DNA of 45,235 nucleotides, from the NCBI GenBank assembly GCA_031275815.1, contig JAISOF010000019.1:1-45235 (forward strand). Reading direction: 5' to 3'. Shown here piece after piece: positions 1-45,235 of this stretch; the stretch's first letter is position 1, and the number at the start of each line of letters is the position of its first letter. The notes under the pieces are model-generated. The model saw nothing but the letters and a program-made list of their open reading frames with translations, was not told the origin of the DNA and searched no databases. The stretch comes from Candidatus Nomurabacteria bacterium (GTDB lineage Bacteria > Patescibacteriota > Saccharimonadia > Saccharimonadales > Saccharimonadaceae). The position numbers and the translations under genes are program-made.

Positions 1-380
1 CCGTTGCTGTTGTTGGTGGTGATGGTGGCGGTGATTTGGCAGTTGGAGAGGAAACCGGAGGGGGATGGGAGGAGGTTGAGGTTGCAGGTGGTGGCGTCAA
101 TGTCTACGTTGATGCCTTCGCCGGCGGCTACTGCTATGTTAATGCCTTGGGATTGGAGGTCACTGTAGGAGGGGTCGGCGAGGGATTGGAGTTTGGTCCA
201 GTAGCTAACCACCAACCCAGTCGCTAATATAGCCATAACTACAGTAAACACCCTGAAAGTCTTGGACTGGGTGAAATGGTTTTTGGGCGCGTCATTGCCA
301 GTTCGTTGATTGTTTAGTTTGGCGGACATTAGGTGAAGTGTCCGGTGCAAAAAATTGTGCGAGGTGTCAAAAACTTTCAT
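1..380 (-). CDS. Membrane-anchored protein of unknown function, 5' part only
   Basis: The gene runs off the left edge, so only the first 126 codons are visible. The start ATG (378-380) has a GGAGG Shine-Dalgarno 8 nt upstream; a second in-frame ATG lies 17 codons later. A basic N-terminus (KLNNQRTGNDAPKNHFTQSK) is followed by one hydrophobic helix (FRVFTVVMAILATGLVVSYW), then a Ser/Thr/Asn-rich segment with two cysteines, so the visible part looks like a single-pass protein with its C-terminus outside. I recognise no family. It is divergent from the epimerase gene; a (GA)11 tract lies in its probable 5' leader. The plus-strand reading frame over the same bases is a shadow. Confidence 0.7.
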   Translation of the reverse strand, partial: MKVFDTSHNFLHRTLHLMSAKLNNQRTGNDAPKNHFTQSKTFRVFTVVMAILATGLVVSYWTKLQSLADPSYSDLQSQGINIAVAAGEGINVDIDATTCNLNLLPSPSGFLSNCQITATITTNNSN

Positions 381-422
381 TTTTAGCCTCCGTCAAGGTA
401 GCATGAATTAGGCGCGCGCTAC

Positions 423-444
423 GAGAGAGAGAGAGAGAGAGAGA
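423..444. repeat. (GA)11 dinucleotide microsatellite
   Basis: Eleven uninterrupted GA units lie between two divergent genes, about 45 nt upstream of the minus-strand start at 380 (read as CT on that strand). Such tracts are prone to slipped-strand length change. The rest of the 381-638 gap holds a 10-bp palindrome TACTTAAGTA (515-524) and the epimerase promoter. Confidence 0.9.
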
Positions 445-564
445 AGTTTTCGCACGTGAGCAAGCCGCTTTCTTATGCGTAATACAACTTTCCCAGACTT
501 ACTTTTACTCAACATACTTAAGTAAAGTGTAACATAAGCACAAAATAAAAACAAGAGTTTATGC

Positions 565-593
565 TTAACAATTTTTGTTATTTATGCTATAAT
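565..593 (+). promoter_or_regulatory. Promoter of the epimerase-glycosyltransferase operon
   Basis: A -35 TTAACA (565-570), a 17-nt spacer and a -10 TATAAT (588-593) with an upstream TG at 585-586 (extended -10). The leader is about 40 nt and carries AAGAAAGGA before the ATG at 639, so this transcript is leadered, unlike several secretion genes in the window. Confidence 0.65.
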
Positions 594-638
594 TGAGGTA
601 GTTGGGTGGGGCCGATATTAAAGAAAGGATTTAATTTT

Positions 639-1988
639 ATGGGTCAACACATCGGACTTGCGTCAATCAAACGGATAGAGTCTTCGGAAAAGAAGTTTGC
701 GCACGTGATTATTGTCGCTACCAAACCAGATATTGTGAAACAAGCGCCTCTGTATGGGGAGTTGAAAGACCGCGGGGAGCTGGTGATTTTGTGCCACACC
801 GACCAACATTATGATTATCGTTACAGCGGTGGCGTGGAGAAAGAGTTTGGATTGGAAATTGATTTTCACATGGGTATTGACGGCAGCTTGAACGACAAAT
901 ATGCTCAAATGACTGAGCGTTTTGGCGAAATTATTGATTTTTTGGTGGAACGCGGCAAGGTTCCCATCCCATATATCCACGGCGATACTTCAACCGCTAT
1001 GGCTGTGGGGCTGGGCGCGATTTTGAAACGCGTAGCGTGCGTGCACGTGGAAGCCGGCATTCGCACTCTGACGCCCAAAGCCGAAATATACAAGAAGTTT
1101 TATCAAGATTTTCAATCGGGCAAGTTCAAATGGGAAGAATATTACAAAGCTTTGCAAAAACGCAGCAATTACGAGCTTGGCTCTTTGGAGCCATATCCGG
1201 AACAAGTCAACACCCGCATGGCGGAGGCGGCGACCGGCTTTCATGCCGCACCAGTTGAGTTGGATAGAGAGTTTTTGTTGGCGGAAGGTTTTTCCAAAGA
1301 AAAAATCGCGGTTGTCGGCAACTCGGTGGCGGACGCAGTGCAACGCAGTCTGAAATCAATTGGCAATTCCAAGATTTTGGACGAATTTCCAGTGCTGAAA
1401 AAGAAAGAGTTTATCCCCATTTTTATCCATCGTCGCGAAACTTGCGAGGACGAAAACCGTTTTCGCGTGACAATTAACTCCATCAAAAAGTTGGTGGAAT
1501 CGGGCGAGAGTGTTTTTCTGGTGTCACTTTTCGCTTTTGAGGCGGCTTTGGATCGCTACGGCTATCGGCACACCATCAACGAGCTGCTAAAAAAATATCC
1601 GGATAATTTCATTTATACCGAAGCCATCACTTATCACGCCGACATGATAAACCTGATGTTGCACAGCCCTGTGGTGGTGGCAGATTCCGGTAGCATGCAA
1701 GAAGAGTTGAACGTGTTGCAAGTACCGTGTGTGACTTTGCGGTTTGGCACGGATCGCGGGGAGTCACTACTGGCTGGTTCAAATATTTTGGCGCCGCCGA
1801 TTGATAGTGATTTTGTGGTCGCAATTATCAAGGGCGCGAAAAACAACGACGACATGCGCGCAACCGCAAATATTTATGGCGAAAACGTTTCCGCCAAAAT
1901 TGTGGATGAAGTTTTGAAGATGTTGGACGACGAGATTGGTTTGTTTGTGCCGGAAGACAAAAGATTGGGTCTAACCATAGGACAATAA
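639..1988 (+). CDS. UDP-N-acetylglucosamine 2-epimerase-like protein
   Basis: WecB/MnaA-type non-hydrolysing epimerases interconvert UDP-GlcNAc and UDP-ManNAc for surface polysaccharides. Family hallmarks seen in the 449-aa product: HGDTSTAMAVGL (114-125), HVEAGIRT (136-143), PEQVNTR (187-193, normally PEExNR), HRRET (264-268, normally HRREN) and DSGSMQEE (349-356, normally DSGGxQEE). It is longer than the usual 370-390 aa because about 40 residues rich in Lys, Tyr and Glu separate HVEAGIRT from PEQVNTR, which are nearly contiguous in the classical family. I chose the ATG at 639 (AAGAAAGGA 10 nt upstream) over a GTG at 606 with no ribosome site. One base separates it from the glycosyltransferase. 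Substrate specificity is not proven. Confidence 0.85.
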   Translation: MGQHIGLASIKRIESSEKKFAHVIIVATKPDIVKQAPLYGELKDRGELVILCHTDQHYDYRYSGGVEKEFGLEIDFHMGIDGSLNDKYAQMTERFGEIIDFLVERGKVPIPYIHGDTSTAMAVGLGAILKRVACVHVEAGIRTLTPKAEIYKKFYQDFQSGKFKWEEYYKALQKRSNYELGSLEPYPEQVNTRMAEAATGFHAAPVELDREFLLAEGFSKEKIAVVGNSVADAVQRSLKSIGNSKILDEFPVLKKKEFIPIFIHRRETCEDENRFRVTINSIKKLVESGESVFLVSLFAFEAALDRYGYRHTINELLKKYPDNFIYTEAITYHADMINLMLHSPVVVADSGSMQEELNVLQVPCVTLRFGTDRGESLLAGSNILAPPIDSDFVVAIIKGAKNNDDMRATANIYGENVSAKIVDEVLKMLDDEIGLFVPEDKRLGLTIGQ

Positions 1989-1989
1989 A

Positions 1990-3084
1990 ATGGCAAAAAT
2001 TGTAATTGACGCACGCATCATCAACTCCACAACCGGACGCTATGTTGAAAGGCTGTTGACGTTTTTACAAAAACTTGACCACAAAAATCAATATGTGGTG
2101 CTGGTGCCGTCGGAAGACAAAGATTTTTGGAAACCAACCGCCAAAAACTTTTCGATTCAAATCTGCGACGCCAAAAACTATTCTTTCGCCGAACAAACCA
2201 AGTTCAAAAAACAATTAGATTCCTTGCAAGCGGACTTGGTGCATTTTTGCATGCCCCAACAGCCAATTTTATATCGCGGCAAAACTGTGACAACTTTTCA
2301 CGATTTGACTCTGATGAAAACTTATAACGACGACAAAAATTGGCTGAAATACAAAACCAAGCAACTGATTGGCAAAGTGGTTTTCAAAACCGTTGCCAAA
2401 AAATCCGACGCCATCATCACGCCGTCTTTGTTCACAAAAAGCGACCTTGTGGATTTTGCTAATATCGACGCGGATAAAGTCACGGTGATTTATGAGGCGT
2501 CCGACATCTCGAAATCAAAACCTCAAAAAGTTCGCTTGCCGTTTCAAGACTTTATAATTTATGTCGGCAAGCACAGCTCGTATAAAAATCTCTTGAAACT
2601 GGCTGAGGCGCACCAAAAAATATTGAAAAAACATAAAGATTTGGGGTTGGTTTTCGCCAACAGGTTGGATGCCGCCGCCATCAGAAACCAACGCTTGTTC
2701 AAAAAATTGGGTTACAAAAAAATATATTTCATGGGGCAAGCGAACAATGCCGAACTGGCGTGGCTGTATGCGCACTGCAAAGCTTATGTTTTTCCGTCAA
2801 CCATGGAAGGGTTTGGTTTGCCCGGTCTGGAGGCTATGGAGTTTGGCGCGCCGGTGGTCAGTAGCAACGCCACTTGTCTGCCCGAGATTTATGGCAACGC
2901 CGCCAATTATTTCAATCCCGCCTCAGTGAAAGATATAGTCAAGAAAATTACGGAAGTTTTGGAAAACAAAACCTTGCGCGCCAAACTTATCAAAAATGGG
3001 AAAAAACAACTGCAAAAATATTCTTGGGAAAAAATGGCAAAAGAAACCTTGTCGGTTTATCACAAAGTGCTGAAGAAACCTTGA
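1990..3084 (+). CDS. GT4-family glycosyltransferase
   Basis: A 364-aa GT-B glycosyltransferase of the GT4 (Glycos_transf_1) family. The C-terminal donor-site motif is clear: FPSTMEGFGLPGLEAMEFG, then PVVSSNATCLPEIYGNAANY, with the E-x7-E pattern of GT4 enzymes. The N-terminus (MAKIVIDARIINSTTGRYVE) is the usual first Rossmann strand with an acceptor-side loop. No membrane segment is obvious, so it probably acts on the inner face of the membrane on a lipid or glycan acceptor. It starts 1 nt after the epimerase stop, so the two are co-transcribed, suggesting that the epimerase supplies its sugar nucleotide. It converges on jag with only 2 nt between the stops. Confidence 0.88.
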   Translation: MAKIVIDARIINSTTGRYVERLLTFLQKLDHKNQYVVLVPSEDKDFWKPTAKNFSIQICDAKNYSFAEQTKFKKQLDSLQADLVHFCMPQQPILYRGKTVTTFHDLTLMKTYNDDKNWLKYKTKQLIGKVVFKTVAKKSDAIITPSLFTKSDLVDFANIDADKVTVIYEASDISKSKPQKVRLPFQDFIIYVGKHSSYKNLLKLAEAHQKILKKHKDLGLVFANRLDAAAIRNQRLFKKLGYKKIYFMGQANNAELAWLYAHCKAYVFPSTMEGFGLPGLEAMEFGAPVVSSNATCLPEIYGNAANYFNPASVKDIVKKITEVLENKTLRAKLIKNGKKQLQKYSWEKMAKETLSVYHKVLKKP

Positions 3085-3086
3085 GG

Positions 3087-3545
3087 CTAGCCCACTTTTT
3101 CAATAACCAACTTGCGCTCGCGCCCCTCACCCTCGCTGTGGGTGGTGACATCTGAATAATCTTCCGCCATTTTATGCACCACTCGCCGATCGGCGGGGCT
3201 GAGGTCCAAAATCATACTTTTTCCGGTGTCGCGCACCTGTTTTATCCAATCTTCAGCCCGCCCAGCCACTTTCAACTCGCGTTGTTTTTTGTAATCGGCA
3301 ATATCCAAATTGACCCGCACCAACGCCGCCGACTTGTTAAATAGTGCCATCGAAACCAAGTGCTGCAAACTGCGTAAAGTTTCCGCGTCCCTGCCAATCA
3401 AACAAGCGTTCAACTCCGAAGATGGCACCGCCAGTTGAATCACATCTTCATCCGACGACGACTTCACCGCCAAATTAACGCCAAAAAACGACAAGATATC
3501 TTCCAAATATTTTGTCGCAAAAATAATTGATTCTTCTTTGTTCAT
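3087..3545 (-). CDS. jag: Jag / KhpB-like RNA-binding protein (KH + R3H)
   Basis: A 152-aa protein with a KH domain whose GxxG loop reads GRDA (51-54, in LIGRDAETLRSLQ) followed by an R3H domain (R120-x3-H124 in ADRRVVHKM). Jag/KhpB proteins bind RNA and in Firmicutes affect cell division and envelope processes. The usual N-terminal Jag-N domain is absent; the KH region begins almost at once. Its place directly after yidC, rnpA and rpmH is the conserved bacterial order. Its start overlaps the end of yidC by 4 nt, implying translational coupling. Confidence 0.93.
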   Translation of the reverse strand: MNKEESIIFATKYLEDILSFFGVNLAVKSSSDEDVIQLAVPSSELNACLIGRDAETLRSLQHLVSMALFNKSAALVRVNLDIADYKKQRELKVAGRAEDWIKQVRDTGKSMILDLSPADRRVVHKMAEDYSDVTTHSEGEGRERKLVIEKVG

Positions 3546-4489
3546 CTTTTCCTCCTTTTTTTATCAGAGGCTGTAATCCGAGTGATGTTTGTTTTGCTCT
3601 TTTTGGGTTTGATTTGCACAATTTCACCCTCTTCAATATCGCGCAGCTCTTTCAAGACTTTTTTGTCGGCAATTTGCTCCATTTCGCTTTCGTCGCGCGC
3701 GAAAACTCTCTTTTGTTGAATGATGGTGATAAGGTTGGTCGTCGCATAATACACCACCAACGCCCCCGGCAAGTTAATCATGATAAACAACATCACAACC
3801 GGCATAATTTTCATCATCTGACCCGAAACAATGCCGTTGATTTCGCTCTGGTCGGCCTCTTTGCCGTCCGCCGCCTCTTTCATGATGTCCCTGAACTTCT
3901 TTTTGGATTTTTTCACTGGCATTTGTTGTTTGGAGATGACGTATTGCGTGACGGCTGAACCCACCGCAATCAAAAGGATAATCGCCGAACTCCACCCTAA
4001 GACCGGCAACGCTGTCGCCTTGAGGTCGACCAACCCCAACAGTTTGGGTTCGAAGCTCTCAAAGTTCGTGATAATGTCGTTAACTTTACCCAACCCCCTT
4101 ACCGGCGCATAAGCGAACCGCTCAACCGACGCGCTGTCCGTCAACGCCATCCGAACAATGCTATACAAAGCAATAAACAGCGGCAGTTGAATCACCAAAG
4201 TCAACAGCGACCGAAACGGCTTGATATTATTCCTCTTGTAAAGATCCATCATCTGTAAACTTTCCATTTGTCGGTTGCCCTTGCAATTTTTCTTGATTTC
4301 CACAAGCTCCGGTTGGATTTTGCGCATCAGTTTGGCTTGGTGAAGCTGTTTTTTCATCAGCGGCCACATTGCAAACTTCACAAGAATTGTGAAAATGATG
4401 ATAGCCACACCAAAATCACCAATAATGCTATAAATAGTCAATAGCAAATTAAACACTGGCTGAACTATAATAAGATCAAATATATTCAT
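3542..4489 (-). CDS. yidC: Membrane protein insertase YidC/SpoIIIJ
   Basis: A 315-aa Oxa1/YidC-family insertase of the short Gram-positive type, lacking the large periplasmic domain of proteobacterial YidC. The hydrophilic-groove helix reads AIIIFTILVKFAMWPLMKKQ; the conserved groove Arg of SpoIIIJ is Lys38 here. Further segments LTLVIQLPLFIALYSIV, GWSSAIILLIAVGSAVTQYV and MPVVMLFIMINLPGALVVYY follow, and the tail is strongly basic (KSKTNITRITASDKKRRKR), as in ribosome-binding YidC tails. No lipobox cysteine is visible. An extended -10 (TGGTATAAT, TATAAT at 4498-4503) overlaps the end of rnpA 8 nt before the ATG, so a near-leaderless internal transcript is possible. Confidence 0.94.
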   Translation of the reverse strand: MNIFDLIIVQPVFNLLLTIYSIIGDFGVAIIIFTILVKFAMWPLMKKQLHQAKLMRKIQPELVEIKKNCKGNRQMESLQMMDLYKRNNIKPFRSLLTLVIQLPLFIALYSIVRMALTDSASVERFAYAPVRGLGKVNDIITNFESFEPKLLGLVDLKATALPVLGWSSAIILLIAVGSAVTQYVISKQQMPVKKSKKKFRDIMKEAADGKEADQSEINGIVSGQMMKIMPVVMLFIMINLPGALVVYYATTNLITIIQQKRVFARDESEMEQIADKKVLKELRDIEEGEIVQIKPKKSKTNITRITASDKKRRKR

Positions 4490-4498
4490 ACCAACAGA

Positions 4499-4843
4499 TT
4501 ATACCACAATCCCTGCCTTTTTTGAAAGTTCAAGCAGAATATTTTGCAAATTATCAAAATCCATCTCTTTGACATCACTGGAAAACACTAGCACCAAACA
4601 ATCCACAGGCTTTTTTATTTTAGGCAACTCCAACCTCAAGACCTCATAAATCCTGCGCCGGATACGATTACGCCCAACGGCGGACTTCAAGACTTTTTTG
4701 CTCACAATCACCCCAAACCGTTGCCTGCCACGCGTGTTATTTGCCACCACCAGAGACAATTCCACGCCACGCACCAACCGCCCGTGCGAACGGGTGTAGT
4801 TGACACCACCGCGACTATGGAAACGGTATCGACTCTGGAGCAT
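4499..4843 (-). CDS. rnpA: Ribonuclease P protein component
   Basis: A 114-aa basic protein with the RnpA signature GRNRIRRRIYEVLR, contacting RNase P RNA, plus FGVIVSKKVLKSAVGRNRIR as the preceding core strand and helix. It helps mature the 5' ends of tRNAs. It lies 3 nt downstream of rpmH, the standard arrangement next to bacterial origins. The N-terminus (MLQSRYRFHSRGGVNYTRS) resembles the family's usual start. Confidence 0.95.
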   Translation of the reverse strand: MLQSRYRFHSRGGVNYTRSHGRLVRGVELSLVVANNTRGRQRFGVIVSKKVLKSAVGRNRIRRRIYEVLRLELPKIKKPVDCLVLVFSSDVKEMDFDNLQNILLELSKKAGIVV

Positions 4844-4846
4844 ACA

Positions 4847-4984
4847 TCAAACCGCGAGTTTAGCTCGCCCTTTGACACGCCGCCTGTTCAAAACTTTTCG
4901 ACCGGCTTTTGAGGCATTTCTGACCAAAAATCCGTGCGTGGTAGCGCGTTGTCTTTTGTGTGGCTGGTATGTGCGTTTTGGCAT
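4847..4984 (-). CDS. rpmH: 50S ribosomal protein L34
   Basis: A 45-aa gene read directly from the complement: it begins [19 protein letters not shown] and continues [20 protein letters not shown] to RAKLAV, a typical L34. The stop is TGA, evidence against recoding of TGA in this genome. AGGA lies 10 nt before the ATG, and a TATAAT abuts the start codon. First gene of rpmH-rnpA-yidC-jag. Confidence 0.97.
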
Positions 4985-5029
4985 ATTATAATTTCCTATT
5001 TTAATTCACTATGTTCTAGTATATAAAAT

Positions 5030-5154
5030 CTATCCACAAAAATCAACTAGTTTTCCACAATCTCCTATCTTTACGCTATTTTTTGTGGAAAAGTGACACC
5101 TATTTTTCAAAACTTCATTACATCATGTCTTATTTTTATTAAAACTGTGGAAAA
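5030..5154. other. oriC: Probable oriC, part 1: DnaA-box cluster upstream of dnaA
   Basis: Four DnaA-box-like 9-mers in the AT-rich rpmH-dnaA gap: CTATCCACA (5030-5038), TTTTCCACA (5051-5059) and two inverted copies TGTGGAAAA (5084-5092 and 5146-5154). The three identical ones differ from the E. coli consensus TTATCCACA at position 3. The last box lies about where the -35 of the dnaA promoter should be, which would allow autoregulation. Confidence 0.8.
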
Positions 5155-5170
5155 CTAATCATTTTTTCGT

Positions 5171-5194
5171 TATAATATATATGGAATAAGGAGG
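5171..5194 (+). promoter_or_regulatory. dnaA -10 element and ribosome-binding site
   Basis: TATAAT at 5171-5176, then AAGGAGGAAA with GGAGG at 5190-5194, 5 nt before a GTG start at 5200. The -35 is poor and overlaps the DnaA box at 5146-5154. Confidence 0.6.
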
Positions 5195-5199
5195 AAAGA

Positions 5200-6540
5200 G
5201 TGTTTGACCTATGGCAAAGTGTCTTGAGCGCATTAGAACAATCTGTGCCATCAGCTTCTTTTGATGTGTTTTTCAAACACAACTCACTCTCCCAGAATCG
5301 CGACGGGCGGATTATTATCAGCGTGCCAAATATCTTCATCAAAAAGAATCTCGAAGGGAAATACAACAAATACCTCGTGGAGGCTTTCAAAAGGAACGGG
5401 ATTACGCCGGAAATTATTGAGTTTATTATTGGTAACAAAAAGGATGATACAGTGAAATCCAACCGTACAGTCGTAATCAAAGATACAGCAAAAAATAAAC
5501 CAAACACATCCACTAAACCTCCCACTGGCCTAAATGAACGTTATCGTTTTTCTAACTTTATTGTCGGATCAAATAATGATTTGGCGCATAGCGCCTGCGA
5601 ACATATTGTGGAAAACTTTGGCGACACCAGATACAACCCCTTGTTTATTTATGGCGGAGTGGGGCTGGGTAAGACTCATCTGATTCAAGCTGCGGGCAAC
5701 GGTCTGCTCGAAAAAACACCCAGTCTCAAAGTATCGTACATCACCATTGAAACGTTTTATCGCGAGTTTGTGGATTTTATGCGTAAGAAGCTGTCTGGGT
5801 TTTCCGACAAATATCGCGACTTGGATGTGCTGATTATCGACGACATGCAATTTATTTCCGGCAAGGAGAAGTCTCAAGAGGAGTTTTTCCATACTTTCAA
5901 CGCGCTGTACCAAAACGGCGGGCAAATCATCCTCAGCGCTGATCGCCACCCCAGTGAAATCGCTGGGTTGACCGACCGTTTGCGCACGCGGTTTGAACAG
6001 GGCTTGTCAATTGATATTCAAATGCCGGATTTTGAAACCAGATGTGCGATTCTGGAGGCTAAATCTTCGTTTGCCGGCGTGGAAGTGCCGCGCGATGTGA
6101 TTGAATATTTGGCAAACAGCATCAAAACCAATATCCGCGAGCTGGAGGGCGCTCTGAACAAAATGATTGCTTATTGCGAAATGCGCGGAACTCAGCCGAA
6201 CATCAACGACTTGGTGCCGATTATCAACAACAGCGGCAAAAAAGCGCGGCGCCAAGCCATGTCGCCCAAAGTGATTATTGAAAAAACTGCCAAATATTAC
6301 AGTATTACGCTGACCGAAATCTGTGGCAAAAATCGTAGCAAAAATATCGTGGAGCCAAGACAAATTGCGATGTATCTGCTCCGGCATGAACTTGACTTGT
6401 CGTTTCCAAAAATCGCGGTGGAGTTTGAACGCGACTGGACGACCGCCATCCACGCTGTGCAAAAAATCGAAAAAAATCTTGCGGTGGATTTTTCTTTGCG
6501 CGACCAAATCTCACAGCTTCGGGAGCAGCTTTATGTGTAA
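5200..6540 (+). CDS. dnaA: Chromosomal replication initiator DnaA
   Basis: A 446-aa initiator with all four domains: an N-terminal helicase-loading domain (about 1-75), a linker, an AAA+ module with Walker A GGVGLGKT (152-159), Walker B LIIDDMQF (211-218), arginine-finger segment TDRLRTRFEQGL (258-269) and sensor II NIRELEGALN (311-320), and a C-terminal DnaA-box-binding helix-turn-helix (about 380-425). The DNA-recognition signature, usually (G)GRDHTTVxHA, reads ERDWTTAIHA: the His is Trp413 and one Gly is lost. GTG start with a strong GGAGG. DnaA boxes flank it on both sides. Confidence 0.97.
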   Translation: MFDLWQSVLSALEQSVPSASFDVFFKHNSLSQNRDGRIIISVPNIFIKKNLEGKYNKYLVEAFKRNGITPEIIEFIIGNKKDDTVKSNRTVVIKDTAKNKPNTSTKPPTGLNERYRFSNFIVGSNNDLAHSACEHIVENFGDTRYNPLFIYGGVGLGKTHLIQAAGNGLLEKTPSLKVSYITIETFYREFVDFMRKKLSGFSDKYRDLDVLIIDDMQFISGKEKSQEEFFHTFNALYQNGGQIILSADRHPSEIAGLTDRLRTRFEQGLSIDIQMPDFETRCAILEAKSSFAGVEVPRDVIEYLANSIKTNIRELEGALNKMIAYCEMRGTQPNINDLVPIINNSGKKARRQAMSPKVIIEKTAKYYSITLTEICGKNRSKNIVEPRQIAMYLLRHELDLSFPKIAVEFERDWTTAIHAVQKIEKNLAVDFSLRDQISQLREQLYV

Positions 6541-6544
6541 AACC

Positions 6545-6776
6545 TGTGCAAAAGCTTGGAAAAACCTGTTTATTCAACTACGGAAAACCTGTGGATTATA
6601 TCGAAGGTTTCACACATCCATCAACGTTTTGCCCAAAAGATTATGGAAAACTCTTCACAAATCAACACTTTTTTCCAGTGTTTTGAACACCTTTTGCACA
6701 ACGATTTTTGCCGTTGCTTATCTTGAAACTCGCACTTTTCCAAGTTTTGCACCAAGAACTATTACGACTACTACTA
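6545..6776. other. oriC: Probable oriC, part 2: DnaA boxes and DnaA-trio-like element between dnaA and dnaN
   Basis: Boxes here: TGTGCAAAA (6545-6553), TGTGGATTA (6590-6598), TTTTGCACA (6692-6700) and TTTTGCACC (6745-6753). Five bases after the last box come six consecutive triplets CTA-TTA-CGA-CTA-CTA-CTA (6759-6776), then the AT-only run AATTAAATAATA. On the other strand the triplets read 3'-GAT, the DnaA-trio pattern of the B. subtilis unwinding site, which also lies between dnaA and dnaN. No gene is seen in this 261-nt gap. Confidence 0.75.
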
Positions 6777-6801
6777 AATTAAATAATAGAAAGGGAAAAA
6801 C

Positions 6802-7902
6802 ATGGAACTAGAAATCTCACAAGAAAAGCTGGAAAAAGCTTTGAGCATCACCAACAAAATCGCTGGAAGTAAAACCATCTTGCCAATCCTCAACAATATC
6901 CTGCTCAGAACCGACAAGAACAACCTGATTGTCACATCAACCAATTTGGAAATCGCCAGCCAAGAATATTTGAGCGCCAATATCAAAAAACAGGGCGTCA
7001 TAACTGTTCCGTCAAAGATTTTAACGGAGTTTGTAGCTAACTTGCCGGAGGGGCAAGTCAAGCTGGTGGAAAAAAACCATCAACTGCAAGTCAGTTCTGG
7101 AAATTATAAATCCACTATCATTGGAATGTTGGCGGATGAGTTTCCGGAATTGCCGACGCTCGACGAAAAGGTCGCGGTGGATTTTGAGGTCGCGGTGGAC
7201 GATTTTGAAGACGCAGTGTCCGGCGTGGTGATTGCCGCCAGCAACGACACGACCAGACCGTCAATCACGGGGGTTTATTTCAATTCATTCAAGGGGGAAT
7301 TGTTTGTGGCGGCGACGGACGGATATCGATTGAGCGAGAAGAAACTTTTGAACAAGATTGACAGTGAAATCAAGGTGATTATTCCGGTGGCGGCTTTGCA
7401 GGAAGTTTTGCGCTCGGTGGACAAAGAAACCGAAAAAATAAAAATATTGATTGACGACAGCCAAGTGAAGTTTCAGTTTGGGCTGGTGGAAATTACGTCG
7501 AAGTTGATTAATGGCAGTTTTCCGGATTACAGGCAACTGATGCCAAAAGAGAATGATATTAATTTGGTTTTGGACAAAGACGAGATGGTGCGGGTGGTGA
7601 AATTGGCGGGGTTGTTTTCAAGAGATTCCGGCGGGACGATTACCATCGAAACCAACAAACAGGAAAATAAAGTCAGTATCAAATCCGTTGCGTCGGAAAT
7701 TGGTGAAAATAGTTCAGACATCAAAACGGAGGTTGAGATGGACGGAAAAGTCAGTCTCAACTCAAAGTTTATTTTGGACGCTTTGAATGTCATATCAGAA
7801 GAAAAAGTGCGGGTCGGTTTTTCTGATAAGGTCAAGCCGGTGGTTATCAAAAATGCGGCGTCGGATAACTACGTTCATATTATTATGCCGATTCAATCGT
7901 AA
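6802..7902 (+). CDS. dnaN: DNA polymerase III beta subunit (sliding clamp)
   Basis: A 366-aa clamp of normal length. It starts MELEISQEKLEKALSITNKI and contains family-typical stretches TILPILNNILLRTDKNNLIV, FVAATDGYRLSEKK and the C-terminal end YVHIIMPIQS (usual form YVxMPxRx). It dimerises into the ring that tethers DNA polymerase. AGAAAGGG lies 6 nt before the ATG, inside the end of the probable unwinding region. Its stop overlaps the recF start (TAATG), so the two are coupled. Confidence 0.96.
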   Translation: MELEISQEKLEKALSITNKIAGSKTILPILNNILLRTDKNNLIVTSTNLEIASQEYLSANIKKQGVITVPSKILTEFVANLPEGQVKLVEKNHQLQVSSGNYKSTIIGMLADEFPELPTLDEKVAVDFEVAVDDFEDAVSGVVIAASNDTTRPSITGVYFNSFKGELFVAATDGYRLSEKKLLNKIDSEIKVIIPVAALQEVLRSVDKETEKIKILIDDSQVKFQFGLVEITSKLINGSFPDYRQLMPKENDINLVLDKDEMVRVVKLAGLFSRDSGGTITIETNKQENKVSIKSVASEIGENSSDIKTEVEMDGKVSLNSKFILDALNVISEEKVRVGFSDKVKPVVIKNAASDNYVHIIMPIQS

Positions 7903-8927
7903 TGAATATTATTAAATCCGTTAAAGTTGCCAATTTTCGTGTGCATAAACGGTTCGAGTTGGTTACTGACAAAATGACGACTTTAGTGACTGGTGGGAAT
8001 GGCAGTGGCAAGACTTCGTTGATTGAGGCGCTGTATATTTCTTTGCGGGGGAAGTCTTTTCGCAGTGCGGACAAGGATATTTTGCAAAAAGGCAGGCAGT
8101 TTTACAGGATTGAAACGCTGTTTTGCGGTGGCGAGAGAGTGATTGTTAAATATACTGAGGGTAAAAAAGAGTTTGAGCTTGGCGGAAAGAAACACCGACG
8201 GCTGCCAAAAAAAAATCGTCAGCCGATAGTGTTGTTTGAGCCGAGCAATCTCAATTTGATTCACAACTCCCCTGCCTCCCGCCGAGATTTTTTCGACAAT
8301 CTCATTTCGCAAATTGACGAGCCGTACGCGGAGGCGGTGCACAAATACAAAAAATCTTTGAAACAAAGAAATAATTTGCTGAAAAAAGATTTAGCAACGC
8401 CGGAGAACTTGTTTGCGTGGAATGTGATGTTGGCGAGATATGGTACAGAGATTGTGTTGAAAAGGAAGTTTTTTGTTTCGGAAATTAACGAGTTATTGAC
8501 GAAGACTTATCAAGATATTGCGAAAAATCATGACGAAGTAAAGATTGTGTATGAAAATACAGAAGTTGACGAAACCAAGTATTTGAAACTGCTGGAAAGT
8601 AGTTTTTCGAAAGATAATGTTGTAAAAAATACAACATTTGGGCCGCACCGCGATGATTTTTTGTTTAATTTTAACCGCCAATTGGCAAATAATGTGGCTT
8701 CGCGCGGTGAAAATCGCACGATTGTGCTCGCGCTCAAGTTTATTGAGGCTGAAATCATCATGAAATATTTGAACAAGCAACCGATTGTGTTGCTTGATGA
8801 TATTTTTTCTGAACTCGATGAATCGCGCCAAAAGAGCCTGCTCAAAAACTTCAAAACTCATCAAATCATCATCACGAGCGTCAAGCCGCCAAAAGGCATG
8901 AAGAGCGATGTTAATATTTGTAATTAA
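7902..8927 (+). CDS. recF: DNA replication/repair protein RecF
   Basis: A 341-aa SMC-like ATPase that helps load RecA at gaps. Walker A is GGNGSGKTS (31-39), the ABC-type signature region is VASRGENRTIVLALKFIEAE, and Walker B with the D-loop is PIVLLDDIFSELDESR. The N-terminus MNIIKSVKVANFRVHKRFEL is typical. It overlaps dnaN by 1 nt and converges with the first minus-strand secretion-locus gene, the two coding ends overlapping by 17 nt. Confidence 0.95.
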   Translation: MNIIKSVKVANFRVHKRFELVTDKMTTLVTGGNGSGKTSLIEALYISLRGKSFRSADKDILQKGRQFYRIETLFCGGERVIVKYTEGKKEFELGGKKHRRLPKKNRQPIVLFEPSNLNLIHNSPASRRDFFDNLISQIDEPYAEAVHKYKKSLKQRNNLLKKDLATPENLFAWNVMLARYGTEIVLKRKFFVSEINELLTKTYQDIAKNHDEVKIVYENTEVDETKYLKLLESSFSKDNVVKNTTFGPHRDDFLFNFNRQLANNVASRGENRTIVLALKFIEAEIIMKYLNKQPIVLLDDIFSELDESRQKSLLKNFKTHQIIITSVKPPKGMKSDVNICN

Positions 8928-9633
8928 TGGTGTAACTATTGATGTCTAAGTTGTGGGACTCAAACCACTCTGCAACCAATTTTTTCTGGCGGGTGATGGC
9001 TGATGGTTTTGGCTGGCCGTTTTCGTTGTAATCCCAAGACACAAAGAATAAATCTGTATCAAGAGAAAGCTGATTGTCTTCGCCAATACGCAGTTTAATT
9101 GAAAAATCTACGCTCATGTATGGCAGATAATCAACAATGGGGTCTCGAATCGGGTCGAGTGTGGAGGGGTCGTCTTGACACGGGAAAGTACCATAAATCA
9201 ATTGGTTTTCAGGAAGACAGCTAATCACGACGGCGTACCCAGACAAGTTGGGGTTGTTTGAGTCGTCCGACCATTCAAAATAGATTTTGAAAGAATGTTT
9301 TGTGCTGGCGATGTCGACAATAAAATTGCCGTAATGGATGTTTTGTGTGGAGTCAAAACTGTTTTCTGTGGAGTTGTCGCGAACCGTCGCAGAAACGTTG
9401 GACAGCTCGCCTGCAATGGAGGACACGCGGTTGTAAAGCGAGGCGGAGATGGCGTCAATGCGGTCTTGCGGCAAATCGGGCACGGCCAAAGTCAGATTAG
9501 TGATGGTGATTTGATTGCCGTATGGGTTGGTGTGCGGCTTGAAAAACGTGAATAAAATAAGTCCGACAGCCAAGGCGGCGAGCAGGATTAACAAAATGCT
9601 TTTTTGCCGGAGGAGTTGTTTTTGATTATCCAT
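8911..9633 (-). CDS. Cassette A gene 3: small membrane-anchored protein, unknown
   Basis: A 240-aa protein with a short basic N-terminus, one helix (ILLILLAALAVGLILFTFF) and a probably extracytoplasmic domain starting NPYGNQITITNLT. It is a diverged paralogue of the 244-aa protein at 14254-14988: both share the NPYG segment just after the helix, a CLP(E/A)(N/S)QLIYG(T/D)F(P/D)C motif around two cysteines, and a C-terminal W-x8-DIN/DINKY pattern. It starts 3 nt after the hydrolase stop, so it is the last gene of cassette A. I recognise no wider family; a role alongside the hydrolase, for example as chaperone, anchor or immunity protein, is only a suggestion from position. Confidence 0.82.
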   Translation of the reverse strand: MDNQKQLLRQKSILLILLAALAVGLILFTFFKPHTNPYGNQITITNLTLAVPDLPQDRIDAISASLYNRVSSIAGELSNVSATVRDNSTENSFDSTQNIHYGNFIVDIASTKHSFKIYFEWSDDSNNPNLSGYAVVISCLPENQLIYGTFPCQDDPSTLDPIRDPIVDYLPYMSVDFSIKLRIGEDNQLSLDTDLFFVSWDYNENGQPKPSAITRQKKLVAEWFESHNLDINSYTINYKY

Positions 9634-9636
9634 AGT

Positions 9637-10866
9637 CTATAATCCTTTCAAAATATTATCAGTATAAACATAAGTGTAACTGCCGTTGGTGTAGTCGCTC
9701 AAATTATAAACATGAGCACCAATCCAATCAAACGAGGCGCTACAGCCAGCCTCACCAATAATGATTTTGTCACCCTCAATCCCCAGCACAACACCAGTGT
9801 GTCCGCACGGCAAGCCGTCGCTGCAAATCGTGCTACCGGTTTGTTTGCTGAAAATAGCGTAAGGTCTGGGGGTGGTGCCACCGCTCACAAAACCAAGATC
9901 CAACAAACGGGAAACAACATGCTTGCCGTTTGGCAATCCAGTAACATGCTGCGTCGTGTAGCGATTGATAAAATATTGAGTGAAAGCAACGCAATTTGAA
10001 AGGTCGTTGGTGCAACTGGTGGTGGCTGAAATATCCCAAGGTCCCAGCATCCCGTTAGTTCCCCACTCGGCGGGGCTAATGCTTTTGTATTCAGCCATAA
10101 AAGCGTTGGCTTGATCCCCACTCATCCCCCCCAAAATCACTCCACCGCCACAGTTTGTGGTGAGGGTTCCGCCACTAATGCCGGCAAACTTGCTATACCA
10201 TCCCTCCGCCAAAGTAATTCGCAGAGTCATAGTGTCGTCAGCAGAGCGTTCAAATGCTTCATGAAAATAAGTGGTTGCGTCAGCGATGGTGGTTTTGGTG
10301 TTGATAATTTCTGGAATATTGTCGCCATTATTGTCAGTCATTTCCATGAAAGCATAATCCAACTCAACCAAAAGCAAAGCGTCGTTATCACCAACTGGCA
10401 TGGTAGCGTCGATATTTTTATCACCCCACCCATCTTTATAATATTGGTCAAGTCCGGCTTCACGCATTTTAGCGAAAAGCCCAGCTTGGCGGGTGTGATA
10501 AGTCCATTGCGCGATACCATAACCTGTCACACCGTCGCCATCATCAGGAAGTGTTTTGGTGCTGTCGTTTTGTTTGCGAGCGGGGTCAAGGGCGGATTCC
10601 GCCGAAAAATTGCCAATAATTCCGGCAATCGCGATTGGCGTCAACCCTTTTTCCAAAAAATAACCCCAGATTTTTTCCGCGTTATCCACTCCAGACAAAA
10701 CAACGGTGTTGTTGCCGCAATTATTTTCCGTTCCGTCCGGATCATAGAAAATAATATTATTTTCCGCATGAAATATTTCATCAAACGCCGCCATCACCGG
10801 AGCAGTTGACAAAAAAACCAACAGGACTGAGGAGAATAAAACCAAATAATACAAAACTTTTTTCAT
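9637..10866 (-). CDS. Cassette A gene 2: secreted peptidoglycan hydrolase (phage lysozyme-like + CHAP)
   Basis: A 409-aa exported protein. A signal peptide (MKKVLYYLVL to PVMAA, about 1-27) is followed by a phage tail lysozyme-like domain (PF18013 type, about 60-230; IAGIIGNFSAESALDP with probable catalytic Glu90, and GYGIAQWT at 115-122), a Gly-rich linker (about 232-250) and a C-terminal CHAP amidase/endopeptidase domain (about 280-405) with Cys292 (NCVAFTQYFI), His356 (CGHTGVVLGI) and Glu372 (GEAGC). Both glycan strands and peptide stems could be cut, the job VirB1-type enzymes do for secretion systems. The ATG at 10866 forms an ATGA overlap with the giant gene upstream; an alternative GTG lies 6 codons earlier. 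The paralogue at 14985-16877 has an extra SGNH domain. Confidence 0.88.
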   Translation of the reverse strand: MKKVLYYLVLFSSVLLVFLSTAPVMAAFDEIFHAENNIIFYDPDGTENNCGNNTVVLSGVDNAEKIWGYFLEKGLTPIAIAGIIGNFSAESALDPARKQNDSTKTLPDDGDGVTGYGIAQWTYHTRQAGLFAKMREAGLDQYYKDGWGDKNIDATMPVGDNDALLLVELDYAFMEMTDNNGDNIPEIINTKTTIADATTYFHEAFERSADDTMTLRITLAEGWYSKFAGISGGTLTTNCGGGVILGGMSGDQANAFMAEYKSISPAEWGTNGMLGPWDISATTSCTNDLSNCVAFTQYFINRYTTQHVTGLPNGKHVVSRLLDLGFVSGGTTPRPYAIFSKQTGSTICSDGLPCGHTGVVLGIEGDKIIIGEAGCSASFDWIGAHVYNLSDYTNGSYTYVYTDNILKGL

Positions 10867-13800
10867 ACCAAGTCCACCACCCACTTTCTGCGGTTTTCGC
10901 TGAAACTCATCATCGAAAAAACTTTAGTCCCGTCAAACTTTTTCAAAGCCTTCGCAAGAATAGTTTTTTCAGTGTCCAATTCGTCAATTTTATAATCCTC
11001 TGTGCTGCCCCACCCGTATGGTGAAGGATAAAGCGAGGCGACATAAGTCGGATCAAGCTTGCCATTCACATAATCTTCCATCACTGCCAGATATTCCACC
11101 ACCTCTTCCTTATGCATACCTGACGCCCGCGCCAGATATCCCTCAAAACTATTATCCACAGGATGGGCTCCTTCATATTCGTCGAGCAGAGCCACCACCG
11201 GACTTTTGCCACCCACGTTCTCGAATCCGCCCATGTTTTCCAAGATCCGATTATCCTCAATGTACTGCTGGTAATAAACCATCTCGCTCGCCCAATATTC
11301 ATTCTTAGCGGACGCGACGCAATTTTCTCCATAAACCCAGCCGCTCTCCAACGCGTCAACAGTTTGCCCCGCCTCCACCAAATCCATAATTTCCCCAGCA
11401 ACCGGAACCAAGCCAGCCACAGTGCTCGCCACAGAGCTCTTGGAAATAGGATTCAAATATTCGTCGATGATGTTGGCGTCATTTGTGCCAAACGTTGAGC
11501 CGCGATTGGAACAAAAGATAATATAGGCATACAAATTGGAGCCGGTTTTGATTTGCTCGTTGCCCTCCGGATACAAAGAAGCGTCAGCATAAACATCCGT
11601 TCCAGTATAAGTGTGCGGAATAATATTATCAAAGCCATCACTTCCGGCGTCGGTGATGCACCTGCCCCAATCAGTGAGATTCCCATCCGCGTCATACATC
11701 ACGCCAAGCGGCGAGTGGTACTGATCGCAAATATCGGTTTCCAAGATGAAGTTGTGTCGCCTGTTGCCATAGCTGCCATCCAGCCACTTATTGGACGCCT
11801 GAAACGGCATACTATAAACCTTTTCCATAATTTCATCTGGGCTGATTTTTTTGGTTGACACATCGGACACAAAATAAGGTTGGCAATAAATATCGCCCTC
11901 CGCGCCAATGTAGTTCAGCGCTGGACAGTCGCCCTTGTTGCCCTCAAACTCAGCGTCATCCAGCGCACCGGCGGTGGGCAATAATGTGGTGACAGATTGT
12001 TTGAACAAACTCCCAACTGCGGAAAAGACAGTAGTGGTCGTGGGGAATTTGCCAACAAAAGACAGCGCTTTTGACATAATACTCCCCAAAAAAGTATTTT
12101 TATTGGAAACATCAAACGGACTATATGTTTGCCGATCTAGTTCGGCATTCATCGCGAGCACCGCCCTTTGTTCTCGGCGAAACGTCAAAATCGCAGGGGT
12201 ATCCGCCGGACTGCCCCCGCCGGTTTGGTGAGCGCTGGCCAGCCAGGCGTGCGAAGCAGAAGTCATAGCGTTGCCGGAATCTGCACCGCGAGCCTCGCTC
12301 ACCAAATCTTGAGCGAACACGTTCGCCAGTTTTGGCAACAGCGCACCCACCGCACCCATTGCCGCACCCGCCAACACTACTTTTCCGGAAAACTTCACGA
12401 ATATCTTGCCCAAAGCTTTCACGCCAGTGCTGAGCAAGCTTCCAACCCCAAATGTGCCGATTGTGATTGCAATGGAAGCTATTGCCGCGACGCCTTTCAT
12501 CGCCATGCAAGCCGCCAAAGAAGTTTTTGTAACATTAAACCCTTTCAACGCCCCTTCCATAGAATACCTCATCTCGCTAATGCCATTTTGGTTGGCGGGA
12601 GATCCCGTCGTCACCCACGCCATGCCTGACGCCTCCATGCCGGATTCTGGCGTGGCGCCGGCAACGGTATATAGGTTATTATTTTCGTCCACATCTTGCA
12701 ACACAGCAGGTTCAGTCAATATTTTGCTAAACTCGTGGATGGGGCTATTGCTCCCGTTTCCATACTTGGCTTTGTCGACGGACTCCGCAAACGACGAGGC
12801 AAAATCCACCAGTTTTGCCAACTCCATCGCCGCCGTCAAAGCATTGACTGCCGCCACGCCCAACATCACGCCACAAGTCAAATCTGACGCGCCGGCGATG
12901 GCGCTAATTTTGGTGGTGAAACCTTTGGTGGCTGCCGCGCGCGCGGCAGTTTTGTCGGCACTGTTGTTATCGACAAGCGCAACTTGGCGTCCACCAATCT
13001 CCCCGTCGCTTGTGGTGCGTCTGAATTCGGAGCCTTCGTCTGAATCGGTGGATTTGTCGGCATAAGTGTCGCCGTCAATATCCAACTGACCTGCTTTGGC
13101 TTTGTTCGCCATCGCCTCGACAAAAGCGCGGTTGCCAACTTCCCTGTCGTTGACATCGGCAATATAATCCTTGAATAAATTGCGTGAAACGTTCCATTTG
13201 CTCAGGAAACGCACCGCCAACTTGTCGAACCACCCCGCAATCCGCCCCGACCAAGTACGCGACCCTTTCAGGTATCCGTTGCGAAAATTGGGGTCAGCGT
13301 TGAAAAAAGCTTCGAACTCGCCGGCCGTAACAATCTTTTTGGTGCCGGAGCCGTCGTCGAAGAGTAGGACGCGCTGATTGAGTGTACCACTATTATCTAA
13401 TATATCATCCATATTATCTGTATCGCCTATTCGTTTGATACTGCCATCATAGTTACCATTAGCGTCGACCGGAAAAGTTCCCTTGTTGTATATCTCAATA
13501 CCCTGCTTTTTCAACAAAGTCTGCCGGTTGCTGGACATATTTTTGAACTTCAACTCATTGAAAGAAAATAATTTTTTTGCGGTTGGATTGGTGCGCTCGT
13601 CCAACAGATTTTTGGTGATGGTTTTGGCGCGCAAACTGGTGCCCACCTCCAGTGAGTTAAAATCCTCCACCAACATTTCGAGCACATGAAACGGCAAAAT
13701 CGCTTGCGACCCAAAAATCAGTAGCGCCCCCGCCACCACCAAGCCCGCAATCAACCCAACCGGCCCAAACTTCTTCATCAGTTGACGCGGAATACCAGCC

Positions 13801-14150
13801 TGCGGAAAAGCTTTGTTGAACGGCGAGTTTGGAGCGCCCTTGCCCTTGACATTATTTGTGAACGATGGCACCGCATTTTCCGCCTCGCGCGAACTACCAA
13901 CCGTGGATTTGTCAGGAATAGCTCCAGTTTTTTGCCCAGCCTTGCGCTCGGCGCCCGCAAGACCGCCGCGCTCTTTTTCCCTGCGTCGCTCGGCGTCCGT
14001 CCAACTCTCACTCAGCTTCTCGCGCTCCTGATCCAACTTCGCCCAACTCGGCTTAATATCGGATTGAATCTCGTCCTTGAAACGATAATCGCGCTCACCC
14101 AAAGGGTCGCCACCTTGCTCGCCAGCTCGGTCGTCCTTTATGTCACTCAC
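10863..14150 (-). CDS. Cassette A gene 1: giant T4SS-associated membrane protein
   Basis: A 1095-aa protein of no family I can name. A highly charged N-terminus (about 1-125, with REKLSESWTDAERRREKE and GSSREAENAV) precedes a first helix at about 129-152 (GPVGLIAGLVVAGALLIFGS). Further hydrophobic segments lie near 410-445 and 560-625. The second half looks extracytoplasmic, with paired cysteines and many Tyr/Asn/Gly, and the end is SMMSFSENRRKWVVDLV. It aligns in outline with the 1231-aa protein at 16874-20569, very closely at both termini. The GTG start follows a GGGGGG run 7 nt upstream; I see no better start. Position downstream of virB4 and next to secreted hydrolases suggests an envelope part of the secretion apparatus (inference). 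Confidence 0.85.
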   Translation of the reverse strand: MSDIKDDRAGEQGGDPLGERDYRFKDEIQSDIKPSWAKLDQEREKLSESWTDAERRREKERGGLAGAERKAGQKTGAIPDKSTVGSSREAENAVPSFTNNVKGKGAPNSPFNKAFPQAGIPRQLMKKFGPVGLIAGLVVAGALLIFGSQAILPFHVLEMLVEDFNSLEVGTSLRAKTITKNLLDERTNPTAKKLFSFNELKFKNMSSNRQTLLKKQGIEIYNKGTFPVDANGNYDGSIKRIGDTDNMDDILDNSGTLNQRVLLFDDGSGTKKIVTAGEFEAFFNADPNFRNGYLKGSRTWSGRIAGWFDKLAVRFLSKWNVSRNLFKDYIADVNDREVGNRAFVEAMANKAKAGQLDIDGDTYADKSTDSDEGSEFRRTTSDGEIGGRQVALVDNNSADKTAARAAATKGFTTKISAIAGASDLTCGVMLGVAAVNALTAAMELAKLVDFASSFAESVDKAKYGNGSNSPIHEFSKILTEPAVLQDVDENNNLYTVAGATPESGMEASGMAWVTTGSPANQNGISEMRYSMEGALKGFNVTKTSLAACMAMKGVAAIASIAITIGTFGVGSLLSTGVKALGKIFVKFSGKVVLAGAAMGAVGALLPKLANVFAQDLVSEARGADSGNAMTSASHAWLASAHQTGGGSPADTPAILTFRREQRAVLAMNAELDRQTYSPFDVSNKNTFLGSIMSKALSFVGKFPTTTTVFSAVGSLFKQSVTTLLPTAGALDDAEFEGNKGDCPALNYIGAEGDIYCQPYFVSDVSTKKISPDEIMEKVYSMPFQASNKWLDGSYGNRRHNFILETDICDQYHSPLGVMYDADGNLTDWGRCITDAGSDGFDNIIPHTYTGTDVYADASLYPEGNEQIKTGSNLYAYIIFCSNRGSTFGTNDANIIDEYLNPISKSSVASTVAGLVPVAGEIMDLVEAGQTVDALESGWVYGENCVASAKNEYWASEMVYYQQYIEDNRILENMGGFENVGGKSPVVALLDEYEGAHPVDNSFEGYLARASGMHKEEVVEYLAVMEDYVNGKLDPTYVASLYPSPYGWGSTEDYKIDELDTEKTILAKALKKFDGTKVFSMMSFSENRRKWVVDLV

Positions 14151-14196
14151 AAGCGACCCCCCACGTTACCTGTCCAAAAACTATGCATATACCCAA

Positions 14197-14225
14197 ATTA
14201 TCTCAAGTTGTCAGCGGCATGTCAA
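14197..14225 (-). promoter_or_regulatory. Promoter of cassette A
   Basis: On the minus strand a perfect -35 TTGACA (14220-14225), a 17-nt spacer and a -10 GATAAT (14197-14202) lie in the 103-nt gap between the cassettes. Cassette A can therefore be transcribed independently of cassette B. Confidence 0.6.
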
Positions 14226-14253
14226 GTTTGGGCAACACAAGCCGAACGCTGTC

Positions 14254-14988
14254 TTAATAAAATACACTGTAATCCACGACGTATTTATTAATGTCAAATC
14301 CTTGTGAAGATAACCAGCCAGCTATTTGCGACTTTATAGACGATATTTTTTCATTTATTTGCGATTCATACTCTGAAATTAGCGGGATGTCTATATAAAT
14401 TGACGCTTTTAAGCGCAAACTTCCGGAATTATCATACCCGTACTGCAAGTTGTAAACGTCAGTTTTGTGCGGCAATATTTCAATTATGGGGTCAAGCTTG
14501 GAATCGCCCTTCTCCAAAATAAGTTGGTCTTTGCAATCGAAATCTCCATAAATAAGCTGACTGGCGGGCAGGCACAGCACCATAGTCCCATACTCGGACA
14601 GATGGTCGTTATTTTCAATCTCCGACCATTGATAAGATACCTTATAAGATTGCTTAATGCTTTCAATATCCACAATAAACTCTACAGAATGCACATCATA
14701 AACGTCGTCGTAAGTCTGGCTGAACGAGGAATCTCTCACAAAAACGTCTTTGATGGATTTGTTTTTTATGGTGGCGCTTGAATTGCGCTGAATTGCAACC
14801 AACAAGTCGTGTTGGATAAAATTAACCGAGTCTTTATTTTGAGGCTTGCCTGCGGTGAGCTTGCCAAGGTTATTTATTTCAATATAATCTCCGTAAGGGT
14901 TTCTGGTATACGTATAAATAATCCACCCCACGAATGCAACTGCAACAATCAGCATAAATATCAGCAGCACGCGTCTATTGTTTATCAT
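14254..14988 (-). CDS. Cassette B gene 3: small membrane-anchored protein, unknown
   Basis: A 244-aa paralogue of the protein at 8911-9633. N-terminal helix VLLIFMLIVAVAFVGWIIYTY, then RNPYGDYIEINNLG, and the shared cysteine motif CLPASQLIYGDFDC. The outside domain is probably mostly beta (alternating hydrophobic pattern), and the end reads GFDINKYVVDYSVFY. Its ATG overlaps the hydrolase stop by 4 nt, so cassette B is tightly coupled. Identity to the cassette A copy looks low outside these motifs, so the duplication is old or the genes diverged fast. No function is assigned. Confidence 0.82.
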   Translation of the reverse strand: MINNRRVLLIFMLIVAVAFVGWIIYTYTRNPYGDYIEINNLGKLTAGKPQNKDSVNFIQHDLLVAIQRNSSATIKNKSIKDVFVRDSSFSQTYDDVYDVHSVEFIVDIESIKQSYKVSYQWSEIENNDHLSEYGTMVLCLPASQLIYGDFDCKDQLILEKGDSKLDPIIEILPHKTDVYNLQYGYDNSGSLRLKASIYIDIPLISEYESQINEKISSIKSQIAGWLSSQGFDINKYVVDYSVFY

Positions 14989-16877
14989 AGCAAGCCCTCC
15001 GCCATTAAAACGTCAGTCTTGATTTCTGGATAGGCAAATTTCATGGTGCTTGGGTTTCCGCCGAAATGACTCATCACCGAAGTAAGCGTTTCCATGGTCA
15101 ACTTGCTAGTATAAGTTCCAGAGCAAGACGATTCTGCAATGATGACTTTGTTCGCAGCTACGTCCACGCCCAGAATCAGACCCGTGTGCCCGGCGCTAGT
15201 AAGGCTACCGCCACCTTGGCTGAATATGGCGAACGGCTTTGGCTCGGTGCCCCACGACAAAGAGGGGTTTCTTTCCAACAGCTGATCCACAACTTCGTTG
15301 CCATTCCCGCCGCCTGGTGTAAGATTTGTGTATTTGCCCACAAAATATTGCGACAAAGCCGTACAATTAGACAAAGGTCGAACCCCATTGCAAGAGCTGC
15401 TGTTCACCCGACCGCCTATGTAAGCCACATTAGTATTATAGTTAACTGGGCTGTTATATATGCTGATAAACTCTTCTGCCTCTTCTTGGCTCAGCCCGAC
15501 TCCAGACCATCCTCCATATCCATTACACCCCGTGCTAGTATTAGTAGCGCCTGTTCCATTTGACAAAGCGCCAAATATGACGTCAGCAAACAACTCTTTC
15601 CCCTCATCAGTCGGATGTACGCCAAGTCCGTCCGAGTTTGTGATGTATCTTGTGGGGTTGGATGCAACTGCCTCCGCCCAATCGGCTATGAGTACGTTTG
15701 CGTTACTCTGTTTCACCGATTGGAGCGCATTATTATTGGAGGAATAGTCTTTGCCGGATTCAGACAGCGCATAATTATTCACAAAAATAATGGTTTTTGA
15801 ACTGCCTATTTTGTTCACCACGTCTTCAACTTGACCAACGGTCAAACCGGCATTATTGGTGCCAAGCGCATAAACCACAATATCCCTCAACTTTCCTGCG
15901 CTAATCAGTTGATCTAGTATCTCAATGCCGGTGGGATTACTAGCATTAGTTCCGGCAAACTGTTTGCTGTCTTGCGCATGTATGTCCGCTTGGGGCAGTT
16001 TGGCCAATATCTGGCTCTTGCTACCGTTTGTGATGGAGTCGCCGATTATCGTGACGTCAAAACCATCAATACTGGCTGAAGGTTGACCAGTATACCCAGA
16101 AAAACGTTCAAAAAATGCTTGGGCTTGGCTTAACCGAACTTGCTTCAAGTTTTCATAAGCTGCGGGATTTTCATTTCTCTTGATATACGCCGCTGGAACC
16201 TCGACTTTTTCCAAAAAGGTGATGGTGGCTTCTTCCACAGTGGTTGCCGACAGCGTAGCCCTATACGTCGAATTGTTGTCAATTTCGTTGCGCAAAAATT
16301 GTAATTCTATGGAATATAATTTTTCCAAAATATCAATTCCTGCAACATTGACAAACTCTTCGGCGGACAACAGCGAGCCGTAATTTGTTCCAGCGTACTT
16401 TTCGTAATCTTCAAAATAAACCAAAAGATTGGGATCGACGTTCTTGACAGCGTTCATGAGATTTACTCTTCGCCCCCAAGACCACTGAATCAGACCAATG
16501 CCATAAGCAACTGCCCCATTGAATAAGTCGAATCCGGGTTGATGGGCCTGAAGTTGTCCGACTTCATGCACGACTGGGTTCAATGTTCCGGCTGACTCGC
16601 TTTGCATGTTTCCCAAGATACCGGCTGTTTGCTCTGGCGTGAAACCGAGACTGATGAGACCATTCCATAATTTTTCTGCGGATTCGCTACCGGTGACAGA
16701 CACAGACCCATAACTGCTGCACCCGACATTAGGGTTGAAAGCTCCATCTGGATCATAATAAATAATATTATTCTCCGCGAAAAAAGTCTCATCAAAAGCC
16801 GCCATCACCGGAGCGGTTGACAAAAAAGCCAGCGGAATCATGGCAAGCAGAACCAAGTTGTGTAAAACTTTTTTCAT
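14985..16877 (-). CDS. Cassette B gene 2: secreted three-domain cell-wall enzyme (phage lysozyme-like + SGNH + CHAP)
   Basis: A 630-aa exported enzyme. The signal peptide and first 45 residues nearly match the cassette A hydrolase (FLSTAPVMAAFDE, then AENNIIYYDPDG). Domains in order: phage tail lysozyme-like (about 65-260; AGILGNMQSESAG with probable Glu94, YGIGLIQWSWG); SGNH/GDSL hydrolase resembling OatA C-terminal domains (about 272-440; VTIIGDSITNGS with Ser281, ALGTNNAG at 337-344, SDGLGVHPTDEG with Asp416/His421); and CHAP (about 495-625; LSNCTALSQYF Cys505, SAGHTGLILG His564, AESSC Glu582). OatA-like domains add or remove O-acetyl groups on peptidoglycan, which modulates lysozyme action. 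The ATG at 16877 overlaps the upstream stop as ATGA. Confidence 0.88.
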   Translation of the reverse strand: MKKVLHNLVLLAMIPLAFLSTAPVMAAFDETFFAENNIIYYDPDGAFNPNVGCSSYGSVSVTGSESAEKLWNGLISLGFTPEQTAGILGNMQSESAGTLNPVVHEVGQLQAHQPGFDLFNGAVAYGIGLIQWSWGRRVNLMNAVKNVDPNLLVYFEDYEKYAGTNYGSLLSAEEFVNVAGIDILEKLYSIELQFLRNEIDNNSTYRATLSATTVEEATITFLEKVEVPAAYIKRNENPAAYENLKQVRLSQAQAFFERFSGYTGQPSASIDGFDVTIIGDSITNGSKSQILAKLPQADIHAQDSKQFAGTNASNPTGIEILDQLISAGKLRDIVVYALGTNNAGLTVGQVEDVVNKIGSSKTIIFVNNYALSESGKDYSSNNNALQSVKQSNANVLIADWAEAVASNPTRYITNSDGLGVHPTDEGKELFADVIFGALSNGTGATNTSTGCNGYGGWSGVGLSQEEAEEFISIYNSPVNYNTNVAYIGGRVNSSSCNGVRPLSNCTALSQYFVGKYTNLTPGGGNGNEVVDQLLERNPSLSWGTEPKPFAIFSQGGGSLTSAGHTGLILGVDVAANKVIIAESSCSGTYTSKLTMETLTSVMSHFGGNPSTMKFAYPEIKTDVLMAEGLL

Positions 16878-19800
16878 ACCAAATCCACCACCCACTTCCT
16901 GCGGTTTTCGCTGAAGCTCATCATGGAGAAAATCTTGGTCTTGTCAAACTTTTTCAAAGCTTTCGCGAGGACAGTTTTCTGAGTGTTCAGCTCCTCAATG
17001 CTGTGCTCCTCCTCATCTCCTCCCCAACCGTACGGCGAGGGATAAAGCGAAGCGACATAAGTCGGGTCGAACTCGCCATTGATGTATTTTTTCAAAACCG
17101 CCAAATATTCGGTGGTTTGCTCTTTCGTCATGCCGGACAGGGACGCGAGGATGCCTTCATAGCTTTCGTCTTGAGGATAAGCCGCGTCTAGCTTTTCCAA
17201 GAAGGCGGATTGCGAGGACAGCACGTCGGTGGCCGCTTCCATGATGCGCGCGTGCTCCATGTATTGTTGGTAGTACACGAGTTCTTGGTTCCAGCGGTCG
17301 GCATAGTTGATGTCATACATTGTAGTAGCGCTATCATCGCCAGGTCCTCCGCTTAACCCCGTAAATAGGTTGGTGGCGTCATAGATATAATTACCGTCCT
17401 CATCTTTCGGTCCGTTGGGGTCGTTATTGGCGACGCAATTCAGTCCATTCATCCAACCGGTTCGATAAGCTTCCGCTTTTGTTTTCGCGTCCAAGATGCT
17501 CAGACCATCACCTATCACAGGAATCGTGAACAAAAGGGCGTTTATAGGGTGGGAATAGACATAGGAGATATTGTCATCGACCGTGCCATACGAAGCATAG
17601 CCGCCCGGCACATAACGTTGAGTACAAAATTGTATATAAAAGCCAAGATTTGATTGGGGGTTTATTTGCTCGTTGCCCTCCGGATATGGTGGTGTGAAGG
17701 TGTATTCTGCGTCACCAACTGCCTCACTGAAAACGGTTTCGCTGTAGGCTATCAAGGTTTTTTCTGGCTCCAAAACGTCTCCAGTATAACCTTCCGGTAT
17801 AATATTATCCACTCCGTCTCTCGCCGCCCTATCTAAGCATAAACCCCACTTAGTCTTACCGCTTTTATAATATCCTCTGCTCCGACTGTAACTCCATTCC
17901 CAATAGCGCCAACCAGCTGCACTGCCATAAAGGCTATCGCACCTATCAGTTTCCAGTATGAAATTATGCTTGCGGACAGGAACGGGAATACCAAAATAAG
18001 GGAGTGCATTATGAGTAAGGCTCCCATTATTCCACGGACTCACACTACCCGGTCCACGAAGGGTGTCGGTGTCTGGGACGGGAGTTTGGGTGGGGCTTGG
18101 GCTGGCGACTGGTGTTCCGTCGCCTAAATGCTTATTGTCCACCACCCAATCCGACATATAAACTTTCTGAAAAACATCCTCTGCTGATATGCCCTTAGTT
18201 GTGACGTCAGAAACCATATAAGGCTGGCAATACATATCGCCTACCGCCCCGACGCTTTCCAAATTCGGGCAAGTTCCGATATTATCCCTGAACTCAACAT
18301 CATCAAGCGCGCTGGCGGTCGGAAGCAGTGTCGAAACGGACGAGCTCGTGATGTTGCCCAGTGTGGACAATGCGCCAGTCAGGGTCGGGACATTCCCCGA
18401 AAAAGCCGCAACTTTTGAAAGAATACTACCAAAGAAAGTATTTTTGTTGGTGATGTCGAACGGGCTGTGCGTCTCCCGATCCAACTCGGCGTTTGCCGCA
18501 ATTACTTTTTGCTGTTCATGCCGAAAGGCCAGAACGGCGTCCTCTGACCCACCACTTCCGCCACTTGCTCGGTGGTTTCCGGCATCATAAGCGTGTATGC
18601 CGGCGGTGAGGGCATTGCCAAAATCCTCACCCGCCAAATCCTCAAAGCTCTGAGTGAATGCGTCAGCCAATTTCGAAAAAATGACTCCGCCAAATAGCAT
18701 AAAGAATCCAACTATTCCCGCCACGATGACCGCGTCTTGGATGAGACCAACGAAGATTCGCGCGATTAAAGTCCCCCCCCCAGTGAAAATAGCCCCAATG
18801 ACCGATGCGGCGGTCACCATGACGCTTGCGGCGGCAGCGACAACTATAGTAATCAAGCACGCCTTATAAGTGCCAGAAGTAAATTTGACACCACCTTCAA
18901 AAATCGTGCCTGCTAGTTGGCTTAGCCCCGACTCTTGGTTGAAACGCATCTCGCTTTCGCCAGAAACATTGGCTGGACTGCCAGTTGTCGACCACATAAT
19001 GCCGGAGGATTCCATTGCCGACTTGTCTTCTCCGTATTCATATTTTGTAGCTATTTCGAGATTGTCAAAACTGTCAATACCACTTGTGCCATCGCCGATT
19101 CCAGAGACAGTGACTCCGTCGGCTTTGGTTGTTTGTGTTGGAACTTGCTCTGTGAGCCGGTTGGAATATTCCGTGATGGGGCTTTCGTTTCCATAGCCTG
19201 CCTTACCTTTGTCTGTCGCTTCGGCATAAGTGGAAGCTGCGGTGACGATTTTTAACAAGTTGGCCGCCGCTACAAGCGTTGTGATAGCGGCAAGACCAAG
19301 CATTATACCGCAGGCTAAACTGCCTTGACCTGCGCTTTTTGCCACGCCAGTGAAGGTGGTTTTGAAATTATTTAAAGCTGCCACCCGAGCTTTTTTGCTG
19401 CCTTCGCTGGAGCGCCCTGGCGTATCATCACTCCGCACAAGCTGCTGGGTGTCTTTGTCGTAATGAAAATTTCGGTCAGTTGTCCTTGCGCTCGCGCCAT
19501 TCGCCTCCAAGCTCGCACTTGCCACCGTTTTGTTCAATTTGGCATTTCCCGCATTCACCGATTCCACTTCGGCTATCCAACCTTTGAAAAGATTGCGGTC
19601 GAGCTTGAACTTTTTCAAAAACCGCACTATTTGCGTGTCGAACCAACCCGAAATCCGCCCCGACCAACTGCGCGACCCTTTTTTGTAAGCACTGCGAAAA
19701 TTGGGATCTTCATTAATGAGTTTCGAAAAGTCGTCAGCGGGCACAATCCTCTTGGTTGAACCGTCATCATACACTATGACTTTCTGTTTCAGAGTTCCAT

Positions 19801-20569
19801 CAGCGTTGGTGGCGGACGAATAAGCTGCGCTATGTGCATTGATATCCTTTATACTTAAATCGGGAACAGCTCCTTTGTTTACAAATGTAACACCCTGAGC
19901 CTTCAGCCTTGCGACTTTACTGCTAGACATTTTTTTGAATTTGTTGCCCGTGAACGGTATAAGTTTTTTCTGAACAGCGCTTTTTTCGAGCGCATTGGTC
20001 GCTGTTGACGCGGTTATCATACCGCGCGTAATCACCACAGCGCTTATGGCAGTTCCGGCTTCTAATGAATTGAAATCCTCCGTGAAAAATTCAAGCACAA
20101 AAAATGCGATGAGTGATGTCGCAATCAGAACCGGAATAATACAAATCCCACCAATCAACCCCACAATCAACCCAATCGGCCCGAACTTTTTCAATTTTTT
20201 GAGCGGAGAGCTGCCTCGTGAAAAGAGTCCGCCTTTTCCACCCTTGCCGCCGCCCTCTTTCCCCTGTACGTTATTCGCAAAGGACGACCTTGAAGCCACC
20301 GCATTCTCCGCCTCGCGCGAACTGCCGGCGGTGGATTTGTCGGAAATGGGCTTGGCTTTCTTCTCCGCCTTGCGCTCCGCATCCGCAAAACCGCCACGCT
20401 GCTTCTCTTTGCTTCGCTCGGCGTCCGCCCAACTTTCACTCAGCTTCTCGCGGTCCCGCTCGGCTTGAGACCACGACGGCTTGATATCTGGCTGCTTGAT
20501 ATCGTCCTTAAAACGATAATCGCGATCAGCATACCTCTCATCCAAATTATCGTCGTGTTCCCTATCCAT
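16874..20569 (-). CDS. Cassette B gene 1: giant T4SS-associated membrane protein
   Basis: A 1231-aa paralogue of the 1095-aa protein. The charged N-terminus repeats the same pattern (DYRFKDDI, PSWSQAERDREKLSESWADA, SDKSTAGSSREAENAVA), followed by a Gly/Lys-rich stretch, a first helix at about 130-158 (GPIGLIVGLIGGICIIPVLI), further hydrophobic blocks around 425-455 and 580-650, and an outside domain. Unlike copy A it has a Pro/Thr-rich linker (SPSPTQTPVPDTDT) in the C-terminal half. The last 17 residues are identical to copy A (SMMSFSENRRKWVVDLV). No Shine-Dalgarno; TGATACAAT ends 7 nt before the ATG, predicting a leaderless mRNA. No family name; envelope component inferred from context. Confidence 0.86.
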   Translation of the reverse strand: MDREHDDNLDERYADRDYRFKDDIKQPDIKPSWSQAERDREKLSESWADAERSKEKQRGGFADAERKAEKKAKPISDKSTAGSSREAENAVASRSSFANNVQGKEGGGKGGKGGLFSRGSSPLKKLKKFGPIGLIVGLIGGICIIPVLIATSLIAFFVLEFFTEDFNSLEAGTAISAVVITRGMITASTATNALEKSAVQKKLIPFTGNKFKKMSSSKVARLKAQGVTFVNKGAVPDLSIKDINAHSAAYSSATNADGTLKQKVIVYDDGSTKRIVPADDFSKLINEDPNFRSAYKKGSRSWSGRISGWFDTQIVRFLKKFKLDRNLFKGWIAEVESVNAGNAKLNKTVASASLEANGASARTTDRNFHYDKDTQQLVRSDDTPGRSSEGSKKARVAALNNFKTTFTGVAKSAGQGSLACGIMLGLAAITTLVAAANLLKIVTAASTYAEATDKGKAGYGNESPITEYSNRLTEQVPTQTTKADGVTVSGIGDGTSGIDSFDNLEIATKYEYGEDKSAMESSGIMWSTTGSPANVSGESEMRFNQESGLSQLAGTIFEGGVKFTSGTYKACLITIVVAAAASVMVTAASVIGAIFTGGGTLIARIFVGLIQDAVIVAGIVGFFMLFGGVIFSKLADAFTQSFEDLAGEDFGNALTAGIHAYDAGNHRASGGSGGSEDAVLAFRHEQQKVIAANAELDRETHSPFDITNKNTFFGSILSKVAAFSGNVPTLTGALSTLGNITSSSVSTLLPTASALDDVEFRDNIGTCPNLESVGAVGDMYCQPYMVSDVTTKGISAEDVFQKVYMSDWVVDNKHLGDGTPVASPSPTQTPVPDTDTLRGPGSVSPWNNGSLTHNALPYFGIPVPVRKHNFILETDRCDSLYGSAAGWRYWEWSYSRSRGYYKSGKTKWGLCLDRAARDGVDNIIPEGYTGDVLEPEKTLIAYSETVFSEAVGDAEYTFTPPYPEGNEQINPQSNLGFYIQFCTQRYVPGGYASYGTVDDNISYVYSHPINALLFTIPVIGDGLSILDAKTKAEAYRTGWMNGLNCVANNDPNGPKDEDGNYIYDATNLFTGLSGGPGDDSATTMYDINYADRWNQELVYYQQYMEHARIMEAATDVLSSQSAFLEKLDAAYPQDESYEGILASLSGMTKEQTTEYLAVLKKYINGEFDPTYVASLYPSPYGWGGDEEEHSIEELNTQKTVLAKALKKFDKTKIFSMMSFSENRRKWVVDLV

Positions 20570-20576
20570 AACAACA

Positions 20577-20604
20577 ATTGTATCACATACAATGCTTATG
20601 TAAA
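20577..20604 (-). promoter_or_regulatory. Promoter of cassette B
   Basis: On the minus strand: -35 TTTACA (20599-20604), a 16-nt spacer and an extended -10 TGATACAAT (TACAAT at 20577-20582), 7 nt before the ATG at 20569. Between here and virB4 lies a 9-bp hairpin AAATCCCAA/TTGGGATTT (20645-20669) that may end the virB4 transcript, though no clear U-run follows. Confidence 0.6.
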
Positions 20605-20694
20605 GTACCCCACGTGGCTATAACTAAAAATGCTTGTGTTACATAAATCCCAAATTGAAGTTGGGATTTGTATAGCCCGTCCATCCTGAAAAAA

Positions 20695-22518
20695 CTACTT
20701 CTTGCCCTTTGGCGTTGTCGTCACCAACTGCTCCTCTGTCTGCGAAGCAATAATCTCAATGTGCACGTGGTTGCTGCCGGCGAAAAACAGCCCTTGCCCA
20801 ACGGGGAAATTGGCGAGGCGTTTTTTCTCTTCATCAGTCAACTTGAAGACATCCGACAGTACGTCAACTGCAGCGGTGGATTGTTTCAACAAGAGTTGCA
20901 TGGAGGAGTTTTGCACCACCGCGCGCCCCATCTTGCTGCTCATGAAATCTTCCACATCTTGCGAAATGGTGGTCAGTCCAAGATAATATTTGCGCGCGCG
21001 CTTTGCCAGCGAAAACAAAAACGACGCGGAATCATCATATTTCATCAACTGCCACGCCTCGTCAACAATCAACATGCGGCGCTTTTGCTCGGCACGCACG
21101 ATATTCCAGATGTGCGACAGCACAATGTACATCGCCACTGGTCGCAATTCATCCTCAAGGTCGCGAATATTGAATACCACCATTTGGTTGTTGATGTCAA
21201 TATTGCTCTGCTGACTGAAAATGCCCGCAAACGTTCCGGAAGTATATTTGCGCAAACGTTGCGCGAGGTTCGGGCCAGTGCCGCCCATGTGGAGTAATGT
21301 GTCATATAGATTGGCGATGGTCGGTGGCGGTGATTGGTGGGTCAAGGGGTCGGAAGTGATGCCCGCCCGCGCGTAAGTGTCCATCAAAGCTTGGTCAAGA
21401 TCCGCCTCCTCGTTCGGTGTCAAGACCGGAACCGACTGCCCGCCGGTTGCCGCCGCCATCGTCGCGCCACCCAACATCAAACGGAACAGTCCATGCAAAG
21501 TCACCAAATTGGAGCGCAAAGCGTCGCCGGCGTCCTCACTGTCCACCACCTTCGGAATGTCAAACGGATTAATGCGCACGTCCGAGTTCAAAGACAGCCG
21601 AATATACGATCCGCCCACCGCGTCGCACAACTTTTGGTACTCGTTTTCGGGGTCGATAATCAAAATCTCCGTCCCCATCATCATGGAGCGCAAAGCCTCC
21701 AACTTCACCGTGAACGATTTGCCGGCGCCGGATTTCGCGAACACCACCATATTGGCATTTTCCAAAGAATAGCGGTCGAAAATCACCAGCCCGTTGTTGT
21801 GCATGTTAATGCCATATAGCACGCCCTTGTCTTGGGTCAAATCGGCGGAAGTGAACGGGAAACTGGTGGAAATCGCGCCGGTATTCATGTTGCGCCGGAT
21901 TTGCAACTGGTCGGTGCATTGCGGCGTCGTTGAGTTTAACCCCTGTTCCTGTTGCGAAGACGCGACTTTCGAAAACACCATTTGTTGCCCAAAAATCGTT
22001 TCAATCTTGTTTTGCACAAAGTTTAACTCATCCAAAGAATCGGCGTACAATGTCAAATACAGCCCGTAACGGAAAAACTTCTCTGCGCCGACCTGCAGCT
22101 GGTCGCGCAATTCCTCCGCGTCCTGAATCGCCGCTTCCAACTCCGGATCACGCACCTTACCGCGCTCATTGTTGACGTTCATCGAGGCCTCCAGTTGCGT
22201 GACCTTCTTGCGCAAGTTTTTCATAATCACCGCCGACTCCACCGGATAAACATACATACTGACATCTACCACCTCGTCGATGTTGATAATTGAGCTCAGC
22301 CACCCCGTGTAGAGCACGCGCGGATAACCATATATATATAACGTGCGGCCGTATTTGGTGCCCAACCGGAAATACGAGCTGTGGATTTCCAGCGAGCTGG
22401 GGCTGATTAAGTCGCGCAAAGTGGTGATACCGGCCTGAAACGCGCGCTCGGCCTCGTTTTCAATCGCCGCTTGTTGACTGATGGCAATTTCGCTTGCCGA
22501 CATCTTTTTTTTAGCCAT
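20695..22518 (-). CDS. virB4: VirB4/TraC-family T4SS ATPase
   Basis: A 607-aa conjugation-type ATPase. Walker A is AKSGAGKSFT (261-270), the FtsK/VirB4 motif EILIIDPENEY is at 284-294, and Walker B is RMLIVDEAWQLM (481-492), followed by ARKYYLGLTTISQDVEDF, the conserved post-Walker-B region. It hydrolyses ATP at the inner membrane to drive assembly or transport. It is shorter than the usual ~800 aa because the N-terminal region is largely encoded by the preceding gene at 22511-23383, which it overlaps by 8 nt (GGAGG upstream). The first ~180 residues still resemble a VirB4 N-domain. Confidence 0.92.
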   Translation of the reverse strand: MAKKKMSASEIAISQQAAIENEAERAFQAGITTLRDLISPSSLEIHSSYFRLGTKYGRTLYIYGYPRVLYTGWLSSIINIDEVVDVSMYVYPVESAVIMKNLRKKVTQLEASMNVNNERGKVRDPELEAAIQDAEELRDQLQVGAEKFFRYGLYLTLYADSLDELNFVQNKIETIFGQQMVFSKVASSQQEQGLNSTTPQCTDQLQIRRNMNTGAISTSFPFTSADLTQDKGVLYGINMHNNGLVIFDRYSLENANMVVFAKSGAGKSFTVKLEALRSMMMGTEILIIDPENEYQKLCDAVGGSYIRLSLNSDVRINPFDIPKVVDSEDAGDALRSNLVTLHGLFRLMLGGATMAAATGGQSVPVLTPNEEADLDQALMDTYARAGITSDPLTHQSPPPTIANLYDTLLHMGGTGPNLAQRLRKYTSGTFAGIFSQQSNIDINNQMVVFNIRDLEDELRPVAMYIVLSHIWNIVRAEQKRRMLIVDEAWQLMKYDDSASFLFSLAKRARKYYLGLTTISQDVEDFMSSKMGRAVVQNSSMQLLLKQSTAAVDVLSDVFKLTDEEKKRLANFPVGQGLFFAGSNHVHIEIIASQTEEQLVTTTPKGKK

Positions 22519-23383
22519 TATTCACCTCCTTATCCGCCTCATCGCCCTTTTGCACATACATTGAAGTGACCTTTGAAAAGTCCACCAACGGTTCGCGCAC
22601 CGACGTGTCGGGGTTGTTGAAATTATAATACAAAGTGCCGAGCGCTTTGGTGTTCAGCCGGATGGCGGATACTCCCACGCTGCGCAACCCGTCCACCACA
22701 ATTGCCACGCGCTTGCTGACTTCGGTCACGGCCTTTTCAAAAGTGGCTTTGTCGATGCTGGTCACTGCTGGCCCCGCCCCGCCGAACAGTTTTTTGAAAA
22801 ATCCTTTGCTTTGTTCCACCATGTTTTCGCTGGTGTCTGATGTATAATAAGGAATCACCACGAAAAAGCGCTTGTCCATAATGTTCGCCTCTTGGCTGAG
22901 CAGGTCAATAAAATCGATATAATCATCAATCAAAACATTCAGTAACATATTATCTTGGTTGCGGCGAATGTCCTGCAACTTTTCAAGATATGGCCCAATG
23001 TCAATCCGCTGGCTGCGCACCAAAATCTGCACTGTGAAACTCAAAGAATTTAAGAAACCTTGATAAGAATACTCCACACCTTCGCGCTCCATCTGGCTCA
23101 TCAGGTCGAAGTTGATGGACTCGCACTCCACCACCGCGCGAAAACTGCCATCTTTCATTACCACCATGCCGTCGCGAATCTCGGAAATCATCAGGCTGGT
23201 TTGGGTGGTGATGGCCTCTTTGGTGGGTTTGGCTGGGGTTTCGGGTTTATTGGGGTCTTGGCTGGGGGGCACCGGCGGAGCGTTCGGGTCGGGTGGTGGC
23301 AACGGCGACTGCAAAGCCGGAGCGTCAGTCGGGCCGACCTGCGGTTGAAAAATCTGATTTGGTTGCACTGCGTTCGGATCCAT
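22511..23383 (-). CDS. VirB4/TraC N-terminal-domain-like protein
   Basis: A 290-aa protein. A Pro-rich start (about 1-65, PLPPPDPNAPPVPPS) precedes a domain resembling the N-terminal region of TraC/VirB4 ATPases: SLMISEIRDGMVVMKDGSFR, then a helix-rich middle and FFVVIPYYTSDTSENMVEQS. There is no Walker motif. CPR genomes often encode this domain as a separate gene before virB4. I chose the ATG at 23383 (AAGGTGG 3 nt upstream; no overlap with prgI) over a start 24 codons earlier with a poor leader. It probably associates with VirB4 at the membrane (inference). Confidence 0.8.
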   Translation of the reverse strand: MDPNAVQPNQIFQPQVGPTDAPALQSPLPPPDPNAPPVPPSQDPNKPETPAKPTKEAITTQTSLMISEIRDGMVVMKDGSFRAVVECESINFDLMSQMEREGVEYSYQGFLNSLSFTVQILVRSQRIDIGPYLEKLQDIRRNQDNMLLNVLIDDYIDFIDLLSQEANIMDKRFFVVIPYYTSDTSENMVEQSKGFFKKLFGGAGPAVTSIDKATFEKAVTEVSKRVAIVVDGLRSVGVSAIRLNTKALGTLYYNFNNPDTSVREPLVDFSKVTSMYVQKGDEADKEVNNG

Positions 23384-23399
23384 TTCCCACCTTATTTTA

Positions 23400-24269
23400 T
23401 TAATTATTATTATGACTGATAGCCACGAACACCTCGTCCTCTTTTTGCTTGGCAATCTTGCTGAGTGTTTCCACAGAAAGGTCGGGCGACGAAGCCAACG
23501 ATTCTATTATATCAGAACTAACCGGCACTGCGCTAGTGTCTGGATTCTCCATTTGTGGCGCGGGCACCGGCTCCGGTTCAACCGGCGCCAAAACCGGTGG
23601 CGTGGTCGGGTCAACCACCACACTGGTCGGCGCCACAGATGCTCCAATGCCGCCATAAGATTGCTCAACCTCCTGTTCTTGCTCCGCGATAATCTTGCGC
23701 ATATTCTCAATAATCTCTGCGTGGTGCTCCGCCTCGCTGTCTTCCACCGTCTTCACCATGCTCATCCCCACCGTGCTGTCCTCAAACATGTCGGTCACCG
23801 TCGCCGCCTCTTGGTTGAGCTCGTCGCTGACATTGGCATTTTTCACCACTTGCCCCTCCGTGTCAACCACATTAGCCAAAAACGCCAAGCGCCGCTCCGC
23901 CTCCTCTTCCGAAAGGTCTTTGGTGCGGCTCACTTCTTGTTTTTTGGGCGCGGTGATTGTAATCACATGCTCCTTGCCGTCAGCTTTCCACAAGCGCACC
24001 TTGGGCTTCAAATAAAACGAAACAATCGCCGCAAGATAAGTCTCCATCGGCTGGTCTTTCTTCAGCGGCAAAGCCAACGCCCCAAACAACACAATCACTG
24101 GCAGCGGAAAAATCGCAAGAAATATCATCAGCCCGCCAAGGCTAATAAACAACCACTCCAAAGCGCACAACCCGACCGCCACAAAAAGATACACAAACTG
24201 CCGAAAAGAAAACGGTCCGAGCAACTTGTCATCCGCCTCAACATCTTGGGGTACTTTATAATCTGACAT
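23400..24269 (-). CDS. PrgI-family T4SS membrane protein
   Basis: A 289-aa protein. The N-terminal PrgI domain starts MSDYKVPQDVEADDKLLGPF and has two adjacent helices (about 25-67: FVYLFVAVGLCALEWLFISL and GLMIFLAIFPLPVIVLFGAL), the layout of PrgI/VirB3-like proteins that pair with VirB4 in Gram-positive T4SS. A long acidic, Pro-rich tail (about 110-289) is unusual for the family. The start at 24269 was chosen over 24326 because TGTTACAAT ends 6 nt upstream of it, so translation is predicted to be leaderless, and because the PrgI domain begins there. Confidence 0.85.
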   Translation of the reverse strand: MSDYKVPQDVEADDKLLGPFSFRQFVYLFVAVGLCALEWLFISLGGLMIFLAIFPLPVIVLFGALALPLKKDQPMETYLAAIVSFYLKPKVRLWKADGKEHVITITAPKKQEVSRTKDLSEEEAERRLAFLANVVDTEGQVVKNANVSDELNQEAATVTDMFEDSTVGMSMVKTVEDSEAEHHAEIIENMRKIIAEQEQEVEQSYGGIGASVAPTSVVVDPTTPPVLAPVEPEPVPAPQMENPDTSAVPVSSDIIESLASSPDLSVETLSKIAKQKEDEVFVAISHNNN

Positions 24270-24338
24270 AAGGATATTGTAACACAAAGATGGCTCTTGG
24301 AAAAATCTTTTTGGCGAATTGCTCAACTGGCTAAAGCG

Positions 24339-24364
24339 ATTTTACTCAGTCGGCTGAGTGAAAT
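24339..24364. terminator. Hairpin in the transposase-prgI gap
   Basis: An 11-bp stem with one mismatch (ATTTTACTCAG, loop TCGG, CTGAGTGAAAT). No strong T-run follows on either strand, so termination is uncertain. Confidence 0.35.
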
Positions 24365-24374
24365 GTTTCTACAC

Positions 24375-24408
24375 AAACCTGTCTAATTTTGCCAAATTAG
24401 ACAGGTTT
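24375..24408. repeat. Perfect 15-bp inverted repeat
   Basis: AAACCTGTCTAATTT (24375-24389), loop TGCC, AAATTAGACAGGTTT (24394-24408), without mismatch. Flanking T-runs are short, so it may be a bidirectional terminator or an operator. Confidence 0.7.
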
Positions 24409-24425
24409 AACTATTGCGATTTTGA

Positions 24426-24557
24426 AACCACAAGATTTTGGGGGTGGAGTTCAAGTACAACAAAACAGTTCGCCCACCCCAAGAATGGCAAGCGACGTAC
24501 CCTTCTGCGGATTTCATGACAATTACGGCGGAAAACATTGTTGAAAAACTGAGCTAA
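24426..24557 (+). pseudogene. Possible gene remnant (C-terminal fragment)
   Basis: A stop-to-stop frame of about 43 codons without a start or ribosome site: it includes VEFKYNKTVRPPQEWQATYP and SADFMTITAENIVEKLS before TAA. The residue mix looks protein-like rather than random, so it could be the tail of a lost gene. I do not recognise the family. Confidence 0.25.
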
Positions 24558-24560
24558 AGC

Positions 24561-24656
24561 CTAATAGTACTCCGGCGGGTGGCAAATCTTTTCGTCCAAC
24601 TGAATCCCGAGAGCCTCAGCTGACCGCTTTGTGCGCCGCGCTGTCAAGATGTGCAT
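24561..24656 (-). CDS. 31-aa micro-ORF with leaderless promoter
   Basis: ATG to TAG, 31 residues: MHILTARRTKRSAEALGIQL followed by DEKICHPPEYY. TGTTATAAT ends exactly 6 nt before the ATG (TATAAT at 24663-24668), the same architecture as prgI and virB6, which is the main support for expression. Basic N-terminus, one cysteine, aromatic C-terminus. It may be a true small protein or the start of a truncated gene. Confidence 0.4.
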   Translation of the reverse strand: MHILTARRTKRSAEALGIQLDEKICHPPEYY

Positions 24657-24683
24657 TTTTATATTATAACATCTTTCTCCCCG

Positions 24684-24702
24684 TTGGGGGACAGTCCCCC
24701 AA
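24684..24702. repeat. REP-like hairpin, left copy
   Basis: TTGGGGGAC, A, GTCCCCCAA: a perfect 9-bp stem. The 15-bp core GGGGGACAGTCCCCC recurs on the other side of the transposase at 25293-25307. Only these two copies were found by eye. Confidence 0.8.
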
Positions 24703-24715
24703 TAGAAAAAATATG

Positions 24716-25264
24716 TTATACTATGTGCTCTCCTACTGGTTTACGACTTTTGGTGTACTGAATTATACCTTTAATATCTGCCACAGCCTCAATTTCAAGC
24801 CTACTAATTATAGGGTTATGAGCACCAATAGCCAAATCCCCGAAACTACTCCAATGATAATCTTCTGGACGTTGACAAATCTTGGCTTTAACTGGATTCT
24901 GAAACACATACGCCATAACAGACAATAAATACACGTCATCCTCAACCGGCTCACTATGAAAACGGTCGCCAAACATATGTCCAGTACGCCCAAGATCGCG
25001 GTTATACCACTGGCTGTAACTAGTCTTTATGCGGTTCAAAGCCTGCCCAACGGTCTTTTTACCCTCTTTTACCACTAAATGAATGTGGTTGCCCATAAGA
25101 CAATACGCAAGTATGCGCACATCGTCATCAGCAACTATGCGCTCTAATAATTTAAGCAAGTAAAGCTTTTGCTCGTCTGAGTTAAAAATATAACTTTTGT
25201 CATTGCCGCGAAAAGTGATGTGATATATCCCAGTTTCGCTTTTTTGTCGGGGTTGTCTTGGCAT
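24716..25264 (-). CDS. REP-associated tyrosine transposase (RAYT, Y1/IS200-like)
   Basis: A single-strand HUH transposase of the TnpA_REP group, 182 aa from the chosen start. The HUH motif is HIHLVVKEG within AYCLMGNHIHLVV; a candidate catalytic Tyr lies in SYSQWYNRD, followed by the RAYT-typical GHMFGDRFHSEPVEDDVYLL and YVFQNPVKAKI. RAYTs recognise and are thought to mobilise REP palindromes; two identical palindrome cores flank this gene. The ATG at 25264 is preferred over 25270 because TGATATAAT ends 6 nt upstream of it and there is no Shine-Dalgarno. It sits between virB6 and prgI. Confidence 0.9.
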   Translation of the reverse strand: MPRQPRQKSETGIYHITFRGNDKSYIFNSDEQKLYLLKLLERIVADDDVRILAYCLMGNHIHLVVKEGKKTVGQALNRIKTSYSQWYNRDLGRTGHMFGDRFHSEPVEDDVYLLSVMAYVFQNPVKAKICQRPEDYHWSSFGDLAIGAHNPIISRLEIEAVADIKGIIQYTKSRKPVGEHIV

Positions 25265-25292
25265 GTGCATATTATATCATATTTTTCTTTGC

Positions 25293-25307
25293 GGGGGACA
25301 GTCCCCC
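25293..25307. repeat. REP-like hairpin, right copy
   Basis: GGGGGACAGTCCCCC, identical in core to 24686-24700, on the other side of the RAYT gene. The 104 nt from here to the virB6 stop hold only a loose inverted repeat (GATAAC/GTTATC, near 25358-25386) and two copies of GATAGCGGGC; no gene is seen. Confidence 0.8.
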
Positions 25308-25411
25308 TGACCTCTGACCTAACTCTTCGATAGCGGGCGCGATAAAGGACTTCGCAAACGATAACCCTGTTGTAGTCGCGTTATCAGGATAGCGGGCTTG
25401 AGGTTTGGGTG

Positions 25412-28400
25412 CTAATACCTATGAAATTCATCTATAAGTCTTTCAAGCCGACGTTTTGCCTCGTCGATATCCAACTCGCCATTTTCGTCAATCGTTTCGT
25501 CAAGAATTTTATAAACCTCACTTTCTGCGATATCGAATCTATCAAAACTGGAAAACAATCCGATAACACGATCGCGAAAATCTTCGACGTTGCCGTTAAA
25601 GTTAAAGTTATTTATTATATCGTTTAGCAACTCGTCATACGTTTCAACTGGACTGCTTTCGCGATCTACTCGGTCCTCCCTACCCTCCGACCTTTGGCCC
25701 TTTGTTTCTTTAGCAATTTCTTGTAGCGCTTTTATTGTTTTTATTTTTTTGTCTGTATCGTCGCTTCTTTCGTATTCGTCAAATATATTATCAATCTGCG
25801 ATTGGTAATTACCCCGCCCCCTTAGTAATTCATGCGCATCAGCTCTCGTGAGGGTCTCATCGTTAATGCCATGTTCTATATTATTGTGTGTTTGTATCCA
25901 GTCCCTCTGCTCTTCAGATATTAAGCGTGACGCCTGTGCGGCCATGGCAGCTCCCGCAAGTTCGGGATTGTCATTGATTTCGTCTCTAAGCTTATCTTTA
26001 GCCCTAGCGATAGCTTCGGCGCTATTTGGTTTTAGATTTTCAAGAATATTTGGTGTGAGCCTTCGATCTAGGGCTGCGATGTAGCGTATCTTGGCTTTTT
26101 TCACTACGTTCTCTCTGACAAACGCTTTCTTTTCGGCGAGTGTTGCGCCAACTGCTTTTTTCACTGGCTTGTTATCGACAAGCTTCAAGCTACCATCGTC
26201 ATTTAGTTCATAACCGGAGAGTTCTTGTCCGTTTTGGTCAGTCATTTTATCAATAGCTGCATCCCGTCGTTGTCTCGCCTCATCATCAAGTTCTTCATCA
26301 AGAGCGCCATAAAAATCGAAAGATGCCATAATATCATCTATAGCTGCCGCATCATTGATAGCGGCTTTACCAGGCTTCCACGACACTGATGTCAACAGCC
26401 CAGCTAACTGCAACTTTTCGTTGGAATCTATCGAACCGCTTGCCAAAAATGGCTTCATCATTTGTCCAAATCTGACATCATGTTCGTTATATCCAGTGTC
26501 AATTAGAGCTTTAGCGAACGTTGAGCGATAACCTGCTAAACCATTCCCCTTGCCAATTTCGCGTGCCAACCAACTGTTCCATGGATCGCCTATTGCTATG
26601 GATGCAATACCGAACTCTTTCATAGCAGCTTTGTCGTCTTTATAAATTCTTAGCGCAGCTTTTCCTTCGTCGTCTTTCATGTCAAAATAATAACGTTTTT
26701 TGGTTTCTCCACCTTCAACATATTCTTCATATGTGTCATATTCCACTCGATGCGCTTCATCAACTTCTTTTCCTGTGGCATCAACATATTTACCGTCGTC
26801 ATTCATTAAGAAACCTGCTGCCATGTTGCGCCAATCCCTCTTACTGGCATCTGAGCCAAATTTATCCATTGCTACAAGATAGTCGCGACGGTCGCGATCC
26901 TCAATTTCTTTGGATCTCCTAATTATCTTATTAATAACAGAAGATTCACCTACTGGGCCGAGTGAGTCCGCGCTACCAGAAATAAGGTCTTTGAACCTAG
27001 CTTCAGCTGCTAATCTTTCTTCAACCGTTTCGCCCCCATCACGATTCTTATAAGCACCCGAAAATTCTTTAATTGCAAACTCCTGATCGGCGCGTTCAAT
27101 ATTTTCTTTACGGAAACCTTCTTTGATTGACTGGAGATAAGTCTCGGCTTTTTGAGCACTATATCTGCTTAGAATACTTGCATCCAATTCTTTGCTACTA
27201 ACTCCATTTACTTTCAAATGGTTTTCCAACGAGCCCATCGTATTCTCCAAAGCCTCGCCCTGCGTCTTCACACGATAATCAATTGAGCGCGTAATATGCT
27301 CATCGCGGAGCTCCCTGCTGTTGAGGTCGAACCTCTTGCTCCCATCAGAATTTGTTTCATAAATTGGCTCGTTGAATTCATTATAGCCTATAATGTTCCA
27401 ACCCATCTTTCTGGCGTTCAGCTGCTCGGTAGCTTTATTGGTATTGCGTTCAGTAATTTGTTTCAATTGGTCAGCCGCCGAAACCGACTCGAATGTCCCT
27501 CTTTTATATTGCTTGGACAACCCTTGCAGTTGCCCACCTATACTCATGCGGTTGTCGTCTGCATACTTGTTGATGTCTCCCATCGTCGCATCCAAATTGT
27601 CCTGGCTCGCCTTCCCATACTGCGCCAGCACGCGGTTCCTCAGTTCATTGCGCATGTGCCGATTTTCTCTTGTGGCGATGCCGCCACTTCTGGTTCGCGC
27701 ATAAATCGGTGTGCCGTTTTTGTCATATTTCAAAATCTTTCGACCGCCCTTTTTGGCGTTAATCACTCCTGTGGTCATGTTTTTCATATTTTCTTCGGTT
27801 TGGCTTTTTTCGCTAGCGCGGTTAGCCCGCCCCTGCGCCAACGTTGCGGCGAGGCCAGCTGGCGTGACGAATCGCGACAACCCCATCTTCCTCATGCCCT
27901 TCTCTGCGAGGCGGCTCTTTCGAATATCTTGGTGTTCGCCCGCAAAGTTTTTGACCTTTTCTTGCAATGGTTTGAACGGCGCGCGCGCGAAATCGTTGAC
28001 CTTGCCGGCGATGGTGTTGCTCATCTTGAGCAGTCTTGGGGTGAGGATTAGCGGCACAAACTCCACAGCGACGCCGAAAATTATTTGCACCCAAGAGGTC
28101 GCGGAGGCGATAATCGCCCAGCCCGCTAGCCCCGCCGCGCCGAACAGCACGGAGAACATTGGGTATAAAATCAGCATTTGTATCAGCAAATCTTTCCATT
28201 TTTTGAAGAGTTTTTCGGTGTTCGGGAGCAGGAAGGCGCAGACCGCGAGCGGCGAGACGATGACCAACAAGGTGACGATGGCTTGCCTTGCCGCCATTGT
28301 GAAGAGCGCCGCGAGCAGGGCGACCACCGCCGAAAGCGCCACTGGAATCAACAAAATCAGCGCTCCGCTGAACCCGCCGGCGACCGTCAGCCCCGCAACG

Positions 28401-29149
28401 CCCGCCACCGTGCCGCCACCAATCATCAAAAAGAGGGATTGCAGTGACAAGGCGCTGACGTCAATATTGGAGTTCGCCACCGCGCTCTCGGCGACCGAAT
28501 CGAAAATGTCTTTCAGCCCCCCGCCCACGATATTGGACAAGTCGACAAAAATGGCGCAAATAAAATACGACAGGTTGATAATAATTGCCACCGCCGCCAA
28601 TCTCGGCAAGATTTTTTTCACGCCGTAATTGCTGATGCCGATACTGGTGACTTGCGAAAACACCATGACCATAATCAAGATGATGAAGATGATGTTTGAC
28701 AAATCACGAATAATATTCCATATTATGTAAGTTGACGAGGTGTTATCAGTGGTGAGCTTTTGCACCAACAGCAAATCCGCCAAAATGCCGAACAGCCAAT
28801 CCGCCGCTTGCGCCAAAAATCCAGTGACCGGACAGACCAGCCAACCGATGGCGCCGACTTGTTCGGAGCAGCTCTTGACCTCTTCTTGCGGGGTGGTTTC
28901 AACTTCATCCGGAGAAACCATGCTCGCCTCTTCCGGCGTCAATGGGTTGGTTGGGTCGGTGACGGTTCCCGAAGGGTTTTCAGGGGTGGTTTCAACAGTT
29001 TGGGTGGTAGGTGCCGGTTCAGCATAAGTCACTTCCGAGTTAGCAAGCGAACCTCCCAAAAAAAGCGTTACCGCCATAGTTGTGGCCATCAGAAACATCT
29101 TCAAGAAGTTCTTCGTCCCACGAGTACTGCAAACCGCTCTCCTCTGCAT
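25412..29149 (-). CDS. VirB6/TrbL-like T4SS channel protein with very long C-terminal extension
   Basis: A 1245-aa protein: signal-like N-terminus (FLMATTMAVTLFLGGSLA, 18-35), Thr/Pro/Glu-rich linker (45-90), then a VirB6/TrbL-like polytopic domain with helices near 142-168, 180-205, 238-308 (several), 320-348 and 353-373. Residues 380-1245 are hydrophilic, charged, helix-rich and cytoplasmic-looking, with few cysteines. VirB6 forms the inner-membrane channel of T4SSs; the ordinary core is only ~300 aa, so most of this protein is extra. The DNA of the tail is visibly AT-richer than that of the membrane domain. Promoter TTGACA/17/TACAAT ends 6 nt before the ATG; no Shine-Dalgarno. Confidence 0.87.
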   Translation of the reverse strand: MQRRAVCSTRGTKNFLKMFLMATTMAVTLFLGGSLANSEVTYAEPAPTTQTVETTPENPSGTVTDPTNPLTPEEASMVSPDEVETTPQEEVKSCSEQVGAIGWLVCPVTGFLAQAADWLFGILADLLLVQKLTTDNTSSTYIIWNIIRDLSNIIFIILIMVMVFSQVTSIGISNYGVKKILPRLAAVAIIINLSYFICAIFVDLSNIVGGGLKDIFDSVAESAVANSNIDVSALSLQSLFLMIGGGTVAGVAGLTVAGGFSGALILLIPVALSAVVALLAALFTMAARQAIVTLLVIVSPLAVCAFLLPNTEKLFKKWKDLLIQMLILYPMFSVLFGAAGLAGWAIIASATSWVQIIFGVAVEFVPLILTPRLLKMSNTIAGKVNDFARAPFKPLQEKVKNFAGEHQDIRKSRLAEKGMRKMGLSRFVTPAGLAATLAQGRANRASEKSQTEENMKNMTTGVINAKKGGRKILKYDKNGTPIYARTRSGGIATRENRHMRNELRNRVLAQYGKASQDNLDATMGDINKYADDNRMSIGGQLQGLSKQYKRGTFESVSAADQLKQITERNTNKATEQLNARKMGWNIIGYNEFNEPIYETNSDGSKRFDLNSRELRDEHITRSIDYRVKTQGEALENTMGSLENHLKVNGVSSKELDASILSRYSAQKAETYLQSIKEGFRKENIERADQEFAIKEFSGAYKNRDGGETVEERLAAEARFKDLISGSADSLGPVGESSVINKIIRRSKEIEDRDRRDYLVAMDKFGSDASKRDWRNMAAGFLMNDDGKYVDATGKEVDEAHRVEYDTYEEYVEGGETKKRYYFDMKDDEGKAALRIYKDDKAAMKEFGIASIAIGDPWNSWLAREIGKGNGLAGYRSTFAKALIDTGYNEHDVRFGQMMKPFLASGSIDSNEKLQLAGLLTSVSWKPGKAAINDAAAIDDIMASFDFYGALDEELDDEARQRRDAAIDKMTDQNGQELSGYELNDDGSLKLVDNKPVKKAVGATLAEKKAFVRENVVKKAKIRYIAALDRRLTPNILENLKPNSAEAIARAKDKLRDEINDNPELAGAAMAAQASRLISEEQRDWIQTHNNIEHGINDETLTRADAHELLRGRGNYQSQIDNIFDEYERSDDTDKKIKTIKALQEIAKETKGQRSEGREDRVDRESSPVETYDELLNDIINNFNFNGNVEDFRDRVIGLFSSFDRFDIAESEVYKILDETIDENGELDIDEAKRRLERLIDEFHRY

Positions 29150-29155
29150 GACTTA

Positions 29156-29184
29156 ATTGTATCATACATAAGCGTAAATGTCAA
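29156..29184 (-). promoter_or_regulatory. virB6 promoter (leaderless type)
   Basis: -35 TTGACA (29179-29184), 17-nt spacer, extended -10 TGATACAAT (TACAAT at 29156-29161), 6 nt before the ATG at 29149. A start site 6-7 nt after the -10 would fall on the initiation codon. It is divergent from the pilin promoter. Confidence 0.75.
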
Positions 29185-29256
29185 GAGTAAAATCATACTT
29201 TTTGGCATTTTATACGGAGAAAACGACTTTTGTTTGCATTTTTGGCGACATATTTG

Positions 29257-29262
29257 TATAAT
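29257..29262 (+). promoter_or_regulatory. -10 element of the pilin operon
   Basis: TATAAT ends 6 nt before the ATG of the first pilin gene (29269); TTTGCA about 18 nt upstream could serve as -35. No Shine-Dalgarno is present. Confidence 0.6.
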
Positions 29263-29268
29263 TTAGGC

Positions 29269-29652
29269 ATGAGAAAGCGATTTTTGGCGATTTTGGCGGG
29301 TTTTGTGATGATTTTTGGGGTTTTGGTGGTGGCTCCGGCTCCGGCTTATGCCGCATGCGCGGCTGGAGACAAGGCGTGCGAGTGCAAAGAAAACAACACT
29401 TCCATATTGAAATTTGATTGTGACAAAGATGGCATCTTTGCAATTTTAGATCTTGTCTTGACAATCTTGACCTATGGTGTTGGAGTATTAGCGATTGGTG
29501 CGGTGGTGTTTGCGGGAATAAGATACGCTTCCGCCGGCGGTAGCGAGGAGAATACGCGCAAAGCAAAGAAAATGATTTTCGATACTGTAATCGGTCTGCT
29601 CTGCTATGCGGTATTATGGACAGTCCTTAGATGGCTGTTTGTGGGGTGGTGA
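29269..29652 (+). CDS. T4SS pilin-like protein 1
   Basis: A 127-aa VirB2/TrbC-like subunit (Pfam T4SS_pilin type): signal peptide 1-28 (ending PAPAYA), a short Cys-rich loop (CAAGDKACECKENN), first helix (ILDLVLTILTYGVGVLAIGA), the short loop SAGGSEENTRKAKKMI, second helix (IGLLCYAVLWTVLRWLF). The fold matches two-helix pilins that polymerise into T4SS pili or act as channel subunits. Start chosen at 29269 because of the -10 placed 6 nt before it. First of six tandem paralogues; its stop overlaps the next ATG. Confidence 0.85.
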   Translation: MRKRFLAILAGFVMIFGVLVVAPAPAYAACAAGDKACECKENNTSILKFDCDKDGIFAILDLVLTILTYGVGVLAIGAVVFAGIRYASAGGSEENTRKAKKMIFDTVIGLLCYAVLWTVLRWLFVGW

Positions 29653-30137
29653 TGAAGAAGGTTTTTGTTACGATTATCATGGTATTTTCACTTGGGTTGG
29701 CTAGTGTGGCGTTATTGCCAGCAGAGCCAGCGTTTGCGGGGTGCAATGATCGTATTCTTTTGGGTTTTCCGTCGTGGTGTCGCGGGTTGAAAACAAGTAT
29801 AGGCACTGACGGCAAGGAAGTCATAGAACAACCATGCGCAGCAGAGGATAGCGAGTTTGATGAGCAATGTAAGGATGCAGCTGGAATCAAAAAGGACTCA
29901 ATGACGGTCTTCATATGGAAAATTATCTTGAACATCTCAGAAATCTTGTTCATATTAGCTGGCATGATTTCGCTTGGCTTTGCGATGTACGCGGGGCTGA
30001 CGTATCTCATTTCGCAGGGACAGGCTGACAAAATCGGCAATGCCAAAAAGACTCTTCAAAACGCGCTGATTGGGCTGGCGATTGCGATTTTGGCGACAGC
30101 GGTGATTAACACAGTAATGGGGGTGATAATAGGATGA
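29652..30137 (+). CDS. T4SS pilin-like protein 2
   Basis: A 161-aa paralogue. Signal peptide 1-29 (MKKVFVTIIM to AEPAFA), then an unusually long ~70-residue mature N-terminal segment with four cysteines, and the two-helix core (ISEILFILAGMISLGFAMYA; GLTYLISQGQADKIGNAKKT; LIGLAIAILATAVINTVMGV). The TGATG overlap with pilin 1 fixes the start. The longer outside segment could be a tip or adhesion domain, but nothing in the sequence proves it. Confidence 0.83.
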   Translation: MKKVFVTIIMVFSLGLASVALLPAEPAFAGCNDRILLGFPSWCRGLKTSIGTDGKEVIEQPCAAEDSEFDEQCKDAAGIKKDSMTVFIWKIILNISEILFILAGMISLGFAMYAGLTYLISQGQADKIGNAKKTLQNALIGLAIAILATAVINTVMGVIIG

Positions 30138-30421
30138 AAATTTTGAATATTTTGGCAGCAACAGTTGACGACATAAAGAACAAGTTGCCGCAAGGTGATC
30201 CGAACACCATTTTGAAAAACGGACTCAACACATTTTTTATTTTCGTCGCCATCATCGCGGTGATTATGATTGTGTACGGCGGCGTGCAATACATCATTTC
30301 CACTGGCGACAGGACGAAAATTGACACAGCAAAGAAGACTTTGTTGTATGCGATTGTGGGGTTGATTGTGTCAGCATCAGCGTTTGCAATAACAAATTTT
30401 GTATACGAGGGGTTGAAATGA
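30134..30421 (+). CDS. T4SS pilin-like protein 3 (short, no clear signal peptide)
   Basis: A 95-aa minimal member: an amphipathic start (MKILNILAATVDDIKNKLPQ) instead of a clear signal peptide, then NTFFIFVAIIAVIMIVYGGV, the loop QYIISTGDRTKIDTAKKT and LLYAIVGLIVSASAFAITNF. The YGGVxYIxSxG and AKxT elements are the family core. Coupled on both sides by ATGA overlaps. Confidence 0.82.
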   Translation: MKILNILAATVDDIKNKLPQGDPNTILKNGLNTFFIFVAIIAVIMIVYGGVQYIISTGDRTKIDTAKKTLLYAIVGLIVSASAFAITNFVYEGLK

Positions 30422-30852
30422 TAAAATTGAAAAGAATCGTGGCGGCTGTCTTCGCGACGGTTTTGATGGGGTTCGCGTTTTTGTCAATGGGTGGTGCTGT
30501 TGCCGCAAAAGTTGATTGTTCCGCTGACCCTGAAAAATGCAAGTTGAACCCAGTTTGCTATGATGACGAAATAGATTCTGTTGCAAAAAAAGAAGCTGGA
30601 TGTGATGATTATAAAGACTCGACCAAAAATGCGGAAAAGGGTGTCGCGAACGCCATTGAAATGGTTCTGGTAGTTGTGGGTATCATTGGGGTGATGTTTG
30701 TGACTTATGGCGGGGTGTTATATATTCTTTCTGGGGGGGATACGACTAAAGCCACGACCGCCAAGACGGTGATTCGATATGCGGTGATTGGGCTGGTGGT
30801 AGTGATTTTGTCTTATGCGATTGTTGCGTTTGTGAATACAAATGTGCTATGA
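30418..30852 (+). CDS. T4SS pilin-like protein 4
   Basis: A 144-aa member: signal peptide 1-30 (ending GGAVAA), Cys-rich acidic mature N-terminus (five cysteines from VDCSADPEKC to AGCDDY), helix EMVLVVVGIIGVMFVTYGGV, loop ILSGGDTTKATTAKTV, helix YAVIGLVVVILSYAIVAFV. It overlaps pilin 3 by 4 nt. The closest match in the window for the second helix is the seventh pilin gene at 39603. Confidence 0.84.
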   Translation: MIKLKRIVAAVFATVLMGFAFLSMGGAVAAKVDCSADPEKCKLNPVCYDDEIDSVAKKEAGCDDYKDSTKNAEKGVANAIEMVLVVVGIIGVMFVTYGGVLYILSGGDTTKATTAKTVIRYAVIGLVVVILSYAIVAFVNTNVL

Positions 30853-30892
30853 TAAGGAAAGAAGTTTAAAACAAGAAATAAGAAAGGAAACT

Positions 30893-31393
30893 ATGAAAAA
30901 AATATCAACAATTATCGCGGGATTAGTGATGATTTTGGGGTTCGGGGTTGCGATTGGGGGGAGCGCTTTGGCGCTTGGTCCCGGTCCGTATACTTTAGAT
31001 AAAACTACCTGCGAAAAAAGATACACTGCGTGCGAGAAAGATCCAGCTGTAGGGGGGACGCTTTACGGTCCAGCGTCGGGAGCTTCATATAAAAGTAATG
31101 CTGATTGCGATTTGCTTCCTCCAATGGAGCAAGGCGCTTGTAAGGCGCAAGGAGATGGTATGTCGGGTGATCTTATGGGTACGGTAACCGCAATTATCAA
31201 CACAGTCTTGATAGTGATTGGTTTGATATCAGTTGCATTCTTGATTTATGGTGGTGTGCAATACACAACCTCTGCCGGGCAAGCCGAAAAAGTCAAAAAC
31301 GCCAAAAATACCATCATGTACGCTATTATTGGGTTGGTGGTTGCGATTTTGGCGTTTGCTATCGTCAACTTTGTGCTTGGAAGGATTAAATAA
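30893..31393 (+). CDS. T4SS pilin-like protein 5
   Basis: A 166-aa member. AGAAAGGA lies just before the ATG at 30893, so this is a leadered internal start; an earlier frame start at 30842 lies inside pilin 4 and has no site. Signal peptide 1-27 (ending SALA), a ~65-residue mature segment with four cysteines and Gly/Pro, helix IINTVLIVIGLISVAFLIYG, loop TSAGQAEKVKNAKNTI, helix YAIIGLVVAILAFAIVNFVL. Confidence 0.84.
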   Translation: MKKISTIIAGLVMILGFGVAIGGSALALGPGPYTLDKTTCEKRYTACEKDPAVGGTLYGPASGASYKSNADCDLLPPMEQGACKAQGDGMSGDLMGTVTAIINTVLIVIGLISVAFLIYGGVQYTTSAGQAEKVKNAKNTIMYAIIGLVVAILAFAIVNFVLGRIK

Positions 31394-31409
31394 CAATTGG
31401 TGGCAGCAA

Positions 31410-31775
31410 ATGAGACGCCTTAAAATAATCATTGCTGGCTTGATAGCGACACTCGGTCTGGGACTTGTGTCGCTGTCTGCGCCTGTTGTTTTGGCCGATG
31501 GCATTGAAGAAGGGCTTAATATAGTTAAAGACAATAATGACACGCTGGACAGGGACCTTAATACTTCTGTCATTCAAATCATAAACACCGTGCTCCTTGT
31601 CGTAGGCATCATCGCGGTCGGTTTCCTGATTTATGGCGGGGTGCGTTACATCATCTCCAGAGGCACCCCCGAAGAAATCAAAAACGCCAAAAACACCATC
31701 ATGTACTCTATTATTGGTTTGATTGTGGTGATTTTGGCTTATGCTGTTGTCGAGTTTGTCATCAAAGGAGTTTAA
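31410..31775 (+). CDS. T4SS pilin-like protein 6
   Basis: A 121-aa member 16 nt downstream of pilin 5. Start chosen at 31410 (GGTGG 6 nt upstream). Signal peptide 1-29 (ending APVVLA), cysteine-free mature N-terminus, helix IINTVLLVVGIIAVGFLIYG, loop YIISRGTPEEIKNAKNTI, helix YSIIGLIVVILAYAVVEFVI. The core is almost the same as pilin 5 and the seventh gene, so this looks like the most canonical subunit. A terminator follows. Confidence 0.84.
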   Translation: MRRLKIIIAGLIATLGLGLVSLSAPVVLADGIEEGLNIVKDNNDTLDRDLNTSVIQIINTVLLVVGIIAVGFLIYGGVRYIISRGTPEEIKNAKNTIMYSIIGLIVVILAYAVVEFVIKGV

Positions 31776-31790
31776 CCAAACACCAAAAAA

Positions 31791-31833
31791 TACGCAACCC
31801 TTTCAAAGGCGCAAAGTGCGAGTTGCGTTTTTT
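31791..31833 (+). terminator. Rho-independent terminator after the pilin operon
   Basis: Stem ACGCAAC (31792-31798) / GTTGCGT (31822-31828) followed by a T-run, with an A-run on the other side, so it could also stop minus-strand transcripts. Confidence 0.7.
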
Positions 31834-31933
31834 GATTTCCCTCAAAAAATGTGTAAAACCACCCCAAACTTCCCCTGAAAAATGTGCACGAAACGACGGG
31901 TTTTCCTTCGATTTATGTGTTTGAACCAAGCTT

Positions 31934-32362
31934 TTAACCGATATTATCAATTTCACGAATCACCCGAAGCAACGCCTCCGCCTTGATGGTGTCGTCGGCG
32001 ATGTCTTTCGCCGCCGCATAGGCTTGTTCAATCAGACCGGTGTCTTTGGTCACCTCAAAAATCTGCATCAAAAGTTCAAACCGCTCGTCAGCCGGCAAAT
32101 TGACTTTGCCCACCAAAGGTTTGAGGTCGGACAGCACGCTGTTTTTGATGCTTTTCAGAGAGCCCGCCGGAGCCGCTACTGGGGCGGTCGTTGCGTCTTT
32201 GCCGGATAAAATATCGTCAACTGTCGGCACCGGCGCTTCTTGGAAATCCAGAGGCGCGCCCACAGCAGCCCCGCCGTCGCCTTTGTTGCCATCAATCCCC
32301 GCCAAGGCTTTTTCCAACTCGCTTGTTTCGTTAGTCGTTTTTGTCGCTTTTATATCCACCAT
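31934..32362 (-). CDS. Conserved-looking cytoplasmic protein, unknown
   Basis: A 142-aa soluble protein from the ATG at 32362 (GGGTGGAG upstream; a GTG two codons earlier is possible). N-terminal half low-complexity and Ala/Pro/Thr-rich, C-terminal half (about 80-142) alpha-helical: VNLPADERFELLMQIFEVTK, then IEQAYAAAKDIADDTIKAEA. No signal or membrane segment. TATAAT lies a short way upstream, giving a leadered transcript. I do not recognise the family. Confidence 0.7.
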   Translation of the reverse strand: MVDIKATKTTNETSELEKALAGIDGNKGDGGAAVGAPLDFQEAPVPTVDDILSGKDATTAPVAAPAGSLKSIKNSVLSDLKPLVGKVNLPADERFELLMQIFEVTKDTGLIEQAYAAAKDIADDTIKAEALLRVIREIDNIG

Positions 32363-32406
32363 ATTCACTCCACCCTTTATAAATTATATTTTACTTTATT
32401 TTACCA

Positions 32407-32898
32407 CTAAATCCTCAGTTTGCGCAAGAGTCTGTCGATGGCGTCCAATTTCAAATCCTCCATCGGCAATCTGGCACCCAGCTCGTCCACTAATTTTTCG
32501 CCCACCGCCTCTGGAAAATACAGCGTCACCGCCGGCTTGAACCGTTTTGTCGGCACCAGCATGATAAAATAATGCGCGCCGTCTTGAATCACCCCAAAAT
32601 GCTTGAACTCTGCAAAATCGTGAAAATCTTCACCCGCCATAATCCCATCATTATTCAAAGCGTATCTGATAATGCGCGCCGGACGCCGGATATACACCAC
32701 CACCGCCACTGCGCTCACCACAATCAAAGCCGTGAACGTCCACGCTTGAAGAAAAATCGACAGCCCAATCAGCGCCAACGTAATCGCCACGAACACCGCC
32801 ATCCACCCCTTGCCGCGATTGTGCACAACAAACTCCTGCCCTTCCCATTTGATGATGGCTGCTTGCGGTGCGGTGGCAACTTGTTGTTCCATATCCAT
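32407..32898 (-). CDS. Membrane protein with two N-terminal helices and PH-like tail, unknown
   Basis: A 163-aa protein: KWEGQEFVVHNRGKGW, then two close helices (WMAVFVAITLALIGLSIFLQ and WTFTALIVVSAVAVVVYIRR), then a mainly beta cytoplasmic part (RYALNNDGIMAGEDFHDFAE, FKHFGVIQDGAHYFIMLVPT). The layout resembles bacterial PH-like/DUF5673-type membrane proteins; this is a fold guess. No Shine-Dalgarno: TGCTACAAT ends 8 nt before the ATG at 32898. Divergent from the next gene. Confidence 0.7.
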   Translation of the reverse strand: MDMEQQVATAPQAAIIKWEGQEFVVHNRGKGWMAVFVAITLALIGLSIFLQAWTFTALIVVSAVAVVVYIRRPARIIRYALNNDGIMAGEDFHDFAEFKHFGVIQDGAHYFIMLVPTKRFKPAVTLYFPEAVGEKLVDELGARLPMEDLKLDAIDRLLRKLRI

Positions 32899-32906
32899 AC
32901 ATAATG

Positions 32907-32936
32907 ATTGTAGCACATTTATTTATGTGTTACAAT
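32907..32936. promoter_or_regulatory. Face-to-face divergent extended -10 elements
   Basis: TGCTACAAT on the minus strand (TACAAT at 32907-32912) and TGTTACAAT on the plus strand (TACAAT at 32931-32936) drive the two flanking genes. Only 18 nt separate the hexamers, so the two promoters must compete for polymerase. Confidence 0.65.
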
Positions 32937-32943
32937 GTTGCTT

Positions 32944-33645
32944 ATGATAAATGATGTCAGAAAGCGTGCGCGGCAACTGCGCAAAATGGAACAAAAAAAT
33001 ATCCGGCGGGCGCGCAACCAGCAGTATCGTCGCTGGGGCAAAGAGAAAATCTTTTCCCGTAGTAGCTTATTGCTTGGGGTGGCTGGCGCTTGTTTGATGC
33101 CGCTCGGGTTCACTTTTCAGGTGATTGGGCTTGGGCTGGCTGTCATTGGGCTGATTTTTGGCGTCACTTCATTCAAATGGGGCGTCACCCCGCGCTTTTT
33201 CTCCGGACTTGGCGGCTTGGTCAGTTTTGGCGTTGTCACGTATTTTGCTTTGGCACTTTTGGTGTTTGGTTGGATTCGTAATCCGTTCACTATCGAGGAG
33301 TGGAACATGCGTCGAGAAACTGCCGTGAACGGTGTGGTGCAACAGATTCAAAATTACCAAACCAACAACAAGGGGCAAATCCCCGACGAGGGCAATTTGG
33401 AGCGTTTTCGCGTCGATTATCTTGAAAAAATCACGGATTTCTTTGATCCAGGCAAACAAATGCCGTATCTTATCACGATTAACAGCGAAACGCCCGTTGA
33501 CCACACTGGCTGGATTAACATTCACGCTGGCGAAAATTGCAATTACCACAAAGGCGCGGCGATGTTTTGTGTGGAAATTATGCGCGAGGACGGGTCGATT
33601 TATCGGTTGGGTAACGGCAGGACTAATGCGGGGTATGGGCAGTAA
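32944..33645 (+). CDS. Integral membrane protein, unknown
   Basis: A 233-aa protein starting at 32944, 7 nt after an extended -10; the earlier ATG at 32935 overlaps that -10 and is unlikely. A very basic first ~35 residues (VRKRARQLRKMEQKNIRRAR) precede three or four helices (LLLGVAGACLMPLGF, VIGLGLAVIGLIFGVTSF, FFSGLGGLVSFGVVTYFALA), then a ~110-residue outside domain with two cysteines (ENCNYHKGAAMFCVEIM) and NYQTNNKGQIPDEGNLERFR, reminiscent of pseudopilin-like or minor-pilin C-domains. Family not assigned. Confidence 0.7.
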   Translation: MINDVRKRARQLRKMEQKNIRRARNQQYRRWGKEKIFSRSSLLLGVAGACLMPLGFTFQVIGLGLAVIGLIFGVTSFKWGVTPRFFSGLGGLVSFGVVTYFALALLVFGWIRNPFTIEEWNMRRETAVNGVVQQIQNYQTNNKGQIPDEGNLERFRVDYLEKITDFFDPGKQMPYLITINSETPVDHTGWINIHAGENCNYHKGAAMFCVEIMREDGSIYRLGNGRTNAGYGQ

Positions 33646-33656
33646 TTTCGAAAAGT

Positions 33657-34379
33657 TTAATGGCGGCGGTTTGACGGGGGCGGCGCTGTCGGTTGCGATT
33701 TTTTCAGCCCCGAAGTTGGTAAGACGACAAACACCAAAACCAGCGCGAAAATCACCGCGAAACCGCACATAATGCTGGGGATGGCGTCAATTGTTTCATG
33801 GCTGAGCAGGTTCACCACCACTGTTGGCACCAAAAACGCCAACGTTCCAAGCGTTAGTGCCAACAAGCTTTTCTTGGTTTTCGCGTCTTTGGTGTTCTTG
33901 ATGAGATAGACACTACCGACCAGCCCAATTCCCAACAGCAAAAAATAATACACCGAATACAGCCACATAATTTCATTGGTGTGGAAAATCACGTAATTGC
34001 CGGAGCAGACTTCAGAGGTGATAGCGTTTTGCCAAAACACCACATAAAACGAAAACAGCCCGCAAGCCGTCCACATCAACGGTCTCAAGATTTTGGTGAA
34101 CCGGTTTTTGAGGCCAGATATCGCGAGCCCCAGCGACAACCCCAGTGGCGGCAACATGGTCGTCGCGAAAAATCCAATCCGCGACCACTCCACGCCACCC
34201 ACTTTTTCGCAAATCATATATTCTGAAACCTGAAACAACCCCAAAAAGCCGAGCAACGCCACCACTATGCGCCCCACATGGTTCATCCTGTACCGCACCA
34301 AAGCATAAACCGACCCTGTGAGCTCTATCACAAAAGTTACAAGCATTGCAAGCGGTGAAAAACAATATAATTTTCTCAT
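33657..34379 (-). CDS. Seven-helix membrane protein, unknown
   Basis: A 240-aa protein with about seven hydrophobic segments (LAMLVTFVIELTGSVYALV; IVVALLGFLGLFQVSEYMIC; IGFFATTMLPPLGLSLGLAI; ACGLFSFYVVFW; YSVYYFLLLGIGLVGSVYLI; LLALTLGTLAFLVPTVVVNL; IMCGFAVIFALVLVFVVLP). The topology resembles the 7TM sensor half of some histidine kinases but without a kinase domain. Weak AGAGAAG before the ATG. It lies immediately 3' of tRNA-Ser. Confidence 0.75.
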   Translation of the reverse strand: MRKLYCFSPLAMLVTFVIELTGSVYALVRYRMNHVGRIVVALLGFLGLFQVSEYMICEKVGGVEWSRIGFFATTMLPPLGLSLGLAISGLKNRFTKILRPLMWTACGLFSFYVVFWQNAITSEVCSGNYVIFHTNEIMWLYSVYYFLLLGIGLVGSVYLIKNTKDAKTKKSLLALTLGTLAFLVPTVVVNLLSHETIDAIPSIMCGFAVIFALVLVFVVLPTSGLKKSQPTAPPPSNRRH

Positions 34380-34393
34380 AATCTTCTCTGGAT

Positions 34394-34486
34394 TGGCGGA
34401 GGAGGGGAGATTCGAACTCCCGCGCCAGATTTCTCCAACCTAACGATTTAGCAAACCGTCCCCTTCAGCCACTTGGGTACTCCTCC
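34394..34486 (-). tRNA. tRNA-Ser(GCT)
   Basis: The minus strand reads GGAGGAG at the 5' end pairing with CTCCTCC at the 3' end, a discriminator G and an encoded CCA (34394-34396). The anticodon loop TTTGCTAAA gives anticodon GCT (34450-34452), which reads AGC/AGU. A long variable arm and the T-loop GTTCGAATC are present, as expected for a class II serine tRNA. Confidence 0.95.
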
Positions 34487-34583
34487 GTACTTTCACATTT
34501 TAGCACATTTTGGGTTTGAAGTCACATTAATTTGAAACTCTATTTTCCATCTTCCGTGCTCGGCGGATTTCATTTTCAGTTGC

Positions 34584-34658
34584 TTACAAACCCTTATCGT
34601 CCCACGCCGTGCGGATGCGTTTGTTTTCAAAAAATTGAATATTGCTTTGCCTGCTCAT
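34584..34658 (-). pseudogene. Bro-N/RhuM-like N-terminal fragment
   Basis: A 24-codon frame with a good GGAGG 6 nt before its ATG: MSRQSNIQFFENKRIRTAWD followed by DKGL and TAA. It matches the typical first residues of Bro-N/RhuM/DinD-like proteins (NIQLFxxKxIRxxWDE), which then need another 100 or more residues. The rest is missing, so this is a truncated remnant. It is the only content seen in the 34487-34798 gap, apart from the next promoter. Confidence 0.5.
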
Positions 34659-34798
34659 TGGTATCCTCCGTATTAGTTGGTGCCTTTTTACCATTATACC
34701 CAATAAATTGACATAACTCCAGCATGAGTGTCAATATTCCCCCTTGACCCAGCTCGAAAGTATCAACACTCGCCAACAAAACATGCTACAATATACTT

Positions 34799-35179
34799 AT
34801 GTTGGTAACAGCGTTTTTCAAATGGTGGTATGGTCACGGCTGGAGGTCTCAAGTCGGGTAGATTAGGTTGTCGCTAATCCGAGTGAGCGACACCTTTTCT
34901 ATACCTTTGCTCATCCGCACCCTGTTCGCCCCATTTCGCCAAATCTCCGCCAGCGAACAGGGGCGCTCCATCGACGAAAAGTTCAAGGTGGCGCTGGACA
35001 AATTATTTTCGCGGTGCGTGGGCGCGGTTGTCAGAACTTTCACCATCATCGCTAGGCTATTGACGCTACTTTTTTTGTTGATAATTAGCTTGCTGAGGCT
35101 GGTTTTGTGGCCTGTGATGCCGCTGTTGCCGGTTGCCGGCGTCGTATTAATGCTGATGGTGGGGACGCCATGGATTTGA
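34799..35179 (+). pseudogene. Small membrane protein gene interrupted by an in-frame amber codon
   Basis: From the ATG at 34799, 6 nt after TGCTACAAT, the frame reads MLVTAFFKWWYGHGWRSQVG, then TAG (34859-34861), then continues open in the same frame for 105 codons: SLIRVSDTFSIPLLIRTLFA, PFRQISASEQ, two helices (TFTIIARLLTLLFLLIISLL; VLWPVMPLLPVAGVVLMLMV) and a stop at 35179. The WWYG start and LLxRTLFAPFRxIS block look like one continuous CPR membrane-protein family. A TTG at 34868 could start the rest but has no ribosome site. Either a nonsense mutation, a sequencing error or readthrough. It overlaps the AAA+ gene by 10 nt. Confidence 0.65.
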
Positions 35180-36780
35180 AGTTGGATTACCAAAACTCGC
35201 GTGCGGTCAAAGCCCGTTTCAACCGCCGGTTTGGTAAGATTCTCAAAATTATCAGCCTGACGGTGGCACTTTTGTTGACGCTTGGCGGAGCTACTTTGTT
35301 GATGTTCGGGTTCGCCGTTGGGTGGTTAGTGGTTTCATTGTCCGCTTATTCCATAATGCTTTATGTTTGGCAAGTGCGCGACCTTGCCAAGCTGCCTCCC
35401 ACCGCCGACAGCCTGTCCAATTTGCTTGATTGCGACCTGTTGGGGCTACTCCCCGCCGACCCCTCGCCCCGTGACATCGCCACCGCAGTCGCCGAAACTG
35501 ACGGCGGGCAATTTTTTCAGGCGCGCTTTGGTATTCCACTGAAATATCTGCAAGATTCAAGCAGCGACGACCAAGCCGCCGTCCCGACGGTTTGGGAAAC
35601 GGCGTGGCGCTTGCACCAATCCCTGTCCCGACCTGACGAACCCCTGTCAGCCGCCACCGTCGTGGCAGCCCTCATCCAGACCCAACCGCCGCTTTCCCCT
35701 ATCCTCTCAACCCTCCATCTCGACCAAAACGACATCTTGGAAGGCGCAGCATGGCACCTCAACTTGACCCGCCTGATTGCCGCTCACCACCAACCCAAAC
35801 TGACTGGTGGCATTGCCCGCGATTGGTCGTTTGGATACATCCCGACTTTGGAGAGATACGGCGTCAACTTGTCCACCAAATACGCCGGCGGGCGGAGTTT
35901 TAACGTGCGCCTGCCCGCACACACCCAACTGATTCAAAACATGATAGACGTTTTCAGCGGTGGCGGAGCGCAAAATGCCGCGTTGGTCGGGGCGCTGGGC
36001 AGCGGCAAGCGCACCATTGTTGAGATGTTTGCCGAAGAGCTGATGGACGCGGCGGCAAAATTGCCACAAAATCTCAAATACCGACAAGTCATCAGCTTGG
36101 ACGCGACGGCACTGCTCGGTGCCGCGAGCGGGCGGGGCGAGCTGGAAAACTTGGTGAACCGCGTGCTGGTTGAGGCGTTTCACGCCAAAAATGTGATTAT
36201 TTGTTTGGAAAATGCCCAGTTGTTTTTTGAAGACGGCACTGGGTCGGTCGACATCACGAACATTTTGTTGCCGGTTTTGGAAAGCGGCGCCATCCGGCTG
36301 ATTCTGACGTTGGACGAGCAGCGTTTTGTGCAAATCACCGAGCGCAATCCCGCGCTGGCGTCCACATTCAACCGCCTGCAAGTCCAGCCACCGGACGCGG
36401 CTGGCGTCATGAAAATTGTGCAAAATCAGATTATCAATATTGAGTTTCACCACAAAGTAACGTTTAGGTATCAGGCGCTAAAAGAGGTGTACCGTCTTTC
36501 TGAGCGATACATCCAAGATATCGCTCAACCGCGCAGTTCAATCCAACTATTGGAGATGACCGCCGGTAAAGTCGGGCGTGGGCTGGTGACCGAACAAGCT
36601 GTGCAAGGCGCAGTGGAGGCCGCCACCGGTGTCAAGGTCGGCGCTGTGGGCGATGTGGAGGAGCGCCAAAAATTGCTGAATCTTGAAAATCTGATTACGA
36701 GCGGCAGTGAAACCATTTTGTGTTGGGCGGCATACTTGTTTATAGGGAAAGTGTCTATGGCCTATTTGGGCTTGGGGTAG
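35170..36780 (+). CDS. Membrane-anchored Clp-type AAA+ protein, truncated before its second ATPase domain
   Basis: A 536-aa product. Two N-terminal helices (ILKIISLTVALLLTLGGATL; FAVGWLVVSLSAYSIMLYVW), a Clp-N-like helical region (about 85-215), then one AAA+ module: Walker A GALGSGKRTIVEM, Walker B region VIICLENAQLFF (DE replaced by EN), LILTLDEQRF, and a small helical lid (YRLSERYIQDIAQPRSSIQL). At GDVEERQKLLNLENLI the sequence reaches the linker that in ClpB/ClpC-like proteins precedes the second AAA+ domain, but then turns into about 25 unrelated residues and a TAG. The start at 35170 was chosen over 35107, which lies inside the preceding frame. Confidence 0.78.
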   Translation: MDLKLDYQNSRAVKARFNRRFGKILKIISLTVALLLTLGGATLLMFGFAVGWLVVSLSAYSIMLYVWQVRDLAKLPPTADSLSNLLDCDLLGLLPADPSPRDIATAVAETDGGQFFQARFGIPLKYLQDSSSDDQAAVPTVWETAWRLHQSLSRPDEPLSAATVVAALIQTQPPLSPILSTLHLDQNDILEGAAWHLNLTRLIAAHHQPKLTGGIARDWSFGYIPTLERYGVNLSTKYAGGRSFNVRLPAHTQLIQNMIDVFSGGGAQNAALVGALGSGKRTIVEMFAEELMDAAAKLPQNLKYRQVISLDATALLGAASGRGELENLVNRVLVEAFHAKNVIICLENAQLFFEDGTGSVDITNILLPVLESGAIRLILTLDEQRFVQITERNPALASTFNRLQVQPPDAAGVMKIVQNQIINIEFHHKVTFRYQALKEVYRLSERYIQDIAQPRSSIQLLEMTAGKVGRGLVTEQAVQGAVEAATGVKVGAVGDVEERQKLLNLENLITSGSETILCWAAYLFIGKVSMAYLGLG

Positions 36781-36810
36781 GTTACCTTAGTATTTTTCAA
36801 ACATTTAAAA

Positions 36811-36838
36811 CCCCAGTGACGTAATGATATCACTAGGG
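36811..36838 (-). terminator. Terminator of the cupin-kinase-radical SAM operon
   Basis: On the minus strand CCCTAGTGA pairs with TCACTGGGG around a 10-nt loop, followed by TTTT. A second perfect hairpin, GCAATAAA (36849-36856) / TTTATTGC (36869-36876), lies just upstream in the transcript. Confidence 0.65.
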
Positions 36839-36890
36839 CTTATTGGGTGCAATAAATCCATTACGGCTTTTATTGCCTATCAAGTTAGGT

Positions 36891-38012
36891 TTATATAAAC
36901 ACATCGTCTGTCACACGCTCATTGCCCGTGTTTTCTGATAATTCAAGCTCGGCAATATCTTGCTTTTTCAGCATTGAGAGAAGCAACAGGTTTAACTCAT
37001 GACGTATGCAATAAAACTTGCAGTCCCTGCTCGGATTAACCTTTGCTTTTGCAACACCCATATCGGTTGACTTCCAGTATTTATCAAACTCTTCGTCTGC
37101 TGAACCTAGCCGAAAATTGTCCGACCCTCGTTTATAAGGACACGGGTATATCCCGCTAGGAGTTACTAATGTCCTAAATTCCATAGCTGGGCAAAATGTG
37201 TAATCCTTCGGTTGGGATTGAGAAGGATTATCTAGCAAATATTGAGCAGACCAGTTCGAAATAACCGAGAACGACTTGCTATTTAGCCCGTCCATCATAT
37301 CAATTTGCTCTTTTAAGACTGAACGAGTATATGGTGACAGGGGCACTAAACTATGATTACCATCGACCATGAGTTTATACTCAAAGTAATCGCAACCTAT
37401 TTCACGAGCCAAACAAGCCGCTCTGAACAAATCGTGGGCATTCGTTAGTAGCCCACCAATATCTTCGCGCTCAATTACTAGAAAACTATACCCTACGATA
37501 CCTTTGCTGGCTTCAGTCAATTCATTAATATTTTTAATAACTTTTAAAAACGAATTACTAACATTAGATGGTCGAAATATGGAAAAGGTTTCTTGACTGG
37601 CAGCATCCACCGAGATCCTAGTCCAGGACACGTGTTCGGATATCTCATCCTTACATCGATTAATGAGAAGTCCATTAGTAGTCAATCCGACACTGATATT
37701 GTAATCCTTACAGAGAGGGATTAATTTAGACATCCCAGGGTGGTTAAGCGGTTCTCCGCCGCCAATAAATATCACTCCTTTGACTCCGCAACGCGCAAAT
37801 TCGGCAATTAGACCACGAATTCGTGCGGTCGAAATCTCTCCCTTGTTTATCAAAGGCTTATTGATGCACTCAGGACATTGGAAATTGCATGACGTTGTGG
37901 GGTCAAGTTCAACGACCACTGGTCCAGAGCAGGAGCCGTGATTGATGTACTCTTCTAATCTTGGCCGTACCGCTGGTTGTAATATCTTACCAATAAAATT
38001 TAAAACCGACAT
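36891..38012 (-). CDS. Radical SAM protein with SPASM-like C-terminus
   Basis: A 373-aa enzyme. The [4Fe-4S] motif CNFQCPEC has the canonical CxxxCxxC spacing (Cys42, 46, 49); GGGEPL (84-89) binds SAM. A C-terminal cysteine set (FCPAMEFRTLVTPSGIYPCP and CKFYCIRHEL) resembles SPASM/twitch domains that hold auxiliary clusters, found in enzymes modifying peptides, sugars or alcohols. The start ATG follows GGAGGG 5-8 nt upstream, 5 nt after the kinase stop, so it is the last gene of a three-gene operon. Base composition is clearly AT-richer than that of the flanking genes. Substrate unknown. Confidence 0.88.
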   Translation of the reverse strand: MSVLNFIGKILQPAVRPRLEEYINHGSCSGPVVVELDPTTSCNFQCPECINKPLINKGEISTARIRGLIAEFARCGVKGVIFIGGGEPLNHPGMSKLIPLCKDYNISVGLTTNGLLINRCKDEISEHVSWTRISVDAASQETFSIFRPSNVSNSFLKVIKNINELTEASKGIVGYSFLVIEREDIGGLLTNAHDLFRAACLAREIGCDYFEYKLMVDGNHSLVPLSPYTRSVLKEQIDMMDGLNSKSFSVISNWSAQYLLDNPSQSQPKDYTFCPAMEFRTLVTPSGIYPCPYKRGSDNFRLGSADEEFDKYWKSTDMGVAKAKVNPSRDCKFYCIRHELNLLLLSMLKKQDIAELELSENTGNERVTDDVFI

Positions 38013-38017
38013 TATCC

Positions 38018-39007
38018 CTACCCTCCTACTTGCTCATAATCAAACGGTTTCGAAACATATACTTTTACAGCAAGCTCCATAAGCTTTTCTCGGACGCTTT
38101 GACAATCACCATCAGGAACAAGCCCAAAAACACACCCACCTGCACCAGTCCCAGTAATTTTAACTCCAAAAGCACCATTATTTAGTAAAATACTAACACA
38201 TTTCTCTATCGTATCAGTTGATACTTTCATATCATCTCTGAGTGTTTGGTGGCACTGGTTTAGTAATCTGCCCAACAATTTGATATCTGGTCTTCCGGAA
38301 ATAAGTTCACTATGCATTTCGTCTACAAGAATTTTAGTCTTGTTGACATACTTGAGGAAACTTGGATCGTTATTCACAAACCGTTCTCTCTTGTGCCTTA
38401 TGATGTCAGATGTGTTGCGCGGGGTAAGGGTGTCAACTATCATAATATTGCTCTTAACCACGGGGATTTTTTCAAGATTCAGTGGTGGGATGGTGCCACA
38501 ATCGATATAGATTAAACCACCAACAGCACAAGAATATTGATCCATTTGACCAGCACCAGTTTTTAATTCATCTTTTTCAACCAGAAAAGCTAAGTGAGCT
38601 ATTTGCAAACTACTAAGGGCAATCTTACTATAAGAACACAAAGCTTTAATGACGGCAACCGTCAAGGCCGCACTGCTTGCCAAACCAGCCTTTGATGGTA
38701 AATTTGAGCTAATTTTTATGGTGACAGATTCCACATTAACGCCAAAGTCCCGTAGGACTTTGACTGACGCGTTGACATAATCTAAAATATGCAACGAGTA
38801 ACACCCCACTCTATTATCTGGCAGCAAAAGTCTACTATTAACCGACCCAAGCGCTATTATCTCAAAGACATGCGGCTGCTTTGACGCTGATACCTCAACA
38901 TTCGTCCCCAAATCAATAGCACATAAGATACACGATCCGCCGATCCAATCTAAGTCTTCGCCAGCAAGACAAATCCTTCCCGGCGCAAAAGCCGTAGCGG
39001 TTTCCAT
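38018..39007 (-). CDS. GHMP-family sugar kinase (galactokinase-like)
   Basis: A 329-aa GHMP kinase: motif 1 FAPGRICLAGEDLDWIGG (7-24, compare galactokinase PGRVNLIGEHTDYNGG), motif 2 LPSKAGLASSAAL (103-115, the ATP phosphate loop) and motif 3 ITGTGAGGCVFGL near the C-terminus. Such enzymes phosphorylate sugars or mevalonate-type alcohols; the GEDLDW variant does not match one substrate I can name. Neighbours are a cupin upstream (about 20 nt) and a radical SAM enzyme downstream, suggesting a small sugar-modification pathway. Confidence 0.88.
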   Translation of the reverse strand: METATAFAPGRICLAGEDLDWIGGSCILCAIDLGTNVEVSASKQPHVFEIIALGSVNSRLLLPDNRVGCYSLHILDYVNASVKVLRDFGVNVESVTIKISSNLPSKAGLASSAALTVAVIKALCSYSKIALSSLQIAHLAFLVEKDELKTGAGQMDQYSCAVGGLIYIDCGTIPPLNLEKIPVVKSNIMIVDTLTPRNTSDIIRHKRERFVNNDPSFLKYVNKTKILVDEMHSELISGRPDIKLLGRLLNQCHQTLRDDMKVSTDTIEKCVSILLNNGAFGVKITGTGAGGCVFGLVPDGDCQSVREKLMELAVKVYVSKPFDYEQVGG

Positions 39008-39025
39008 TAGTTTTCACCTACTTTC

Positions 39026-39397
39026 TCAATCAAGGATTTTATCGTTTTTTATCAAGTCTTTCTTGCTTTCGCCTGTTGGCACAAAGCGAAAAACCACAAA
39101 ACGACAGGTTCTGTTTGATGTATTTACAAAATTGTGTGGTAGATTTCCGACTCTGATTACATCACCTCGTCGGACTTTTTCCTTAAACTCTTTGCCGCCG
39201 TCTTTCCAATGGGCTTTCATGCTACCGGAGATAATATAAAGAATTTCCTCTATGATGTCATGATGATGCCAAGATTGTATAGTGCCTGGTGGCACTTCGT
39301 TTTCGTGAACTTCAAATTCGTCAAAAAGATGGTATGTTACTTCTGTGCCTTCAATTTTCTTGGAAAAAATCCCATCTCGCCTGTGCAAAATCTCCAT
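39026..39397 (-). CDS. Small cupin-domain protein
   Basis: A 123-aa single cupin. Motif 1 is PPGTIQSWHHHDIIEEILYI with the metal-binding HxH and Glu, then SGSMKAHWKDGGKE; motif 2 is GDVIRVGNLPHNFVN with the last metal-binding His. Small cupins act as isomerases, epimerases or dioxygenases. Start chosen at the second ATG (39397), 7 nt after GGAGG; the first ATG is only 1 nt from it. First gene of the operon. Confidence 0.85.
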   Translation of the reverse strand: MEILHRRDGIFSKKIEGTEVTYHLFDEFEVHENEVPPGTIQSWHHHDIIEEILYIISGSMKAHWKDGGKEFKEKVRRGDVIRVGNLPHNFVNTSNRTCRFVVFRFVPTGESKKDLIKNDKILD

Positions 39398-39426
39398 AAT
39401 CATTCCTCCGCGACTCTGATGAATAC

Positions 39427-39435
39427 ATTATATCA
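39427..39435 (-). promoter_or_regulatory. Extended -10 promoter of the cupin operon
   Basis: TGATATAAT on the minus strand, about 30 nt before the start, with a weak -35 (TAGGTA). The gene is leadered and has a GGAGG site. Confidence 0.55.
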
Positions 39436-39602
39436 CCAAATATGCCATTTACCTAACTAATTGTGAAAGACCATTCGAACAAATCGAACATCGGAATTAT
39501 ACCACAGTTACCTTTGGGTGTGAATGCTTGTGTCCACAAATAATAGGCCCTGTGGTGCAAAAGACTTCCTTTTTATATTTTTTGTGATATAATGTAAGCA
39601 AT

Positions 39603-39983
39603 ATGCGTAATAGAGTTTTGAAAAAGGTCTTCAGGTTTGTAACGGGAATAGGAGCAGTGGGCGCAATGTTGATTGGGCGGAGCATCGCGTTGGCTTCGCC
39701 GCTGAAAGAGGGCGCTGACGCTGCGCGTGGCAAGGGCATGCCCGCCGATTTGTTCGGCGAAAACGGCACGTTCACCCAAATCACCAACACCATCTTGGTG
39801 GTGATTGGCATCGTATCAGTGTTTATGTTAATTTATGGTGGCCTACGCTATATTTTGTCCGGTGGCGACTCCAAAAAGGTGGTTGATGCCAAAAACACCG
39901 TGATGTATGCCATTATTGGGCTGATTATTGTATTCTTGTCTTATGCCCTCGTGAACTTCGTCATCGAAAAGCTGGAGGGGTAG
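39603..39983 (+). CDS. T4SS pilin-like protein 7 (orphan copy)
   Basis: A 126-aa paralogue of the pilin array, 8 kb away. Signal peptide 1-31 (ending GRSIALA), a short cysteine-free mature segment, helix ITNTILVVIGIVSVFMLIYG, loop YILSGGDSKKVVDAKNTV, helix YAIIGLIIVFLSYALVNFVI. The core is almost superimposable on pilins 4 to 6. TGATATAAT lies 9 nt before the ATG and no Shine-Dalgarno is seen. It converges on comF with adjacent stop codons. Confidence 0.86.
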   Translation: MRNRVLKKVFRFVTGIGAVGAMLIGRSIALASPLKEGADAARGKGMPADLFGENGTFTQITNTILVVIGIVSVFMLIYGGLRYILSGGDSKKVVDAKNTVMYAIIGLIIVFLSYALVNFVIEKLEG

Positions 39984-40649
39984 CTAGCGGTTTTTTGCCA
40001 AGATTGCCACCGAAATATGCTTGATACCGGACTTTTTCAGTAACTTGGCGCATTCTTTGATGGTACTTCCGGTGGTGGAGATATCGTCATATAAAACCAC
40101 TTCGCCCCCGTCATCCAGCACTTTTTTCAACACTTTTTCGTTGATTTTGAACGCCTTCTTTGCCTGCTCAAGGCGCTGTTTGGCGTTTGCTCCCACTTGC
40201 ACCGAATCATTTGCGCGCAAAATCAGGGGCAAGGACTGACACTTTTTGGCTTTTGCCAACTTTTTTGCAATTTTCTTTGTGTGATCCAGCCCACGCACTC
40301 GAACGTGTTTTTTAATGGTGGGAACGGGCACAATCACCACATCTGGCGAAAAGTCTGGCAAAATACTCACCAAAATGTCGACAATATGGTGAGCAAGGCT
40401 GCGTTTTTTCGAAAACTTGAACTTTTCAGCAATTGCGCCAATAGTTTCGTCGCGAAAACCCACCGCATAAGACTTTTGGTAAGGCAAACGGCAATCGTGG
40501 CAGTTATCCACAATGAAATTACCGCACTCCAAACAAAAATTGCTGCTTTCTTCAATGATTTCCTGTTGACAAGCGTCGCAAAGCGCCCTTCCGCGCGCGC
40601 CGCAAATCACGCAATATTCCGGCATAATCAGGTCAAATAGGCGTTCCAT
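39984..40649 (-). CDS. comF: ComF-family phosphoribosyltransferase-like protein
   Basis: A 221-aa protein: N-terminal zinc-finger with CVICGARGRALCDACQ and FCLECGNFIVDNCHDCRL, then a PRTase domain with VVIVPVPTIKKHVRVRGLDH and the PRPP-binding loop VVLYDDISTTGSTIKECAKL. ComF is needed for DNA uptake in competent bacteria, which fits CPR cells that import DNA. I chose MERLFDLIMPEYCVICG (40649) because ComF proteins begin there; a longer frame to 40922 runs into the hsp20 promoter region. Confidence 0.9.
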   Translation of the reverse strand: MERLFDLIMPEYCVICGARGRALCDACQQEIIEESSNFCLECGNFIVDNCHDCRLPYQKSYAVGFRDETIGAIAEKFKFSKKRSLAHHIVDILVSILPDFSPDVVIVPVPTIKKHVRVRGLDHTKKIAKKLAKAKKCQSLPLILRANDSVQVGANAKQRLEQAKKAFKINEKVLKKVLDDGGEVVLYDDISTTGSTIKECAKLLKKSGIKHISVAILAKNR

Positions 40650-40724
40650 ACTGACATTTTGCCGGATTTTACCCCTTAAAGCAACCATAAAAAGTGTAAT
40701 TTTCACATTTTGCCAAATAAACTC

Positions 40725-40766
40725 TTGATTAAACATCTTACTTACGGTATTATTATATTCAGTAAG
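40725..40766 (+). promoter_or_regulatory. hsp20 promoter with overlapping inverted repeat
   Basis: -35 TTGATT (40725-40730), 17-nt spacer, -10 TATTAT (40748-40753). CTTACT (40737-40742) and AGTAAG (40761-40766) form an inverted repeat around the -10, a possible operator. It is not the CIRCE sequence. Confidence 0.45.
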
Positions 40767-40783
40767 CCTAAGTGGAGGAAAAA

Positions 40784-41269
40784 ATGGCTCGCAAAGAAGA
40801 AAATGATCTTTTGATGGCAGACGAATTAACCGCCGCGTTTTTGAGTGATGACGAAAACGCGACGAACGAAATTGTCGCCAACGAAACGGTCGCAACAACA
40901 GGGTGGGAAGAACAACAACCAACAGGTGGAGAAGAGGATTTTCTCATGGAGTTAGCGGTTGACGTCTATGAAACAGCCGATAAACTTGTCGTCAAAGCCC
41001 GAACTGCGGGTGTCCGAAAAGAGGATTTACGGGTTGCCGTGTCCGTTTCGGATCAAACTCTGACGATTACCGGCAAAATCTCCGGCGGCGAAGAAACCGA
41101 CGTCGTCAAGTGGCACATTCAAGAGTGCTACTGGGGTGAGTTTTCAAAGCAAATCAAGCTCCCAGTCGACGTGTCCGAAGAGGGTGTGGACGCCGTACTG
41201 CGGGATGGCATTTTGACCATCACCTTGAATAAAATCAAGACCAAAGAAACCATCGTCACCATTCGGTAA
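40784..41269 (+). CDS. Hsp20/alpha-crystallin family small heat-shock protein
   Basis: A 161-aa chaperone. The first ~55 residues are acidic and disordered; the alpha-crystallin domain (about 58-155) starts MELAVDVYETADKLVVKART and contains VSVSDQTLTITGKI and VDAVLRDGILTITLNKIKTK with the conserved A-x-x-x-x-G-(I/V)-L motif. The C-terminal IxI tail is reduced to TIVTIR. GGAGG precedes the ATG at 40784; the ATG at 40772 overlaps that site. Confidence 0.9.
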   Translation: MARKEENDLLMADELTAAFLSDDENATNEIVANETVATTGWEEQQPTGGEEDFLMELAVDVYETADKLVVKARTAGVRKEDLRVAVSVSDQTLTITGKISGGEETDVVKWHIQECYWGEFSKQIKLPVDVSEEGVDAVLRDGILTITLNKIKTKETIVTIR

Positions 41270-41285
41270 TTCACCTTGTCATCAC

Positions 41286-41322
41286 AGAAAACCCTCTTTT
41301 TGGAAGAACAGAGGGTTTTTCT
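41286..41322. terminator. Bidirectional terminator between hsp20 and capA
   Basis: AGAAAACCCTC pairs with GAGGGTTTTTCT around a short loop; T-runs occur on both strands, so it serves hsp20 and the convergent capA. Confidence 0.8.
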
Positions 41323-41362
41323 TGCGAAAAATGAACGGGCACGCAATCTTTTCGGAGGCGTG

Positions 41363-41454
41363 AAATGTGATTTGAGAAAAGCGCGCCATTTCCAAAAATG
41401 CGAAATGTGATTTGAAAAAGGGTTGCTTTTGTTTAGAGGTGGCAAATGTGATTT
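41363..41454. repeat. Three AAATGTGATTT repeats at 40-41 bp spacing
   Basis: Copies at 41363-41373, 41403-41413 and 41444-41454 downstream of capA. The first two share a longer GAAATGTGATTTGA. Intervening sequences are unrelated. Confidence 0.75.
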
Positions 41455-41464
41455 TTGAAGTTAG

Positions 41465-42682
41465 CTATATCCCCAAACGGTTTTTGATAGTTTCGAGAGT
41501 CTTCGTGTCGCCTTTTTCCGTGATTTTGGAAGCATTGGAGCTTGACAAAATATCGAAATTATACGCAGGGCTTAATTTGTCCAAACCAAAAGAGCTCTGA
41601 TACTCCTGACAAGCGAACAAAGTCTGGCAGTCGGCTTTTGCCCACTCTTCCACGTCTTTGCTGTCCGTCAAATCGACTTCGACATCTATGACCGCCGAAA
41701 ACGTTTCATAAGGCGCCTTCCACTGGTCAAAAATGAAATTGCCGAGCGAATAAGCGATGAGTTTGCCGTGATAAACTTCCGCATTCTGAGCGACGTGTGG
41801 GTGCGATCCAATCACCATGTCCGCTCCAAGCTCAATCATTTTACGAAAAGTTGCCTCTTGAGTGGCGTTGGAATGCGTTTGGTATTCAACGCCACTGTGT
41901 GGCAGAGCAATCACCGGCAAAACTGCGCTCCACTTCGCAATTTCTTGCAGGGACGGCTCTGGTATCTCACCGAACACCAAGTGGAAGCCGCAAAAAGCAA
42001 AGGGCAATTTGAACTGTTCTTCAGTGCCGTCGGAAAACCCAACTAATGTTGTAATTTTTACAACATTACAAATCTGCTCTGTATCATAACGATCATAAGT
42101 GCCGAAATATTGGATTTGGTTTTCTGCAAGGTGTTGCTGGGTTTCCAAAAACCCCGCCGCTCCTTGGTTGTTGGTGTGGTTATTCGCCAAAGACACCACC
42201 GAAAACCATTTTTGCATTTCCGGCAGATAATCAGGATCGCAGTTGAAAATCAGCTTTTCCATTTCCAAATATTCGTTATGCCCGTTGTTTGTGACGGGAC
42301 ACTCCAGATTGGCAATCCAATCCGTGTAATTTTCTCGTTGAAAAGTGTGCAACTTGGAAAACGGTTGCGCTGTCTTCAAGGCGCTTTTTCTGGCATTGGA
42401 GTTGACCGCTCTGCCCAAAAAGACGTCTCCCGTCATCAACCAGCGCGCCCTCGCTTCTTCAACCACTACTTCTGGCACCTCCGCCACCACACTGTTGACC
42501 GCCGTTTCTGCCACCAAAAGCTCCGGCGCCTCCCGTTCCGAATGCCCCATTACCACTGCCAAAATCGCCGAAAACCACAACACCCCGCTGAAAACCAAAA
42601 ACCACAACGCCCGCCGCAGTTGTTTTTTGGCGCCAGCCACCCGCCGTTTTTCCGGTGCGCCAACTTCCACCCCGCCACGCAT
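41465..42682 (-). CDS. CapA-like (PGA_cap) metallophosphatase, membrane-anchored
   Basis: A 405-aa protein: basic N-terminus, one helix (ALWFLVFSGVLWFSAILAVV), linker, then a CapA/metallophosphatase domain with WLMTGDVFLGR, NLECPVTNNG, VSLANNHTNNQG, VIALPHSGVEYQT, VIGSHPHVAQNAEVY and YSLGNFIFDQW, all family hallmarks. CapA proteins take part in poly-gamma-glutamate capsule production, but no capBC is in view, so it may act on another surface polymer. It begins 3 nt after argS and is probably co-transcribed with it. Confidence 0.9.
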   Translation of the reverse strand: MRGGVEVGAPEKRRVAGAKKQLRRALWFLVFSGVLWFSAILAVVMGHSEREAPELLVAETAVNSVVAEVPEVVVEEARARWLMTGDVFLGRAVNSNARKSALKTAQPFSKLHTFQRENYTDWIANLECPVTNNGHNEYLEMEKLIFNCDPDYLPEMQKWFSVVSLANNHTNNQGAAGFLETQQHLAENQIQYFGTYDRYDTEQICNVVKITTLVGFSDGTEEQFKLPFAFCGFHLVFGEIPEPSLQEIAKWSAVLPVIALPHSGVEYQTHSNATQEATFRKMIELGADMVIGSHPHVAQNAEVYHGKLIAYSLGNFIFDQWKAPYETFSAVIDVEVDLTDSKDVEEWAKADCQTLFACQEYQSSFGLDKLSPAYNFDILSSSNASKITEKGDTKTLETIKNRLGI

Positions 42683-42685
42683 GTT

Positions 42686-44386
42686 TCACACCCTTTCAAC
42701 CGTCGGCAACCCAAGCAGCCTGAACCCATTTTCCAACATAGCGATGTATTTTTGCACTAATTTTTGACGCAAAAACTCTTTTTCGCCCCCAACCACCCTG
42801 TCATTTTCATAAAACTGACTGAAAGTTTGCGCAAGCTCATACAAATACGTGCAAATATGATGAGGCGCAAGCTCATCAGTCGCCCGTTGCAAAGCCACTC
42901 GCCACTCCACAAACTTCAACAACAGTCGTCGCTCCCACTTATCCAACTTGACATTTTCATCACTTTCTGTCTTCGCCTCAGCTTTCCGCAAAATCGACTT
43001 GGCGCGCGCCAAGGAATATTGCAAATATGGCCCGCTATTGCCGTGCAAACTCACCGACTCTTTCAAATCAAAAATAATATCACCCTCCAACCGGTTCTTC
43101 AAAAAAGCATACTTCACCGCACCGAGCATCATCGCCTCGTTTGCATCATCGCTGACCTCGCGCTCCGCCTGCTCCACCATGTCCAGCACATCCACCGCTT
43201 TCAAAAAGTTCCCTTTCCGACTGCTCATCTTCACCGCACCCGGTAACTTCACATTGCCGTGCGTGATATGCCGCGTGCGCTCCGCCAATTTCGGGCTGAA
43301 TTGCTCCACGCTTTTCAACACTACTTTCATATATTCCGTAATATCCGCCCCTGTTATCACAATGGATTCATCAAACTGGTAATCCCGCCACTTCGTTTCA
43401 ATCAGCCCCACATCTTTCGCCTCATAAGTCGGCAGCCCCGCCTGATTCACAAACACCCGCGTGTGCAAACCGTACGGCTCGCCCTTGAACACCAACGCCC
43501 CGTCGCTTGACTCATACACGCCCTTTTTCGCCTCACGCTCCACAATTTCCAACCCCAAACCCGCCACCTCTGACTCTGGATAATACTTCTCAAACTTCAC
43601 CCCCACGCGCTCATAAAAATCGTCAAAATACTGATAGCTCCAACTGCGACACGTCCAATAAACTTTCGCCAACGCCGAAATGTGGTCATTCTCGGTGTGC
43701 ACCGCGTAAAGCTTTTTATTAAGGTCGGTGATAGCGCTTTTTGCAGCTTCATCGTCGTCGTACGCCGCCGTTCCCAACACGTAACATTTCGCCAACCAAT
43801 CGGAGCGCTGATTTTTCGCAATTTTTGTCAATTTGGTTTCGTCAAATCCACCCAGCTCCTTTTCAACGCCCCACATCGCCTTTGCCACATGCAACCCAAC
43901 GTCGCCACCAAAGTTGACGCGGTGCACCGTCCCGCCGGCCGCCTCCACGATGTTGGAAATGGCATCGCCCATAATGCTGGTGTACAGGTGTCCGACGTGC
44001 AAAATCTTGAACGGATTGGGATCGGAAAACTCACTCACCACGACTTTGCCAGCGTATTTTTGGGATTGATAGGTTTGATCCATGAAGCTCGCCAAGAGGT
44101 TGTCGGACAAGGTGATGTTGATGAAACCCGCGCCCGCTACTTGACATTTTATCTCGCTTGTGGTAAAATTGCCAACAAGGTCAAGTTTGAACCCCTCTGT
44201 TGTCAGTTTGGCAATAATCTGCTCCGCAATTTCGCGCGGGGATTTTTTCAACTCTTTCGCAAGTTGCAAAGCCACGTTGGTCGAAAAATCTCCAAAACTG
44301 GGGTCAGGGAAACTGAGCTCTGGCTTGACATCAATATCAAACTCTGCTTTGATGGTTTCCGCAATTTTTGCACTAATTTCCTCCAC
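42686..44386 (-). CDS. argS: Arginyl-tRNA synthetase
   Basis: A 566-aa class I synthetase: N-terminal Add-1 domain (about 1-95), SDPNPFKILHVGHLYTSI with the HIGH-type motif HVGH (130-133), the KMSK-type GAVKMSSRKGNFLKAVDV, and a C-terminal DALR anticodon-binding domain (LYELAQTFSQFYENDRVVGG). The GTG at 44386 (AGAAAGGA 4 nt upstream) is preferred over a frame start at 44500 that would cross the promoter, and gives the normal start and length. Confidence 0.95.
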   Translation of the reverse strand: MEEISAKIAETIKAEFDIDVKPELSFPDPSFGDFSTNVALQLAKELKKSPREIAEQIIAKLTTEGFKLDLVGNFTTSEIKCQVAGAGFINITLSDNLLASFMDQTYQSQKYAGKVVVSEFSDPNPFKILHVGHLYTSIMGDAISNIVEAAGGTVHRVNFGGDVGLHVAKAMWGVEKELGGFDETKLTKIAKNQRSDWLAKCYVLGTAAYDDDEAAKSAITDLNKKLYAVHTENDHISALAKVYWTCRSWSYQYFDDFYERVGVKFEKYYPESEVAGLGLEIVEREAKKGVYESSDGALVFKGEPYGLHTRVFVNQAGLPTYEAKDVGLIETKWRDYQFDESIVITGADITEYMKVVLKSVEQFSPKLAERTRHITHGNVKLPGAVKMSSRKGNFLKAVDVLDMVEQAEREVSDDANEAMMLGAVKYAFLKNRLEGDIIFDLKESVSLHGNSGPYLQYSLARAKSILRKAEAKTESDENVKLDKWERRLLLKFVEWRVALQRATDELAPHHICTYLYELAQTFSQFYENDRVVGGEKEFLRQKLVQKYIAMLENGFRLLGLPTVERV

Positions 44387-44420
44387 AATTTCCTTTCTCT
44401 GGGTTAGCAACACTAAGTTT

Positions 44421-44449
44421 ATTGTATCAAAGAATGGCGCGTTTGCAAA
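44421..44449 (-). promoter_or_regulatory. argS-capA promoter
   Basis: -35 TTTGCA (44444-44449), 17-nt spacer, extended -10 TGATACAAT (TACAAT at 44421-44426), about 35 nt of leader and a ribosome site. The same -10 as the leaderless genes, but leadered. Confidence 0.65.
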
Positions 44450-44501
44450 ATGCAAAAAACACCCCCCGTCATTCTGGGCTTTAGCCATCGCAGAATCCAA
44501 G

Positions 44502-44527
44502 AAAAAACAGGGTTGACGAGGTCAACC
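44502..44527 (-). terminator. Terminator after the acetyltransferase
   Basis: On the minus strand GGTTGAC, CTC, GTCAACC is followed by TGTTTTTT directly after the stop codon. Confidence 0.8.
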
Positions 44528-45009
44528 TTAGGGGTCTTGTGCGGGGTCGCCGTTATAGACAAACTCTTTCAGATTGGCATTTTCGAGAACCTGCGTCAGC
44601 AACCAATCATATTTTTTGATAAGCCACTTGAACTTGTCGACCCGATGCCAAACGATGCTGGCAAGGGGTTTGGTTGTGCCCAGCCATCCAAAAGATTCGC
44701 CAAGAATGCTGTCTCCGACACCTTGCCCGCGGAACTTTTCTGAGACGTACAGGGTGGATAATTTGGTTTCCTCGCCGTTTTTTTGAGGATAGCGACACCA
44801 GCGATACAGCCGTCAACGTATGCCGCAACGATCTGTCTTTCATTTTTGAAAATACCAGGAACATACTTAGTCCAGAAAAGTTCAAAATGTTTTGGATAAT
44901 CGTTGTAAACTTCGTCGGTGAGACTGTAGCTGTCAGTGATAATTTGGGAAAAAGACTTGCGGTTGGTCTTTGCGACTTCAGAAGCCACAAGTATCTTGCA
45001 TCCAGCCAT
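44528..45009 (-). pseudogene. GNAT-family N-acetyltransferase with a frameshift at a seven-base A run
   Basis: The first frame reads from the ATG at 45009 (GGAGG upstream) through MAGCKILVASEVAKTNRKSF and AAYVDGCIAGVAILKK up to an A7 run on the minus strand (44778-44784), then becomes nonsense. One extra A restores NGEETKLSTLYVSEKFRGQG, the acetyl-CoA-binding R-G-Q-G-V-G loop, and continues to KEFVYNGDPAQDP and TAA at 44528-44530. The rejoined product is about 160 aa, normal for GNAT. It may be a true pseudogene, a sequencing error in the homopolymer, or corrected by slippage. Confidence 0.75.
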
Positions 45010-45050
45010 CTTTAGGACCTCCTTTCAAAGTGCGCCCACATACCGAGTTT

Positions 45051-45079
45051 ATTAAAGCATATTTTGTAAAAAATGTAAA
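45051..45079 (-). promoter_or_regulatory. Promoter of the acetyltransferase gene
   Basis: -35 TTTACA (45074-45079), 17-nt spacer, -10 TTTAAT (45051-45056) on the minus strand. Confidence 0.5.
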
Positions 45080-45092
45080 TATCTGCCCGCAT

Positions 45093-45227
45093 GGGTGGTT
45101 TTGTTGGGGCAATTCCCCTGCCGGTCTTGTTGCACAACCACCCACATTCACAGGTACAGAACCGTGCCAGCCAATCGTTATTGGTGGCAGTCGGTTCCTC
45201 GCTTCAATCTGTCGTCACAGATTGAAG
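45093..45227. ncRNA. Possible structured RNA running off the right edge
   Basis: Three consecutive hairpins with no coding frame: GGGTGGTT (45093-45100) / AACCACCC (45136-45143) enclosing a GGGG/CCCC hairpin; GAACCG, TGCCA and CCAAT (45159-45175) pairing with ATTGG, TGGCA and CGGTTC (45180-45197), 16 bp in all; and a perfect 11-bp stem CTTCAATCTGT/ACAGATTGAAG (45202-45227). No T-run follows any of them. I could not match it to RNase P RNA, tmRNA, SRP RNA or 6S RNA by eye. Confidence 0.4.
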
Positions 45228-45235
45228 AGCCCTGT

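Follow-up and report, generated by a model that had tools for sequence, protein, structure and literature searches.

The window analysed here, a stretch of 45,235 nucleotides from a Candidatus Nomurabacteria genome of the family Saccharimonadaceae, holds a type IV secretion system (T4SS) locus with two tandem cassettes downstream of virB4, each made up of a giant membrane protein, a wall hydrolase and a small membrane-anchored protein. The genes and their main parts are as follows.

29428-31775 (+), array of six T4SS pilin genes (PF18895 matches)
25412-29149 (-), polytopic VirB6-like protein, 1245 aa, its name inferred from position
23400-24269 (-), PrgI (VirB3-like; Pfam PrgI, 4.4e-12)
22511-23383 (-), TrsD-like protein (VirB4 N-terminal-like; NCBIfam NF041427, E=8.5e-9, below cut-off)
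20695-22518 (-), virB4, encoding the CD1110-type T4SS ATPase (the motor), immediately upstream of cassette A
16874-20569 (-), giant membrane protein A, 1231 aa, without a Pfam family
14985-16877 (-), hydrolase A, 630 aa from the ATG at 16877, recognised by Pfam; in order, signal peptide, label, Phage_lysozyme2, SGNH/GDSL insert, CHAP-like C-terminal part
15594-16046 (-), SGNH/GDSL esterase-like domain, the insert of hydrolase A, absent in B
14254-14988 (-), small membrane-anchored protein A, 244 aa, overlapping hydrolase A by 4 nt
14197-14225 (-), promoter-like site before cassette B, TTGACA-17-GATAAT with an extended -10 (11/12 in a consensus scan, which is not evidence of function)
10863-14150 (-), giant membrane protein B, 1095 aa
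9637-10866 (-), hydrolase B, 409 aa from the ATG at 10866; in order, signal peptide, label, Phage_lysozyme2, CHAP
8911-9633 (-), small membrane-anchored protein B, 240 aa, after a 3-nt gap from hydrolase B

Gene order, strand, sizes and coupling of both cassettes, as claimed in an earlier note on this DNA, match the coordinates and open reading frames; in each cassette the ATG of the hydrolase overlaps the stop of its own giant by 4 nt. The same note placed both cassettes directly downstream of virB4, which is true of cassette A but not of cassette B, which comes after A. It also gave each cassette its own promoter, which is supported in part: a promoter-like site does precede B, whereas the best promoter-like site before A in the consensus scan (20604-20577) ends only 7 nt ahead of the ATG. 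Such sites are frequent in the region (36 found, 18.7 expected).

VirB4 matches NCBIfam NF045971 above its curated cut-off (E=2.9e-111) and is 77-87% identical to Saccharibacterial VirB4. The 1245-aa VirB6-like protein has a signal/TM-rich N-terminal third by hydropathy and no Pfam family. With a VirB4 of this group alongside TrsD, PrgI and VirB2-like pilins, the locus is, to judge from its gene content, an MPF-FATA-like Patescibacteria T4SS. The role of the Saccharibacterial T4SS has been described as completely unknown (PMC11665869). In Southlakia epibionticum, the one Saccharibacterium tested, epibiotic growth requires the T4SS genes (PMC10633639), and those required include homologues of peptidases and lysozyme encoded immediately after virB4 (PMC12102498). 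That T4SS (SEML1_0006-0019) resembles the one in the window: it lies at the dnaA locus, has a VirB4 of the same broad kind, TrsD, PrgI and an array of pilins, and its virB4 is likewise followed at once by genes for lysozyme and peptidase. It differs from the window, which has two complete trios. The available portions of PMC10633639 and PMC12102498 contain no description of the giant family, the conserved C-terminal domain of the small protein, a trio duplicated in tandem, or the N-terminal label shared by the hydrolases. Wall hydrolases linked to T4SSs are an already known kind, and the doubled trio observed here is real; what appears to be new to the literature is that the trio is doubled, that its enzyme domains are interchangeable and that the enzymes share an N-terminal label.

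Paralogy of the cassettes, which the earlier note saw at the termini of the giants and in short stretches of the other proteins, is borne out and had been understated, as it is full-length in all three pairs. The note had let its claim depend on pairwise alignment, and the copies align far beyond chance: the giants at 41% identity (1,271 columns, 794 bits), the hydrolases at 35-37% (E=4e-35 for one half, 1e-20 for the other) and the small proteins at 32% (E=2e-37). Some blocks are unusually alike between the cassettes.

20297-20528 (-), N-terminal block of giant A (counterpart in giant B, 13869-14097)
16743-17110 (-), junction block A, covering the end of giant A, the signal peptide and the label
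10732-11096 (-), junction block B, the counterpart of junction block A
16743-16796 (-), label of hydrolase A, directly after the signal peptide, FDETFFAENNIIYYDPDG
10732-10785 (-), label of hydrolase B, FDEIFHAENNIIFYDPDG

DNA identity reaches 77% over 232 bp in the N-terminal blocks and 78% over 370 bp in the junction blocks. Synonymous codon identity is raised in both, at 40/56 in the N-terminal block of the giants against 218/500 elsewhere (p=1e-4) and with p=4e-4 at the junction. Giants A and B are sisters in giant trees (SH-aLRT 99-100), but the hydrolases and small proteins of the window find their best matches in other genomes, so that the three trees do not agree on a simple duplication of the whole trio in one step. 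Trees constrained to pair the two hydrolases were not rejected (AU p=0.34), and those pairing the small proteins were borderline (p=0.049); the divergence of the hydrolase and small-protein genes is so great that duplication of the trio in a single event stays unproven. An assembly artefact was dismissed, since DNA similarity between the copies drops to about 50% once the short blocks are set aside and doubled trios occur in other genomes.

Contigs of relatives were searched with VirB4 as the query because a first contig search with the giant gave no matches. A giant-protein profile matched nearly all genomes of the window's family and, weakly, other families of the order; matches elsewhere were marginal. 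Conservation beside virB4 in relatives, on which the earlier note had also staked its claim, was found across genera, with adjacency and order recurring. Among 28 dnaN/recF-linked virB4 genes (the dnaA locus), chosen by VirB4 alone, 21 have the giant next to them, with the hydrolase present in 19 cases and the small protein in 15. Of 53 loci, 37 show giant and hydrolase overlapping by 4 nt. A strict single trio beside virB4 in every relative was rejected, as the giant is adjacent at none of the 33 virB4 genes lying away from the dnaA locus. This loss of linkage when virB4 moves, the other giants found elsewhere without virB4, and a relative with a 97% identical VirB4 that lacks the trio at that place would all be in keeping with a trio that stands outside the T4SS, as an independent surface or cell-wall maintenance operon next to virB4 at the replication origin by chance. 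Such a coincidence is unlikely, considering that adjacency and order recur in many genera, that a hydrolase lies no more than three genes from virB4 in 18 of the 33 relocated loci, and that Gram-positive conjugation operons place equal roles in equal order (virB4, virB6, virB1, virB8). Recurrence beside virB4 supports the view that the trio is a conserved unit linked to the T4SS, and comparative sequence evidence points to it as a core part of the Saccharibacteria type IV secretion locus.

Gene order in Gram-positive conjugation runs Orf16-15-14-13 in Tn916 (VirB4-VirB6-VirB1-VirB8) and conE-conG-cwlT-yddI in ICEBs1. The window shares with both a VirB4 ATPase, a large membrane protein, a two-domain wall hydrolase and a small anchored protein in the same order. 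It differs from them in that the giant matches no VirB6 family or solved structure, the small protein matches no VirB8 fold, and the locus has a separate VirB6-like protein; a relaxase has not been reported for most systems of the window's kind. In Tn916, Orf15, Orf14 and Orf13 fill the VirB6, VirB1 and VirB8 roles (PMC12857230). The large size and position of the giant are compatible with VirB6 or ConG. Hydropathy places hydrophobic segments of giant A at about 132-150, 418-436, 570-588 and 613-631. No VirB6 family was found for the giant in Pfam, and a PDB sequence search gave no match. A structure search with the AlphaFold model of giant B (mean pLDDT only 67.9) matched no solved structure, and an identity as VirB6 or another known fold is not supported for the giant. 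In other genomes, giants carry an M23 or VanY wall-peptidase domain at the C-terminus. Small protein A consists of one N-terminal TM segment, a middle domain and a conserved C-terminal domain that matches PEGA-type small proteins (hhalign 96.5%, E=7.5e-10). Identification of the small protein as the missing VirB8 (or TcpC), with its NTF2-like fold, was unsupported by Foldseek, Pfam and PDB sequence searches: with a model of pLDDT 80.6, no PDB match was better than E=0.18, no VirB8 entry was among the best 50 listed, and no VirB8 family was among the Pfam families listed. As the alignment was shallow, a distant relation to VirB8 may exist.

Both hydrolases combine a lysozyme-like with a CHAP-type domain. 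Pfam reports Phage_lysozyme2 (8.4e-25) and, below cut-off, CHAP (1.8e-4) for hydrolase B. In the CHAP-like C-terminal part of hydrolase A Pfam is silent, and C511 and H570 are nearly invariant in 92 relatives, where E100 is invariant. The SGNH insert of A falls just short of the PF13472 cut-off (E=4.9e-6), has a weak PDB match to 5ug1, "Acyltransferase" (E=0.0057), and shows motifs of the GDS, GxNxN and DxxH types as GDS, GTNN and D..HP. In its lysozyme domain, hydrolase B is a homologue of phi29 gp13 (Morphogenesis protein 1, a tail-tip lysozyme/endopeptidase; PDB E=5.6e-6), which likewise unites glycosidase and peptidase in a single chain; in hydrolase B, however, CHAP takes the place of M23, the chain bears a label as well as a Sec signal peptide, and the surroundings have no phage genes. 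PrgK, the VirB1 of pCF10 (muramidase, LytM and CHAP), is like the window's enzymes a membrane-linked T4SS hydrolase with muramidase and CHAP (PMC12857230), whereas these belong to another lysozyme family, set apart by family name, have their anchor on separate proteins and, in copy A, contain an SGNH domain. Pfam and NCBIfam scans found no VirB1/TrsG/CwlT sequence family in either enzyme. Glycan-cleaving and peptidase domains, predicted export and a gene within the T4SS locus suggest that both hydrolases are VirB1-like in role, built on another lysozyme family.

In Gram-positive conjugation systems, VirB1 homologues open the cell's own wall for assembly of the machine (PMC12857230), and one trio suffices in most relatives. 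The hydrolases might accordingly have this ordinary VirB1-type function, with the second cassette a redundant or dosage copy; this reading is possible, though doubtful. The copies have stayed intact despite divergence to 32-41% identity, and they differ by a whole catalytic domain. Doubling of the whole trio, although rare, recurs in other lineages, and in genomes with two hydrolases one often bears a different extra wall-active domain. Across 92 hydrolases, which differ through swapped wall-active domains, Phage_lysozyme2 was found in 60, CHAP in 22, glucosaminidase in 15, GDSL in 13, NlpC/P60 in 10 and C39 in 8.

Family conservation defines the label common to the hydrolases, after the signal peptide, as (N)NIxFYxP...C. 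A search of the whole genome with the label profile gave two matches only, hydrolases A and B. In related genomes the label is carried by wall enzymes of various kinds, not all of them encoded near the T4SS, and by one unassigned protein. Such a distribution could fit a secretion signal on effectors that the T4SS sends into or onto the host, and the available part of PMC10933484 describes T4SS-delivered lysozyme-type toxins in other bacteria. An effector role is nonetheless decidedly unlikely, as the hydrolases have ordinary N-terminal Sec signal peptides, known Gram-positive VirB1 proteins work as anchored machine parts (PMC12857230), no immunity-type gene was identified, and the coupling-protein candidate elsewhere in the genome is only weak (E=1e-4).

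Overall, each cassette is probably a copy of the module with which the Saccharibacterial T4SS faces the wall; the two copies lie in tandem, have diverged and would share a single VirB4/TrsD/PrgI/pilin engine. The giant would be the membrane anchor of this module and expose its C-terminus on the outside, a placement chosen because other giants have an M23 or VanY domain at that end. After Sec export, the hydrolase may dock by its label onto the giant or the small protein, so that the wall would be cut at the secretion site alone. The small protein would bridge wall and membrane, at VirB8's place in Gram-positive conjugation operons and without VirB8's known fold. In copy A, the SGNH esterase might remove O-acetyl groups, exposing modified peptidoglycan to the lysozyme domain. 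If the two copies differ in chemistry in this way, the machine could open walls that vary in composition, those of its own cell or, perhaps, of the host, and the two versions may serve different walls or stages, as the earlier note had proposed. A broader model, speculative and rather unlikely as a whole, would give Saccharibacteria a T4SS-coupled wall-penetration organelle, in which a lineage-specific giant and the small protein form a dock, the label recruits interchangeable wall enzymes, and duplication with recombination at the conserved ends of the cassettes swaps enzyme bodies, tracking changes in host walls.

Giant, hydrolase and small protein look like the missing wall-facing half of the Saccharibacterial T4SS. 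The label offers a concrete, testable means to list enzymes possibly routed to this system. Doubling of the trio suggests a way in which an episymbiont might open more kinds of wall or change from one kind to another.

The T4SS locus of the window carries two consecutive gene trios (A and B) downstream of virB4, each comprising a giant membrane protein, a wall hydrolase and a small membrane-anchored protein:

20695-22518, minus strand: virB4, the T4SS ATPase gene, upstream of both trios
16874-20569, minus strand: giant A, first trio
14985-16877, minus strand: hydrolase A, first trio
14254-14988, minus strand: small A, first trio
10863-14150, minus strand: giant B, second trio
9637-10866, minus strand: hydrolase B, second trio
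8911-9633, minus strand: small B, second trio

The end of the second trio meets recF-dnaN-dnaA on the opposite strand, probably the replication origin. The locus also includes TrsD-like and PrgI genes, a gene for a polytopic VirB6-like protein (named from its position) and an array of six T4SS pilin genes (29428-31775, plus). A seventh pilin gene lies about 8 kb from this array (39603-39983, plus), and an IS200/Y1-type transposase-like gene (24716-25270, minus; Pfam Y1_Tnp, 4.9e-14) separates prgI from the VirB6-like gene. Judged by its sequence, with 77-87% identity to relatives, the window's VirB4 is Saccharibacterial.

An earlier note had described the trios as a tandemly duplicated module, and their paralogy holds beyond chance: the giants align end to end (41% identity, 794 bits), the hydrolases are alignable in both halves (35-37%), and the small proteins share 32% identity (E=2e-37). 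In the window genome, matches to the giant profile and to the Phage_lysozyme2 family occur at these loci only.

Hydrolase B combines Phage_lysozyme2 (Pfam, 8.4e-25), to which phi29 gp13 is related, with CHAP (1.8e-4). Hydrolase A has Phage_lysozyme2 and an inserted SGNH/GDSL domain (both Pfam); its C-terminal half lacks a Pfam match despite aligning to the CHAP part of hydrolase B at 37% identity and retaining the Cys and His that are conserved there. Among solved structures the insert comes closest to 5ug1, a weak match (E=0.0057) whose deposited name is acyltransferase and which is presumably a peptidoglycan O-acetyltransferase catalytic domain. The N-terminal region of the giants is charged, and some three or four of their segments are hydrophobic; their C-terminus would lie outside the cell, since giants of relatives end in an M23 or VanY wall peptidase. 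Giants of one genus (L041:12495-17117, L042:13977-17648) carry, on the part presumed to lie outside, a nuclease- or phosphodiesterase-like Exo_endo_phos domain and a C-terminal M23. The small proteins are anchored once, at the N-terminus; their middle varies (PEGA in 23 of 47 family members, unassigned in the window copies), and their C-terminal domain is common to the family (hhalign 96.5%). Their place in the gene order is the one that VirB8 takes in Gram-positive operons; a VirB8 fold was not found in them. The literature is at odds on VirB8 in these systems: none was found in Southlakia epibionticum (PMC12102498), and a VirB8-like component is listed in PMC12857230.

After the signal peptide, the hydrolases share a label, (N)NIxFYxP followed by Cys. 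Over 92 hydrolases its residues are N in 76, I in 83, Y in 79, P in 77 and Cys in all 92, counts free of the pattern-based choice of sequences from which the label profile was built. The strict pattern matched 70/102 hydrolases versus 2/1,489 unlabelled ORFs, one of the two being a C39-type enzyme. Profile matches in the window genome are the two cassette hydrolases only; related genomes also have them on large proteins encoded elsewhere, which bear an SGNH, lysozyme, CHAP, C39 or M15 domain, and on one protein that lacks a wall domain. At L220-L225, loci away from the T4SS, the label sits on large secreted proteins, mostly with wall-active domains. Because an SGNH-like stretch directly follows it in two labelled proteins of related genomes, the label is more than a piece of the lysozyme fold. 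We found no description of it in the literature, which is weak evidence.

Homologue labels at many related loci came from simple ORF calling and phmmer. Forty loci (L032-L071) were picked for a giant or VirB4 match, and frequencies were therefore taken only from 61 loci fetched by VirB4 alone, each with at least 6 kb downstream. The earlier note had named lack of the trio next to virB4 in related genomes as a refutation; the trio is conserved there in relatives: at the 28 recF/dnaN-linked loci a giant came next in 21, giant plus hydrolase in 19 and the full trio in 15. At the remaining 33, a giant was adjacent in none and a hydrolase was at most three genes away in 18. The 4-nt giant-hydrolase overlap was kept in 37/53 loci. 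The giant profile matched 136/295 genomes of the order, nearly all of the window's family, others weakly; outside the order, four genomes of the phylum sample matched, all marginally (E of 1e-4 or weaker). The linkage is fluid, since L072, a small contig labelled Nomurabacteria and probably from a mislabelled relative (VirB4 97% identical to the window's), has different genes after virB4.

The trees are quick or moderate in quality and contain many long branches; in those of the giants, A and B are sisters, as are the two members of a tandem pair in the related genome G196. The tandem pair of G190 and G229 split before those species parted, so giants were doubled on more than one occasion. Whole trios occur twice in G165 and, rearranged, also in G094 and G196; other genomes doubled only the hydrolase-small pair. 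In such pairs, one of the two hydrolases often carries a further wall-active domain or another one (Amidase_3, GH3, M23 or C39), SGNH being the window's counterpart. In G094 (L034:8690-11509), one of the genes between the trios codes for a protein similar to a multi-pass metal permease, and the first hydrolase has no recognised small-protein gene behind it. At L071 and L180, loci of two related genomes, one giant directly follows another with no intervening hydrolase, and an 841-aa protein comes next.

Copies A and B share 77% DNA identity in the giants' N-terminal block and 78% in a 370-bp block spanning the giant C-terminus, signal peptide and label, against roughly 50% elsewhere. At identical residues, codons agree in 40/56 cases in the N-terminal block (p=1e-4), 56/87 in the 370-bp block (p=4e-4) and 218/500 in the rest, where synonymous differences are near saturation; these p-values are optimistic because the DNA alignment itself served to pick the blocks. 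Both blocks are alike beyond protein need. Gene conversion at the cassette ends, alongside divergence of the enzyme bodies, fits this likeness; a rival reading explains it by selection on translation or coupling.

Genomic linkage, together with the essentiality of T4SS genes for epibiotic growth of S. epibionticum given in PMC10633639 and PMC12102498, argues that the trio is part of the T4SS. The cassettes are best read as a T4SS-coupled wall-opening module in two chemical versions, whose hydrolases would be docked through the label and which may act on the host wall.
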